From: Phycomyces nitens
Lineage: Eukaryota; Mucoromycota; Mucoromycetes; Mucorales; Phycomycetaceae
Assembly: GCA_022702545.1 (NCBI GenBank)
Contig: JAHRBC010000006.1
Coordinates: 496,001-560,000 of the forward strand
Direction: 5' to 3'
Length of the DNA: 64,000 nt
Both the position numbers and the translations under genes were made by a program. The notes beneath the pieces are model-generated. The model did no database searches and was not told the origin of the DNA. It saw only the letters and a list, made by a program, of their open reading frames with translations. This document shows positions 1-64,000 of the stretch, piece by piece. Numbering within the stretch: position 1 is the stretch's first letter; each line of letters opens with the position of its first letter.

Positions 1-551
1 GGAGGGATTACAATGGTCCGTCGTGGGCGCTTGGTTCTGGGATCATCGGCCAGGATAGAGGGCGAGATTGTGTCTTGGGGTGGGAAGGAGAGAAAGTCGT
101 CGGGTGGTAGACAGGAAGGGTCCATAAACGGCAGCATCAGCATCTCCTTGGTTGCAATGGGGTCCTGGAGCGACTGGAGGAAGGATTGGTTGTTTGAGTG
201 GGACATTGAGAGTGCTCTCCTGGGCATGGCTCTTTCTACGGGAGGGTCAAGTGGGGGCTGAGACCAGATGGCACCAAGCAACTGTTGGAAATCTGGGTCC
301 CATTTGGACATATCAAAATCTTGCCTAAAGATGTCCATGGAGTGGAAGTCTAGTTCTCCTACGGCTACCGAGTGGCGTCGGGAGTGTGAGCCTGTGTCTT
401 GTTCGATGGTAAAGTCATTAAATGTTGCGAGGGGATCTAGGGCAATTGGAGCCGGGACAGGAGAGCTAGGGGAGGAGTAGACATAGTCTGACCAGGGCGT
501 ATCCTCGATCTTTCTCTTGCGGCAGAATGGATCAAACACGGAGTCGTACAT
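1..551 (-). CDS. N-terminal part of a probable transcription factor, cut by the window edge
   Basis: An open frame on the minus strand starts at the ATG at 551-549 and stays open to base 3, giving 183 codons, so the 3' part lies outside the window. The protein is hydrophilic and rich in Pro, Ser and Asp. It has a basic RKRK stretch near residue 13, an RRHSVAVGEL segment near residue 60 that resembles a kinase site (RRxS), and a second basic cluster (KRPRR) at the visible end. This composition is typical of fungal transcription factors, but no DNA-binding domain is visible, so the class is unknown. Upstream the minus strand has an (AAG/CTT)n run at about 588-615 in the likely leader and a TATA-like element near 719-735. 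I am fairly sure it is coding and unsure of its function. Confidence 0.6.
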   Translation of the reverse strand, partial: MYDSVFDPFCRKRKIEDTPWSDYVYSSPSSPVPAPIALDPLATFNDFTIEQDTGSHSRRHSVAVGELDFHSMDIFRQDFDMSKWDPDFQQLLGAIWSQPPLDPPVERAMPRRALSMSHSNNQSFLQSLQDPIATKEMLMLPFMDPSCLPPDDFLSFPPQDTISPSILADDPRTKRPRRTIVIP

Positions 552-718
552 GGTCGCCAGCGAGCAGAAAATAGAAAAAGGTATTCAAGAAGAAGAAGAA
601 GAAGAAGAAGAAGAATAAAGATCAAAAAAAAACCGCCAGAATTTAACCAAAACGCCTTGTCGCACGGGACCCATCGTACAGCGTTTGTGTCTCAAAGACG
701 AGTGCGGCACCTCAAAGG

Positions 719-735
719 CCATATAAATATTCAAC
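719..735 (-). promoter_or_regulatory. TATA-like element of the truncated left-edge gene
   Basis: On the minus strand this reads TTGAATATTTATATGGC, about 170-180 bp upstream of the ATG at 551. An inverted CCAAT box (ATTGG on the minus strand) lies close upstream near 758. An (AAG)n trinucleotide run at 588-615 separates the element from the coding sequence. The role is inferred from position only. Confidence 0.35.
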
Positions 736-1007
736 CCACCCCACACTTTGCAAGGTGACCAATCAAAAGGACGCAACCCAGTTTCTCTCTCTCATTTGCG
801 GGGTGCCTAGATTATATTCTTTCAACGATGCACATGACAGACGTCTGTACTTCTTTAACCTAGTCCCCCATTTTCCCACCTGATTTCCCGCCTTTCTTGC
901 CAGCCCATTTTAGCCGAATGGGCGGGTCACACAGGTAACTCCACATCATTTCCTCATTCACCCTTTTTTTTATTTAAAGAAAACCATGTATAAATCTTTA
1001 TTCTTGC

Positions 1008-1774
1008 CTAGGCAAACTAAGTATTCATATTTAGTGTCACATACAGGCATGTCATCACTGTACACTTTCCCCACCCCAACTTACCTGAGAAAGGTAACTC
1101 TCGGCCACAGTACGAGCACGCGTATTGACACTTAATTTCATCTCTGAGATCTCCTTGTCAACCTCCTCCATAAAGTGTACAATAAAGTCCACCAGCTTGT
1201 GCTTCAGCATCTGCTCCGTGTGGCTATTTGTAATCAAGAACGAAATGTCATAGCCCTTCAAAAGGTCAGTCCTAGTTCCTCAACTGCTTCCAATCTACCT
1301 CTACTGGCTTCCTGCGCAGGATCACAAAGCTCTCGGCTCTCAGCATCATGAAGCGTGAGAATTTGTGGCACAGGATGCGCTCCAGATCATCAGCCTGTTT
1401 AATCTTGATGCTGACCCGTACCGAGTTCACAGACGGCTCAATCAAAACCTTTTCATTTTCGTTGCGGCTGATAGCCAAAGGATTCAGCAGGACTTCCTTG
1501 GACTTTCTACAATACCAGCGTCAACCACTTGTCAGCTTAACCGTAGCTCTTGTTACCCAGATTCAACTTCGGGCGTATTGTGTCTCTCGGCCACCTGAGA
1601 AGAGAAATTCTCGAGGCAGAGTGCAGCTGTCAGACTAGACCGCACTGCTGTCAGATAAGGGCGAAGAGTGTTGGACTATGAGATTTCAATATATTACTAT
1701 CCTTTGCCAACCCCGCCTCATCATCTCGGTCATCATTCAAAATAGCCATCCTGCACATTATCTAGGCCTACCAT
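1008..1774 (-). CDS. ARC19: Arp2/3 complex subunit 4 (p20, ARPC4/Arc19)
   Basis: Five exons can be joined in frame: 1774-1772 (only the ATG), 1675-1557, 1506-1299, 1255-1085 and 1016-1008, giving 169 residues, essentially the usual ARPC4 length of 168. Family signatures are plain: LRPYL and CLENFSSQ near the N-terminus, EKVLIEP and [12 protein letters not shown] in the middle, then [14 protein letters not shown] and [15 protein letters not shown], and [18 protein letters not shown] at the end. ARPC4 forms with ARPC2 the core of the Arp2/3 complex, which nucleates branched actin filaments at cortical patches and endocytic sites. The first intron directly follows the start codon and the last exon holds only Phe-Ala-stop. 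All introns have GT-AG ends; the one after RRKPVE is only 43 bp. Confidence 0.93.
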
Positions 1775-2882
1775 TCTTTGGGTTGTATAGCTCGCTGATT
1801 GAGATGGACGATTGGGCTATATAGAATAAAAGGCGGGAAACCACAGCCAGACTTTACGAGGTAGAGATGAGCTTGGTCAAGTCGAACCACGTACTGACCA
1901 CTCATGACAACGTCATCCATTTGGTACTCCGACATTACTGCCCAGTGTGGATAACATCAGAATCATTTGCAATGTATATAATAGATATAGCTGGCTAGAG
2001 ATATTTGTAATGCAAGGGATTACTTTAATGGTGACAATACATGGTCAGAATGATCTGGAATATGAATATAAATATATATACATATACATATATTTATATT
2101 TATAAAAAAGAAAACTAACTGTCAACATTAGAATCTGCTTATAATCACATTTCCAAAAGGGCAAGTGTGGAAATAACGATTTAAGAATTACAATCATATG
2201 GTGCATCTGTAAATACAACTACTATTTAAAAAATAATTATATTTAAGAATTGAAAACAATAAGCTTTTTTGTTTATTTGTTTGATTTGCACACATATATT
2301 CTTTTCCTTAAACTCCTTTAAAGATTAATTGTAATTTAGATAATAATAATAATAATAATAAAATATAGATCCCTTGTAAATTTGGCCTCCCTATTTATCT
2401 CTATACAATAGCATGGCAATAATAATAACAATAATAACAATAATAACAAAAGTCAAAAATGAAGTTATTGTATCGATAAAGAATGTAACTAATGGCATCA
2501 TATAATGTTATATTCATCCATCTCACTTTACCACCGTCCTGACACCTTAATAATCCAGAATGCAATCCACAGCTAAAGAATGAAGACCCCCCAAAAGAAA
2601 AAGAAAAAAAAGAAAAAAAAGCAGGGTAAAATTCATATGGAAATGTCTCAAAGAATGAAGACCTTGACGCGTATTCAACAGCGTGCATCGCATAATACTA
2701 CACAAAATGCATGCCAATTTCAGTGCAGGTTCTCTTTTTTATCTATCCAAAACAAGATACCAATTGTCCACATTAAATCCAATCAATTTATTCAATAATA
2801 AAAAAACCGACATTTAGCATACCAGGCATTAATCAACAAACCAATGCAGATTCCACAAAAAAACAAAAAAAATTGGAAATCG
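1775..2882. other. Intergenic AT-rich region between ARPC4 and the giant gene
   Basis: The two flanking genes are divergent, so this holds both promoters. It contains AT-rich DNA, an (ATA)n run near 2341-2360 and an (AATAAT/AAC)n run near 2418-2450. Frames found here are translations of simple repeats and are not supported as genes. Confidence 0.6.
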
Positions 2883-2890
2883 TATAAAAA
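2883..2890 (+). promoter_or_regulatory. TATA box of the giant repeat-protein gene
   Basis: TATAAAAA lies 114 bp before the ATG at 3004 and is followed by a pyrimidine-rich leader (CTACCTCTCTATAC and similar) typical of strongly expressed fungal genes. No upstream ATG lies between this element and 3004. The promoter role is inferred from position and match to consensus. Confidence 0.6.
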
Positions 2891-3003
2891 GACGACCTTA
2901 TTTCAGACATCTACGGCACATTCCACATTTTCTATACTACCTCTCTATACTTACCTCTTTATCATTTTTATACTAATACCCTAATTATACCCAAAAACAT
3001 ATC

Positions 3004-6000
3004 ATGCGTTTCAGTCTCTCTGTCCTGGCAGGTCTTGTCTTGACCAACGCAGTCTTTGCCAAGGGACGTGACGAATCTTTATACCCCGCCGCAATTCACA
3101 ATGCTGGCAAACTATCATCAGTTGAAAATGACCATCAGAGACTCGATATTACACTCCAAGAGCCTCAGATGGACAAGCGAAGCATTCATGACTTTTTCCA
3201 AGATTTACTAGAGGTTGAAACTCAACAAGCTCCAGTGGTCGACAACTCTCCAAATCCTGCCACTCTTGCCAACCTTGACTCACCCGACGTCCCTGCTCCC
3301 CCACCATCTGATCCTTCCCAGCCAGAAGTACCCGAATCTTCAAATGCAGACGCAGATCAACCTAATGTCGGATCCGAATCTCCTCAAGAAGATGCCTCTG
3401 TAGAAGCCAATTCCCAAGAGCAAGAAGAGAATTCCCATGCCAATTCAAACAAGCATGGCCTTGTAGAAAACTTTTTCGGTGGACTCAAGGGTATGCTGGG
3501 AGAAATTAGAGGCAAGCACCACAAGAGCTCCCCTCCCAGTGATGGAAATTCAGACTCTGGTAGTCCATTGGAAATCCTTCCAGGCGGTGATATTATCTCT
3601 GATGTCAAGGATGCAAGCGAGAGCATCATAGGAGATATTCCCATCGTTGGCGATGTTGCTGGAGCAGCCAAGGATGCCGCTGACACTGCCGCTGATGGAG
3701 TAGAAGATCTTGCTGGTGGAGCCAAGCAAGCCGCTGAAGACACTGTTAACGGAGTAGAGAATGCTGCAGAAGACGTCGTTGGCGATGCCAAGGACAATAT
3801 TGAGGGTGTTGTTGACCATATTCCTGTCATTGGAGATGTCTTTGATGACGCCAGGGATATTGTTGAGAATGCAGCCGCTGATGACTCGGGCATCAGTTCT
3901 CTCATGGCTAATTCCAAGGTCGACACTAAGAACTCTCCCTTTGCAATCAATTCCAACCGGGGAACCTTCATACCTGGAGGAACCGTTACTTTCAGTGGGC
4001 CCTTGGGTTCTGCATCTTTGGTCTCAAGCACCAAGCCTGATCCGTCCAAATCTAGTGGAACATTTACCTTTGGTTCAGGCCCATCCAAATCATCCAATAT
4101 TATCTATAATCCAGATGGATCGTTTACCTTTGGAACCGGCACTCTCAATTCTCCAGGAATGAGCTACAGCTTTACTCCAATTAGCTCAAATGGACCAGTC
4201 AAATCTGGTGGATCATTCACCTTTGGCCCTGGAAACTCTGGTGGATCATATAACTTTGGTTCTGGCGGAATGAATATTCCAGGAGGATCTTACAACTTTG
4301 GTTCAGGTGGATCTGGAGGAGCTGGTAGCTCTGGAGGACTCAGTATTCCAGCAGGATCGTTCACCTTTGGCCCCAATGGTTCAGGAGGATCTGGAGGTGG
4401 CGGAGGCTCTGGTGGATCTGGAGGAAAGATTATTCCTGGAGGATCGTTCAGTTTTGGCTCCAATGGTTCCGGTGGATCTGGAGGTGGCGGAGGAGTTGGT
4501 GGCTCTGGAGGAATAACTATTCCAGGAGGATCGTTCAGCTTTGGTTCTAATGGTTCAGGAGGATCTGGTGGATCTGGAGGTGGCGGAGGCTCCGGAGGAA
4601 TACTTATTCCAGGAGGATCGTTCAGCTTTGGTTCCAATGGTTCAGGAGGCTCTGGTGGATCTGGAGGTGGCGGAGGAGTTGGTGGCTCCGGTGGTATTAA
4701 TATTCCAGGAGGATCGTTCAACTTTGGTTCCAATGGTTCAGGAGGCTCTGGTGGATCCGGAGGTTCCGGAGGCTCTGGAGGAATGAATATTCCAGGAGGA
4801 TCGTTCAGCTTTGGCTCCAAAGGTTCTGGTGGATCTGGAGGAGCTGGTGGCTCTGGAGGATCCAGTGGCTCCGGTGGTATTAATATTCCAGGAGGATCGT
4901 TCAGCTTTGGCTCCAATGGTTCTGGTGGATCTGGAGGATCTGGTGGCTCTGCAGGATCCAGTGGCTCCGGTGGTATTAATATTCCAGGAGGATCGTTCAG
5001 CTTTGGTTCCAATGGTTCTGGAGGATCTGGTGGCTCTGGAGGATCTGGCGGCTCCGGTGGTATTAATATCCCAGGAGGATCGTTCAGCTTTGGCTCCAAG
5101 GGTTCCGGTGGTTCTGGTGGATCTGGTGGCTCTGGAGGATCCAGTGGCTCCGGTGGTATTAATATTCCAGGAGGATCATTCAGCTTTGGTTCTAATGGCT
5201 CTGGTGGATCCGGAGGATCTGGTGGCTCTGGTGGATCCAGTGGCTCTGGAGGAATGAATATTCCAGGAGGATCGTTCAGCTTTGGTTCTAATGGCTCTGG
5301 TGGATCCGGAGGATCTGGTGGCTCTGGTGGATCCAGTGGCTCTGGAGGAATGAATATTCCAGGAGGATCGTTCAGCTTTGGTTCTAATGGCTCTGGTGGA
5401 TCCGGAGGATCTGGTGGCTCTGGTGGATCCAGTGGCTCTGGAGGAATGAATATTCCAGGAGGATCGTTCAGCTTTGGCTCCAATGGTTCTGGTGGATCTG
5501 GAGGCTCCGGTGGTTCGGGATCTGGCGGCTCAGGAGGATCATTCAACTTTGGCTCTGGTGGATCAAGCGGCTCTGGAGGTGTTGGAGGCTCCGGTGGTTC
5601 CGGTGGTTCGGGATCTGGCGGCTCAGGAGGATCATTCAACTTTGGCTCTGGTGGATCAAGCGGCTCTGGAGGTGTTGGAGGCTCCGGTGGTTCCGGTGGT
5701 TCGGGATCTGGCGGCTCTGGAGGATCATTCAGCTTTGGCTCTGGTGGATCAAGCGGCTCTGGCGGCTCTGGCGGCTCTGGCGGCTCTGGCGGCTCTGGAG
5801 GTGTTGGAGGTGTTGGAGGTTCCGGCGGTTCCGGAGGATCATTCAACTTTGGTTCCGGAGGATCAAGCGGATCAAGCGGATCAAGCGGATCTGGTGGATC
5901 TGGTGGATCTGGTGGATCGAGTGGTGCTGGAGGTGCTGGTGGCTCTGGTGGTTCCGGAGGATCATTCAACTTTGGTTCCGGAGGATCAAGCGGCTCTGGT

Positions 6001-9000
6001 GGATCTGGTGGATCAAGCGGTGCTGGAGGTGCTGGAGGCTCTGGTGGTTCCGGAGGATCATTCAACTTTGGATCAGGTGGCTCTATCCCAGGAGGAGTTG
6101 GAGGATCTGGTGGATCTGGTGGAGTAAGCGGCTCTGGTGGTGCTGGTGGATCAGGTGGATCAGGTGTATCTGGCGGTCCTGGATCTACTAGCACAAGTGT
6201 GTCTTACAGCTTTAGCTCAGAAAGCTCCGGAGGATCTGGTGGCTCCAAATCATCTAGCAGCTCTAGCGGATCAAGTAGCTCTGGTTCTGGTGGATCAAAC
6301 AGTTCTAGCAGCTCTGGCGGATCAAGCAGCTCTGGTGGTTCTGGTGGATCTAGCGGCTCGAAAGCATCCAGCAGTGCTGGAAGTTCAAGCAACTCTGGAC
6401 CAAGCGGTTCGAAAGCATCTAGCAGTGCTGGAAGTTCAGGCAGCTCTGGTGGATCGGGTGGTTCTGGAGACTCAACCAGCACTAGTGTGACATATAGTAT
6501 TTCATCAAGCACTTCTGGAGGTTCAAGCGGCTCTAAAGGCTCGAGCGGCTCTGGTGGATCTAGCGGCTCTGGCGGCTCTGGAGGATCTGGAGGATCTGGA
6601 GGATTAACTGGATCTGGAGGATTAACTGGATCTGGAGGATTAAGCGGCTCTGGCGGCTCTGGCGGCTCTGGTGGCTCTGGAGGATCTGGAGGATCTGGTG
6701 GCTCTGGAGGATTAACTGGATCTGGAGGATTAACTGGATCTGGAGGATTAACTGGATCTGGAGGATTAACTGGACATGGAGGATTAACTGGACCTGGAGG
6801 ATTAACTGGCTCTGGAGGATTAACTGGCTCTGGAGGATTAACTGGATCTGGAGGATCTGGTGGATCTGGAGGATCTGGTGGATCTGGAGGATCTGGTGGA
6901 TCTGGTGGATCTGGAGGATTAACTGGATCTGGAGGATCTGGTGGATCTGGAGGATTAACTGGATCTGGAGGATTAACTGGATCTGGAGGATTAACTGGAT
7001 CTGGAGGATCTGGTGGATCTGGAGGATTAACTGGATCTGGAGGATCTGGTGGATCTGGAGGATTAACTGGATCTGGAGGATTAACTGGATCTGGAGGATT
7101 AACTGGATCTGGAGGATTAACTGGACATGGAGGATTAACTGGACCTGGAGGATTAACTGGATCTGGAGGATTAACTGGACATGGAGGATTAACTGGATCT
7201 GGAGGATTAACTGGATCTGGAGGATTAACTGGATCTGGAGGATTAACTGGCTCTGGAGGATCTGGAGGCTCCAAAGGATCAAGCAGCTCTGGAGGATTAA
7301 CCGGCTCTGGAGGATCTGGCGGCTCCAAAGGATCAAGCAGCTCTGGAGGATTAACCGGCTCTGGTGGCTCTGGCTCCAAAGGATCAAGCAGCTCTGGAGG
7401 ATTAACCGGCTCTGGAGGATTAACCGGCTCTGGAGGATCTGGCGGCTCCAAAGGATCAAGCAGCTCTGGAGGATTAACCGGCTCTGGAGGATCTGGCGGC
7501 TCCAAAGGATCAAGCAGCTCTGGAGGATTAACCGGCTCTGGTGGCTCTGGTGGCTCCAAAGGATCAAGCAACTCTGGAGGATCCAGTGGATCTGGAAAAT
7601 CTGGAGGGTTATTCAACTTTGGACACAATGGATCTGGTGGACTTATTGGAGGTGGTCTTCATCATATCGGCGGTGTTGTAGACGATGTCGCTAATGACAT
7701 CAAGGGCAACAATGGCGGCAACGGCCATCTCCTTGGTAACGGCCACCTCCTTGGTAATGGTCATCTCCTTGGCAATGGCCACCTAGGTGGTGACAAGACT
7801 TCTGGTGGACATATTACAGATACAGTAAAGGGTGTCAAGAATGGAGTCGAAAATGCTGTAGACAAGATTCCAATTGTCGGTGACCTTGCTGGCGGAATCA
7901 AGGATGGTGCTCATAATATTGTCGGTGGACTCACAGGTGCCCATGATCATGGCACTGACAACAATAAGAATGGTGCCTCTAAATCGGGTGGTATTGTTGG
8001 TAACATTGGCAGCACTATCAAGAATGGAGCAGACAAAATTGTTGGTGGAATTCCAATTGTTGGTGACATCGCTAGTGATCTCAAAGATCATGCTCCTCAT
8101 GTCGGAGGACTTGTTGGCAACATTGGTAACAATATCAAGAATGGAGCAGACAAAATTGTTGGTGGAATTCCAATTGTTGGTGACATTGCTGGTGATCTCA
8201 AGGATGGCGCACATCACATTGTCGGCAACCTCCCTGGTGGTGATCTTTTTGGCAACCACAAAAATGGCGACAAGTCCGGTGCTTCTGGCCATACTGGTCC
8301 GTCTCACATTGGTGGAAATATTGGAAACGATGGCAAAAAAGGAAGCGACGGTCATGGTGGCCTCCCAATTGTTGGTAATATTGCCAATGATATCAAGGAT
8401 GGTGCAGGAAACCTAGTTGACGATATTAAAGGTGGATTCCATCATATTGGTGATGTTGCTGATCACGTCAAGGACGACGCCAAAAATGTTGTAAGCAAGA
8501 TTCCTCATGTTGGCGATATCTTGGGTGACAACAAGGATTCCCATGGTCTTCTAGGCGGACTTCCCAAGGGTCCCATTGGCCATGCCATTGGCAATATCAA
8601 AGATGGTGCTGACAAGATTGTCGATGATGTTACTGGTGGTATTAAGGACGGCAAACACATTGTTACAGATGGAATCCACCATATTGGCGATGTTGCTGAT
8701 CACGTCAAGGATGATGCCAAGTCTGCTATTGGAAAGATCCCTATTGTTGGTGATATCTTGGGTGACAACAAGGATCCCCATGGTCTTCTAGGCGGACTTC
8801 CCAAGGGTCCCATTGGCCATGCCATTGGCAATATCAAAGATGGTGCTGACAAGATTGTCGATGATGTTACTGGTGGTATTAAGGACGGCAAACACATTGT
8901 TACAGATGGAATCCACCATATTGGCGATGTTGCTGATCACGTCAAGGATGATGCCAAGTCTGCTATTGGAAAGATCCCTATTGTTGGTGATATTCTAGGT

Positions 9001-12000
9001 GACAAAAAGGATTCCCATGGTCTTCTAGGTGGTCTTCCCAAGGGTCCAATTGGCCATGCCATTGGCAATATCAAGGACGGCGCTGACAAGATTGTCGATG
9101 ATGCCACTGACGGCGTTAAAGACGGTGCTCATCTCCTCCACGGCGGTCTCCACCATATTGGAGATGTCGCTAATCACGTCAAGGATGATGCCAAGTCTGC
9201 TATTGGGAAGATCCCTATTGTTGGTGATATCCTAGGTGACAAAAAGGATTCCCATGGACTTTTAGGCGGTCTTCCCAAGGGTCCAATTGGCCATGTCATT
9301 GACAATATCAAGGACGGCGCTGACAAGATTGTCGATGATGCCAATGACGGTATTAAAGATGGTGGTCATCTCCTCCACGGCGGTCTCCATCACATCGGAG
9401 ATGTAGCTGATCATGTCAAGGATGGTGCCAAATCTATTGTCGGAAAGATTCCCGCTGTTGGTAATATCCTAGGTGACAAAAAGGATCCCCATGGACTTCT
9501 AGGTAGTCTTCCCAAAGGTCCAATTGGCCATGTAATTGGCAATATCAAGGACGGTGCTGACAAGATTGTCAACGATGCCACTGACGGCCTTAAGGATGGT
9601 GCTCACCTTCTTCATGATGGTCTCCACAATATTGGAGATATCGCTAATCATGTTAAGGATAATACCAAGGCTGCCATTGGAAAGATCCCCATTGTTGGTG
9701 ATATTGCCAATAATATTGAGAAAGGTGCTAAATCTATTGCCGGACACCTTCCTGGTATTGGTGGTGACGATAGCCAGAAACTTGGACATGTCGGCCTTCC
9801 CCATCTCCCTCACATTGGTCCTATTGGTCACATCATTGATGATGTTAAAAACGGGGTTGACAATGTTATTGGAAAGATTCCAGTTATCGGTAGTCATCAT
9901 CCTGGTGTTGATGGAGATGACAATCAAAAGTTAGGGCAGCCCGGTCATCTTAAGCGCGGACCTTTGGGTCATCTCGTAGGTGATGTTACTGACGGTGTTG
10001 AGCATGCTATCGAAAAAATCCCAATTGTCGGCGACATTGCTGGTGATCTTAAGAAGGGTGCCAAGTCAATTGCTGGTCATCTCCCTGGTCTTGGTCTTCT
10101 CCCTGGTCTTGGTCTTCTCCCTGGTGTTGGCCATCTCCCTGGATTTGACGGTGATGCTGATTCCAAGCACGGCCACCACGGAGTTCATCACGTTGGCCCT
10201 CTCGGTCATCTCCCTGGATTTGACGGTGATGCTGATTCCAAGCTCGGCCACCACGGAGTTCCTCACGTTGGCCCCCTCGGTCATCTCGTAGGAAAGACTC
10301 TCCACGGCGTTGATGGTGTTATTGAGAAGATCCCTGTCGTTGGTAATGTTGCTAACGGTCTCAAGAAGGGAACCAAGTCCGTTCTCGGCCATCTCCCTGG
10401 ATTTGACGGTGATGATGATTCCAAGCTCGGCCACCACGGAGTTCATCACGTTGGTCCTCTCGGTCATCTCGTAGGAAAGACTATCCATGGCGTTGATGAT
10501 GTTATTGAGAAGATTCCAGTCGTTGGTGATGTTGCTAGCGGTCTCAAGAAGGGCGCCAAGTCCGTTCTCGGCCATCTCCCTGGATTTGACGGTGATGATG
10601 ATTCCAAGCTCGGCCACCACGGAGTTCATCACGTTGGTCCTCTCGGTCATCTCGTAGGAAAGACTATCCATGGCGTTGATGATGTTATTGAGAAGATTCC
10701 TGTCGTTGGTGATGTTGCTAGCGGTCTCAAGAAGGGCGCCAAGTCCGTTCTCGGTCATCTCCCTGGATTTGACGGTGATGATGATTCCAAGCTCGGCCAC
10801 CACGGAGTTCATCACGTTGGCCCTCTCGGTCATCTCCCTGGATTTGACGGTAATGATGATTCCAAGCTCGGCCACCACAGAGTTCATCACGTTGGTCCTC
10901 TCGGTCATCTCGTAGGAAAGACTCTTCATGGCGTTGATGATGTTATTGAGAAAATCCCAGTCGTTGGTGATGTTGCTAGCGGCCTCAAGAAGGGTACTAA
11001 GTCCGTTCTCGGCCATCTCCCTGGCTTTGACGGTGATGCTGATTCTAAGCTCGGTCACCACGGAGTTCCTCACGTTGGTCCTCTTGGTCATCTCGTAGGA
11101 AAGACTTTCCATGACGCTGAAGACGTTATTGAGAAGATTCCCGTCGTTGGTGATGTTGCTAGCGGTCTCAAGAAGGGAACCAAGTCCGTTCTCGGTCATC
11201 TCCCTGGATTTGACGGTGATGCTGATTCCAAGCTTGGTCACCTCAGAGCCCCTCACGTTGGTCCTCTTGGTCATCTCGTAGGAAAGACTATCCATGGCGT
11301 TGATGATGTTATTGAGAAGATCCCAGTTGTTGGTGATGTTGCTAGCGGTCTCAAGAAGGGAACCAAGTCCGTTCTCGGTCATCTCCCTGGATTTGACGTT
11401 GATGCTGATTCCAAGCTCGGCCACCACGGAGTTCCTCACGTTGGCCCCCTCGGTCATCTCGTAGGAAAGACTCTCCACGGCGTTGATGGTGTTATTGAGA
11501 AGATCCCTGTCGTTGGTAATGTTGCTAACGGTCTCAAGAAGGGAACCAAGTCCGTTCTTGGTCATCTCCCTGGATTTGACGGTGATGCTGAATCCAAGCT
11601 CGGCCACCACGGAGTTCATCACGTTGGCCCTCTCGGTCATCTCGTAGGAAAGACTATCCATGGCGTTGATGATGTTATTGAGAAGATCCCAGTTGTTGGC
11701 GACGTTGCTGGCGGTGTCAAAAAGGGAACCAAGTCCGTTCTCGGTCATCTCCCTGGATTTGACGGTGATGCTGATTCTAAGCTCGGCCACCACGGAGTTC
11801 CTCACGTTGGCCCCCTCGGTCATCTCGTAGGAAAGACTCTCCACGGCGCTGATGGTGTTATTGAGAAGATCCCTGTCGTTGGTAATGTTGCTAGCGGTCT
11901 CAAGAAGGGAACTAAGTCCGTTCTCGGTCATCTCCCTGGATTTGACGGTGATGCTGATTCCAAGCTCGGCCACCACGCAGTTCCTCACGTTGGCCCTCTT

Positions 12001-15000
12001 GGTCATCTCGTAGGAAAGACTCTTCATGGCGTTGATGATGTAGTTGAAAAGATTCCTGTCGTTGGCGACGTTGCTGGCGGCCTCAAGAAGGGAACCAAGT
12101 CCGTTCTCGGTCATCTCCCTGGATTTGACGGCGGTGCTGATTCCAAGCTCGGTCACCACGGAGCACCTCACGTTGGCCATCTCAGTCATCTCGTAGGAAA
12201 GTCTCTCCATGGCGTTCAAGACGTTATTGAGAAGATTCCTGTTGTTGGCGATGCTGCTAGCGGTCTCAAGAAGGGAACTAAGTCCGTTCTCGGTCATCTC
12301 CCTGGCTTTGACGGTGATGTTGGATCCAAGCTCGGCCACCCCGGAGCTCCTCACGTTGGTCCTCTCGGTCATCTCGTAGGAACCACTCTTCATGGCGTTG
12401 ATAATGTAGTTGAAAAAATTCCAGTCGTTGGTGATGTTGCTAGCGGTCTCAAGAAGGGTACCAAGTCCGTTCTCGGCCATCTCCCTGGATTTGACATTGA
12501 TGCTGATTCCAAGCTCGGCCACCCCGAAGCTCCTCACGTTGGTCCTCTCGGTCATCTCGTAGGAAAAACTTTCCATGGCGTTGATGGTGTTATTGAGAAG
12601 ATCCCAGTCGTTGGTGATGTTGCTAGCGGTCTCAAGAAGGGAACCAAGTCCGTTCTCGGTCATCTCCCTGGCTTCGACATTGATGCTGATTCCAAGCTCG
12701 GTCACCCCGGAGCTCCTCACATTGGTCCTCTCGGTCATCTCGTAGGAAAGACTCTCCATGGCGTTGATGATGTTATTGAGAAGATCCCAGTCGTTGGTGA
12801 TGTTGCTAGCGGTCTCAAGAAGGGTACCAAGTCCGTTCTCGGCCATCTCCCTGGCTTCGACATTGATGTTGATTTCAAGCACGGCCACCCCGGAGCTCCT
12901 CACGTTGGCCCTCTCGGTCATCTCGTAGGAAAGACTATCCATGGCGTTGATGATGTTATTGAGAAGATCCCAGTTGTTGGTGATGTTGCTAGCGGTCTCA
13001 AGAAGGGTACCAAGTCCGTTCTCGGTCATCTCCCTGGCTTCGACATTGATGTTGATTTCAAGCACGGCCACCCCGGAGCTCCTCACGTTGGCCCTATCGG
13101 TCATCTCGTAGGAAAGACTATCCATGGCGTAGATGATGTTATTGAGAAGATCCCAGTCGTTGGTGATGTTGCTAGCGGTCTCAAGAAGGGTACCAAGTCC
13201 GTTCTCGGCCATCTCCCTGGCTTTGACATTGATGCTGATTCCAAGCTCGGTCACCCCGGAGCTCCTCACGTTGGTCCTCTCGGTCATCTCGTAGGAAAGA
13301 CTCTCCATGGCGTAGATGATGTTATTGAGAAGATCCCTGTTGTTGGTGATGTTGCTAGTGGTCTCAAGAAGGGAACCAAGTCCGTTCTCGGCCATCTCCC
13401 TGGCTTTGATATTGATGCTGATTCCAAGCTCGGCCACCCTGGAGCCCCTCACGTTGGCCCTCTCGGTCATCTCGTAGGAAAGACTCTCCATGGCGTAGAT
13501 GATGTTATTGAGAAGATCCCAGTTGTTGGTGATGTTGCTAGTGGTCTCAAGAAGGGTACCAAGTCCGTTCTCGGCCATCTCCCTGGTTTTGACATTGATG
13601 TTAATTTCAAGCACGGCCACCCCGGAGCTCCTCACGTTGGTCCTCTTGGTCATCTCGTAGGAAAGACTATCCATGGCGTTGATGATGTTATTGAGAAGAT
13701 CCCAGTCGTTGGTGATGTTGCTAGCGGTCTCAAGAAGGGAACCAAGTCCGTTCTCGGCCATCTCCCTGGCTTCGACATTAATGTTGATTTCAAGCACGGC
13801 CACCCCGGAGCTCCTCACGTTGGCCCTCTCGGTCATCTCGTAGGAAAGACTATCCATGGCGTAGATGATGTTATTGAGAAGATCCCAGTTGTTGGTGATG
13901 TTGCTAGCGGTCTCAAGAAGGGAACCAAGTCCGTTCTCGGCCATCTCCCTGGCTTCGACATTGATGCTGATTCCAAGCTCGGTCACCCCGGAGTTCCTCA
14001 CGTTGGCCCTCTCGGTCATCTCGTAGGAAAGACTATCCATGGCGTAGATGATGTTATTGAGAAGATCCCAGTTGTTGGTGATGTTGCTAGCGGTCTCAAG
14101 AAGGGAACCAAGTCCGTTCTTGGTCATCTCCCTGGATTTGATATTGATGCTGATTCCAAGCTCGGCCACCCCGGAGCTCCTCACGTTGGTCCTCTCGGTC
14201 ATCTCGTAGGAAAGACTCTCCATGGCGTTGATGATGTTATTGAGAAGATCCCAGTCGTTGGTGATGTTGCTAGTGGTCTCAAGAAGGGAACCAAGTCCGT
14301 TCTCGGTCATCTCCCTGGCTTTGACATTGATGTTGATTTCAAGCACGGCCACCCCGGAGCTCCTCACGTTGGTCCTCTCGGTCATCTCGTAGGAAAGACT
14401 ATCCATGGCGTTGATGATGTTATTGAGAAGATCCCAGTCGTCGGTGATGTTGCTAGTGGTCTCAAGAAGGGAACCAAGTCCGTTCTCGGCCATCTCCCTG
14501 GCTTCGACATTGATGTTGATTTCAAGCACGGCCACCCTGGAGCTCCTCACGTTGGTCCTCTCGGTCATCTCGTAGGAAAGACTATCCATGGCGTAGATGA
14601 TGTTATTGAGAAGATCCCAGTTGTTGGTGATGTTGCTAGCGGTCTCAAGAAGGGAACCAAGTCCGTTCTCGGCCATCTCCCTGGCTTTGACATTGACGTT
14701 GATTCCAAGCTCGGCCACCCCGGAGCTCCTCACGTTGGCCCTCTCGGTCATCTCGTAGGAAAGACTATCCATGGCGTTGATGATGTTATTGAGAAGATCC
14801 CAGTCGTCGGTGATGTTGCTAGTAGTCTCAAGAAGGGAACCAAGTCCGTTCTCGGTCATCTCCCTGGATTTGACATTGATGCTGATTCCAAGCTCGGTCA
14901 CCCCGGAGTTCCTCACGTTGGCCCTCTCGGTCATCTCGTAGGAAAGACTCTCCATGGCGTTGATGATGTTATTGAGAAGATCCCAGTCGTTGGTGATGTT

Positions 15001-18000
15001 GCTAGTGGTCTCAAGAAGGGAACCAAGTCCGTTCTCGGCCATCTCCCTGGCTTTGACATTGATGTTGATTTCAAGCACGGCCACCCCGGAGCTCCTCACG
15101 TTGGTCCTCTCGGTCATCTCGTAGGAAAGACTATCCATGGCGTAGATGATGTTATTGAGAAGATCCCAGTTGTTGGTGATGTTGCTAGCGGTCTCAAGAA
15201 GGGAACCAAGTCCGTTCTCGGTCATCTCCCTGGCTTCGACATTGATGTTGATTTCAAGCACGGCCACCACGGAGCTCCTCACGTTGGCCCTCTCGGTCAT
15301 CTCGTAGGAAAGACTCTCCATGGCGTTGATGATGTTATTGAGAAGATTCCAGTCGTTGGTGATGTTGCTAGCGGTCTCAAGAAGGGAACCAAGTCCGTTC
15401 TCGGCCATCTCCCTGGCTTCGACATTGATGCTGATTCCAAGCTCGGCCACCCTGGAGCTCCTCACGTTGGCCCTCTCGGTCATCTCGTAGGAAAGACTCT
15501 CCATGGCGTTGATGATGTTATTGAGAAGATCCCTGTTGTTGGTGATGTTGCTAGCGGTCTCAAGAAGGGAACCAAGGCCGTTCTCGGCCATCTCCCTGGC
15601 TTTGACATTGATGCTGATTCCAAGCTCGGCCACCACGGAGCTCCTCACGTTGGCCCTCTCGGTCATCTCGTAGGAAAGACTATCCATGGCGTTGATGATG
15701 TTATTGAGAAGATCCCAGTTGTTGGTGATGTTGCTAGCGGTCTCAAGAAGGGAACCAAGTCCGTTCTCGGCCATCTCCCTGGCTTTGACATTGATGCTGA
15801 TTCCAAGCTCGGCCACCCTGGAGCTCCTCACGTTGGCCCTCTCGGTCATCTCGTAGGAAAGACTCTCCATGGCGTTGATGATGTTATTGAGAAGATCCCA
15901 GTTGTTGGTGATGTTGCTAGTGGTCTCAAGAAGGGAACCAAGTCCGTTCTCGGCCATCTCCCTGGCTTTGACATTGATGCTGATTCCAAGCTCGGTCACC
16001 CCGGAGCTCCTCACGTTGGTCCTCTCGGTCATCTCGTAGGAAAGACTATCCATGGCGTTGATGGTGTTATTGAGAAAATCCCAGTCGTCGGTGATGTTGC
16101 TAGTGGTCTCAAGAAGGGAACCAAGTCCGTTCTCGGTCATCTCCCTGGATTTGATATTGATGCTGATTCCAAGCTCGGCCACCCTGGAGCTCCTCACGTT
16201 GGCCCTCTCGGTCATCTCGTAGGAAAGACTCTCCATGGCGTTGATGATGTTATTGAGAAGATCCCAGTTGTTGGTGATGTTGCTAGTGGTCTCAAGAAGG
16301 GTACCAAGTCCGTTCTCGGCCATCTCCCTGGCTTTGACATTGATGCTGATTCCAAGCTCGGCCACCCCGGAGCTCCTCACGTTGGCCCTCTCGGTCATCT
16401 CGTAGGAAAGACTATCCATGGCGTTGATGATGTTATTGAGAAGATCCCAGTCGTCGGTGATGTTGCTAGCGGTCTCAAGAAGGGAACCAAGTCCGTTCTC
16501 GGCCATCTCCCTGGCTTTGACGGTGATGCTGATTCCAAGCTCGGCCACCCTGGAGCTCCTCACGTTGGTCCTCTTGGTCATCTCGTAGGAAAGACTATCC
16601 ATGGCGTTGATGATGTTATTGAGAAGATTCCAGTCGTTGGTGATGTTGCTAGCGGTCTCAAGAAGGGAACCAAGTCCGTTCTCGGTCATCTCCCTGGCTT
16701 TGACATTGATGCTGATTCCAAGCTCGGTCACCCCGGAGCTCCTCACGTTGGTCCTCTCGGTCATCTCGTAGGAAAGACTCTCCATGGCGTTGATGGTGTT
16801 ATTGAGAAAATCCCAGTCGTCGGTGATGTTGCTAGTGGTCTCAAGAAGGGAACCAAGTCCGTTCTCGGCCATCTCCCTGGCTTCGACATTGATGCTGATT
16901 CCAAGCTCGGCCACCCTGGAGCTCCTCACGTTGGCCCTCTCGGTCATCTCGTAGGAAAGACTCTCCATGGCGTTGATGATGTTATTGAGAAGATCCCAGT
17001 TGTTGGTGATGTTGCTAGTGGTCTCAAGAAGGGAACCAAGTCCGTTCTCGGCCATCTCCCTGGCTTTGATATTGATGCTGATTCCAAGCTCGGCCACCCT
17101 GGAGCTCCTCATGTTGGCCCTCTCGGTCATCTCGTAGGAAAGACTCTCCATGGCGTTGATGGTGTTATTGAGAAGATCCCAGTCGTTGGTGATGTTGCAA
17201 GTGGTCTCAAGAAGGGAACCAAGTCCGTTCTCGGCCATCTCCCTGGCTTTGACATTGATGCTGATTCCAAGCTCGGTCACCCCGGAGCTCCTCACGTTGG
17301 TCCTCTCGGTCATCTCGTAGGAAAGACTCTCCATGGCGTTGATGGTGTTATTGAGAAAATCCCAGTCGTCGGTGATGTTGCTAGTGGTCTCAAGAAGGGA
17401 ACCAAGTCCGTTCTCGGCCATCTCCCTGGCTTTGACATTGATGCTGATTCCAAGCTCGGCCACCCTGGAGCTCCTCACGTTGGCCCTCTCGGTCATCTCG
17501 TAGGAAAGACTCTTCATGGCGTTGATGGTGTTATTGAGAAGATCCCAGTCGTCGGTGATGTTGCTAGTGGTCTCAAGAAGGGAACCAAGTCCGTTCTCGG
17601 CCATCTCCCTGGCTTTGACATTGATGCTGATTCCAAGCTCGGTCACCCCGGAGCTCCTCACGTTGGTCCTCTTGGTCATTTCGTAGGAAAGACTCTTCAT
17701 GGCGTTGATGGTGTTATTGAGAAGATCCCAGTCGTCGGTGATGTTGCTAGTGGTCTCAAGAAGGGTACCAAGTCCGTTCTCGGCCATCTCCCTGGCTTTG
17801 ATATTGATGCTGATTCCAAGCTCGGCCACCCCGGAGCTCCTCACGTTGGCCCTCTTGGTCATCTCGTAGGAAAGACTATCCATGGCGTTGATGGTGTTAT
17901 TGAGAAGATCCCAGTCGTTGGTGATGTTGCAAGTGGTCTCAAGAAGGGAACCAAGTCCGTTCTCGGTCATCTCCCTGGATTTGACATTGATGCTGATTCC

Positions 18001-19383
18001 AAGCTCGGTCACCCTGGATCCCCTCATCTTGGTCTCCCACTTATTGGCTCTCTTGGTCATGCCGCTGGAGATGCTGCAAAGGGTGCTGATCATGTTATTG
18101 GAAAGATCCCAATTGTCGGTGATATTGCAAGTGGACTCAAGAATGGTGCAGGATTGATTGGTGGACACCTTCCTGGAATTGGTGGTGATGATAATTCAAA
18201 GGTGAAACACCATGGTATCTTTGGAATCCCTCATATCGGTCAACACCATGGTGTCGTAGGTGCTGTTGCTGATGGTGTCAAGGATGTGGTTAAAGACGCA
18301 GGAGCAATTGCTGGTAGCGCAGCAGGTGGAGCTATTGCGGGTACTAAGGACGGAGCACATGTCATTGGCGGACTCGTAGGCGATGCTTCGCATGTCTTTG
18401 GACTTGGTAGTGATGTTGTAGTTGGTGGAATTCCGATTGTTAAGGATATTACCCATGGTATCAAGAAGAGTGCAGATCTTGTTAGTGATGGAATCTCTGG
18501 ACTTGGCGATATCGCAAGCAAAACAGCTAATGGTTTGATTCACGGTGCGGACGCTCTCGTTGGTGGAATCCCGATTGTTGGTGATATTTCCGGCGGAATC
18601 AAGAAGGGTGCAGATGCTATTACCAATGTTCTAGGTGGAAAGCACAATGGACCCTTGCACTTTGGTGGAGCACTTCCTAGTCTCGGTGATGTTGCCGGTG
18701 ATATCGTTGGTGGTGCTGCTGGAAGTGTCAAGAATGCTGCCGATCTTATTAATGATGGAATCACTGGCGCTGGTAAAATTGCTGGAAAAGCCGCTAGTGG
18801 CATTATCGACGGTGCCGATGCTCTTGTTGGTGGAATTCCCGTTATTGGTGATTTTACCGGTGGTGTCAAGAAGGGCGCTGACTTAATCGGCAGTGGAAAA
18901 CCTTCTCCTATTGGCATCCCAACCATTGGTGGTCTCGCTGGAGGTGTCGTTGGAGGCGTTGCTGGTGGTATCAAGAAAGGTGCTGATTTGATCGGTGATG
19001 GATTCTCAGACATTACCCATGTTGCTGGAAAGGCTGCTAATGGTATTGTTAACGGTGCTGATGCCCTCGTTGGTAAAATCCCCATTGTCGGTGACATTAC
19101 TGGTGGTATCAAGAAAGGCGTAAACGCAGTTACTGGCGATCACTCTGGACTATCTCTCGGTATCCCAGGCATCGGACACATTGGTTCCCCCAAAAAGGGC
19201 AGAGGTGGTCTTTTCGGTGGTCTCTCTGAAGAAGATGCTGTAAGCATGATGGCAAACTCTATTGATGAGCTGGACGAGTTCATTGATATTGCTGCTGATA
19301 TTCGCTCTGCCGACGTTGAGTTCCCTAGCTTTGAGATGGGATACTTGTCTCAGTCTGACTTTGAGAACTTTGATCTTGATTAG
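3004..19383 (+). CDS. Giant secreted repeat protein, 5459 residues, single exon, family not recognised
   Basis: One uninterrupted frame of 16.4 kb. Residues 1-19 form a clear signal peptide with a likely cut after VFA, and K58-R59 is a candidate Kex2 site. Residues of about 60-190 are acidic and Pro/Ser-rich. About 195-300 is an amphipathic Ala/Asp/Val segment with the first copies of an IPIVGDV motif. About 400-1535 is Gly/Ser-rich, silk-like. About 1540-2380 holds diverged IPIVGDI/DGAD repeats. About 2380-5010 holds roughly 43 nearly identical 61-residue units. About 5010-5459 holds diverged units and an acidic tail ending FENFDLD. No GPI signal or transmembrane segment follows the signal peptide, so secretion to the wall or medium is inferred. 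I recognise no catalytic domain. A structural, adhesive or spore-coat role is plausible but unproven. The absence of introns contrasts with the neighbours. Collapse or expansion of repeats in the assembly could alter the length. Confidence 0.9.
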   Translation: MRFSLSVLAGLVLTNAVFAKGRDESLYPAAIHNAGKLSSVENDHQRLDITLQEPQMDKRSIHDFFQDLLEVETQQAPVVDNSPNPATLANLDSPDVPAPPPSDPSQPEVPESSNADADQPNVGSESPQEDASVEANSQEQEENSHANSNKHGLVENFFGGLKGMLGEIRGKHHKSSPPSDGNSDSGSPLEILPGGDIISDVKDASESIIGDIPIVGDVAGAAKDAADTAADGVEDLAGGAKQAAEDTVNGVENAAEDVVGDAKDNIEGVVDHIPVIGDVFDDARDIVENAAADDSGISSLMANSKVDTKNSPFAINSNRGTFIPGGTVTFSGPLGSASLVSSTKPDPSKSSGTFTFGSGPSKSSNIIYNPDGSFTFGTGTLNSPGMSYSFTPISSNGPVKSGGSFTFGPGNSGGSYNFGSGGMNIPGGSYNFGSGGSGGAGSSGGLSIPAGSFTFGPNGSGGSGGGGGSGGSGGKIIPGGSFSFGSNGSGGSGGGGGVGGSGGITIPGGSFSFGSNGSGGSGGSGGGGGSGGILIPGGSFSFGSNGSGGSGGSGGGGGVGGSGGINIPGGSFNFGSNGSGGSGGSGGSGGSGGMNIPGGSFSFGSKGSGGSGGAGGSGGSSGSGGINIPGGSFSFGSNGSGGSGGSGGSAGSSGSGGINIPGGSFSFGSNGSGGSGGSGGSGGSGGINIPGGSFSFGSKGSGGSGGSGGSGGSSGSGGINIPGGSFSFGSNGSGGSGGSGGSGGSSGSGGMNIPGGSFSFGSNGSGGSGGSGGSGGSSGSGGMNIPGGSFSFGSNGSGGSGGSGGSGGSSGSGGMNIPGGSFSFGSNGSGGSGGSGGSGSGGSGGSFNFGSGGSSGSGGVGGSGGSGGSGSGGSGGSFNFGSGGSSGSGGVGGSGGSGGSGSGGSGGSFSFGSGGSSGSGGSGGSGGSGGSGGVGGVGGSGGSGGSFNFGSGGSSGSSGSSGSGGSGGSGGSSGAGGAGGSGGSGGSFNFGSGGSSGSGGSGGSSGAGGAGGSGGSGGSFNFGSGGSIPGGVGGSGGSGGVSGSGGAGGSGGSGVSGGPGSTSTSVSYSFSSESSGGSGGSKSSSSSSGSSSSGSGGSNSSSSSGGSSSSGGSGGSSGSKASSSAGSSSNSGPSGSKASSSAGSSGSSGGSGGSGDSTSTSVTYSISSSTSGGSSGSKGSSGSGGSSGSGGSGGSGGSGGLTGSGGLTGSGGLSGSGGSGGSGGSGGSGGSGGSGGLTGSGGLTGSGGLTGSGGLTGHGGLTGPGGLTGSGGLTGSGGLTGSGGSGGSGGSGGSGGSGGSGGSGGLTGSGGSGGSGGLTGSGGLTGSGGLTGSGGSGGSGGLTGSGGSGGSGGLTGSGGLTGSGGLTGSGGLTGHGGLTGPGGLTGSGGLTGHGGLTGSGGLTGSGGLTGSGGLTGSGGSGGSKGSSSSGGLTGSGGSGGSKGSSSSGGLTGSGGSGSKGSSSSGGLTGSGGLTGSGGSGGSKGSSSSGGLTGSGGSGGSKGSSSSGGLTGSGGSGGSKGSSNSGGSSGSGKSGGLFNFGHNGSGGLIGGGLHHIGGVVDDVANDIKGNNGGNGHLLGNGHLLGNGHLLGNGHLGGDKTSGGHITDTVKGVKNGVENAVDKIPIVGDLAGGIKDGAHNIVGGLTGAHDHGTDNNKNGASKSGGIVGNIGSTIKNGADKIVGGIPIVGDIASDLKDHAPHVGGLVGNIGNNIKNGADKIVGGIPIVGDIAGDLKDGAHHIVGNLPGGDLFGNHKNGDKSGASGHTGPSHIGGNIGNDGKKGSDGHGGLPIVGNIANDIKDGAGNLVDDIKGGFHHIGDVADHVKDDAKNVVSKIPHVGDILGDNKDSHGLLGGLPKGPIGHAIGNIKDGADKIVDDVTGGIKDGKHIVTDGIHHIGDVADHVKDDAKSAIGKIPIVGDILGDNKDPHGLLGGLPKGPIGHAIGNIKDGADKIVDDVTGGIKDGKHIVTDGIHHIGDVADHVKDDAKSAIGKIPIVGDILGDKKDSHGLLGGLPKGPIGHAIGNIKDGADKIVDDATDGVKDGAHLLHGGLHHIGDVANHVKDDAKSAIGKIPIVGDILGDKKDSHGLLGGLPKGPIGHVIDNIKDGADKIVDDANDGIKDGGHLLHGGLHHIGDVADHVKDGAKSIVGKIPAVGNILGDKKDPHGLLGSLPKGPIGHVIGNIKDGADKIVNDATDGLKDGAHLLHDGLHNIGDIANHVKDNTKAAIGKIPIVGDIANNIEKGAKSIAGHLPGIGGDDSQKLGHVGLPHLPHIGPIGHIIDDVKNGVDNVIGKIPVIGSHHPGVDGDDNQKLGQPGHLKRGPLGHLVGDVTDGVEHAIEKIPIVGDIAGDLKKGAKSIAGHLPGLGLLPGLGLLPGVGHLPGFDGDADSKHGHHGVHHVGPLGHLPGFDGDADSKLGHHGVPHVGPLGHLVGKTLHGVDGVIEKIPVVGNVANGLKKGTKSVLGHLPGFDGDDDSKLGHHGVHHVGPLGHLVGKTIHGVDDVIEKIPVVGDVASGLKKGAKSVLGHLPGFDGDDDSKLGHHGVHHVGPLGHLVGKTIHGVDDVIEKIPVVGDVASGLKKGAKSVLGHLPGFDGDDDSKLGHHGVHHVGPLGHLPGFDGNDDSKLGHHRVHHVGPLGHLVGKTLHGVDDVIEKIPVVGDVASGLKKGTKSVLGHLPGFDGDADSKLGHHGVPHVGPLGHLVGKTFHDAEDVIEKIPVVGDVASGLKKGTKSVLGHLPGFDGDADSKLGHLRAPHVGPLGHLVGKTIHGVDDVIEKIPVVGDVASGLKKGTKSVLGHLPGFDVDADSKLGHHGVPHVGPLGHLVGKTLHGVDGVIEKIPVVGNVANGLKKGTKSVLGHLPGFDGDAESKLGHHGVHHVGPLGHLVGKTIHGVDDVIEKIPVVGDVAGGVKKGTKSVLGHLPGFDGDADSKLGHHGVPHVGPLGHLVGKTLHGADGVIEKIPVVGNVASGLKKGTKSVLGHLPGFDGDADSKLGHHAVPHVGPLGHLVGKTLHGVDDVVEKIPVVGDVAGGLKKGTKSVLGHLPGFDGGADSKLGHHGAPHVGHLSHLVGKSLHGVQDVIEKIPVVGDAASGLKKGTKSVLGHLPGFDGDVGSKLGHPGAPHVGPLGHLVGTTLHGVDNVVEKIPVVGDVASGLKKGTKSVLGHLPGFDIDADSKLGHPEAPHVGPLGHLVGKTFHGVDGVIEKIPVVGDVASGLKKGTKSVLGHLPGFDIDADSKLGHPGAPHIGPLGHLVGKTLHGVDDVIEKIPVVGDVASGLKKGTKSVLGHLPGFDIDVDFKHGHPGAPHVGPLGHLVGKTIHGVDDVIEKIPVVGDVASGLKKGTKSVLGHLPGFDIDVDFKHGHPGAPHVGPIGHLVGKTIHGVDDVIEKIPVVGDVASGLKKGTKSVLGHLPGFDIDADSKLGHPGAPHVGPLGHLVGKTLHGVDDVIEKIPVVGDVASGLKKGTKSVLGHLPGFDIDADSKLGHPGAPHVGPLGHLVGKTLHGVDDVIEKIPVVGDVASGLKKGTKSVLGHLPGFDIDVNFKHGHPGAPHVGPLGHLVGKTIHGVDDVIEKIPVVGDVASGLKKGTKSVLGHLPGFDINVDFKHGHPGAPHVGPLGHLVGKTIHGVDDVIEKIPVVGDVASGLKKGTKSVLGHLPGFDIDADSKLGHPGVPHVGPLGHLVGKTIHGVDDVIEKIPVVGDVASGLKKGTKSVLGHLPGFDIDADSKLGHPGAPHVGPLGHLVGKTLHGVDDVIEKIPVVGDVASGLKKGTKSVLGHLPGFDIDVDFKHGHPGAPHVGPLGHLVGKTIHGVDDVIEKIPVVGDVASGLKKGTKSVLGHLPGFDIDVDFKHGHPGAPHVGPLGHLVGKTIHGVDDVIEKIPVVGDVASGLKKGTKSVLGHLPGFDIDVDSKLGHPGAPHVGPLGHLVGKTIHGVDDVIEKIPVVGDVASSLKKGTKSVLGHLPGFDIDADSKLGHPGVPHVGPLGHLVGKTLHGVDDVIEKIPVVGDVASGLKKGTKSVLGHLPGFDIDVDFKHGHPGAPHVGPLGHLVGKTIHGVDDVIEKIPVVGDVASGLKKGTKSVLGHLPGFDIDVDFKHGHHGAPHVGPLGHLVGKTLHGVDDVIEKIPVVGDVASGLKKGTKSVLGHLPGFDIDADSKLGHPGAPHVGPLGHLVGKTLHGVDDVIEKIPVVGDVASGLKKGTKAVLGHLPGFDIDADSKLGHHGAPHVGPLGHLVGKTIHGVDDVIEKIPVVGDVASGLKKGTKSVLGHLPGFDIDADSKLGHPGAPHVGPLGHLVGKTLHGVDDVIEKIPVVGDVASGLKKGTKSVLGHLPGFDIDADSKLGHPGAPHVGPLGHLVGKTIHGVDGVIEKIPVVGDVASGLKKGTKSVLGHLPGFDIDADSKLGHPGAPHVGPLGHLVGKTLHGVDDVIEKIPVVGDVASGLKKGTKSVLGHLPGFDIDADSKLGHPGAPHVGPLGHLVGKTIHGVDDVIEKIPVVGDVASGLKKGTKSVLGHLPGFDGDADSKLGHPGAPHVGPLGHLVGKTIHGVDDVIEKIPVVGDVASGLKKGTKSVLGHLPGFDIDADSKLGHPGAPHVGPLGHLVGKTLHGVDGVIEKIPVVGDVASGLKKGTKSVLGHLPGFDIDADSKLGHPGAPHVGPLGHLVGKTLHGVDDVIEKIPVVGDVASGLKKGTKSVLGHLPGFDIDADSKLGHPGAPHVGPLGHLVGKTLHGVDGVIEKIPVVGDVASGLKKGTKSVLGHLPGFDIDADSKLGHPGAPHVGPLGHLVGKTLHGVDGVIEKIPVVGDVASGLKKGTKSVLGHLPGFDIDADSKLGHPGAPHVGPLGHLVGKTLHGVDGVIEKIPVVGDVASGLKKGTKSVLGHLPGFDIDADSKLGHPGAPHVGPLGHFVGKTLHGVDGVIEKIPVVGDVASGLKKGTKSVLGHLPGFDIDADSKLGHPGAPHVGPLGHLVGKTIHGVDGVIEKIPVVGDVASGLKKGTKSVLGHLPGFDIDADSKLGHPGSPHLGLPLIGSLGHAAGDAAKGADHVIGKIPIVGDIASGLKNGAGLIGGHLPGIGGDDNSKVKHHGIFGIPHIGQHHGVVGAVADGVKDVVKDAGAIAGSAAGGAIAGTKDGAHVIGGLVGDASHVFGLGSDVVVGGIPIVKDITHGIKKSADLVSDGISGLGDIASKTANGLIHGADALVGGIPIVGDISGGIKKGADAITNVLGGKHNGPLHFGGALPSLGDVAGDIVGGAAGSVKNAADLINDGITGAGKIAGKAASGIIDGADALVGGIPVIGDFTGGVKKGADLIGSGKPSPIGIPTIGGLAGGVVGGVAGGIKKGADLIGDGFSDITHVAGKAANGIVNGADALVGKIPIVGDITGGIKKGVNAVTGDHSGLSLGIPGIGHIGSPKKGRGGLFGGLSEEDAVSMMANSIDELDEFIDIAADIRSADVEFPSFEMGYLSQSDFENFDLD
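4201..7590 (+). repeat. Gly/Ser-rich silk-like tandem repeats inside the giant gene
   Basis: Up to about 6.1 kb the dominant module is an IPGGSFSFGSNG block separated by runs of GGS. From about 6.6 to 7.5 kb the module changes to a short GGLTGS repeat (15-18 bp units built on GGATTAACTGGATCT), with occasional GHGGLTGPG variants and KGSSSS inserts. GGX motifs of this kind are found in silks and other flexible fibrous proteins; the comparison is compositional only. The segment lacks Cys and has almost no charged residues. Confidence 0.85.
10141..18030 (+). repeat. About 43 tandem 183-bp units encoding a 61-residue repeat
   Basis: Successive copies of the same coding string are spaced 183 bp apart, for example at 12361 and 12544. 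Each unit encodes, in order, GAPHVGPLGHLVGKT, HGVDDVIEKIPVVGDVAS, GLKKGTKSVLGHLPGF and a DxDxD-type acidic patch followed by SKLGHP or FKHGHP. There are about five histidines per unit. Near 10.1-10.9 kb some units are shortened so that HLPGFDGD follows HVGPLGH directly. Units differ mostly at a few positions, indicating recent expansion or homogenisation. Confidence 0.92.
12690..15610 (+). repeat. Higher-order repeat, 732-bp period (four 183-bp units)
   Basis: Within the 61-residue array, units with the FKHGHP variant occur in adjacent pairs, followed by two SKLGHP units. The variant codon string begins at 12871, 13054, 13603, 13786, 14335, 14518, 15067 and 15250. Equivalent members of each pair are exactly 732 bp apart, that is four units. 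A further 732-bp spacing is seen at 16071 and 16803, followed by a 549-bp (three-unit) step at 17352. Confidence 0.85.
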
Positions 19384-20099
19384 TTTAGAAACTCTATTTC
19401 TTAGTCTAGTATTTGGTTCATCCAAACTTGATTTCGTCTATTGACGTGTTGGTATTGAAAATATTATAAGTTCTGATCAATTATATCCTTTTGTAAATCG
19501 ATCGATTTTCATATGATATCCACTTAATAAATTATCTATCCCAATAATATCCGCCACCGTTTTGAAATGTGCTTGACTTGTAGATTACTTTTGGGAATGT
19601 TGGGTTTAATCAATAGAAGCTTGGGTTAAATGTATCGTTTCTTGTTGTCAGGTGTTTAAATAAGAGAATAAATTGTGTTTAGGTTGAATATTGTATTGCT
19701 GGCTGTAGCTAAATGGATCCCAACTGTCTATAGACTTTTTTTTTTTACAAACGGCTTCAATTGTTGTTGGAAAACAATATACGAGCCTGCTTGTAATATA
19801 CTTTTTTGTAAAGTTTGCTTCTTGAAATTATTGGGGTGTAAAATCTCTTTATTCTTATTTTTTGTATAAAAGCAAAATATATATTTATCAGTAACCCGCT
19901 CTATAGGTCAGAGGATTACTGTAATGTTCAATTGTGGAAATAACTATAGGGTGAGTTTAAAGGCTACTTGAGAGTATGTATGTTCTATAGCAAAACTAAT
20001 AAAAGCATTAATATTGTATTGTTACAATGTTATTTTCAAAATATATAAAGCATTAACCTGTTTGGTGCCTGCGTAATAAAACGCGGCATGTAATTTGTC
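19384..20099. other. Intergenic region after the giant gene
   Basis: AT-rich DNA with no supported gene. The giant gene and the peroxiredoxin-like gene converge here, so both 3' ends lie in this stretch. AATAAA-like signals occur near 19526 and 19667, but I cannot assign a poly(A) site. Confidence 0.5.
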
Positions 20100-21083
20100 C
20101 TAGGCCAACAACCCAAGCTGTAGGATATAAATTTTATGTGTATTGGGATTAATTTTGTTATTTAGACATGTATATCAGTAGGATATACAAACTTACCTTT
20201 AAGAAAATCAGGTTCATTGGATAAGGTACAACTTTATCAGCAGAACGTGGTTTGAACTTGTACATTACACGCCCCTCTTTATCAATGATGAACGCTGACC
20301 TATTCATATAGCAGTGTTTTGATTTTGATTTTGATTTTGATTTTGATTTTGGGTATTCCTTTATGATACAGACATTCTTTTAGGTCCGTACCTTTCTGAA
20401 GAACCACTTTTATCGTTCATTACACCCATACATTGAGAAATTAGGCGGGTAGTATCAGCCACTGTATACGTATATTAAAGACAAGTGTGAATAAAAGATC
20501 AAACAAAAACTTACATAGTGGAAATGATACAGGATGCAAAATTCCGTAAACGCTGTACTTGTCTACAAATGCCTTGTGATTATTGATACTATCTACTGAT
20601 ACAGCAATAGGAAAGACTTGGGCATCCACAAAGTATCCAAGATTGTCTCTAAAAGATTATTTTAGCAAAAAAAATAATCCCTCATCTAGACACCAGGTGT
20701 GCTACAACAACCATACTCAATCTGATTGATATCCATCGATGTTTGCTTCATGCTGAAATAAATAAATTGTGAGTTCTTGCTGCATGTTTATCTTCATGTT
20801 GGAACCCTTGTGCTTACAAATCTCGTTCATAAAAAAACAGCACAACTCCTCGCGAGAATTTCAAGGGCATTGAAAGTTGAAAGGGGATGATTGCACTATT
20901 GTAATATGCCTGACAAACAAAGTTTGGAGCTTGCGGGTATGATTCCATGCAAGGTCTTTTCAGCCGTTCGGGTATTGGTGGTGACAAGATATCTTCTTCA
21001 GTATCATCATCCGAGGCTCTCAAACGCTTATAGTGCTCAAAGACGATCCCTTTGTTGACTATTTTTATGATTGGACGAGGCAT
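20100..21083 (-). CDS. Peroxiredoxin-fold (AhpC/TSA-like) protein lacking the peroxidatic cysteine
   Basis: Six exons join in frame: 21083-20818, 20752-20717, 20648-20515, 20461-20392, 20299-20197 and 20117-20100, giving 208 residues. The fold signature is clear: YPQAPNFVCQ near residue 50, the strand RGVVLFFYERDF at 78-89, FPIAVSVDSINNHKAF, DKY..FPLLADTTRLIS, and SAFIIDKEGRVMYKF. In active peroxiredoxins the strand is followed by a PxxxTxxC loop that reduces peroxides. Here the equivalent positions read E86, M90 and T93, so proline, threonine and peroxidatic cysteine are all replaced. An extra N-terminal 45 residues is charged. The protein may be a catalytically dead scaffold, or one exon boundary (20753/20817) may be misjudged, but no reading of that intron supplies a cysteine. 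The first base of UBA2's stop is only about 200 bp upstream. Confidence 0.78.
20321..20351. repeat. (GATTTT)5 microsatellite in an intron of the peroxiredoxin-like gene
   Basis: Five perfect GATTTT units lie within the intron between exons 4 and 5 (20300-20391) of the minus-strand gene. On the transcribed strand this reads AAAATC repeats. It does not overlap either splice site. Confidence 0.8.
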
Positions 21084-21177
21084 TGAGAAAACCAAAAGAG
21101 ATATGTCCGAGAAGAATATAAAACAAACAAAAAAGATATGCTGTGAATCTTTGATATATTAAAATTGAATTGAGAAT

Positions 21178-21210
21178 AAAAAAAAAAAAAAAGGGGGGGG
21201 GGGGGGGGGG
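21178..21210. repeat. Homopolymer junction A15-G18
   Basis: Fifteen A are followed directly by eighteen G on the plus strand. The tract lies in the roughly 200-bp gap between the UBA2 stop and the start of the peroxiredoxin-like gene. On the transcribed strand it is C18 T15, so it would sit in the UBA2 3' UTR or in the leader of the downstream gene. Length is likely polymorphic or error-prone. Confidence 0.9.
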
Positions 21211-21286
21211 ATTATGGTAAAAGGGGTATGATTTTATTGAACTCTCAAGTTCATACCTTTCAAAACTATCGATATATTTCCCTATT

Positions 21287-24200
21287 CTAATCCTCTTCAT
21301 CTGAAGATATTAATACGACTGAGTTTTGATCTAGACTATCTTCTCCCAAGACTTCATCAGAAGTTTCCCTTGAAACACTTGCCTCCAAGGTGATTTGACT
21401 GGCCGAGAGATTCGATAGTCCTTTATCTTCACCTTCATCTTCGTCATCTGAAATCAAGCACACTGAATCACCAATACCACCAGGTGTCTCGGCAATTGAC
21501 ATGTCGGTTGGTTGACTCCCTTGCATGCTAATATCTTGACTTTTATCAGTCATACGCGAGGCCCAAAATTCACGTGCAAGTTCATCATGAATATCTATAT
21601 CTTCAGAAACTGCGCGCTTCTTGTGAGGCTCATCATTCTCCTCCATTTCGGCATCCTTTAGAGAACGCTTATGCCCAGGAACCAATTCTTCTTTATCCGA
21701 GACATCTTTTGGTGCAATTCGAGCAATAAAGCCCTTTTCGTCTGACGGTTCGCTACAGGGAATTGGAAACCGATTAGGCTGGCTTGATATTCCCAATTCC
21801 ACAGTTGAGAATACTCACACAAATTGAACAATAAGATCTATGGGCTGGCCTTCATCGGGAGATACACGCAAAATACTGCTATCTTTAATGCCGAGATCTT
21901 TCAATGGCAGTTTTGTATTGTCATCATAATCAGGATCATATATGAGCCTATTTAGAATGTATGAGTGTTTGCAATTAAAATGATTTTGACTCTTGTCAGA
22001 ATTGATTTTTACTTGTTTCCATCAATGATTAAGAACTCTTCGTCAAAACCTGCTCCTCCTTCTTCTGTTGGTTTCAGAATAATCAAATTGATTATGTCTT
22101 CCAAGGTAACCTTTCCGTCGACTTGAATGGGTACGTTTTTGGATTTGCAGACATCGCATTCGGGATTAGGTCTGCTTATTTCTTCATTCATAAAGGCTCT
22201 GACATTTGCCACTTGTGTGTCCACATAGTTCTTTTATACACATAAAGTCAGAATGATTCACGGTCATATTTGGTGTGTTTGCTTATTCCACTTACACGCT
22301 TTGAACTTTCGATTTCATTATTGAGGATACGATAGGCATTCATTACAACCTCACCACCGATTATTGCATTGGTAGTAGCAATTGCTGGAATGATATTTCC
22401 TGCCATGGCTATCCACAGAAAGAAAAAACATATTCTTGTCAGCCCTTTATTATGACTTTGATTTCTAGCCAGTATCCCTTTCACTTACACTTGACATCAA
22501 ATAGACATTTTTGTTCGATACCAAATATATGAGCTCGCAAGTTTGAGGTCGAGGTCACAAAGTCCATGGCGACTTGGTCATCCTTGTCAAAAGAAAGCAT
22601 GGCACTTGGGTTTGTTTCTTGTTGAGCCAGCAACTGCGATGCAAGCTTGTTGGCACTAGATGATTAAATATGCGCTTGTGAGACGAATGCTCTTGTGTAG
22701 ATATATATATATTCAAAGGCTAGCTGTGTATTTGTGGGTTTACCTATCTTTAAAGACATGGAAGCATTCAGGAAGAGACCAGATTTTTCGATCAGCCAAA
22801 ACCCCTTGAGAACCTTCTTTTTCGGCTGCTTGGTTGGGATCTCTGTCCTGCTCTTCAAGCGTATCGTAATCTAATGGACAAGGAGGCTTTCTTCCTCCTC
22901 GAGAAATATCGGCATCCAATAATCGTTGGACATCAGTTGTGAACACCTTGAATTTGTTATGAGATTATCTGTTCTGCCTTGATGTGACGGTATGTTTGGA
23001 CTGCATTTATTGAGAGTCTCTAGTCCCTAATATACCCTGGAGCCCACATACCTTTGTAAAGACTTTTTTGGTGTACTCCTTTGTTCCCATGGCACTTTTG
23101 ATCTCTTTTAGATCGTTGGCTTCCCTCTTTAATTCAGACAACTCTTTGGCTTAAAAAAACAACAACAACCAATATTAATACCAATATAAGACAATATGTA
23201 GCTTATGGCCGACACTCTACTACGCCTTTAAGTTTGATCCAAACCAAAAATTACCATTGTCATCAGAAGAGTCCTCTTTGATTGCATCGCTTAATTCTGC
23301 ATCACCAAACAGCTGACTATTGTTCTTCTGGTATCAATACACATACACATCCAAATAACCAGACTTACCAAAAGAGAAAATTCTTTGCCCATACAATACA
23401 ATGTATAGGTGCATTTGGAGTACTGCGAATAGTACACACAGGGTATGTAGTTGGAGTTGGCTTTGGACTGCAACTAAAGCACTCGGTGACACCCTATAAA
23501 AAGAGTATTGAATATTTGTTTGCCTCTAAAACCAGCGTGCTCATAATTAACGCGCACCTTTTTGATTATATAGGACTGACCCTTGTAGCCAGATGTCCCA
23601 GATTCTACCAATGCTACCTCTGCGGCCAGACACATCTTGTTTACATAATATCTTGCGTCTGAAATACGATATTGGTTAGTCAGAAGCATATTACATGGGC
23701 CATAAAAGATATCAATTGCATTTTACCAAGGTTGTCAAGTGCGTTCAACACAAGAGAGAACTGCTTGAACCATTCGATTCCAAATTGAGGGTCTTTGATA
23801 TTGGCGTGATGGGATGTGATATTCGCGTTGGGTTGAAATTTAAGCACTGCTTCTTTAGCCACCTTTTTTTTTGTTGTTGTTGTTTACTTTTTTATTTAGA
23901 GTGTAGATCTAGTGGCTCCATTTGGACATGATTTCTAGAGACTTACATGAGCCTTTGGTTGTCCAACATGTTCTTTTTGAAAAAGGAATTGGCGGTTAAG
24001 ATTTGATATTTCAATTGTATCCAAATCTACCTAAAATAAAGTCTTGGTCACATCTTTCTTTTTTCACATTACTAGGATAATTGTATTGCTCTCAATGTGA
24101 TGATAGAGAGAAAGAAACAAAGACATTTGCTTTGCTTTGGTTCTCTTACCACCGAAATATCCTTGAACCCCATCAACACTAGATTCTTGAGGACTTCACA

Positions 24201-24299
24201 GCCAATTCCACCTGCACCGATAAGCAAGACTTTGCTGTGGGAAACAGTGTTATAGGCATTGCTTCCCAGGATCTTTTTTAAATGACTGTCTCGAGGCAT
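21287..24299 (-). CDS. UBA2: SUMO-activating enzyme subunit 2 (Uba2)
   Basis: Thirteen exons join in frame: 24299-24150, 24030-23947, 23862-23727, 23658-23558, 23493-23369, 23316-23255, 23149-23052, 22946-22744, 22655-22489, 22408-22296, 22230-22013, 21947-21819 and 21752-21287, giving 683 residues (human 640). Uba2 with Aos1 adenylates SUMO and carries it as a thioester before transfer to Ubc9 in the nucleus. The ATP-binding loop GAGGIG is at 28-33, followed by [17 protein letters not shown]. The catalytic cysteine is C177 in PVCTIRSTP. Zinc ligands are visible as CFSC (162-165) and CDVC (438-441). A ubiquitin-fold segment follows ([10 protein letters not shown] onward). The tail is acidic with a basic nuclear signal (HKKR) and two SUMO-interacting motifs, VCLISDDED and [10 protein letters not shown], the latter at the very end. 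The acceptor before exon 3 is preceded by an A run rather than pyrimidines. Confidence 0.95.
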
Positions 24300-24415
24300 T
24301 GATGTACAAAGCAAAATGTCTCTCTCTTTTTCATTTTTTTCTTTTTATCTTTTTGGCCAACACGAACTTCTTTGCCTTGACTGTTCACGTGCCCTTGGTG
24401 ACGTTTGAATTTTTT

Positions 24416-24500
24416 CAAAAATATATATATATATATTATAATATTATAATATTTTTATATATAAAAATATATATATAAAATATATATTTTTTAATTTTAA
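24416..24500. repeat. Palindromic AT-rich tract
   Basis: Long runs of TATATA and ATATT with inverted symmetry lie between the UBA2 promoter side and the small downstream gene. Nothing coding is visible from here to 24622. Confidence 0.6.
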
Positions 24501-24622
24501 TTTACACTTTTATTGGAATTCTATAAATGATAAGATTATGGGTATAAAGAGGAAATACAATTGTATGATATGGTACAGAAGGGGTCTTGAGAGTATGCAA
24601 TGCAGAGATGATGTAAAGGTTA

Positions 24623-24898
24623 TTAGGCTCCAGTGTTTGTAACGTCGTATTCTGCGTGGTGACGATGGGTGCCAACACTCATGGGGTCGTAATAATAGCC
24701 AACAATATCTGGGTGGTCGGTGGTACGTGTAGGGTCATTAAGGAACTTCTTGTTGCTGGCGAGAAGAAAGAGATTGGAGTGCCAGTGCGAGTGCGAGTCC
24801 TTGTGGTCTTTGTCTTGGAATGATTCTTTGTGGTCGTCAGGGTGAGGGACGATTCCATTGCGGCTCTTGTGGAAAAAGGGAATATGAAAAAAGGCCAT
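24623..24898 (-). CDS. Small His/Asp-rich protein, 91 residues, unknown function
   Basis: A single-exon frame with an ATG at 24898. The protein has an MAFFHIPFFHKS start, a central segment rich in His, Asp and Lys (HPDDHKESFQDKDHKDSHSH), then LFLLASNKKF and a C-terminal HPDIVGYYYDPMSVGTHRHH stretch. The composition is far from that of random AT-rich sequence and the frame is GC-richer than its flanks, which supports coding. A TATA-like string lies about 70-80 bp upstream near 24966-24978. No signal peptide or membrane segment is seen. The many histidines could bind metal, but that is only suggested. I do not recognise the family. Confidence 0.6.
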   Translation of the reverse strand: MAFFHIPFFHKSRNGIVPHPDDHKESFQDKDHKDSHSHWHSNLFLLASNKKFLNDPTRTTDHPDIVGYYYDPMSVGTHRHHAEYDVTNTGA

Positions 24899-27564
24899 GA
24901 TTGATGAGTGTATGTATGAAGAGATGCTGATATGATATTTGGGTCAAGATGTCCTGTACTAGCATTTATATATATAGTGTTGATTTCATTATTTTTTTTT
25001 TCATTATTTATTTTGCAGGCGGACGGCGACTAAACGGTTATCCGGCATGTGGAAGATGACAAGGGAAGTATATAGATTGCCTGTTGATAATTGGGCGGAG
25101 AAGTCCTGCCTTTCTTCTACCCATTTATTGGTGGCCCAATGTAGATACGGACGAGATGCTATCAATGGGGAATTCGGGTTGGATTTCAGTACGAATCTTT
25201 GATGACTATGATGACTATGAAGGCTATGCTGGCCATCGGGCTCTTTTCACAGGTCAAATAGGGATCGCCAAAAAAGGGTCAGCTATTGACTCACCTAATG
25301 TGAACCTTAATAGAAATGTGTGGCCCGGATAGCGGAACCTGAATCCGACTCACGCCTAACTTTTTAGCCGTAAAGATATATCTCTCGATTGCTGTCTATA
25401 TATCTTTGTTTATCTTGTCAATAACCAAGGGTTTATTTTTGGTCAATTGTGTCTAGGAGTAGTCCGGAAAGACTTTGGCTGCTAATCTGATTTAAACGGG
25501 TTTTCTAGGCTATCTAGACAATCCTGGACTAGCCACGCACAGAGCACCACTTTAAGTTTAATGTCCATTGTTTTCTAATACATATATATATATATATTTA
25601 TATATAGTTATCATTCTGATTCTTAGCTCAGCCTGAGTCATATATATATTAGAGAAACTCAACAATGATTTATGCTGGTAAGATTGTGTGTGTGTAGGCC
25701 ATTTGGCTGGCTGTATGATATGGACATTCATTCTAGATCCATAAAGGATAAGATCAGGTCAGACAAGATAACCAGATAGATATACACTATATGTTTTCTA
25801 TCTGATCACTGAAATATACATATATACATATTATGTCTTATTTTATTTTGCATGTTCTCATTTAGATCTCCTTCAAAGTTATTCACATTATACAATCATG
25901 AAATAAATTTGATTTCATGGCCACCAAGACATATGTATAAAAAATATTCCGATCTATATTTAAATCTCTCTTTATAATTATTATTATTATTATTATTATT
26001 TATTAGGCATCCGATCATATAGGCAAATTAAAGAGCCAGATCTTTTTTTGATTTATTCTGACATGAGATTTTATAAATGTTATACATCTTGACCATGGCC
26101 ACCCAGCACAAAATCCTCAAAAGAATTATATTTCTTGTCCTATAATTACAAATCCCTTTTTCCCAAATAAATGGCTAATAATTAAGGCCACATTTACGAA
26201 ATCAATTAGTCAGGTCATTATTAAAAGACGATCATCTAAATCTCTGTTGAGGGTATAAAAAGGGCAGACTCTTTTGTTTTTTTATTTTTAATTGAAAAGA
26301 AGAAGATATTTTACCATGACAAGAGTGAGCCAAAGGAGTAGATTAACATTTATTTTTTATTGATCCTGAGCAGCAGGAGCAGCAGCAGCAGCAGTAGTAG
26401 TAGTAGTGGAATCACTCTGCTAGTATTCAAAACATGTATGTGTATGTCGACAACGCTTTATTTACACTGCCACTATTTAAACCTTTTTATAGAAATATTA
26501 TTCGGGTCGGCAATTCAATTAAAAGGTTCCCATAATTGGGCACCACTTTCAACTTTTTTGAACATGGTAAAATTGATCTATATTCAAAATACAATTAATT
26601 ATACCTGATCATTGGAGAGTCTCTTCATTGTCTCCCATTGACACATTGAATCAATTGGTTTAAATAGCCATTACAAAGATACCAAAGGACTATTAGAGAC
26701 CATTGATCAATGCCTATACATTATGTCGTCTTGTCGCATCACACTCGAACCACAGTTATCAAAAATGGCCATGAAACAAAGCGATTAGACTTTATGGGGG
26801 TGGGTGGATTATATATCAACACAATCCTCCCCCTTTTTATATATATATACCAGTCAAAGATGGCTTGGGGTTGCCAAATAACCCAGATATCTGCTCTATC
26901 GAAAATATGTAGATATATATATATATATCTCGGACGCATGATAAGAATAAGTACCAGCTCTCGGAAAGATTGATATGAATTATGCAATTCACAAAGAGAA
27001 AGATAAAAGATAAAGAGGTAGGCGAGGGATTGCACCCAAATCAAATGAATAAAATAAAAAGATGCTCTGCAGAATATTGGAATTCTTTGATAGATATTAC
27101 ATTTTTATTATTACTATTAATGAATCATCTAGTATATTCAAGGCATTATCTTGGTCTATTGGATATTGTTACAGCCATTGCTACAAAGATCTTTATACTT
27201 TTTTTTTCTATATCATGCCAAGCATATCGTCTGCTACTCTTGAGAACAAAAAACAACAACAACAACAACAACAATGAATTTGGAAAACTTTGGCAGTTTT
27301 GACAATTGCCTGTCGCCAGCATAAAGAAAAAAGTGACAAGAACATTAAGCGTTTTTTATTATTGAAAATATAGCAAGCATCCCCCCACAGGCTGCTCTTT
27401 CTTTGTTGCTGGTCCACAGGCCTTGTTGGACAAGCTTCTTATATATATAAAAAACTGACGCCAGGCTATTTATTATAAGTGAATTCTCGAGTCTTGTGTG
27501 TGGATGTATAAATGATGTTGTAGCATATATATATATATATGCATATATATATAAAAAGTGAATA
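24899..27564. other. 2.7-kb intergenic region without a supported gene
   Basis: AT-rich, with (TA)n near 25583-25605, (ATT)n at about 25980-26000, (CAG)n/(TAG)n at 26373-26404, and a (CAA)n run near 27250-27275. A TATA-like GGGTATAAAAAGGG occurs at 26251, followed by only a 15-codon frame. Low-complexity frames here were rejected. Confidence 0.5.
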
Positions 27565-28068
27565 TTAGATGTGTGGTCCTTCTGCCTGGTAAAGTGCCAT
27601 TGCAGTTACGCCTAGAACAAGACTATCCACCAATGGACCGAGTTGCATTGTAAATGGTGCTTTTGGCCAGGTCGTTGTGTGGGACCATACTTGACCCATT
27701 GCAGCAATGGTGAGGACCAAGAGGGCCGACTGCTCTGTGGATCTTTTGCGGTCCCTCAGAGTGAGCCCACTAAGGACAGCAAATGCCAGGTGCATCACTC
27801 CAAGGGTTCCCAATCTGTCTCTGTCTATTCGGGAGCGTCGTGCAGACACAAGAAATGAACGTGCGTTCCACGAGTGCTGGAATAGATTGATGAGGAGAGC
27901 GAGATGGCTATGTTTGAGAGCAAATCGTGCCAATGCAATCGTCATGGACTTCAAGTGTCCCCACAATAATGCTTGTGTGGTGGGTGGTCGCTCATCTGCA
28001 ATGGTCATGATCCGGGGTGGTCGCTGCTGAGGGCGTCTTTGTGGGGATCTATGGATGGACTCTGCCAT
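27565..28068 (-). CDS. Small predicted membrane protein, 167 residues, unknown function
   Basis: Single exon with an ATG at 28068. The N-terminal 30 residues are Pro/Arg-rich and basic. Hydrophobic stretches follow: one around LARFALKHSHLALLINLF, one at GVMHLAFAVLSGLTL, one at SALLVLTIAAMGQVW and one near LGPLVDSLVLGVTAMALY, so about four membrane spans are likely. Basic residues (RRSRIDRDR) lie between the first and second. The frame is markedly GC-richer than the surrounding AT repeats, which supports coding. It is 363 bp downstream of the Sel1 gene on the same strand. I do not recognise the family; an organelle membrane location is conceivable but not shown. Confidence 0.6.
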   Translation of the reverse strand: MAESIHRSPQRRPQQRPPRIMTIADERPPTTQALLWGHLKSMTIALARFALKHSHLALLINLFQHSWNARSFLVSARRSRIDRDRLGTLGVMHLAFAVLSGLTLRDRKRSTEQSALLVLTIAAMGQVWSHTTTWPKAPFTMQLGPLVDSLVLGVTAMALYQAEGPHI

Positions 28069-28430
28069 TACATATGATTGAGGCAGAGCTGTGAATGGTC
28101 AGTTTGGTAGCTTCCATAATGTAGCCAGACGTATCCAAGCACAAAAGATGTAGGATTGACACGTGATAAGAGTTGTCATCTGCATTACTATATCTTGTGA
28201 TTTTTTTAAAGAGAGAGAGCAAAAGAGAAAGAAAGAGAGAAAGAAAGAGATAGTATTGGATTGATTTATTGTATATGATGCCAAGAGAGAGAAAGGTACA
28301 GAGTATATAGAAAAGAGAAGTTATTGAGATTTGTATGTATATGTATATGTATATAACTATAACTATAATTATTATCATTATTATTATTATCATTATTAAT
28401 ATTATTAATGTTTTTATTTTATTTTTATTT

Positions 28431-30483
28431 TTAGGCGGCCGGCGCACTGTGGCCACTAATGAATCCTGAGCATATGAGATCATCGTCTGTTGCATTGGAT
28501 GATAATGCGGTGGATCCAGGTGAGAACAGGCAGACACGGACCAAAAGACGACGGAGTCTCTCGTGTGAATTACGGCAGCCAGCTAATTAAATATATATAT
28601 ATATATATATTAAAAAAAATGTAATATTGATTGTCCAACTTACCCATTGCTGCACGTTCAAACCAAAGCGTCGCCTCACGAAGGTCAATTGTGCACCCGA
28701 GTCCCTTTTCATAGCAATTGGCAAGGTGGAATTGGGCAACTACATGGTCTTGTTCGGCAGCCCGTTTAAACATATCAAACGCTTCTTCAAGGTTTCGGTC
28801 GACACCTAGTCCTGTCTGGAGATGGAGACCCAATTTATCTTGTGCCCGAGCATGGTTCTGTAGTGCTGCCTGCTTATACCAGTGGACAGCCTTTGTGTTA
28901 TCTCGCTTGACACCGATCCCATTCGCATAGCAGAAGCCGAGATTACATTGTGCCCAGGGGTTGTTCTGTCGAGCAGATTTGTGGTACCAGTAAACGGCTC
29001 TTGGGCTGTCCTTCTTTACTCCCAGGCCTTCTTCAAAGCAGAATCCCAGCGAATTCTGAGCAAGTGCATTGCCTTGCTCAGCAGATCGACGGAACCATTT
29101 GACAGCCTCTCTTTCGTTCTTGGGAACACCAATGCCATTACGGTAACAGTAACCAAGAGACAATTGAGCAGGCGCATGGTTCCCTTCTGCACTCCAATAG
29201 TACCAGAACACTGCCTCTTGTTCGTTGATGGCCACACCAATTCCGTTCTGGTAGCAGTATCCAAGAGAGTGATAGGCAAAGATGTTCTTTCGATCAGCCG
29301 ACCTACGGTACCATTTGACTGCTTCTGGCTCATTCTTCACTACGCCAATCCCATTCTGGTAACAAAAACCGAGATTGTGCTGTGCTCTTGCATGGCTCTG
29401 TAGGGCTGCTTTACGGTACCAATGGGCACCGAGGGTATCATCTTTGGGAACACCAATCCCATTCTGGTAGCAATAGCCGAGATTGCACTCTGCCCAAGGG
29501 TACCCTTGTTCTGCACTGGCCTTGTACCAGAATGCAGCCTGGCCAAAGTCCTGTTCGACACCGATTCCGTCTTCAAAGCAGTAGCCGAGCGAGTTTTGGG
29601 CAAATGCATTTCCTTGTTCGGCTGACAGTCTGTACCATCGCACAGCCTCTTCGACATTCTTTTCTACTCCAATGCCGTCTTCGTAACAATAGCCAACGTT
29701 GTATATTGCCACCGTTTCTCCTTGTGCTGCTGCAAGGCGGTACCATTTCATGGCTTCTACTTCATCTTTGGTGACCCCAAAGCCTTCGCCATAGCAATAG
29801 CCGAGAATGCCCTGTCCACGAGCATTGCCCTGTTCTGCACTGGCTTTGTACCACCGGAAGGCTGCGTGGTCATCTTTGGGCATGCCTACTCCGTCGTGGT
29901 AACACACTCCAAGTGCATACTGAGCTGCTGCATCACCATCGATCGTTGCTGCCTCTACAATCCACCCAACTGCATTTGGGCAGTGTCGTACTCGTTCTGA
30001 CCACTCTTCGGCCTCTACGCGGTCAATCTTTACATTTGGGCGTCCGTATTTACGCAAGAAGGCTAGTCGAGCCATTGCGAGTCCGTCTTGGGACTTTGCT
30101 GCTTCTAGGTAGTGCTTTTCTGCTAATACAAAGTCTTTTTCTACTCCAAAGCCGAATTCATGGCAGAATCCAAGCACACTCTCTGCAGGAGCATAGCCGA
30201 GTGAGGCTGCTTTACGATAATAGGTGATGGCGGTTGCTGCAGATTTTGGGTAGCCTTTACGTCCGAACAAGTGACCATTGGCAAGCTTGAACAGATGATG
30301 TCCCGAATTGTCATTGGTGGGCATGGTTTTTGGTGATGTATCTATGATTTCGTTCGATTCGATGGGTAGACTGGAACTAGAGGAATGAGTAGAATGAATA
30401 AAGGTAGAAGGTCTCTTTGGGTTGTTGAGTTTGGAGAAGACGAGTCGTGAACGGTGCAGGATGTGGGAGAAAGGTGGGGTCAT
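28431..30483 (-). CDS. Sel1-repeat (SLR/TPR-like) protein
   Basis: Two exons, 30483-28644 and 28582-28431, encode 663 residues. About 14-15 Sel1-like repeats of 36 residues cover most of the chain, each with the pattern A..WY..AA.QG.A.AQ..LG.CY..G.GV.KD. Such repeats form a superhelical scaffold for protein-protein contacts, as in fungal Chs4/Skt5-like and Hrd3/Sel1 proteins. The small final exon continues the last helix with MAGCRNSHERLRRL, the usual way such repeats end, and then adds a short tail before TAA; reading through the donor instead would give an implausible IYIYIY tail. The N-terminus (PPFSHILHRSRLVFSKL) is basic without acids and could be a mitochondrial presequence; a second possible start is the Met before PTNDNSGHH. 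No signal peptide or prenylation motif is seen. Confidence 0.9.
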
Positions 30484-30596
30484 TGCAAGACAACGAAACA
30501 AGAAAGGAGGAAAGAGTGAGTGAGAAAGGGGTTAAAGGTAAAGAAGGTCAAGGAGGAAGGAGAGAGATAGTGTGTGTGTGTGTGAGAAAGAGAGAA

Positions 30597-30629
<33 letters not shown>

Positions 30630-31328
30630 GAAAAGAGGGGAAGAGAGAGGGGGAAAGGGGAAGGACATATATAAATTAGAAAATCGTGTCACAAGTAGAC
30701 CCCATTAGGGCTATTTCCCCCCCCCCTCCCTCCCCCCTCTTTTCCCCCCTCTCTATTATATATATATATATATTTTGGCTGCCTTGCATCTCTCTCTTTC
30801 ATTCTCTTTTTTATATATATATAAAAGATATATAAAAACTATAATAATTCGACTTCTTTACACACAATCCCCCTTTCTAAATATATTATAAACATATCTT
30901 TATAATATCTTTATATACATACATATACATATATACATATATATATATATATTAGGAACCTTTATAGAATACTATTCTAGACCCACGTGCACTGATGCTA
31001 GACCATATCCACTCCACCCTCAGGGTATGTTTGAAATATCTCAAGCTTGCTCCTGGGACAATTGACTCCCTAACCAATGGTATTCAACACACCATCTTTT
31101 TTCTTTTTTACCACTTATTCATAAATCCAATTCCAGCTCTAGCCTGTGTTGTCTATGGGCTTAGGTAGGTCGCCATGGAGACAGCCGGTTGATTGGTCTC
31201 TTTGCTGATTGGTCCTCTAGAGCAACCCATCTTATTGATCTCCATCTTCCAATCGATCGATCTCGAAATCTCCTCGAGTTGCTAAAAAGAGTTGAGTTTT
31301 GGTCAATAAGAAAAAAAAGGAAAAAAAA
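30484..31328. other. Intergenic region with GA-rich and C-rich tracts
   Basis: Contains (GT)n at about 30570-30583, a GA-rich stretch up to 30665, a C/T-rich stretch at 30716-30750 and (AT)n at 30755-30770 and 30940-30952. It lies between divergent genes and should hold both promoters. Confidence 0.5.
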
Positions 31329-32096
31329 ATGATCGGCCGGTGTGACTGTGTCTAATATTTCCTATTGCGAATTTAACTCCAGCACCCAGACAGCAAAGAG
31401 CTCGTTTTACTTCAATTTGGAGATCGATTTACCTTCTTTGCCAATGTGAGGCGGCTAAGGCAACACTGCCAGACTACACTGACAAAAGGCGGGCTGGTGT
31501 ATGTTGACATACAAGGCAAACAGCCGGTGCTTGTAAGAAGTCAATTGGGTCTGCAAATAAGCCCCTTTATATAACTCCTCAATTATATTCATACATATGC
31601 TAATAACAATAATAATAACAATAATATATGATCCCTGTAGCGGGATTGCCCTGGCCAACTCACCCATTGGCTCACCAACACTCTCCAGCCATTCCTAGAT
31701 CAACAATTGGAGGTCTTGTTCTCGCCAACAGTGCCCACATGTATGATTACCTTGACTGGCTGGGCACTCGAATACACTGTCATCTACACCTCTCATCATG
31801 ATCTTGACACGCTTGATTCTGAACTGGACGAATGGCAGGTCCGCACAAATTGTCTCGGCAGCCGTTGCTTAAATGTCGTCCGTATCTGGATACACCACTT
31901 TGGACTGCCTAAACAGGAACACATGTTATTGAGCTTCAGTTACCCAGCCACCCTCTTGACTCTAGAACACCAGGCCAAGATTGAAGCAGATTTTGGACTA
32001 AAGATCCAATGTCGTCTCCAGGAGACAGACAGGTTCAAGACTAGCCAGGTGGAGGTGGTCCGAGAGCAGGTTAATTTGGACCGAGTTGCACTCTAG
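31329..32096 (+). CDS. Unrecognised three-exon gene, about 201 residues
   Basis: Three exons join in frame: 31329-31339, 31394-31532 and 31641-32096. The first intron is only 54 bp and the start exon is tiny, so the 5' end is the weakest part. The body is convincing: KELVLLQFGDRFTFFANVRR, then GGLVYVDIQGKQPVL, then WLTNTLQPFLDQQLEVLF, GWALEYTVIYTSHHD, and NCLGSRCLNVVRIWIHHF. The acceptor at 31640 (CTGTAG) keeps the frame open across what looks like an upstream stop in another frame. The pattern of a GW.LEYTVIY strand followed by NCLG and VVRIW reminded me of the UPF0739/DUF4504 family, but this is an unverified recollection. No signal peptide or membrane segment is seen. The gene converges with the zinc-knuckle frame on the minus strand. 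Confidence 0.6.
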
Positions 32097-32324
32097 ATGA
32101 ATTGATATATAAATTATAAATTATAAATTATGCATCTTTAAAGAAATTGATTGATTTATTGAATTCACGGTATAGAAAGAAATTCGGCAAAGAAATAATA
32201 GAGATTAAGCAATAAACCACAGAGGTCTTGTAATTATTATTTTTTTTAGTTGACAGGCTGTATATAATAATAATAATAATATGTATATAATAATAAAAAA
32301 AAGGGCATTTAGGTGTGCTTCATT

Positions 32325-32429
32325 CTAACGTGGTTTGTGGCGCTTTGGGCAATTCCAAGCAATGTGTCCTCCCATACCACAGAAGGAACACACGGATCCA
32401 CAAGGGACAGGAGTACAGGAGTGACCCAT
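32325..32429 (-). CDS. Mini-protein with a CCHC zinc knuckle
   Basis: From the ATG at 32429 a 34-residue frame ends in KRHKPR. It contains CSFCGMGGHIAWNC, which fits the CX2CX4HX4C zinc-knuckle pattern exactly, and two further cysteines (C5 and C10) before it. Zinc knuckles bind single-stranded RNA or DNA. The frame continues upstream past a plausible acceptor (TTTCTTAG at about 32438-32445), so this is probably the last exon of a longer or alternatively spliced gene that I could not complete. It could also be a remnant of a retroelement Gag. Confidence 0.45.
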   Translation of the reverse strand: MGHSCTPVPCGSVCSFCGMGGHIAWNCPKRHKPR

Positions 32430-34202
32430 CGTCAAGCTAAGAAACAATTGATTCTGACCAGAACAGAACGATAAGAGAGATTGGCTGTGAATAATGCACC
32501 ACAATGATTTCTGCAATCGATGATGAAGTGTGGGTAATTTCCGTAATGGCTGAGAAATTGAATATAAGCAGTTGTGAATGTAAGAGTGAAAGAGATGAAA
32601 GAGAGGAAATGCGGGGGGCTTATCTTATCGAGATGGTCTCTAGCCAGTCATGAACGGTTTGTATTTATAGGATCGTTTCGGCTCTCGCTTTGTCTGTACA
32701 TCCCAAATGTCCATATTTATTTATTTATTATTATTATTCTTATTATTATTCTTATTCCTAATGGTACAAGAATCGACTCTTGTAACATCAACAATTCTGT
32801 CCCACACCCCTTTGTTTGACGGAACAGACATGCCACCAAAGACTTGGGGCCTCTCTAGAAACTCATGGCTTGTTCTTGGTCTCAATTCTCCTTTCTAATA
32901 TATCAATAAAACACCATAAGAAGAAGAAGAAAACCTGCTTTTTATTTTACTATTACAGCAAGATACAAATATTGAGATTTCTAAAGATTCAATACATAAT
33001 ATTCTCACGCTTTATCTATATTTATTTATTATTTATTTTATAATGGGGTATTTTTTAAGGTATCTTGCCATGATTATTATTTTGGGTAAAGATACCTTGT
33101 GAATCAAGGCCTTGTTGGAACCATGGGGCATTATAACAAGATACCATGACTAGCCAAATCATAAAGGGTTGCATATTAATTATTCCATCTTTGAAGACAA
33201 TTGTAGTAAAGATCACCAATACTTTCAGTAACCCCATATTACTCTTCAAGGTTCCTTTGGGGGGTTCAAGTCTACTGGCATCTAAACATTGTACAACGGC
33301 TTTATTATTGATCAACCAAACATCAAGACTATTCTCGTTTGAATCCATGCTCTTAACAATAAACATTCAGATATCTATAGTGGGACATGTGTGGAATCAA
33401 GCGATTCAACCTTGTCTTATTTTATAAATCCATTATTAATCCTAAAGCTTATTTGATTTGCAAAATATTTATTGTTGTGAAATCTGCCTAGAGCCAATCT
33501 GGATAGATGCCAATAAAGGTACCAGTTTGATGGCTTGTAAAACATCAATCTTTACAAAGACACATCAGAGTCTATTATGAATTGATTTACCAATACCCAA
33601 TTCTTCAAGGACCAATTTCTGTCAATCTCTGTCAAACGATGCAAGATTATCTGGGGCTTCAATTCAACATGTAAATACCAAACTTTGGTTACATGAATTT
33701 GTAATCACAGTGAATATATAAACATATAATAAAACCCAATATAACCATGTCCATGGTAGTGACCATGATCACCAACGTATCAGCCCAAATCCTCAAGACA
33801 CATAACTACTGCGATCAAGTACGTGATTAGATACATTATAATGCCAACTATCGATATTCCTTGAAACGAATATCAGAGAGACAATTGATAATAGACACTT
33901 TAAAAAAAAGGGGGGGAAATTATTGGAATAGGAATGATTTGCAATAATCTAAAAGATAAAAAGGCCTATCTATCTACTAGATTCCCAAGATATTATATGT
34001 ATAATAATAAAGCACCTTTCAAGTAGCCCTCATTAAACCATCCTTTTATTTTATTTTGATTGGCATCCTCTAACCATACACACACATACACACACCAAAC
34101 ACTCTACTCCAATCAATTGTACAAAATATGACGATTATGATGATGAAACGGTTCGGTTTATGTATTTAGAATGTGTTGTTTTACAGAGAATCTAAAGCAG
34201 AT
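32430..34202. other. Intergenic AT-rich region without a supported gene
   Basis: Includes (TTA)n near 32715-32755 and several AT tracts. A 103-codon minus-strand frame at 33055-33366 and its antisense partner lack recognisable features and are not supported. Confidence 0.45.
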
Positions 34203-34615
<413 letters not shown>

Positions 34616-34707
34616 TATTCAAAATTGGTTTACAAGAAGCGCAAACTTTTCGAAAAATTTTGGTTTTATTGCATGTGCGCGAAATAAATAAATAAATGTG
34701 GCGCATT

Positions 34708-37700
34708 TTATTTTCTCCGCTCATCTGCCTCTGCTTGGTCAGGTGAGTTCATAAAGGTGCTTCTGTCACTGTTTATGCTATTGGGTGTTTGGCTCCCTAT
34801 AGTACCAGTGTGTTCTCTCAGGACTGGATTAGGCAATGCAAAGGGGTACATTGCACCGACATCTACAAACGCAGAAGTATTGTCGTCATCACTAATAGCA
34901 GATATCATTGGGGATTCTGATCGAACACCTCTTGAGGCTGTATCTTTGGGTTTTGGAGTCCCACTAGGCTCAGCAATAGATTCCTATAATAATAACAATA
35001 ATGACAATAATAAAAATAATAATGATGATGGTTTAATTATAAAGGCTTTTTATAAGCTTGCTATTATAACTATCGTCTTACATCCATGGCCTGGCTAAAT
35101 TCCTTTTGTTTGCGGCTCAGAAAGGATGAGAAACTCGAGAGTATGCGTCCTGCCTGTTGAGATGTAGACTCAAGCAAGGGAGCGTTTGCTACTGTTGGCA
35201 CTTCAGTTTCTTCATCAACACGCTTTGTATGGGGCACTTTTGTTTCCATGGTGTCTATAAAGAAATGCATATTTAGATCATCTAGCCAAATATCCTATTG
35301 CTTACCTTCTGGGGTATACGTGTGGTTCATCTCATCCTGAGGTCCACGCTCAAACTCTGTCCACAAGGCGTCCATGCCCTTTAGGAACCTAGATCTTCCT
35401 GTCGATACTGCCTTTGCACCTCCAGACATTGCTTTGGAGAATGTCTGTCGTAGAGGAGCAAGATTCTGCCGCAACTGGAGGTCCTTTAGGCGACTAGAAT
35501 CATAAAAAGTTGTTTTGGTCAGGGTGTCTTTAGACTGATCCCTTACTTTGATAGTGTGTTTTGAATATCGTTCATAGAGATATTTCCCATGCCTGGATGA
35601 CTGAAAACAAAAAAAAAGGGAATCAGTTATTATCCCCCCTCCCTCAAAGACAACAAACTTACCCAGGCTCTACAATCTCGTATATTTCATGATCTGTGTA
35701 CTTGTTCCAAATTCTAAAATTATTCGTTTCTCGCCATGCCATTATCCATGTCATTCCATAGTCTGACAGGTAGTTGCGCTCTATTGACCAGCTCTATAAG
35801 TCAATGGAACAAGAATCTCGCCAATTTACCTCTGTCGTCGTCCCTCATTACTTCTTCTGATCCAGAGTCAGAATGATGCATTCCCCTGCTATTGGCACCA
35901 AAATTACTGGATGCCTGGGCATGCTTCATACTGGAGAGCAGCGAAAGAACATATTCTTCAAATTTTGCTCGTAGGTAATCATCAGATCCATAAAAGGTGT
36001 TCTTGAGCGGTCTTGAGGGATCTAGGTAAGCAGTTGATGTAAGCTCTATTGGCCAGCTTTTGAAAAGAAAAAAATAAGCAACAAGATCTCACCATTCGGA
36101 TCCCAGGTACTGTTGACCACCTTGACAATCTTTTCCATCCATCTACGGTCGGCCATGGTAGGATTTGCAATTGATGCCAATTGCTGGTTATAAAACTCTA
36201 TAGTTCCTGTCTCGACCTTTGAGGCAAATGAGTCTTTAAAAGAAGAAGAAAACCCCTCAAAGGTTGCATCTTTTGTATCCAACTTACATTGACAAGCACA
36301 TCGATATTTGTATCGCTCTTGTGATGAAAGAATATCTGGTTCGTAGTGCCAACAAGATAAGATCTTGTCTTTTCAGAGGAGAGCATGTCAATTTGCTGCA
36401 GTGGCAAATAAGGCTGGAAGAATGAACCCTACACATAAAAATAAGCTTATACTCTTGTGCACTTTTAGTTTACCTTTTCAAAGATACGTAGAGGGAGTCC
36501 CATGTAACGCAGTAGGATCTCTTTAGCCCCAGTCCCAAGCTCCCGAGCTTCAGTGATCTCCAGCGTACTCTCTGCCGTGTCAAGATCGGGTGCTCCAGAG
36601 TCCTGCAGACAGCGTAATAATCCTTGTAGGCAAATTGATAAATATCCAGGGTTGTCTGATAGATGATGGACTTACCTGGAATAAGAGATATCAAAGAGTA
36701 CTGAAATGTGCATAATATCTCTACAGGATAACCATAAAAAAGTATCTAAATGGTCTCTTGTTAATCCGCATCATAAGAACCCTGACTCATAAAGCACTAC
36801 CTTTTTTTCCAAGAGCAACAGTTTGAGGAGCACAAGAGTCTTTCCTTTGAATTTGTGCAAGAGTTCTCTGAGGGATGTTCCTATACAATATCAAATTTGA
36901 TTTTCTTAGTTTGTGAACAAGTACAAATAAACAATTCTTACCCATGTACAATATGGAATCGTCAATTGGGCCATAAAAAGTATTATTCAGACTATTGTAC
37001 AAATTCTGTATATATTTCAACATCAATCCTTGACCCAACACCATTAACCCCAGACTTACATATAATATCCCAATCTGCGTAAAGTCTCTCTGGTTGAACC
37101 AAGCAGCCGTAATTACTGCGAGCTTTTGTCGCAGAGGTCCAAATATCGGCTACTTGGCACAAACCAAAACAAGGTACAAGAAGAATGACATTGTGAATTC
37201 TGGATCTTTACACACTTTATCATGCGTATTTACCTGTCTTGCCAAAACAACAACTGCCTTTTGAACAATCGATCTTGTAATATCAGGGGTTGTAACAATA
37301 AGATCCTATATAATATGCCAAAAATCAGATCCTCGCTTTTCGTTTAGTCATTCTTTGTATAAAAAGAAACCATACCTTGGCTGGTATCTGTCTATTGCAG
37401 GATATGCCAAATAAAGTGGTCTCCGCCACGGACCAGCCTGGGACAGGTGGAAGGTGAAAGTATGCAAAATCTTCGTCCTTTTGATGAGCTCCATCTAAAT
37501 CCCAATCACTTAATCATCAACATTCCGGTATCCCAAATAAGCCTTTCTTTTATAGAATCTCCAGTGTCCTTTCTTCTCTTATCGGTTACCTGGTAAAGCA
37601 AGAAAGGGTAAAAAGCTCCATTCCTCCGGAAGTTCTAGCTTTCCCAACGAAGTCTGGCTCTGGCCCAAACCATTGACATCATCCAAATTATCAAGGCTGC

Positions 37701-37878
37701 GATCACTTTGAGGTAAGGGTGGTAGACAGAATTCGACAATTGGTCCATATGCGTGATGGAAACCAACAACGAGAATCGCTGCAATCTGCTGGTCAATATT
37801 TTGGTCTAGAGATGGCCGAACCGGCATGACATCATCCAATATTTTCGAGTCTGGTACTTGAGCTTGGTCTTTGTTCAT
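34708..37878 (-). CDS. AVL9: AVL9, DENN-type late secretory transport protein
   Basis: A many-exon gene read from the ATG at 37878 to TAA at 34708. Clear exons include 37878-37590, 37494-37376, 37305-37234, 37149-37060, 37005-36942, 36880-36801 and 36745-36676, with more downstream. The start contains QIAAILVVGFHHAYGPIVEF, then WSFLPFLALPDGAH, AYFHLPP, and LFGISCNRQIPAKDL, which are signature strings of Avl9. Later exons give FGPLRQKLAVITAAWFNQ, LLLLEKKILFYGYPVE and the central PYLPLQQIDML...YLVGTTNQIF segment. Yeast Avl9 acts in exocytic transport from the Golgi and is related to DENN-domain Rab exchange factors. The last exons (after GGAKAVSTGRSRFLKG) are Ser/Pro-rich, poorly conserved and probably disordered. 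At least 13 exons are needed; I did not fix every junction. Confidence 0.93.
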
Positions 37879-38128
37879 TGACTCCAATTTACAAAAAAAA
37901 AATCAGATTTGTGCAGGATAAAGAAGAGGGAAGAAAGAAATAGAAGCTAAAAAGCATAGGATATTCTATGAGAGGATGTGTTTCTTCCCAGTCACCTGGA
38001 ATGGAAATCGAAAGGGGCCCTGCGATTGCTGTATATTGATGTGTGGCTAGTGTGCTTGGATCCGATTATCAACCTTGATTGTGTTTCAGGCTTGCTTTTC
38101 TGGTGCTGTCAATATATTAATAGTTTTA

Positions 38129-38165
<37 letters not shown>

Positions 38166-38880
38166 CAACACGATTAACAAGCCATAGTATATAAGACTAG
38201 ATAAAGGACACACACTATTGGAATACCATGCCCTTCTTTAGACTCTTGGTCAAACACTTGATGTCTGCTCAATAATCATTCTTTACAAGCTCTCTGTTTA
38301 TCATATACATTTGTACTCGACAGTGTAATATCAGGTATAATAATATATACAAGAAGAATACTCAAGATATTCATGTTTCCAAGAGGTATAGCCTTGTAGA
38401 GCTCATTTCAGACCCACATTTTTTTTTAGCTAACCAAGGTTTCCAAGTCATTAATTCTAGTGTACGATTATCTTTTAATCGATCAATATGTAGCTAGATT
38501 ATATTTTACCAATTGTTTATAGATCCCAAAGGGGTTTTATGTCTATTCTATCAAGAGAAGTTTTAAAGTATTGATCCAGTCCCTTATTATACATTCTTTA
38601 GTTTCTTTATTACTTGGAAATTTAGTTACATACACACATATTGCGAAATATGTCAACATTTGTCCAGGATCAAAAAAAAAAAGAACTAGCACCTGAATTA
38701 TATCAATAAGCACCAAGTCTATCAAGACGGAAGGATACATGTTCATTTATCTTCTTGGAAGTGCTGATGAGTTGGTCGGTTGGTGTCAAAGGAATGCAGA
38801 TCAGTAGTGGTTCGCTGTGGCCATGGAATTGACAATGAATCTATGAATATCACAATGAATTTATGAATATGACAATGGTT
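37879..38880. other. Intergenic AT-rich region
   Basis: No supported gene. It contains (AT)n at 38130-38160 and, at about 38830-38876, a short direct repeat built on CAATGAAT.TATGAATAT. It grades into the tandem repeat that follows. Confidence 0.5.
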
Positions 38881-39372
38881 AAGGTCAAAATACCCGTAGT
38901 GCATGCCACTTCCTCCAACCCAACAGTTTTCTTGCAAGTATATAGCCTGCCATGTCATTTTAAAAAAAGACATGTGGTGTTCCCGACAAGCAGCCATTGC
39001 AAGGATACTAGAAAAAAATTAGAGGCATGGTTAACACGATGCAGCAGCACGGATAGCACCCCAATCCATCAAGGCTAAGACATCAAGGTCAAAATACCCA
39101 TAATACATACCACTTCCTCCGACCCAGAAGTCCTCTTGTAATGCTACTAGAAAAAAAACTTTTCTAGAGCCATAGTTAACACGATGCAGCAGCACGGACA
39201 GCACCCCAATCCATTAAGGCTAAGACATCAAGGTCAGAATACCCGTAGTGCATGCCACTTCCTCCGACCCAACGGTCCTCTTGCATGTCTATAGCCTGCC
39301 ATGCCAATTAAAAAAAAAGACATGTGGTGTTCCCGACAAGCAGCCATTGCAAGGATACTAGAAAGGTACTTT
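38881..39372. repeat. Three-copy imperfect tandem repeat with coding-like content
   Basis: The string AAGGTCAAAATACCCGTAGT and its variants recur at 38881, about 39087 and about 39231. The first and third copies share an arm of about 130 bp ending in GACAAGCAGCCATTGCAAGG. The second copy lacks this arm but shares with the third a leading block containing GTTAACACGATGCAGCAGCA. Read on the minus strand, copies 1 and 3 encode related peptides (MAACREHHMSFF followed by WVGGSGMHYGY). In copy 1 these are in one frame; in copy 3 a change in the T run puts them in different frames. It looks like duplicated, decaying coding DNA of unknown origin. Confidence 0.7.
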
Positions 39373-39872
39373 TCTGGAGGCATTGAAAATGAAAAAAGAT
39401 AGAATGAGAGGTGAAGTGAACACGTAATTATATGTTTTTTCACAGTCACCATTATTTTGACTCTCCGCTCAACTCTTTTCTCCTTATTGTAGACAATGTC
39501 CCTACAACCGCACGGGCTGTCACATGACCTTTGCCCTGACAAAAAGCAACTTGAAGGCTATAAAGCAAACCATATTCTTGCAGAGCTTATTGGGCTTTTA
39601 TCTTTGATGCCGTACCCTTCATTTCTGTCAACGCCACTGTCTCTACCCATAAGCTCCTCCATACATGCATAGATCAAGCTACTATACCCTAAATAGCCTA
39701 TAAGCGCCTACCACTCAAAAAGTCTTTCCTTTATTTTCATCATCCGCCCCATACATAGCTCCTTTTATACTACTTCCACATAATTTCATCTCATAAGACA
39801 TGAGGCCGTTAAGACATTCCCAGCACCGCCGATCGAAGAAGCGTGATTGTGTAAAGATAATAAACTGTCTTT

Positions 39873-40587
39873 TACAAAAAAAAGCATATTCTTGCAGATA
39901 TTTGTGTTGACAAGTGGGAAGATTTCGATATTGTTTGCTCAAGCATCAACCATCACTTTCCCAATGTCGAAGCCTCAAAAGTAATCAGTATATTTAAACA
40001 TTCTTTGCGTTCCATCAGCAAAAATACAATACGCATGCCCATGCAACTCTATACTGACCGATTAATCATCTTCCTCGACAAAAAAAAAACCGACCAAAGA
40101 TCGATTCCTCAGCACATACTCGCGCGTCAAGGACAAGATGACCATTCAAAGCATTGTCGATCATGCCAAATAGAAAAAAGAATTAAAAGCCGATTTTATC
40201 GGCACACTACTGGCTGGAAATGCTTTAGACAAGCAGGCACAAAATGCAATGGGTGAAAATACCATATCTAGCTCCAGCACCAGTCTAAGCACCAACGCGA
40301 ACCACCCATCCAGGAATGACAACGATGCAAACGACGTGATACACAAAAGCATAACTGAAGCTACCTCAAGCGTCAGCACTGCCCCTTCACTTAAATATTA
40401 CAACGACGACGCAGATGAATGTGCAGGCATTATAACGACTAGAAGCACCATTAAAAAAGGCAGCCATCGAGATACACAAGCGATATACCCAAGGCAGCCC
40501 AATCTCTTCCGCTTGACGGTCTGTTATTTCATACGGCCTCTCACACTGCAAAAACTATGCGATTTCAACTCTGAATATATCAATTGA
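39873..40587 (+). pseudogene. Degenerate coding stretch of unknown family
   Basis: From about 39873 the plus strand reads KKHILADICVDKWEDFDIV, then NHHFPNVEASKVISIF, then MQLYTDRLIIFLDK, which looks like real protein. The frame then shifts near 40130 to TIQSIVDHAK, hits an in-frame TAG, and continues as KKELKADFIGTLLAGNALDK and a Ser/Asn-rich tail to TGA near 40587. A related start-like frame (ATG at 39496, ending at a TAG near 39670) contains KANHILAELIG, similar to KKHILAD here. The broken frames and repeats nearby suggest a decayed gene or mobile-element remnant. Unrecognised introns could also explain it. Confidence 0.4.
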
Positions 40588-42146
40588 ACTGAGGAGAGTA
40601 TAAGTCTTGGATCATCTCTTTTCCTGATTGCTCACTTTAGATGGCATTAGAATATGTCTTTATTTTCAATGATTATTGAACTACAATATTTTCTCTGCCT
40701 TTTAAAGGTTGCAAAGTTAATATTCTTGGGGGGTGATTAAAATGAATTATCAAATATAGATAATTTAACAAGGTGTTGCAGCCAAGGGTAAAAGCGCTGC
40801 TGTAACCTCTATAATCACAAGTACCTCTAGCAATGTTACTGCTTGTATCTGAACCCCTCATTTCAATTCTTCTCCTTGTTTCCATCACGTCTTGTTTGAC
40901 GATAAGTGTTCGAATATGTTCTTCCAAATCGTTAGCCAAAGGGTATAAATACTCCTAGTATTTCTATCAATAAAAAGCATCTTTCTCAAATTCAGAATCC
41001 ATAGTCATTACAAAGGCCTTGACTTAAAACTGATTAGAGTCTTTCTTGATTAGATAAAGTATCAAACTGTAAAATGAAAATGACAATTATATTATTCTTT
41101 GATATCGCGATTAGCTTTTACATGGCACTAAATAGAGTAAATAACAGGCTTACTTGCCACGAAATATATAATAAACTAGACCTCTTTAATAACAGGAAAG
41201 TTGGGGGTATCGCAGGTTTTTAAAGTGGAACTAAAGATCTACTTCTTTGTTAGAGCAGGCTTCATTCCACATGATACGATTCATATTTGCATGGTAGAGA
41301 AATATAGATTGAAGTAATAATAAATCGATGATGGTACTTTAATACTCAAGGTATTTCTACATCATAAAATCGCGTACTTTTTGCAGTGCGTATATAATCA
41401 TTTCATTTAAATTACTATGCACAACTTATTGTTCATTCTCATATTTATTGTTTTTATTTTAAAAAGAAAACTTGCTGATCCACTAATATGCAGCGGCTGC
41501 TGGTAAACATAGACAGTTGATTTGCACGTTTTATTACCGGGTTCTAATGTTCAAGTTTTGTGGAAAAAAGTCTAAATGGCCTCGGAATCAAGAGATAATA
41601 AGCATCATAGATAAAGTGTCAATAAACTATTCTTTTTCTGGTGTACCAAGATATGAAAAATCGTATTTTTTTTGCAAGATTATTTGATGATTTACACCCC
41701 TTGATTCCAACCGCCCTCTTTTTTTAAAAAGAAAAAAAGATGATAGGATTTTACCGAGTAATTATAATTGAAATACTTGTCTTGCAACTTTTACAAAGAT
41801 AAAATGCCAGCAATGTACTTGGTCATATAAAGTACTAGATTCAATATATTCTAAACAACTCTACTACAAATATAAGTATTTGAACCGTTGAATAAATCAT
41901 TAAATATTATTACAAAAAAATATATCAAATCTCAACTTTGGCTTTAAAAAAAAATGCTTGGATTTACCTTGCGCGCCAAATTAAAATAGACCGTTTGCGT
42001 AAAAGCAAAAAAAAAAAAAACAAATCCAACCGATTGAATCGTGACGTAATATTTTAAAGAATAAATAAAAATGACGGCATAATTTCCGAATTGGGCTTTT
42101 AAACACATGTATGATATATAATTTAAAATGCTCGACGCACACAAAA
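40588..42146. other. Intergenic AT-rich region upstream of the tRNA gene
   Basis: No supported gene. A TTG-initiated minus-strand frame at 40673-40939 looks weakly coding but has no start codon, motif or splice context I can defend. Confidence 0.4.
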
Positions 42147-42217
42147 GGTTGTGTAGTGTAATGGTTATCACGGTAGACTTTGAATCTACCAATCCGAGTT
42201 CGATCCTCGGCACGACC
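42147..42217 (+). tRNA. tRNA-Gln (anticodon TTG)
   Basis: The 71-nt sequence folds as a tRNA. The acceptor stem GGTTGTG pairs with CACGACC with one G-T pair. The anticodon stem is GTAGA/TCTAC around the loop CTTTGAA, giving anticodon TTG for glutamine (CAA). The T arm is CCGAGTTCGATCCTCGG. The internal promoter is visible as an A box (TAGTGTAATGG) and a B box (GAGTTCGATCC). It has no intron. It sits alone in AT-rich DNA near transposon debris. Confidence 0.95.
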
Positions 42218-42221
42218 TTTT
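42218..42221 (+). terminator. RNA polymerase III terminator of the tRNA gene
   Basis: Four T residues follow the last base of the tRNA directly. A longer T-rich stretch from about 42242 could act as a backup. Confidence 0.7.
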
Positions 42222-42892
42222 ATACTCGGCGATGGCTGGAGGTTTTTTTTATTTTATTTTTTGCAGTTTTTTTTATAAAGGATTTTCTTTTTTTATTTAC
42301 ATAGAGTAAACTCAAACGGTCAAAGATGTCGAGGTAAAGGAATACATAGGCAAATAAAAGACACTATCAAAGTGTCAATGTCCGAAAACACTCCCCGAAA
42401 TTGTTTAAAGTCCTCAGTCAACCATATACCGAATTCCCAAAGGAAAATGAAAAAGGCCAGGACGTGGCGTATTTACGCATTAGCATGGGCTGAACAGTAT
42501 CAGATTTTATTTAACCAAATGGACCTCAAATATATATATATCAAATAATCAGCACAATCGAAAGAAGTCTAGGGAGATTTTAGAGTATGATAATGTACGC
42601 CTGTCTTTAAAGTTATTGGCCTCAAGGTATCTAAACTTTTTGACTTGTTTGATTTTAGAGACAGGACAAGAAGTATTGGTCGACGGCTAAGCAGAAAGTA
42701 CGATGGAATTAATGTTTGTTTTTATTTATTTATTTGACAGGTCCAAGGTATATTTTTCAAATACTTGTCCTACTTATGCGAGACGGTCTAAATGTACCTA
42801 GATAGCCCTTTAATTGGCGTTTCATTCAATCGATTACGATTTTTTACTTGTCTAAAAACTCAAAGTGTAATATGAGCTTATGATTATATAAA

Positions 42893-43290
42893 GATCTAAA
42901 GGGATACGAGAAGTTGGAAACTGGCATCTGGAGTGATGAATTGCAATTTTCTGTTTACAAGAGAACCAGATATAATAACTTTTGGCGTTGATCAAACGAG
43001 ATAAATAGTCCTGATTGTCGCACTGCAGAGGTCCGAGGAAATAGCGGGTAATTGATGAAGGTGTAGATCCACTTGTCTTTGTGGGTAGAAACATGAATGG
43101 ACCAAAGTATGCAGAGATGTCAATGGCTCATTTTTCCAACTTTTATATGAGTATTTTTCAACAAGACAATGCCAGACCACAGAAGGCAGCCATTGCACAG
43201 TAATCCAAGAACGAGCTTGGGTCGAGTGGAATAAAGTTGGATCGAAAATATTCCCAGCCTCAGTCCAATAGAAAACATACAGGCCCCTTT
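42893..43290 (+). pseudogene. Tc1/mariner-family transposase relic
   Basis: Fragments of a DDE/D transposase can be read in order on the plus strand across frame breaks and stops. First comes IWSDELQFSVYKRTRYNNFW (the FSDE block with the first catalytic Asp), then PLVFVGRNMNGPKYAEM (the block preceding the second Asp), then SIFQQDNARPQKAAIAQ at about 43153-43200 (the conserved QDNAxxH-type block, with His replaced by Gln), and finally a shortened SPIENI at about 43262-43279 (the NPIENxW block). At least three stops and two frame changes make it inactive. No terminal inverted repeats were found. Assignment rests on the order and spacing of known Tc1/mariner blocks. Confidence 0.8.
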
Positions 43291-44358
43291 TTTTTTAAAT
43301 AGAAACCATATCAATGCAAGACCTTTCAAGCCAAGCAGCAAGAGTTTGTTTTTTCAAGAAAAAAAAAGCCTCGAAAGAATGAAATAGAATCTCTGTAGAC
43401 ACTTGCAAAACTTTCTGCTCAAGCATGAAAAATAGCTAGAGAAACCAAGAATTAATAACTAGAAGCATATTACATACTAAAATCATATAAAACTCTTGCG
43501 AGAATTACTTTTGCATCTTGGGATACAGTTTATGTATAACCTGTTTATACTTTCTTTTTTAATCCAGCTTTGGAGCAATGGCATTTAGTTTTCTTGCATA
43601 GCTGGCATTAAAGTGGCCAATATAATCGATTGGGCCCTTTTTTTATATATATATCAAGAACCAAAAAAAAAACCCCCACCAAGATAAATGTGTGTCTATA
43701 TGAACCGTGGTCTACATTTCTTCCCAGCATTTGCAACTAGACTTTATAGCAATTTGATGCCAAAAATACTAGGACAAGATCATAAAAGCTCTTGTATACG
43801 ATAAATACACCAATATTGTTCTTTAGAGAGCCATAGAAATTTCTTGCAGACAGCTATTGCCCCCCTCCAATCTAGACCAATAATGCATCCCTGACAAATA
43901 TTGCCCCTGGATCTTGTTCAGACTTTGTTGGTTACTGTCAAGACAACCGCCAAGAACTTTTATGGTTTGTGCCTCTCTAGATATTCTAAAATTGTTTCTG
44001 CTGTCCTGGTCGAGAAAATATCAATGGGTCTAGTAAAGAGCATACAATCAAGTCCTTTGTCTCGAATCTAAATAGACTGACTAGATGAACTCTTTATTGG
44101 ACCTGGAATATTCTCTGTATAGACTCACCAGCACTGATACGAGAATTTATTCTTGACCAAGTAAGAAAAACACAAGATATCTAGTTACGATTGACTGTAT
44201 CCCCATCCAAATATATATTTTTTTGTGAAATATGCATGTGTTGGATACGATTAGAGTCATGACCATGTAGTGCAAGCAATGCACCACTCCAAGACCTTTA
44301 TAGATTAACGAATAGACGCAACAAGAAACTCTCTCGACACCATGGAGTGTTTTATAAG

Positions 44359-44393
<35 letters not shown>

Positions 44394-44966
44394 AAGGTCA
44401 ACAGATTTGTTTGTCTGGCTACTAATCTATCCAACAAACATGTTCGTGTCTGCGGCCAGAGCTTCCAAACAAAACAAAAATATTCTTTTTTAGAATATTT
44501 GCTTTGTTTTGTTCTGTTCTGTACAAATACCCAAAATATCCCAGCTAGGGATCGTCACAATGTTTGTATCTTTTGACCAAATCACTTTTACTTGTTTTCA
44601 CAAAGGGATACGGTAATTTACAGCACTTTATTTAAGAAGTAATAACAATAATAATAATTGTCGATTGCCTGGCTTTACAGACCCAAGAACCTCTCATGCT
44701 TCATCATTTGTGCTCCCCTCCCAGTGTAACGGCCCAAAGTGGTTCGGATGCGGAGACAGAAGAAAGGTGCGGTCAAATAGACAGCCTCTGAACTCTCGTG
44801 AAACTATATTTTGATAATCAAAAAAAATGTTTTTGTACCAGAAAGCTTGACCCTCCCAATAAATGACATTAAAAATAAACAAGAAGCGATTTTACATCCA
44901 GCTATAAATTTGAACCCCCTGGGCTTCTCCAATAAAATTTATCTTCTTGTTCATCTCATAATCATC
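43291..44966. other. Intergenic AT-rich region before ERG6
   Basis: No supported gene. It may contain further transposon-derived sequence after the relic (a faint LCRHLQNFLLKHEK string near 43395-43440). (AT)n occurs at about 44362-44392. The ERG6 promoter must lie toward the right end. Confidence 0.45.
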
Positions 44967-46517
44967 ATGACCCAAGACACCGTTTCTGCCATCAACTCTG
45001 AGGACATTGCCTTTGCCCGGGCCCTCCACGGTGAGAAGATCAAGTCTGGTTTGATTGCAAACCTCAAGTCAAAGAATGCCAATGTCCACAATGTTGCCAC
45101 CGATACTTACCTCAAGATGTGGAAGAAGTCTGATGTCGAGACCGAGGAAGATGAGAAGAAGAGACTTGGAAACTACACCCAGTTGGTAAACTCTTACTAC
45201 AACTTGGCTACCGACTTTTATGAATACGGTTAGTACACAAAATGACAGGCAACCAGACACACACACACACACACACACACCAGACTAAATTATATATCAT
45301 ATATATTTTTTTTCATGAAAGGCTGGGGAACCAGTTTCCATTTCTGCCGTTATTACCCTGGAGAGGAGTTCTTCCGTGCCATCTCTCGCCACGAGCACTT
45401 TTTGGCTGCAAACATTGGAATCAAAAAGGGCATGAAGGTTCTTGATGTTGGCTGTGGTGTTGGTAAGAAACAAAAAACAAAAAAGACGCCTTTCAAATGA
45501 TATGTATGTTTTATTTATTAATATATATATATGTGTGTGTGTATATCTCAAGGTGGTCCTGCTCGCGAGATTGCTCACTTTACAGGAGCCAACATTGTTG
45601 GTCTTAACAACAATGCTTACCAGATCGAGAGAGCTTTCCATTATGCTGCCAAGGAAGGTCTCCAGAACCAGACAGACTTTATAAAGGTAAAGATAAAGAG
45701 GTTTCCGGAATTCACATGACTGCTACACACAGACAAAGTACAGACCACTTTGGAGGGTTGTACAGCCATTGAATTGCTCGTGCAAACTGTAAATCGGAGA
45801 TTTGGTGTAGCAAAGAAGAAAAAAAGACTGACAAAAAGGTATCTCTTGTGCTTGTACACAGGGTAACTTTATGGAGATGCCATTCGAGGAGAACTCTTAT
45901 GATGCCGTGTATGCCATCGAAGCAACCTGCCACGCACCCACATTCGAGGGTGTCTATGGCGAGATCTTCCGTGTATTGAAGCCAGGAGGATCCTTTGGTT
46001 GTTACGAGTGGTGTATGTCTGATGATTACGATGAGAACAATGCCCAGCACCGTGAGATTGCCCATGGAATCGAGGTAATTCTATAGAAACCAACATTTGG
46101 CATGGCAAGTAAGCTAATGTGTGTATTTTAAAACAAAAGCGCGGTAATGGTATCCCCAAGATGCGTCCTATTGGCGAGTGTCTTCAGGCTCTGAAGAACG
46201 TTGGATTTGAGATTGAGATTCACCAGGATCTTGCTTCCATGGGTGACTCTATCAACTGGTTCTATCCTCTCGAGGGTGACCTTCGCAAGTGCCAGACCCT
46301 TCGTGATGTCTTGACTACCTTGGCCATGACAAAGGCTGGCCGTTTCACTACTACCAACATGTGCCGTGTATTGGAAACCGTTGGTCTTGCTCCCAAGGGT
46401 ACCGTTGAGACCCAGAGCTTCCTCGAAGTTGCTGCCGATGCTCTTGTTGCCGGTGCCCAGAAGAACCTCTTTACCCCAATGTTCTTCTTTGTCGCCAAGA
46501 AGCCTGCCACTGCTTAA
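44967..46517 (+). CDS. ERG6: Sterol 24-C-methyltransferase (Erg6)
   Basis: Five exons (44967-45228, 45322-45462, 45553-45686, 45862-46074, 46140-46517) encode 375 residues, the usual Erg6 size. The enzyme transfers a methyl group from S-adenosylmethionine to C-24 of zymosterol-type sterols in ergosterol synthesis, at the ER and lipid droplets. The sterol-binding motif [12 protein letters not shown] is at the exon 1-2 junction. The SAM motif [16 protein letters not shown] spans exons 2-3. The second conserved region is [20 protein letters not shown] with [12 protein letters not shown], followed by [12 protein letters not shown]. All four introns have GT-AG ends; the first uses GTTAGT, and (CA)n and (GT)n runs lie in introns 1 and 2. 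It converges with STE12. Confidence 0.97.
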
Positions 46518-47163
46518 ATGCACCAACAGCAACCAACAAAAAAATATATACATTTTCCCATTCTTTTAATAACATAATAACATAATAATAATAATAATAC
46601 TTGTGAATCTTTTATTTATTTTTTAATGACTATCCTTTGCTGAACATATCCCCCCCTTTTTTTTGATTTACAAGGGCACAACGCATAAGATGACTAGTTA
46701 CAATTATATTGATTGTAAATGCAACTAAAAAAGAAAGAAAGAGAGAGATAAAGATAAAAGAGACGTACAGGTACACAGTTTGGTTAGCACGCGTGCAAAA
46801 CATGCATACTGCAGGGCAACTGATGAGTAAGTAAACAGAAAGGGCAATGCAGAAGCACACATTGTGAATAATGTGCATATCAGAAAATAACTGACATTGT
46901 TATATACATATATACATATATACATACATGTATATAAAGAGCTTATTGTCCAGGGTCTGTTTTAGAGATCATTTGTTATTAATAATGTTTTTAAAAAACT
47001 TGCTGTACATGTGCATCTGGCAACTATGGTGGATATATGAGATTATTTATGATATTTCATTTATAATAGAAAAAATAAATAAATAGAAAAAAGAAACAAG
47101 AAACAAGAATATCATAATGGCTCAATTATGATTTATAGAAAGGTCATCAATGCATCGTAGAAA

Positions 47164-47197
<34 letters not shown>

Positions 47198-47382
47198 AAA
47201 AAGAAAAGAAAAATGTGGTAGGCATAAGCAATGTTCTTTTTTTTCTTTTTTTTTTTTTGGCTGGGATTGTGGAATACGAACAAGACTAGAGAAAGTAAAA
47301 GCATAAGATGCGAATGAAATCAATAATAATACTAATATATAAATAATAATAATAACAGAGATAATAATAACAGTAATAATAC

Positions 47383-47416
<34 letters not shown>

Positions 47417-47583
47417 ATAATATAATAATAATAATATATAGAAAACATATACAGGCAAACAAGTGAAAAAGAAGATCAAGGGTCATAATGCAAATCAATA
47501 AATCAAAAAAAGAGAAAAGAAACAAAACAGGACAAGGAATTCGAATAAATAAGTGAAATGAATGGAAGACGGGTTGCTTTCTT
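46518..47583. other. Convergent 3' intergenic region, ERG6 to STE12
   Basis: AT-rich with (AT)n at 47166-47192 and an imperfect (AAT)n block at about 47325-47440. Both flanking genes end here. No supported gene. Confidence 0.5.
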
Positions 47584-50209
47584 CTAGAAGCGGTCCATGG
47601 GTACATGTTCAAAGGAGCGAAATGATGAAGAGAGGTTGTAAGGATGGGATGTCTGGCTAGAAGAAGAGTTGGTCAAATCACCATAGGTGTCGGCCATTGG
47701 GTCTGCATAAAAGTCTGTATGTCCAAATTGAACCTGAGTCCTGTTGTGATATGGGCCAGGGTTGAAAGAAGAGAATGTCATTTCAGGGATAGGTGGGGCC
47801 ATCATTTGGTTTACAGAAGAGTTGGGCAAGTATTGGTCAAATCGATTCTGCTGCTGGTGGGGGAACATTATGGATTCTGGAGAGGATACCATTGACTCGA
47901 ACCCATCTTCAGAAGGTGAAAATGCTTGTCCACAGGCGAACCCAAGATTGTTTGGTACAAAATCAATGTCATAGACCATTTCACAGTCTTCAATCGCCTC
48001 TTGTTTGATGTAGCCGGGAACAGGAATATAGCCAGGAAATACGTTGGGACTGACCTCGTCTACAAATGTCCCTAGACCATTCTTGCATTGGTCACTGTGG
48101 GGTAGGACATCGTATGCTTGTCCTTCAAAATTGAGGGCCATGTTTGTTGGACTCAGGGTGCTGCTGCGACTGCTGCGACTGCTGCTGCTGTTACTGCTGT
48201 TGTCACTGTTATTGGACATCTTGGCTGCCTGAAACCCATTGGGCATAGTGTTTCCTTTATCTTGAGGTGGCTGGCCGTCATTTGTGTCTTTGGAGGGCTG
48301 GCTGTTGTGTCTCTGATGGGGTTTCTGGTTATTGTGTCCAAAGGAAGATCCATCCTTATCATTGTCACCTTCTTCTTTTGCCTGTTTTGACTGCAACTTT
48401 TGGTGGGTCTTTCGGTGCTGAGAAAGGTTGTCAGATCTCGAAAACCGTTTTCCACACAAGTGACAGACATAGGGACGTTCCATGGTGTGGGTGCGCATAT
48501 GTCGCTTCAAGTGTTCAAGGCGTTTGAATAGACGACCACAGGAGCCAAGTGGACAGGTAAAGACGCGCTCTGAATCCGATCCATCTTCCCTGCACAAGGT
48601 TGTGGCGTGGGATGCTCTGTAGATCGCAGGATTAAAGCTGGGTATTGATGGACAGGCTAGTTCTGGAGACCTTTTAGACCCAAATCTCTCTTGTGGATAA
48701 TATTCCCCACAGCCAATAGGCACAACTTCGAGTCTGTTTGGTGGAGGGTCATAGATTGGATCATTCATCATATGAGAGAAGATGGGGTTGGAGGGTGAGC
48801 GATAGTGACAGCTGGTGTGGCGACGGATCTGGTCAGATCCAATGGTCTGGATCCTTTCCAATGGGTTATGGGTCTGTTTTTGGCCCAAGAGAGAGGAGAA
48901 GGATGTGGCACGACGTCTGCGCTGCTTGTACGAAGGCGATCCTTCAAACAGAGAGAACATGCCAAAGAGCTGCTTTGTCTTGATTGAGTTTGGGGCTGTG
49001 GGGTGATGGTCGTGTGGGCCGTCAATGTCGAGTCTTCCGATGGCCCTGGAGATTGAGATCTCGGTTGGACGAAAGATCTTTGTGTATGATGGTTCAGAGC
49101 CATGGTCCTCGAGAACAGACAGCACATCGTCTGTAGAAGAATCTGAACTGGATGTGCTGCGACGATTGGGCCTAAACTCTGGCTGACCAAATGGGACAGG
49201 ATATGAACTATAGGGCTCCCTTGTGGTTTGGATGTCTTGGGCGTGTGGTGTGTAGTGCAGGCATGATGCTCTTTCTTGGCCGTCTTTCCAAGAGGGAATC
49301 CAAGTACTGGATGTCACGCTGTCTGTGTTGCGAATGCATGCAGACTCTCGGTCAGCTAAAATAGACACATACACACATACACACATAAGAATCCAAGATA
49401 TGGTGATTTATACACAATTTGGGTGGTTTATTTGAATTGAGCTTTGATGTTCTTAATTAAAAGCATTGTGGTGAAGATGGTTTACCTGTGGTGTCCTTGA
49501 ATGGGGTCTGGGGGATGACTTGCTCCCCGAGTGCCTGGGCAGTTGCTGCAGCCGAGAGAGACATGGATTTTCTCAACTGATCAAAGAGTTCTTGGGTTGC
49601 ATCCAGAGAGAGAGAGGTCGCAGGTTCGGTTACGGCCATGCTCGTCACTTCGGTGCCCATCTTTTCGCGCTTAAGATCACGCTCGAGTGCATCAAGAAAG
49701 AGACGGTCGTGGGGGACAGAGAACCAGTAAAAGACCTTTTGCTTCTTTTGAGTGCGTATACAACTGTTTTTGTAGAGCATGTCGAGGAATTCTGATTTTG
49801 GCTCCTCAAGGCAGGCGTCTATTCCTGGCTTCAGGTTTCTGAGGTCACTAAAGATGCCTTCTTCAAACTTCTTTAGATTTGAGACTGGACGGCCAAACGC
49901 ATGGAAGCGATAGATCAGAGACCGGACAATATCTGTACCAGTGATGTGGAATAGGTTGTTCCACAAGACGCATGAAATACTTTCGCCTGCAGGCAAGGGA
50001 AATGTCTTGACGGGGACATTGGGATCCCAACTGTTGGTTGCAGTTGCAAGAAAGTACTTTAGTTCGTCAATCTGTGCCAGACGCAGAGTTACGTCTTTAT
50101 CTGTAGGTGGTGGTAGAGAAAGCAAGAGGGCTGACGTGTCAACTGGATTCTGGTCTTGTTTTGAGCTTGATCTAGCGACCGTGGCGGTATTTGAATGCGC
50201 TTCTGCCAT
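47584..50209 (-). CDS. STE12: Ste12-like transcription factor with STE domain and two C2H2 fingers
   Basis: Two exons (50209-49486 and 49355-47584) encode 831 residues. The STE homeodomain-like region begins near residue 40 with [10 protein letters not shown] and runs through [52 protein letters not shown], and ends with [20 protein letters not shown]. The second exon carries two adjacent C2H2 zinc fingers: CPLGSC...H and CHLCGK...H ([19 protein letters not shown] between them). Ste12 proteins act downstream of Fus3/Kss1-type MAP kinases in mating, filamentation and invasive growth. Fusion of STE domain with C2H2 fingers is found in most filamentous fungi but not in Saccharomyces. The region after the fingers is Ser/Asn/Gln-rich. 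Long AT-rich leader sequence lies upstream. Confidence 0.95.
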
Positions 50210-50489
50210 GTTGAATTTAATGGCTTGGAGATCAATGCGCGTGTACGTGGGTGTGGGTTGATTGGAAGAGGTATGTTGGTGGCTAATGATACACTGGAAA
50301 TACGGGTATTACCACAAGAGAAGAAATAGAAGAAGAGGTGATTTTTGTAGTATGTGTATATATATATTTTTTTTTGGTTTTTTTTTTTTGATTTTTTTTG
50401 TAGTGGAGCTGTGTAGTAGGTGTAGCGTTCGTTATGAAGGGTGCTTTTGGTGATGTCCAAGAATCGTAATTGGATATCCAATTGGTGGC

Positions 50490-50528
<39 letters not shown>

Positions 50529-51660
50529 TTATATGTATCTGTATATGTATATATATGTATGTCTGTATGTATGTATGTATGTATGTACGTACTTATGTAT
50601 GTATATATGTATGTATATGTGAGAGTGTGTATATTACAAATTCAAAAAAATATTGAATATATTAGAGGCTAATAAGCTTCTGCAATTATTCAAGGTAAAT
50701 GTTTATACAGATATAAATATAAATATAAATATATAAATATATAAATATAGATATATGTATATATACCGATATATATATCAATACAGATAGATAGATATAA
50801 TATAGGCAAGAAATAAAGAGTAAGAATAAGAGAAAGAGAAAGAGAGAGAGGAGAGAGAGAGAGGAGAGAGAGAGAAAGAGAAGGAAGAAAAAAGGGAGTA
50901 AAGATAAATACAGATTGATATATTTGGCATCACAACAAAAATGGATTCTTTTGATATGGTTAAATGCACAGTATTCTCTATTATTTTATGCTAATATAAT
51001 GATCAATAATACAAAAAAATATCGATATATATATATGTATATATATAAGAGCACCCTAAAAATAATGGCAAAGGGGCTTTACGCAAGAATATTACAGTTT
51101 GAATCTTACAATACTATAAACAAAAAGTGATTCGAGCAAAACAAGGGGGATTTGCAGCACCAAGAACACCAGAGTGTACGAACCATACATGGCTTGATAA
51201 GAAAAAAAAAGCATCCCAAGAACCATAAAACAGACAATATTGCCATTGCTCATTGATATCAATTGCCTTGAGCAAAGAAAAACATACACACATATATATA
51301 TACAGAAAAATATCAATTGAGAGTTGCAAAAAGCATTCTGCAGGGAGCATGAGAGTCTTGGAGACCAATACATATATTGTCTGTAAACCTTGTATATTTA
51401 TTTCCACACACAACCCCTACGAAATCTGTCATCACTACAAACTGTCTCTTGTTTATATTTGGCCTTGCTTTCAAAATATGCACTGCACCTGCATTTGCAA
51501 GGCCACCTACCAACAAGTAAGAGAGACAACGATTGTTTCAATTGTTTCAATTGAAACCCCAGAGACTATTTGACCAAAATTATTGATTATTAATTGGTTT
51601 GCTGAATAATATACACCAAATCCATTTCCATACTTCTTTTTTTGTTATTTCTTGCACTAA
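50210..51660. other. Intergenic region dense in microsatellites
   Basis: Contains T-rich tracts at 50369-50400, (AT)n at 50492-50526, (GTAT)n near 50550-50620, (AAATAT)n near 50710-50750, and a GA-rich stretch at about 50815-50890. It lies between the divergent STE12 and F-box genes. No supported gene. Confidence 0.6.
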
Positions 51661-51944
51661 ATGTCAAAAACCACTCAAAGTTTAACAATCCAGCTTATTC
51701 CTCCGGAAATAACAGAGGCCATTGCCTCCCATCTCGACATTTGCTCACTGATGAATCTCATGGACACTTGCACTCAGTTCAGATACCAATTTCTAGCATC
51801 AACCTTTATATGGAGACGTGTTGTATTTGATCTAAGATACGGAGATCTTTCTGCAATCTATGCTGCACTTCGACGATTACGGGATTCTAATGGCCTGAGG
51901 CAATTAGTTAGAGAGGTGCGATCAAGTGATGTTTGCAATCACAC

Positions 51945-51989
<45 letters not shown>

Positions 51990-52632
51990 TTAGGTTGTTA
52001 TGGATGGCACGGATGATTCAATGTTTTCTCCCTTGGTGATGCTTGTCAAGTTTCCTAATATGCGTCGTCTTTGTGCTCGTAATCGACGGTTCAATACAAA
52101 GCTCAAACAAGACACAAAAGCATTATTAGACATGATCAAAGCAGGAACCATTGGCTGGAATACATTTGAACTAGAGGCCATTGAGATCTACCACCATTAT
52201 ATGACAACCGAACCATACCTCCAAGTGTTTCAAAAGACACTCCAGCGTCTCTCAAGGCATCCTAGTGTCTCTATAGATATTCGGATGTGCGGGGATGAAT
52301 CCGAGAAGGACAACAAGGGTAAATTAAAGTATCAATTGATCTACCCTTTGTGTATCTCACGACTACCAATAGCAACAGACGATATTTTGGATCAACCATC
52401 CCAGGCATGTCAAAGGATCGTATCAAAAACAGCCAAATGCTGGGCATGTAACCATCACTTCCGCAAGTGCTGGATGTGTGCGCCAATTTGCGGAGGCTGC
52501 AATTCAAGGAGACTGCCACCAATGGTCAATGATCAAAAGAAGCAGCAGAATATAATCAATCAAAGACTGGTCCAACAGATTAATGCCCAAAGACAACAGG
52601 AACCCATTGAAGAATTCAGTGTGTTTGAATAG
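51661..52632 (+). CDS. F-box protein with Cys-rich C-terminus
   Basis: Two exons (51661-51915 and 51994-52632) encode 297 residues. An F-box lies at about residues 15-55: IPPEITEAIASHLDICSLMN, then TCTQFRYQFLA and the terminal WRRVVFDL. F-box proteins recruit substrates to SCF ubiquitin ligases through Skp1. The remainder has no leucine-rich or WD repeats that I can see. Near the C-terminus a cluster KCWACNHHFRKCWMCAPICGGC has three CX2C pairs and looks zinc-binding. The substrate is unknown. The 78-bp intron contains an (AAT)n microsatellite of about 12 units directly before the acceptor, which leaves almost no pyrimidine tract. Confidence 0.8.
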
Positions 52633-52941
52633 AATTAAGAAAAAAAGAAAAGCATAGGGCGCCCCGTTCTATTTATGTTTATATGTTTTTTTGGTTAACA
52701 AGGAGGTCTGCAAATCTGTCCATCTTGTCAAGATACATTATTTTGAAGATCAATATACAAATACAGATTCCTAAATGGCGCGTAAATCTTCTTTGGTACC
52801 AGCACACACACACATATTATTATCAATATCATAACAATATTATCCTTTTTGACCATCAAACAGAAATGGGCTTGTTGTTTTTTTCTTTATTATACAATAG
52901 ACTCGAGAGTTTATTTCACAGAGATTCCGTCCGCTCTTTCT

Positions 52942-53318
52942 TTAGTGGGCGTTCTTGCTAGCAGCAACTATAATACCCAACATAAATACAGAGTCCAAAA
53001 GCCTCTCTCTCTCTTTTTGTCTACTTACCAGCAGCAGGGTTTCTGGGATCGTTTCTGTATTCATCGCCTATAGATTAAACGAGTCAGTAAGCAAGAGTAC
53101 ATACATACATACACGAGAATATTGCATGCTCATTTCTGAATCCTGTCTTGTACGCACGCATGTGCAGCAACAAAAAAAAAAGAGAGAGAGGGCAAATACT
53201 TACTGTCAATCATGGCACTCTGCATCTTGGCAACCAAGTAAAAGACGACGGCACCGCCAGCAATAAAGGGACCAGCAGGACGGAGGACGGGAGTAGACCA
53301 CTTGCGCAAACCAAACAT
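52942..53318 (-). CDS. ATP18: ATP synthase subunit j (Atp18, subunit i/j)
   Basis: Three exons (53318-53204, 53067-53029, 52967-52942) encode 59 residues, the same length as yeast Atp18. The sequence starts MFGLRKWSTPVLRPAGPFIA, has one membrane span (GGAVVFYLVAKMQ) and the conserved NDPRNP motif, then ends ASKNAH. Atp18 is a small subunit of the mitochondrial FoF1 ATP synthase membrane sector, important for dimer stability. No cleavable presequence is needed. The gene is convergent with the F-box gene. Confidence 0.92.
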
Positions 53319-53687
53319 GATTCTATATATTTTCTGAATAGAGTAGAGAAAAAAAAAGCAATTGGAACTTTGTAAAGGACTCGGTTTGAAGCAGGGGCAA
53401 CAAAAATCAAACTACGTCATCAATTTCGGATTCAATGGCAATTTCACACTAAAAAAAATCATGCCTCTCTTTATCCTAATATATACAATCATGTATAAGC
53501 AGTAGTTGATCCAAATTATAATCAACAGACTGAGCAATACTGTGAGGATATAGACATCATTATCAATAAAGACCTCATAAAATGGCGGCCCAGGAGAGAG
53601 ATTAAGAGAATGGTGGTGTGAAAGAGGGTTTTAATGGATTTGAATTAAATACAGCTTAAATAATAAAGGGTTTTTACAGACTGTAAA
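53319..53687. other. Short intergenic region
   Basis: AT-rich, between ATP18 and the P450 gene. It should hold the P450 3' UTR and the ATP18 promoter. No gene seen. Confidence 0.5.
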
Positions 53688-55607
53688 CTATCGTCTTTCG
53701 ACAGACACCTTGATTCCATTCAGCATTGGCAGAGTAAGAGAGATTTGGTAGGTTATGTCCTGGTTGGGTGCCAAGTGGAATTTGTATCGTTTGATCAAAA
53801 ATGTAATGGCAACAAGGGTCTCTAGGGTGGCTAGGTTTTGGCCTAAAGAAAATAGAGGTGTCAATTGATGTCTATGGTGGATCCTTTGGATCCTTACCCA
53901 AGCACACACGAGGACCGGCATGGAAAGCAGGCCATTGACCTTGAGACTCACGACGAAGGTCTCCTTGAGGTGTGATCCAACGTTCCGGGTTAAATTGTTT
54001 GGCATCTGGGCCCCACACTTTCTCACTTCGTCCCTGGGCATATGGACTCCAGAGTATATAGTCTCCCTTTCTGACATGAGTACCGTCAGGCCAGATATCA
54101 TTATCGAGAGCAAACTTTTGGTTCTGGGGTACCGAAGGGTACAGTCGAAGTACCTCATAGAATCTAAACAATATGTTTTGTAAATAGAAAAAAAGGGGGG
54201 GAGTCAATATTAATAGAATAGAATATAATATAATACAAGGGTGAAGTGCTTACACTGCGTGTGCATATGTCATGTTCTTGATTGTCTCGTAAAGCTCAGG
54301 GGAATCATGCATTACTTTGTCGGTAATTCTTTCATTGATCTCACCCAGCAGCTTTTCTTCGACGCGGGGGTGACAAAGAAGCATATAGAGTGTCCACGAG
54401 AGTGCTTGTGCTGTTGTGTCCCGTCCGGCAATCACAAAGTTCAAGACGATATCCCGGAGTTCGGTATTGTTCAATAGTTCTCCTTTTGTATTACGGGCAT
54501 CCATAAACCGCGACAAGAGGTCTTTGTGGACCTCTCCCTTTGCAAGCTGCACACGTCGTTTCTCGGTAACCTCACGAGCGAATGTATCGACCACATTAAG
54601 GTGATAGTTCATGCTACGTTTCCAGGGCATCACTATACTCTGGATACGCTCAGTGACCTTCCAGATTGGATTCACAAAGCGTTGGAAAGTGTTCTTTTGA
54701 GCGGTATCAAAGGACTCTGCAAAAGGAACGATTTCTTTTGCTGAAAGGCTGTTTAGTCTGACACCAAATCCAAGTCTAGTAATTAAAAAGGGTCTGGTTA
54801 GGGAGTATTGACGGAACCCTGGAAAGGGAGCCGAAGACAAGCTGGTTGACTTACAGGATAAATGAATCCAGAGTGAATTTGTACATTAGGTCATGGAAAT
54901 CGATTAATTCTCCAGTCTCAATGGCCTTGTCAAGGATGTTTTCAGACATGAAATCAATCTCATGGACAAATACACTATAGAGCATATTAATATATATATA
55001 TTAAGTTCACCGAGTGTCTTACTCTGTGAATTGGTCTCTAAAGTTCTTGACGTTAAAGATATGGCTGGCCGTCTTTCTTTGGTACTTCCAGTCCTCGCCA
55101 TTGGCATTAAAGATGCCATCGCCAAAAAGATCATTCATGGCACAGTGGAATTCAGGGCCCTTTATGTAGTTTTCAAAATTGTCTGGAAAGGTTATGGGTA
55201 TCTGAAAACGTTTAGAGTAAAACTTACGCTTCAAGACGTGCTCTACATTTGCAGGATCAATTGTTCCAATATGACGAGGGATCCCGAGTGCAGACATGGT
55301 TCTGGCATAGATGAATATTAATTTGATGTGGTTCAGAGTGCATTGGAGATTAAAATACTAACAGAGTCAATCTGTCAAGCCTGCAGAAACTGTCTACCAG
55401 GAAATCATGAAGTCTGTCCTTGCCTTGGATGAGAGCCGGCAAGGACCCAACAAGCGGCCAGCCCTTTTCGGTCAAGATGTCCTTTCGGTTCTCATCAAAT
55501 ATGGCTCTGTCATGGTAGATTGCAGAGAGAATCGCGAGACTTGCCACCGCAGCACCTCCAACATAGGTGGACACAGGATGAGTGATGTGGATTTTCTTTA
55601 TGGACAT
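53688..55607 (-). CDS. Cytochrome P450, fatty-acid/alkane hydroxylase-like
   Basis: A multi-exon gene from the ATG at 55607 to TAG at 53688. The N-terminus has one membrane anchor (VGGAAVASLAILSAIY) followed by GWPLVGSLPALI, the usual hinge. Motifs follow in order: the C-helix WKYQRKTASHIF, the I-helix oxygen-activation site AGRDTTAQALSW, the ExxR helix EVLRLYPS, the PERW-type string FNPERW and the heme loop FHAGPRVCLGK with the Cys ligand. The strings SPYAQGRSEKVWGPDA and DFHDLMYKFTLDSF resemble the CYP52/CYP704/CYP86 group of ER fatty-acid or alkane omega-hydroxylases. The substrate is inferred from family resemblance only. Exon boundaries are marked by GT-AG ends, for example 55363 and 55292-55300; I did not resolve every junction. 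No partner reductase is nearby. Confidence 0.9.
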
Positions 55608-57042
55608 TTTTGAAAGGGTAAGAGATTGTAAAGCAAGATGGTTTCTTTTTTATACATTTTCAAATAAATACTTTTTAGAAATACTACTAATAATAATAAT
55701 AGCAATTCTCTACACAGCCTAGTATTATCATACACGAGTTAACAGCAGTAGAGACAAGGGTTACACGACACCTTTAAATCTCACCAGGCTTCGATTACAG
55801 GAATAAATGTAGACCTATGAGAAACTGGACCTATTTTCCCCCACATTCAGATATTCACATGTGAGTTTACTCTCTTGATATAGACGATCCGCTTTCTCTC
55901 AATAGCAGTTGTACATGATCTAATTCCATTGCCTCCTCTTCAACTAATCTACTTGCTTTTGCTAAAACAAAATAAAAATAATGAATGAATCGCACTTGAG
56001 CCTCTCCCCCAAATTTCATAAAGTAGAAATATTTAAGCGGGCTGAAATGTGGCACAGAAACGCAGTTTTGTTTCTCTACCTGCCCGTTTGACATCTTTAA
56101 CCAAATTAGGGTCTTCTCTGTTGAGTCAGACTAGATGATTCCAACTTGGAAAGCCAAATACTATCAAGTGTACACACAATGCCTTTTCACAAACACATGA
56201 TACAAACGATAAACACAGTAGCCAAGACATATTTTATCAAATGGCCTTTTTTTTTTAATCATCTTTTTACATTTATATATATAAAGAACAAAGGTGATAA
56301 AATGCTTATGGACAGCCAAGAACACGTCAAAATCCTGCCAAGAGCTAAAAGATGAATAAATGTTCAAGCCACTAGAATGTGCTTTATATTTTTATCCATT
56401 GTTCTTTACTGCAAACCTAGGGTACTCATTGATCATCAGAGCCATTCCAAGACTATATATTCTAATACCCTCATTGGCAAATACAGATGGCGTATTTTTC
56501 TCTCTGTTGTGAAACTGATTATAAACAAAGGCTGGCTCTTGTGATGCCCAGTTGCACAGAGCTGTGCACATAGGTACAGTACCACCCAGTTGTACAACAT
56601 TCTTTACAGTCAATACACACCATATCAAAATAAATAAATAAATATTTTATTAAAAAATAAATAAGCTATTCTATTACTGCAAAAAAGAAAACTCAATTGG
56701 CGCTCAATTGGATGCCCCCCCAAGCGTTTCGATAGTATTATTTCATTAACCATTGTCTAGAGACCAAGATATCTTGAGAGGCCTTTTTTTTTTAATTAAT
56801 GTTTTAAAACACTCTGGCAATTCCAATCGATCTGATTGCTTAAATAAATAAATAAGTAAAAAAAAAAAGGAGCGTTGTATATATATATATATATATATAT
56901 ATATACTCGTGAGAGTCAAGATAATAATAATAATGAAAAAATAATGAACCATAGGATAAAAAGGCAAATGCATATATAAATACATCAAAAAAGAATATAT
57001 AAGAAATAGAATGGATCCCCCTTTTAATTAACAAGGGTTAAT
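55608..57042. other. Intergenic region, possibly with a small unresolved gene
   Basis: Around 55900-56125 the minus strand can be spliced (intron about 55964-56081) to give EDPNLVKDVKRAAKASRL followed by EEAMELDHVQLLLRESG and a stop. The codons look protein-like, but no start exon was found. The rest is AT-rich with (AT)n at 56877-56904 and no supported gene. Confidence 0.35.
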
Positions 57043-59114
57043 CTAGAACTGGAGGATAATGCGGACTGTACTGTCTGCCTTGATTTCCCACTCGACAACA
57101 ATGACAGCATCCTCTTTAATATGTTGAGCGACCACTGCATCTTCCACTAGTACCAATATTGTGTCACCCTTGTACTTGATTGTTTTGTCTGTCCGTGGGA
57201 TATCCATGGCTGATTTAGGACGCTTCCATAGAACAGCAGATACTCGGTCTATATGAAGAACCAGGACAGAACACAGCTTGACGGTGAGCTCTTGGACCGT
57301 AAGGCTCTCGAGGTGGATTCTTTCAAATTGCTCACTGCCGGTCCTATTTGACACGGGAGTCATTGGCTGTGTGATGGATTGGTTGCGATAGGGTGTAGTG
57401 ATATCCACATAAAAGGAGAGGACTATTCCTAAAAGAAAAAAGGAGGAGGAGGAGTGTGAGATAGATACTTGTCCTATTCATCAGGTCTATATAATTTACC
57501 TGGCACTTTTATCCTCTTATTGACTTCAATTGGGCTAATGTCAGGAACAAACGATCGTTGGTAATTAGGCGGCTGGTCGGCCTCATAATCTTTTTCAAAA
57601 GGATACTCATATCCTCGCTTGATGCCCAAACAGCTTGTCTGAACCCACTCATTCTCTTCCTGGACAGTGTTCTGTAAGCCTTGAGAGTAGCCGAGTCTAG
57701 AACCATTGTAGACCATTGGCTCATAAGAAAGGGGCGAGGTCTGAAGAGTGCCAGACATTGGAAAATGGTTCATCTGGCCAGTGACGGCTTCATGGGCCAA
57801 GACCGTGTCTGTGCTAAAAGGTGCAGACAAAGGGCGCAATGCGAACGTGCTCGGGGGTGTAAAGGTCTTGTGGAATAGAGATGAAGGTGCGGTCATGATT
57901 CTATTGTGGTTTCTGAGCTGGCTGCCCCGGTAACTTCCTCCTGACTGTCGTTGTTCGTCATTTGCAGCGTGGCGAAAAGAATCGAGACTAGGAGACGTAG
58001 GGATCTCGCCAAACACACTGTAGGGCAGAGGATGATTGTACATGAGCCACATGGGATTGTTTTGCTGATCTCCTTCGGCTAATAAAGTAGAGAGTTAGAC
58101 ATGTATGGTTGTAGTAATACATTGACATACTGTAGACCTTGTCAAATTGCTTTTTAATTTGCTTGGCATCATCTTTGTTTTTGCGCTCTGCTCCCTAAAC
58201 AATTATATAAATGAGCTAGTGGACAAGGGATCTTTTTTTTTTTGATTGATTCTTACCTTGTCTCTAAACAGCTTAATCTTGCTAAATGAACGTTCAAGAT
58301 AGGTATATGAAAGTGCCTTTGCGTCCTCGTTTGAGAACTGGGGGCTCAGGTCTGTAAAATTGCCGGCCCACTGCAGAGCCGATGGGCTGTTGAGATCAAT
58401 TGCTGGCCAGAAAACATGGCTTTCCATGTGTGCTCTTAATGGAATCCCCTTTACACCCTTGATTCTTGAAAAGTCGGTCGAGAGGCAATTGAACCGAGCA
58501 AATATCTTTGCACCTTCGCACCCATTCCATTCAAATGTAATCTTATCAAAGCTTGGGTATCGTACATTGTGGACCCCACTAGATTGCTTTACATCTGTGA
58601 TCAAACTGGTCAATATCTTGATAAATTAGCCAGCTTTAACTTACCAATATCAATGGCCCTTGCTTCATCAGAGCACTTTTGTTGGCTCACCCAGAACTTC
58701 CAATAGTTGAGGGCGACCTTTCTGTGAGAGGGGTCATGGAACATGATCACAAGTGTGCTGGTTATCATTCCATCAAACGCTTGCCGGTCATTGAGCTGGA
58801 TTGCATAGGCCTGACCGCGGTTAAGATATGTCACTGGTGACTCCTCGGTCTTTTGGGTAACGGCAGTCGGTGCTAATGGACCAAACCAAACCAAACGGTT
58901 ATTATCTCTAAAAAAGACATGGATCCAAAGGTCTGGGGCTGTGCTCCCACAAACACACACACACACACACTGAAAAAGTAACCTACCTTGGAGGACAATA
59001 TGGAATCGTAAATGGCTAGTGTGATAAAGATAAAGAGGTTAGCACGTGTAGTGATGATGGTGGACCGTGCGATCCAATCGAGAATATGCCCTAGATACTC
59101 CTTGAAAAGTATGC

Positions 59115-59149
<35 letters not shown>

Positions 59150-60247
59150 AATGGTCTTTGCCACTGCACCAACAAGAACGTGGAGCAGTCTTTTCCAGCA
59201 AAAAAGAAAAAAAAAAGGGTTGCCACCACCCCCCCTTTTTTGTGTGTCTTTCAGCAAGGCGGATGGTAGATCCCATTAAAGCATTTTCCATGCTTGATCT
59301 TATTCTTTCTTGTAGCCCATTCAATGTTATATATATATATATATATGTTCTCCTTTTTTGTTGTTGGTGTTGTTGTTCACTCCTCTTTATAATTGCGGGT
59401 GTCTTTAGACCATGCTGTGGCTTTCCTTTAACTTTCTTTTTTTTCCTCTTCATTTGCGCCTCCCACAAATGCACGCATCATGCACATCAATAAAGTAAAT
59501 AAAGAAGCTTACGTTTTAGGCGATTCTTCATCAACTGGATCTGGTATGGTCGGGTGTAGTGTAAAAAAGGGAGGGCAGGTGGCTTCGATTGAGTGTTTCA
59601 TAAAAGATGATGTGTCGTCCATCTCTGCCGAGTTCATAGAGTATGTATCGCGCCGAGAGAGGGTGTCGTTTGCACTCTGATGGCGAGGGTGGTATCTTGA
59701 ATGGAGGTGGGAGGGCAGGCCACCAAATGAGACCCCAGGAGAGGTGGAATGGGGTCGTTTCCCATGAGCATTCAAGGTGTCAGAGACCATCTGAGGAAAG
59801 GCTGGGTAGCGAAGAGTGGTGTCATAGTGGGTTAGGACGGGCACACGGGAGTTGGCAGTTGGAGATGTAAGGATAGAAGAGGTGTTGGACTGGACAAGTG
59901 TAGAACTAGGCGAGTATGGTGCGTGGGATCCAATGGCATGGTCTCCATAGCCTGGAATGCTGTTGAACGTATTGGAGTCTGTTGGATAGAATCGAGAGGA
60001 TACCAGGTTAGATGCGAGACTTGTGGGAGAGACAGCCGCATGAATGCTCTGGCCATGTTCCAGGATTTCTGGACTAGAGAATGCGGTGTGGATTGGAGAG
60101 ATATGAGGTGAAGCATAGGTTCGCGAGGAATAACCAAAGGTTGGTGTCAACATGATATTGTCTTGTGTCGAGTATGACCGAGACAAGGATGATAATATAT
60201 TAGACTGATTGGCGTGCTTATATGCTGAAGGATCAGGGGTAGGCGAC
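57043..60247 (-). CDS. Grainyhead/CP2-family transcription factor
   Basis: Seven exons join in frame: 60247-59513, 59015-58987, 58872-58645, 58594-58257, 58194-58131, 58078-57500 and 57428-57043. The first exon begins at an acceptor (TTCATAG), so a 5' exon with the true start is probably missing; the first ATG inside it is at 60153. The CP2 DNA-binding domain is clear: HLRFHIVLQAPTA, SPVTYLNRGQAYAI, VIMFHDPSHRK, then VRYPSFDKITFEWNGCEG, ARFNCLSTDFSRIKGVKGIP. A long Ser/Pro-rich linker follows. The end (QFERIHLESLTVQELTVKL onward) matches the ubiquitin-like dimerisation domain of the family. In animals Grainyhead controls epithelial barrier genes; in Neurospora a homologue is needed for conidial separation, so a cell-wall remodelling role is plausible. 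The intron at 59016-59512 is unusually long and full of simple repeats. Confidence 0.92.
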
Positions 60248-61650
60248 CTATGAATACATTTTAATAATAATAATAATAATACTAATACTAATAATAATGC
60301 TTATAATAATAGAAAAAAAAAGAGACCTAGCTCTAAAAACAAAAAATAAAAAATAAAAAATAAAAAACTATCCCTTTGCCTCCTCAATTTTACTACTTAT
60401 ATATATATATATATCTTCTATTGCCAGAAACTGTAACACTATTATGACTATTGATACTAACTGTTCCAATGCAAGTGTCTTTACACGTGAATTTAATGGG
60501 TACGAGTGGCAAGAGGGGCTGTAAAACATATACTTTTGACTATACAACATTAGTGATACTGCAAGAAGAAATACAGAAAAAAAATAGATATATACATCAA
60601 TAAGCATTGGAGGGGATGTGTAGATGGAGACTAATAAAGGAGTACAGATGACAACCTTGACATTTGCATGCAATGGATCTCCAATTTACCTTTTTTAAAG
60701 TTCTTTCTTTACGAGTGCACGGCCAACGATTTGGTGGGTGGTCAAAGAGAGTATAGATGAGATCTTGGGAAATGTATAGGGTATAAGATGGAAAGAATGT
60801 TGTGAATAACAAGAGAGGACTTTATAGATGCAAATGAAAATGTATATATAAATATATATATATATATATGTATACAAAGGTTAAAGAAGTATAATATATG
60901 TATATATATAAATATAAATATATTTATATTTATAAATGTGTCGAATATATCAATCAAAAATGTATAATATATGTACAGTTTTATGTAAAAATAAGATACA
61001 AGAGCTTGATATAAAATATATAAAAAAAAGGGGGGAGGGAGGGCCAACAACAACAACAAAATATATAGCTACAGCACAAAAAGGAAAGAAAGATAAGAGA
61101 AAGAGAAAGAGAGAGAAAGGATGCTCTATCTAATACTTCCTCTAGACCATAAAGACTTTAGAAAAAATATCGTGCTACCCACACGTTTGACTCTAAAGTG
61201 GTCTGAGCATTTAAAGCAGACAAGATTTGTGTACCGTAAAGAGCAAAATATATAATCCCAAGAGTATCTTTTTTGATTAGTTTATTTGGTGGCAAAAATC
61301 TACATAAACGGATAGACGGCCATCTCAATTGAGTGAATGATCGATTGTGTTGATACTAGTATCATTAATATTACTTGCCAGTGCATTTGTATACTGCAAA
61401 CCAAATGCTTTACTAGTAATCGATCATCAATACATAAATAAATAAATAAATATTTACTTTTATTGAAATATAAATTGAAAAAATTGAAATATATGTTTGT
61501 CTTTATGGTTTACTAACAAACCAATGTCATGAATCAATGCGAATCGTAATGGCAGGGAGAATAAGGTAGCACACACGGAATTATTCTAGTGCTTCAAATA
61601 AAGGGGAATATGGCTGTCCAAAAATAAAGGAGCTTTTGGGATCTATAGAA

Positions 61651-61715
<65 letters not shown>

Positions 61716-63215
61716 GCAATAATCGGTAGGGAGCATAACACTTAACAAACATTCACCTATCAATTTTTAAGGGGAATTAAGAGAACCATACAACGTAGAT
61801 CTCTCAAGGGGAACAAGGAGTCCTTTGCTGACTCTGGGAAGACTTTTTATGGTCAATAGAAAACTCTCTATACAATGTCACTTTCTTTTTTAATAGACTA
61901 TGATGCCCATTTCGATACTTAAATGCCTTTGGTCATTAATTGATGAGCAATACAAACACTTGTGCTCTAATCTAAAAAACAAAACAAAACATAAAATCCC
62001 CTGTATTGCCCATACCGTAACTCTACAAAGTTTTTTCTTGTGGTTCAAAAGGAGTGTACCAAAATCAAAGATCGAGGAGGACCACCTTGGCATGGGGAAA
62101 AATACTAAATTAAGAATAATGCAAATGTTGTTGGTTCAATCTCTTTCTCTTTCTCTCGAATAATATTCATGTACATACAAATTGATCCTTGGCCAAGCTA
62201 TTACTAATAAGCCAAAGGTATATATTATGTTGTTGATTAATATATATATATATTTTATAATATTGCTAGCTTGTATTCTACCTAGACCTTGTTTATCCAA
62301 GTTTAACAACAATCTAATCCTAAACCAAAAAGATTTTCTTAAAAAAAAGAGGTTTCTCATGTCCATATTTTTCTTTTTGACAAAACCGATAGTCTAAATA
62401 TCCCATTCTACCTCCTGCAGCCATGATGATATGCTATCCTGTCTCTACTCCGTCAAGAAAGACAAAAAGAGTAACCAGAATGGAATCTAAAGTGTTGTCT
62501 CTCCATCTTATGGCTTTATAGCGATCAAGGAGATCACCAGAAGCCTAGAACTGACTAGTATTATGTCTTCATTTTCATTAAAGGTAAACCTTTTTGGTGC
62601 CTTTACGAGTGCTACGGGATTAGAGTTGATTGAAAAGAAATGAATCTCAATTACCAGAACTTGTCTCTCGGAGCATATTTCCGATAGCCATTTCTACAGA
62701 CCTCTTTTGTTATCAATCTTTATTATTCCCTCTTTTATTTTTATTACCGTGTTTTGGCTATATAGATCCAGACAGTAAGTTTTTTGCAGTGTAATGTCGT
62801 GAAATTTATTGGCAATTCTCCAAGTGTCTTGGCCATATGTTACCAGTCTTTTTAAGCTTGGGCTACAGTGTCACAAAGGTCATGTAACGCACGATCCATC
62901 AGACTAGTGACCATGAGATAGCATCGTGTCTCTCTTTGCTCTTTCCAAACCATTTTCACACAAACTTGCGTTTAATTTATATTTGTGTTGCAGAAATACA
63001 AAAAATGCCATGTAGCTAAAGATATATACATATTTATGTGTGTGTGTCTCCAGCATACAACCTTGGCACTTGAATTCTAAAATCAGGAATGATGCTGCCT
63101 TTCTCTCTCTCTCTCACGCACACATACATTCATACATACATACGTTAGTACACTTTATATATATATTTATTTTCAATCAATATCTTAATATATATTTCAC
63201 TCTATCCAGCCTGGC
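60248..63215. other. Three-kilobase intergenic region with simple repeats
   Basis: Should contain the missing 5' exon and promoter of the CP2 gene. It holds (AAT)n at 60264-60300, (TAAAAAA)n near 60338-60366, and (AT)n near 60860. The longest perfect (AAT)n of the window, about 20 units, is at 61651-61711. No other supported gene. Confidence 0.5.
61651..61711. repeat. (AAT)20 microsatellite
   Basis: An uninterrupted AAT run of about 61 bp in non-coding DNA. On the minus strand it gives an artificial poly-Leu frame. Confidence 0.9.
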
Positions 63216-63753
63216 CTAATTCCAATCCTCTCCATCAAATCCAATGAATCCCTATATAGTGGTGTGAGTACCATATAAAAAAAGAAAAACCATCTTGTCT
63301 TACCGTCAACAAGAAGATGGGAAAGTATTTTTTCTTTTCGATCAATGAACACCCTACAATACACGTCAGATACCGTCATGAAAACCCATGTTACCTACAG
63401 TTCCAAGCAGACGTCAATCGACCGTCAATACAGCTTCCGGCATCAAAGTAATTGTCTCCCCCTGATCCATCAAATCCAAATCGAAAAAAGTCATCTAAAC
63501 ACAAGTACAACGTATGGCAAGTCAGTTTAGCTCATCATAATCATCATCATTATCATTAAAGACATCCAGAAAAAAAAAGACTTACAGAGAATGTCCTTTT
63601 TGCACTTGTCTACACCACCAAATGTATCTTCCACATAGCTCTCGAGCTCCTTATCTTGGTCTAGGCAGTCTAGTCTGTCAAGGGTTCTGATGATCGGTGT
63701 CAAGATGCGAGACACTTGGTTGTACTGTATATTGTCATTAGTATTATTTAAAA

Positions 63754-63795
<42 letters not shown>

Positions 63796-64000
63796 GTTTA
63801 CCTTGTCAATAAACATGAATGAATTCGGAACATTCTTGTCACCCAGATGGACAGCACTGCTTCCAACCCAAGATCCTCCTCTCTTTTGAGCACGTCCAAG
63901 GATCTTTTGCATTGCACGTCCAACACCAGGGCAGGTCTGTATACGCTGCAATCCCTGTCCTGTGTTGGTGAGTCTGTAGGGACTGGAGGAAAGCAGATCG
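63216..64000 (-). CDS. UPF0652/DUF2009-family protein, C-terminal part, cut by the window edge
   Basis: The gene runs in from the right edge on the minus strand and ends at TAG, 63216-63218. Exons joined in frame give RLTNTGQGLQRIQTCPGVGR, then GSWVGSSAVHLGDKNVPNSF, FIDKYNQVSRILTPIIRTLD, ESYVEDTFGGVDKCKKDIL, FFRFGFDGSGGDNYFDAGSC, and a final exon GFIGFDGEDWN. This succession is characteristic of the conserved eukaryotic UPF0652 (DUF2009) family, whose function is unknown. At least four introns are present, one containing (AT)n at 63760-63791. A C-terminal GFxGFDG motif ends the protein as in relatives. The 5' half lies outside the window. Confidence 0.85.

Follow-up and report, generated by a model that had tools for sequence, protein, structure and literature searches.

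The forward strand of a 64,000-nucleotide stretch of the Phycomyces nitens genome (contig JAHRBC010000006.1, positions 496,001 to 560,000; hereafter, the window) contains, at window positions 3004-19383, a single ATG-to-stop frame of 5,459 codons plus the stop, with a product of ~524 kDa. This frame is a gene under purifying selection, and the size and design of its product are surprising, in a classical model genus. On balance, we favor reading the product, from its sequence, as a giant secreted silk-like structural protein, that is, a block copolymer in which an FxFG/Gly-Ser gel block is combined with a pH-sensitive, His-rich amphipathic array, and which would form a coat, an adhesive or a matrix. 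An initial annotation of the same DNA had placed the frame exactly, in both coordinates and length (3004..19383, forward strand, 5,459 aa), and had called the gene intronless, which on the sequence holds for the frame, uninterrupted from ATG to stop.

The open frame and the evidence for a gene

We divided the gene and its flanks into the following features (window positions, strand).

2883..2888 (+): TATAAA, a possible core promoter some 120 bases 5' of the ATG, read from the sequence
3004..3060 (+): residues 1-19, signal-peptide-like, ending in VFA; the top hydrophobic 19-mer of the protein, with the cleavage point placed by eye
3061..3180 (+): residues 20-59, possible propeptide ending in KR (motif scan)
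3181..3993 (+): residues 60-330, acidic N-terminal region that contains an Ala-rich amphipathic stretch as well as two IPxVGD motifs
3994..7713 (+): residues 331-1570 (1,240 aa), Gly/Ser block, 45% Gly and ~30% Ser, with TRF arrays
7714..10329 (+): residues 1571-2442, diverged IPxVGD region with four successive 79-aa units; holds the second KR
10330..18105 (+): residues 2443-5034, main array, made up of 40 61-aa units together with an 86-aa and a 66-aa unit
10066..18093 (-): antisense open frame of 2,675 aa within the array, judged a shadow
18106..19215 (+): residues 5035-5404, diverged C-terminal IPxVGD repeats (motif and periodicity analysis)
19216..19380 (+): residues 5405-5459, acidic non-repetitive tail with 16 Asp+Glu and 1 Lys+Arg
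19526..19531 (+): AATAAA, 3' of the stop; possible polyadenylation signal, read from the sequence

At the base composition of the window, the chance of 5,459 open codons is log10 ~ −147. A frame of this kind could nevertheless be kept open by periodic repeats, or result from an assembly artefact, and not be a working gene: a period divisible by 3 yields shadow frames, such as the 2,675-aa antisense frame, and a protein database with P. nitens entries did not return the giant protein. Against this explanation, the non-periodic parts are open as well; for the 1,651 codons that belong neither to the array nor to the Gly/Ser block, the chance is log10 ~ −44, so that the periodicity of the array does not account for the open frame. 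None of the 780 pairs of units is identical at the DNA level (best, 98.9%), and hence there is no sign of an artificially copied stretch in the assembly. The number of units, about 40, is that of the assembly and may not be exact.

The pN/pS values of the sense frame likewise speak against a non-functional frame, being 0.24 for the 40 units of exactly 61 aa and 0.30 for 41 units (with 61 residues of the 66-aa unit included). Among the 40 units, pN/pS is lower outside the inter-unit linker than within it (0.16 vs. 0.37), suggesting that selection guards the amphipathic parts. The four 79-aa units are more diverged (pS 0.39), with pN/pS of 0.24. Over the same units, pN/pS is 2.43 in the open antisense frame vs. 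0.28 in the sense frame; accordingly, an antisense gene (10066..18093, minus strand) was rejected, and this frame was taken as a by-product of the sense frame. At 2,675 aa, it could be mistaken for a gene by a gene finder. Another minus-strand frame has a pN/pS of 0.38 but contains 113 stops.

Codon usage was compared to a reference of two nearly identical EF-1alpha copies (L063 and L064), with two histone loci left out, the marker being absent. In simulations that retained the same residues and drew codons from five neighbouring frames, all five segments of the gene were nearer to the EF-1alpha usage than 300 of 300 replicates. The CAI was the most extreme for the array (0.398 vs. 0.164 expected) and the least extreme for the Gly/Ser block (0.149 vs. 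0.106). Lysine is encoded by AAG in 243 of the 250 cases in the array, where the repeated codons are not independent. Using a three-copy EF-1alpha table, whose accompanying histone columns were set aside given that at least four of the frames taken (L066, L068, L070 and L071) are not histones by their first residues, we obtained 0.348 for the antisense frame, 0.345 for the whole sense frame and 0.471 for the array. Codon usage supports the single-copy parts as coding, which again counts against the absence of a working gene, but for the array it cannot, on its own, tell which strand is coding; that decision comes from pN/pS. With these observations in hand, we consider it scarcely credible that the frame is not a working gene. 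The EF-1alpha-like codon usage also hints at strong expression. The EF-1alpha domain family has five matches of almost equal strength in the genome, two each on contigs C5 and C6 and one on C8, with L062-L064 being three of them, which suggests several EF-1alpha copies.

Organization of the protein

The initial annotation had described a signal peptide, a KR site, a silk-like Gly/Ser block and dozens of 61-residue repeats, with no visible membrane span, and these were recovered, the signal peptide as a signal-like start. In a Kyte-Doolittle 19-mer scan, hydrophobicity is highest at the start of the chain (1.58, with 1.47 for the best internal stretch), and the signal peptide is predicted from this hydropathy. 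The same scan of the whole protein brought out no clear membrane-spanning segment. The last 55 residues are acidic, and the 14 stretches listed as most hydrophobic all lie elsewhere, which speaks against a GPI anchor. Cys and Trp are absent from the protein, which has 343 His, 18 Gln and 8 Tyr. The KR site is located at residues 58-59; a second one, at residues 2317-2318 (9952-9957), was absent from the initial annotation. With 2 KR, 0 RR and 53 KK among 5,459 residues, the KR sites could be due to chance. In the genome, matches to P_proprotein (PF01483), a family linked to kexin, occur at two places, one with an internal stop.

The Gly/Ser block contains 24 FxFG-like motifs with Gly/Ser linkers between them, and its hydrophobic moment peaks at 170 degrees (z = 7.2, 200 shuffles). 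In the four IPxVGD regions, the moment peaks at 100-105 degrees (z = 5.8, 13.5, 23.7 and 9.3, 200 shuffles each), the z value of the array being inflated because shuffling breaks the repeats; in the N-terminal region, the signal at 100 degrees comes from residues 190-300 (z = 5.8 vs. 200 shuffles). A short MANS-containing stretch is present both before the Gly/Ser block (residues 298-307; 3895-3924) and in the acidic tail (residues 5414-5422; 19243-19269). The two stretches are possibly related end modules and possibly a chance resemblance.

The 61-residue unit

We detected 59 IPxVGD-like motifs in the protein with one regular expression. The 40 units of exactly 61 aa start at residues 2443 and 2504 and then from 2651 to 4908 in 61-residue steps; TRF reports 39.4 copies of 183 bp (93%). 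Identity to the consensus is 91.8% in the first ten units and 96.8% in the last ten, a difference that probably reflects greater renewal of the array towards the 3' side. The linker between units consists of Pro, Gly, His and Asp, and its 20 of the 61 positions hold 72 of the 127 non-consensus residues. Comparison of the repeated unit to 2,000 shuffled-then-repeated versions shows that the fraction matching its 100-degree moment is 0.0005. The best 18-residue amphipathic stretches flank the IP, with moments of 0.54 around HLVGKTLHGVDDVIEK and 0.46 around IPVVGDVASGLKKGTKSV. The AlphaFold model of 219 array residues (~3.5 units, 43-row alignment) has a mean pLDDT of 28.8 and no secondary structure, and that of the C-terminal 611 residues, made without an alignment, has a mean pLDDT of 38.8, with helices drawn. 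Both models are of low confidence, too low to serve for a fold search. The protein may be disordered until assembly, or may not be helical at all.

The KK at unit positions 12-13 is invariant (40 of 40 units). If cleaved, these sites would free about forty cationic amphipathic peptides of 61 residues with an antimicrobial or signalling role, making the giant protein a peptide precursor. The 53 KK in the protein and the amphipathic moment of 0.46 in the Lys-rich segment fit such a role, as does the retention of KK in the diverged C-terminal units at 5143, 5189, 5278 and 5359; however, KK is replaced by KN in the unit at 5035 and by KD in those at 1622, 1683, 1722 and 1787. Furthermore, KK is a poor Kex2 site, the favorable KR and RR sites number two and none, respectively, in 5,459 residues, and the 1,240-residue Gly/Ser block would be left unexplained. 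We therefore regard a peptide precursor as very unlikely.

Histidine makes up 237 of the 2,568 residues in the array (9.2%), with 5 to 7 per unit (mean 5.55), falling from 7 to 5. Calculation with pKa values entered by hand gives the consensus unit a net charge of +4.1 at pH 5, +1.6 at pH 6 and −0.5 at pH 7. The high His content, together with the HHGVHH found in some early units, could indicate that the 343 His mainly chelate extracellular Zn, Cu or Ni, in which case the protein would act as a sponge for metals or nutrients. Conservation does not extend to the His pairs, however, with HPGAPH taking the place of HHGVHH in most later units while the number of His per unit drops, and we give this role, if anything, even less credence than that of a peptide precursor.

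Search for related sequences

Searches of the organism's own genome (49.0 Mb in 11 contigs, with the window on contig C8) yielded no second copy among the best candidates scored (56 for the unit, 12 for the N-terminal 395 residues and 12 for the C-terminal 450 residues). Of the 57 genome-wide matches to the DNA pattern for IP[VIM][VIM]GD, 53 are in the giant gene and 4 elsewhere, compared to 3 for the reversed control; all 18 matches to the DNA pattern for GGSF[SN]FG are in the giant gene (control, 0). By sequence, the gene is apparently single-copy.

In protein-database searches, which admitted lengths of ~3,000-9,550 and 340-1,075 residues, there were no relatives at E 0.001 among the 1,071 and 7,994 candidates scored. 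The database holds P. nitens proteins, including the STE12-type factor encoded in the window, yet the giant protein itself was not returned, and the giant frame seems to be absent from the database at the lengths admitted. Very long repetitive frames can thus be missing from databases. Because the giant protein itself was not returned, its orphan status is unproven and close Phycomyces relatives are possible, and a protein-database search would overlook any relative whose gene prediction had gone wrong in like manner. A PDB sequence search with two pieces gave no relative. In GTDB genome contigs, none of the 83 pattern matches to two array units was confirmed, nor was the single match in viral contigs to the C-terminal 429 residues.

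The initial annotation did not recognize the repeat unit as a described family and proposed a profile search; in Pfam, we found no convincing domain-level match. Whole-protein cut-offs were passed in some pieces by DUF4112, DUF502, DUF7217 and ISG65-75. For DUF4112, DUF502 and ISG65-75, no stretch passes alone, the scores being sums of short matches, and these candidates were rejected as domains. DUF4112 (PF13430), which matches on a short IPxVGD-containing stretch, passes its cut-off of 23.3 bits in two whole pieces (30.9 and 38.8 bits), with at most 20.1 bits in shorter pieces; DUF502 (PF04367) also passes the whole-protein cut-off in two pieces, but only through summed short matches. DUF7217 (PF23854; cut-off 29) reaches 32.2 bits in a piece of 1,166 aa, where one stretch is reported, and 30.3 bits in a piece of 400 aa, where there is none; it was rejected given that the 160-aa region alone gives 20.6 bits with one weak stretch. 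Dicistro_VP4 (one stretch, 17.9 bits vs. a cut-off of 22.6) and four NCBIfam models at E 0.001 (best 31.6 vs. 307, far under the cut-offs) were rejected as well. A search of the open-access literature for the motif letters of the repeat gave no paper, and no giant secreted structural protein is named in the listed titles and abstract openings of related open-access work on Phycomyces or Mucoromycota. The description of the protein as belonging to an unknown family thus stands for the profile searches and is to be qualified by composition, since the protein has the Gly content of the silk-like class (PMC4944945).

Comparison with known structural proteins

The silk-like structural proteins of the SilkSlider class, which were surveyed in animals, combine a secretion signal with an 80-residue domain of at least 25% Gly and are said to be lineage-restricted and often modular (PMC4944945). 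In the giant protein, 1,504 of the 5,380 80-residue windows contain at least 25% Gly (maximum, 59%). It resembles the class in its signal-like start, its Gly domain and its repeats, and differs in being fungal and in having a larger half formed by an amphipathic array of 61-aa units, rich in His and low in Ser. The assignment is by composition, not by descent. Judged by composition, the class is already known, and the libraries searched contain no convincing match to the repeat unit.

Squid beak proteins phase-separate via GHGxY repeats, with His as a pH switch and Tyr being required (PMC6884462). The giant protein has Gly/His-rich repeats in common with these proteins, and its His could be a pH switch as well; unlike them, it has 0 GHGxY and 8 Tyr, and V, L and I account for most of its hydrophobic residues. 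A further comparison is offered by the AGLs of Glomeromycotina, which are small GPI-anchored repeat proteins of the cell surface, Gly- or Pro-rich, with a secretion signal and no known relatives (PMC8786786). The Gly-rich tandem repeats are a shared feature, in contrast to the length of 5,459 aa and the acidic, non-hydrophobic C-terminus of the giant protein.

The amphipathic periodicity, strong in all four of the IPxVGD regions analysed, is compatible with a surface-active coat as well, in which the array would form a repellent film on sporangiophores or spores, a role played elsewhere by hydrophobins or by Rep1 of Ustilago. Hydrophobins carry eight conserved Cys, whereas the giant protein has none; searches for hydrophobins gave 0 matches here but also 0 in 14 control genomes. 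Kex2-processed repeat proteins are defined by KR or RR sites. Such proteins were present in 38 of 39 Mucoromycota strains surveyed, and Ustilago Rep1, which is repetitive and cleaved by Kex2, provides a precedent, its products being water-repellents needed for aerial hyphae (PMC7329392). The giant protein shares with them fungal tandem repeats, a signal-like start and KR, but its two KR in 5,459 residues never separate repeats. This arrangement weighs against a surface-active coat, and about 30% of the consensus unit consists of charged residues or His, so that a soluble gel is equally likely. Such a repellent film appears unlikely to us.

Proposed mechanism

Returning to the silk-like structural protein that we favor, the signal peptide would direct the chain into the secretory pathway, where a single cut by a kexin-type protease may free it of residues 20-59. 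The FxFG pattern makes gels in nucleoporins. In the Gly/Ser block, where an FxFG-like pattern is observed, it would make the block a flexible sticker-and-spacer gel former. Each unit of the array would consist of two amphipathic segments, one ending in VDDVIEK and the other carrying GLKKGTK, that meet at the IP and are joined to the next by the Pro/Gly/His/Asp linker; the periodicity and the selection are observed, and the helices are putative. With 5-7 His per unit, the array is calculated to carry a strong positive charge near pH 5 (~+4 per consensus unit) and almost no net charge at pH 7, and the association of units, and hence the formation of a gel or film, could depend on pH or metals. 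The product would be an extracellular coat, adhesive or interspore matrix. The earlier description as a secreted structural or coat protein agrees with the signal-like start, the lack of a visible anchor and the purifying selection, whereas its coat, adhesive and fibrous roles are inferred from composition. A more specific version, namely, a secreted block copolymer of about half a megadalton in which a silk/FxFG-like gel block is joined to ~40 His-rich helix-hinge-helix units that lock and release with pH, located in the Phycomyces surface or interspore matrix and with a unit that arose within the lineage, is a tentative proposal that we consider more doubtful than probable.

For the study of large aerial cells, Phycomyces is a classic model genus. 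If the proposed function is true, an apparently single-copy giant coat or gel protein would provide a testable molecular component for the mechanics of the wall, the surface or the spore matrix and, for materials science, a counterpart of silks that is of fungal origin, lacks Cys and responds to pH.

Other genes in the window

ARPC4 lies upstream of the giant gene, with matches in two separate frames, and a weak AhpC/TSA match (20.0 bits vs. a Pfam cut-off of 26) lies downstream, followed further on by Sel1, P450 and CP2 genes, of which CP2 is in two frames and Sel1 in one. At positions 47584-50308 on the minus strand, an STE12-type factor with C2H2 fingers has its two domains in two frames; the database version is 831 aa long. 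Across 97% of the query, the frame that carries the fingers shows 100% identity to a P. nitens protein, and the next listed match is from Spinellus fusiger (37%). Among the neighbours checked, the statement of the initial annotation that most have introns is in keeping with ARPC4, CP2 and STE12, each split over two frames, but not with Sel1, which occupies a single frame. Outside the giant gene, the window contains a two-copy tandem repeat of 145 bp with 89% match (39020-39283). The only tRNA found in the window, using ARAGORN with the bacterial code, is a tRNA-Gln (TTG) at positions 42146-42219 of the forward strand.
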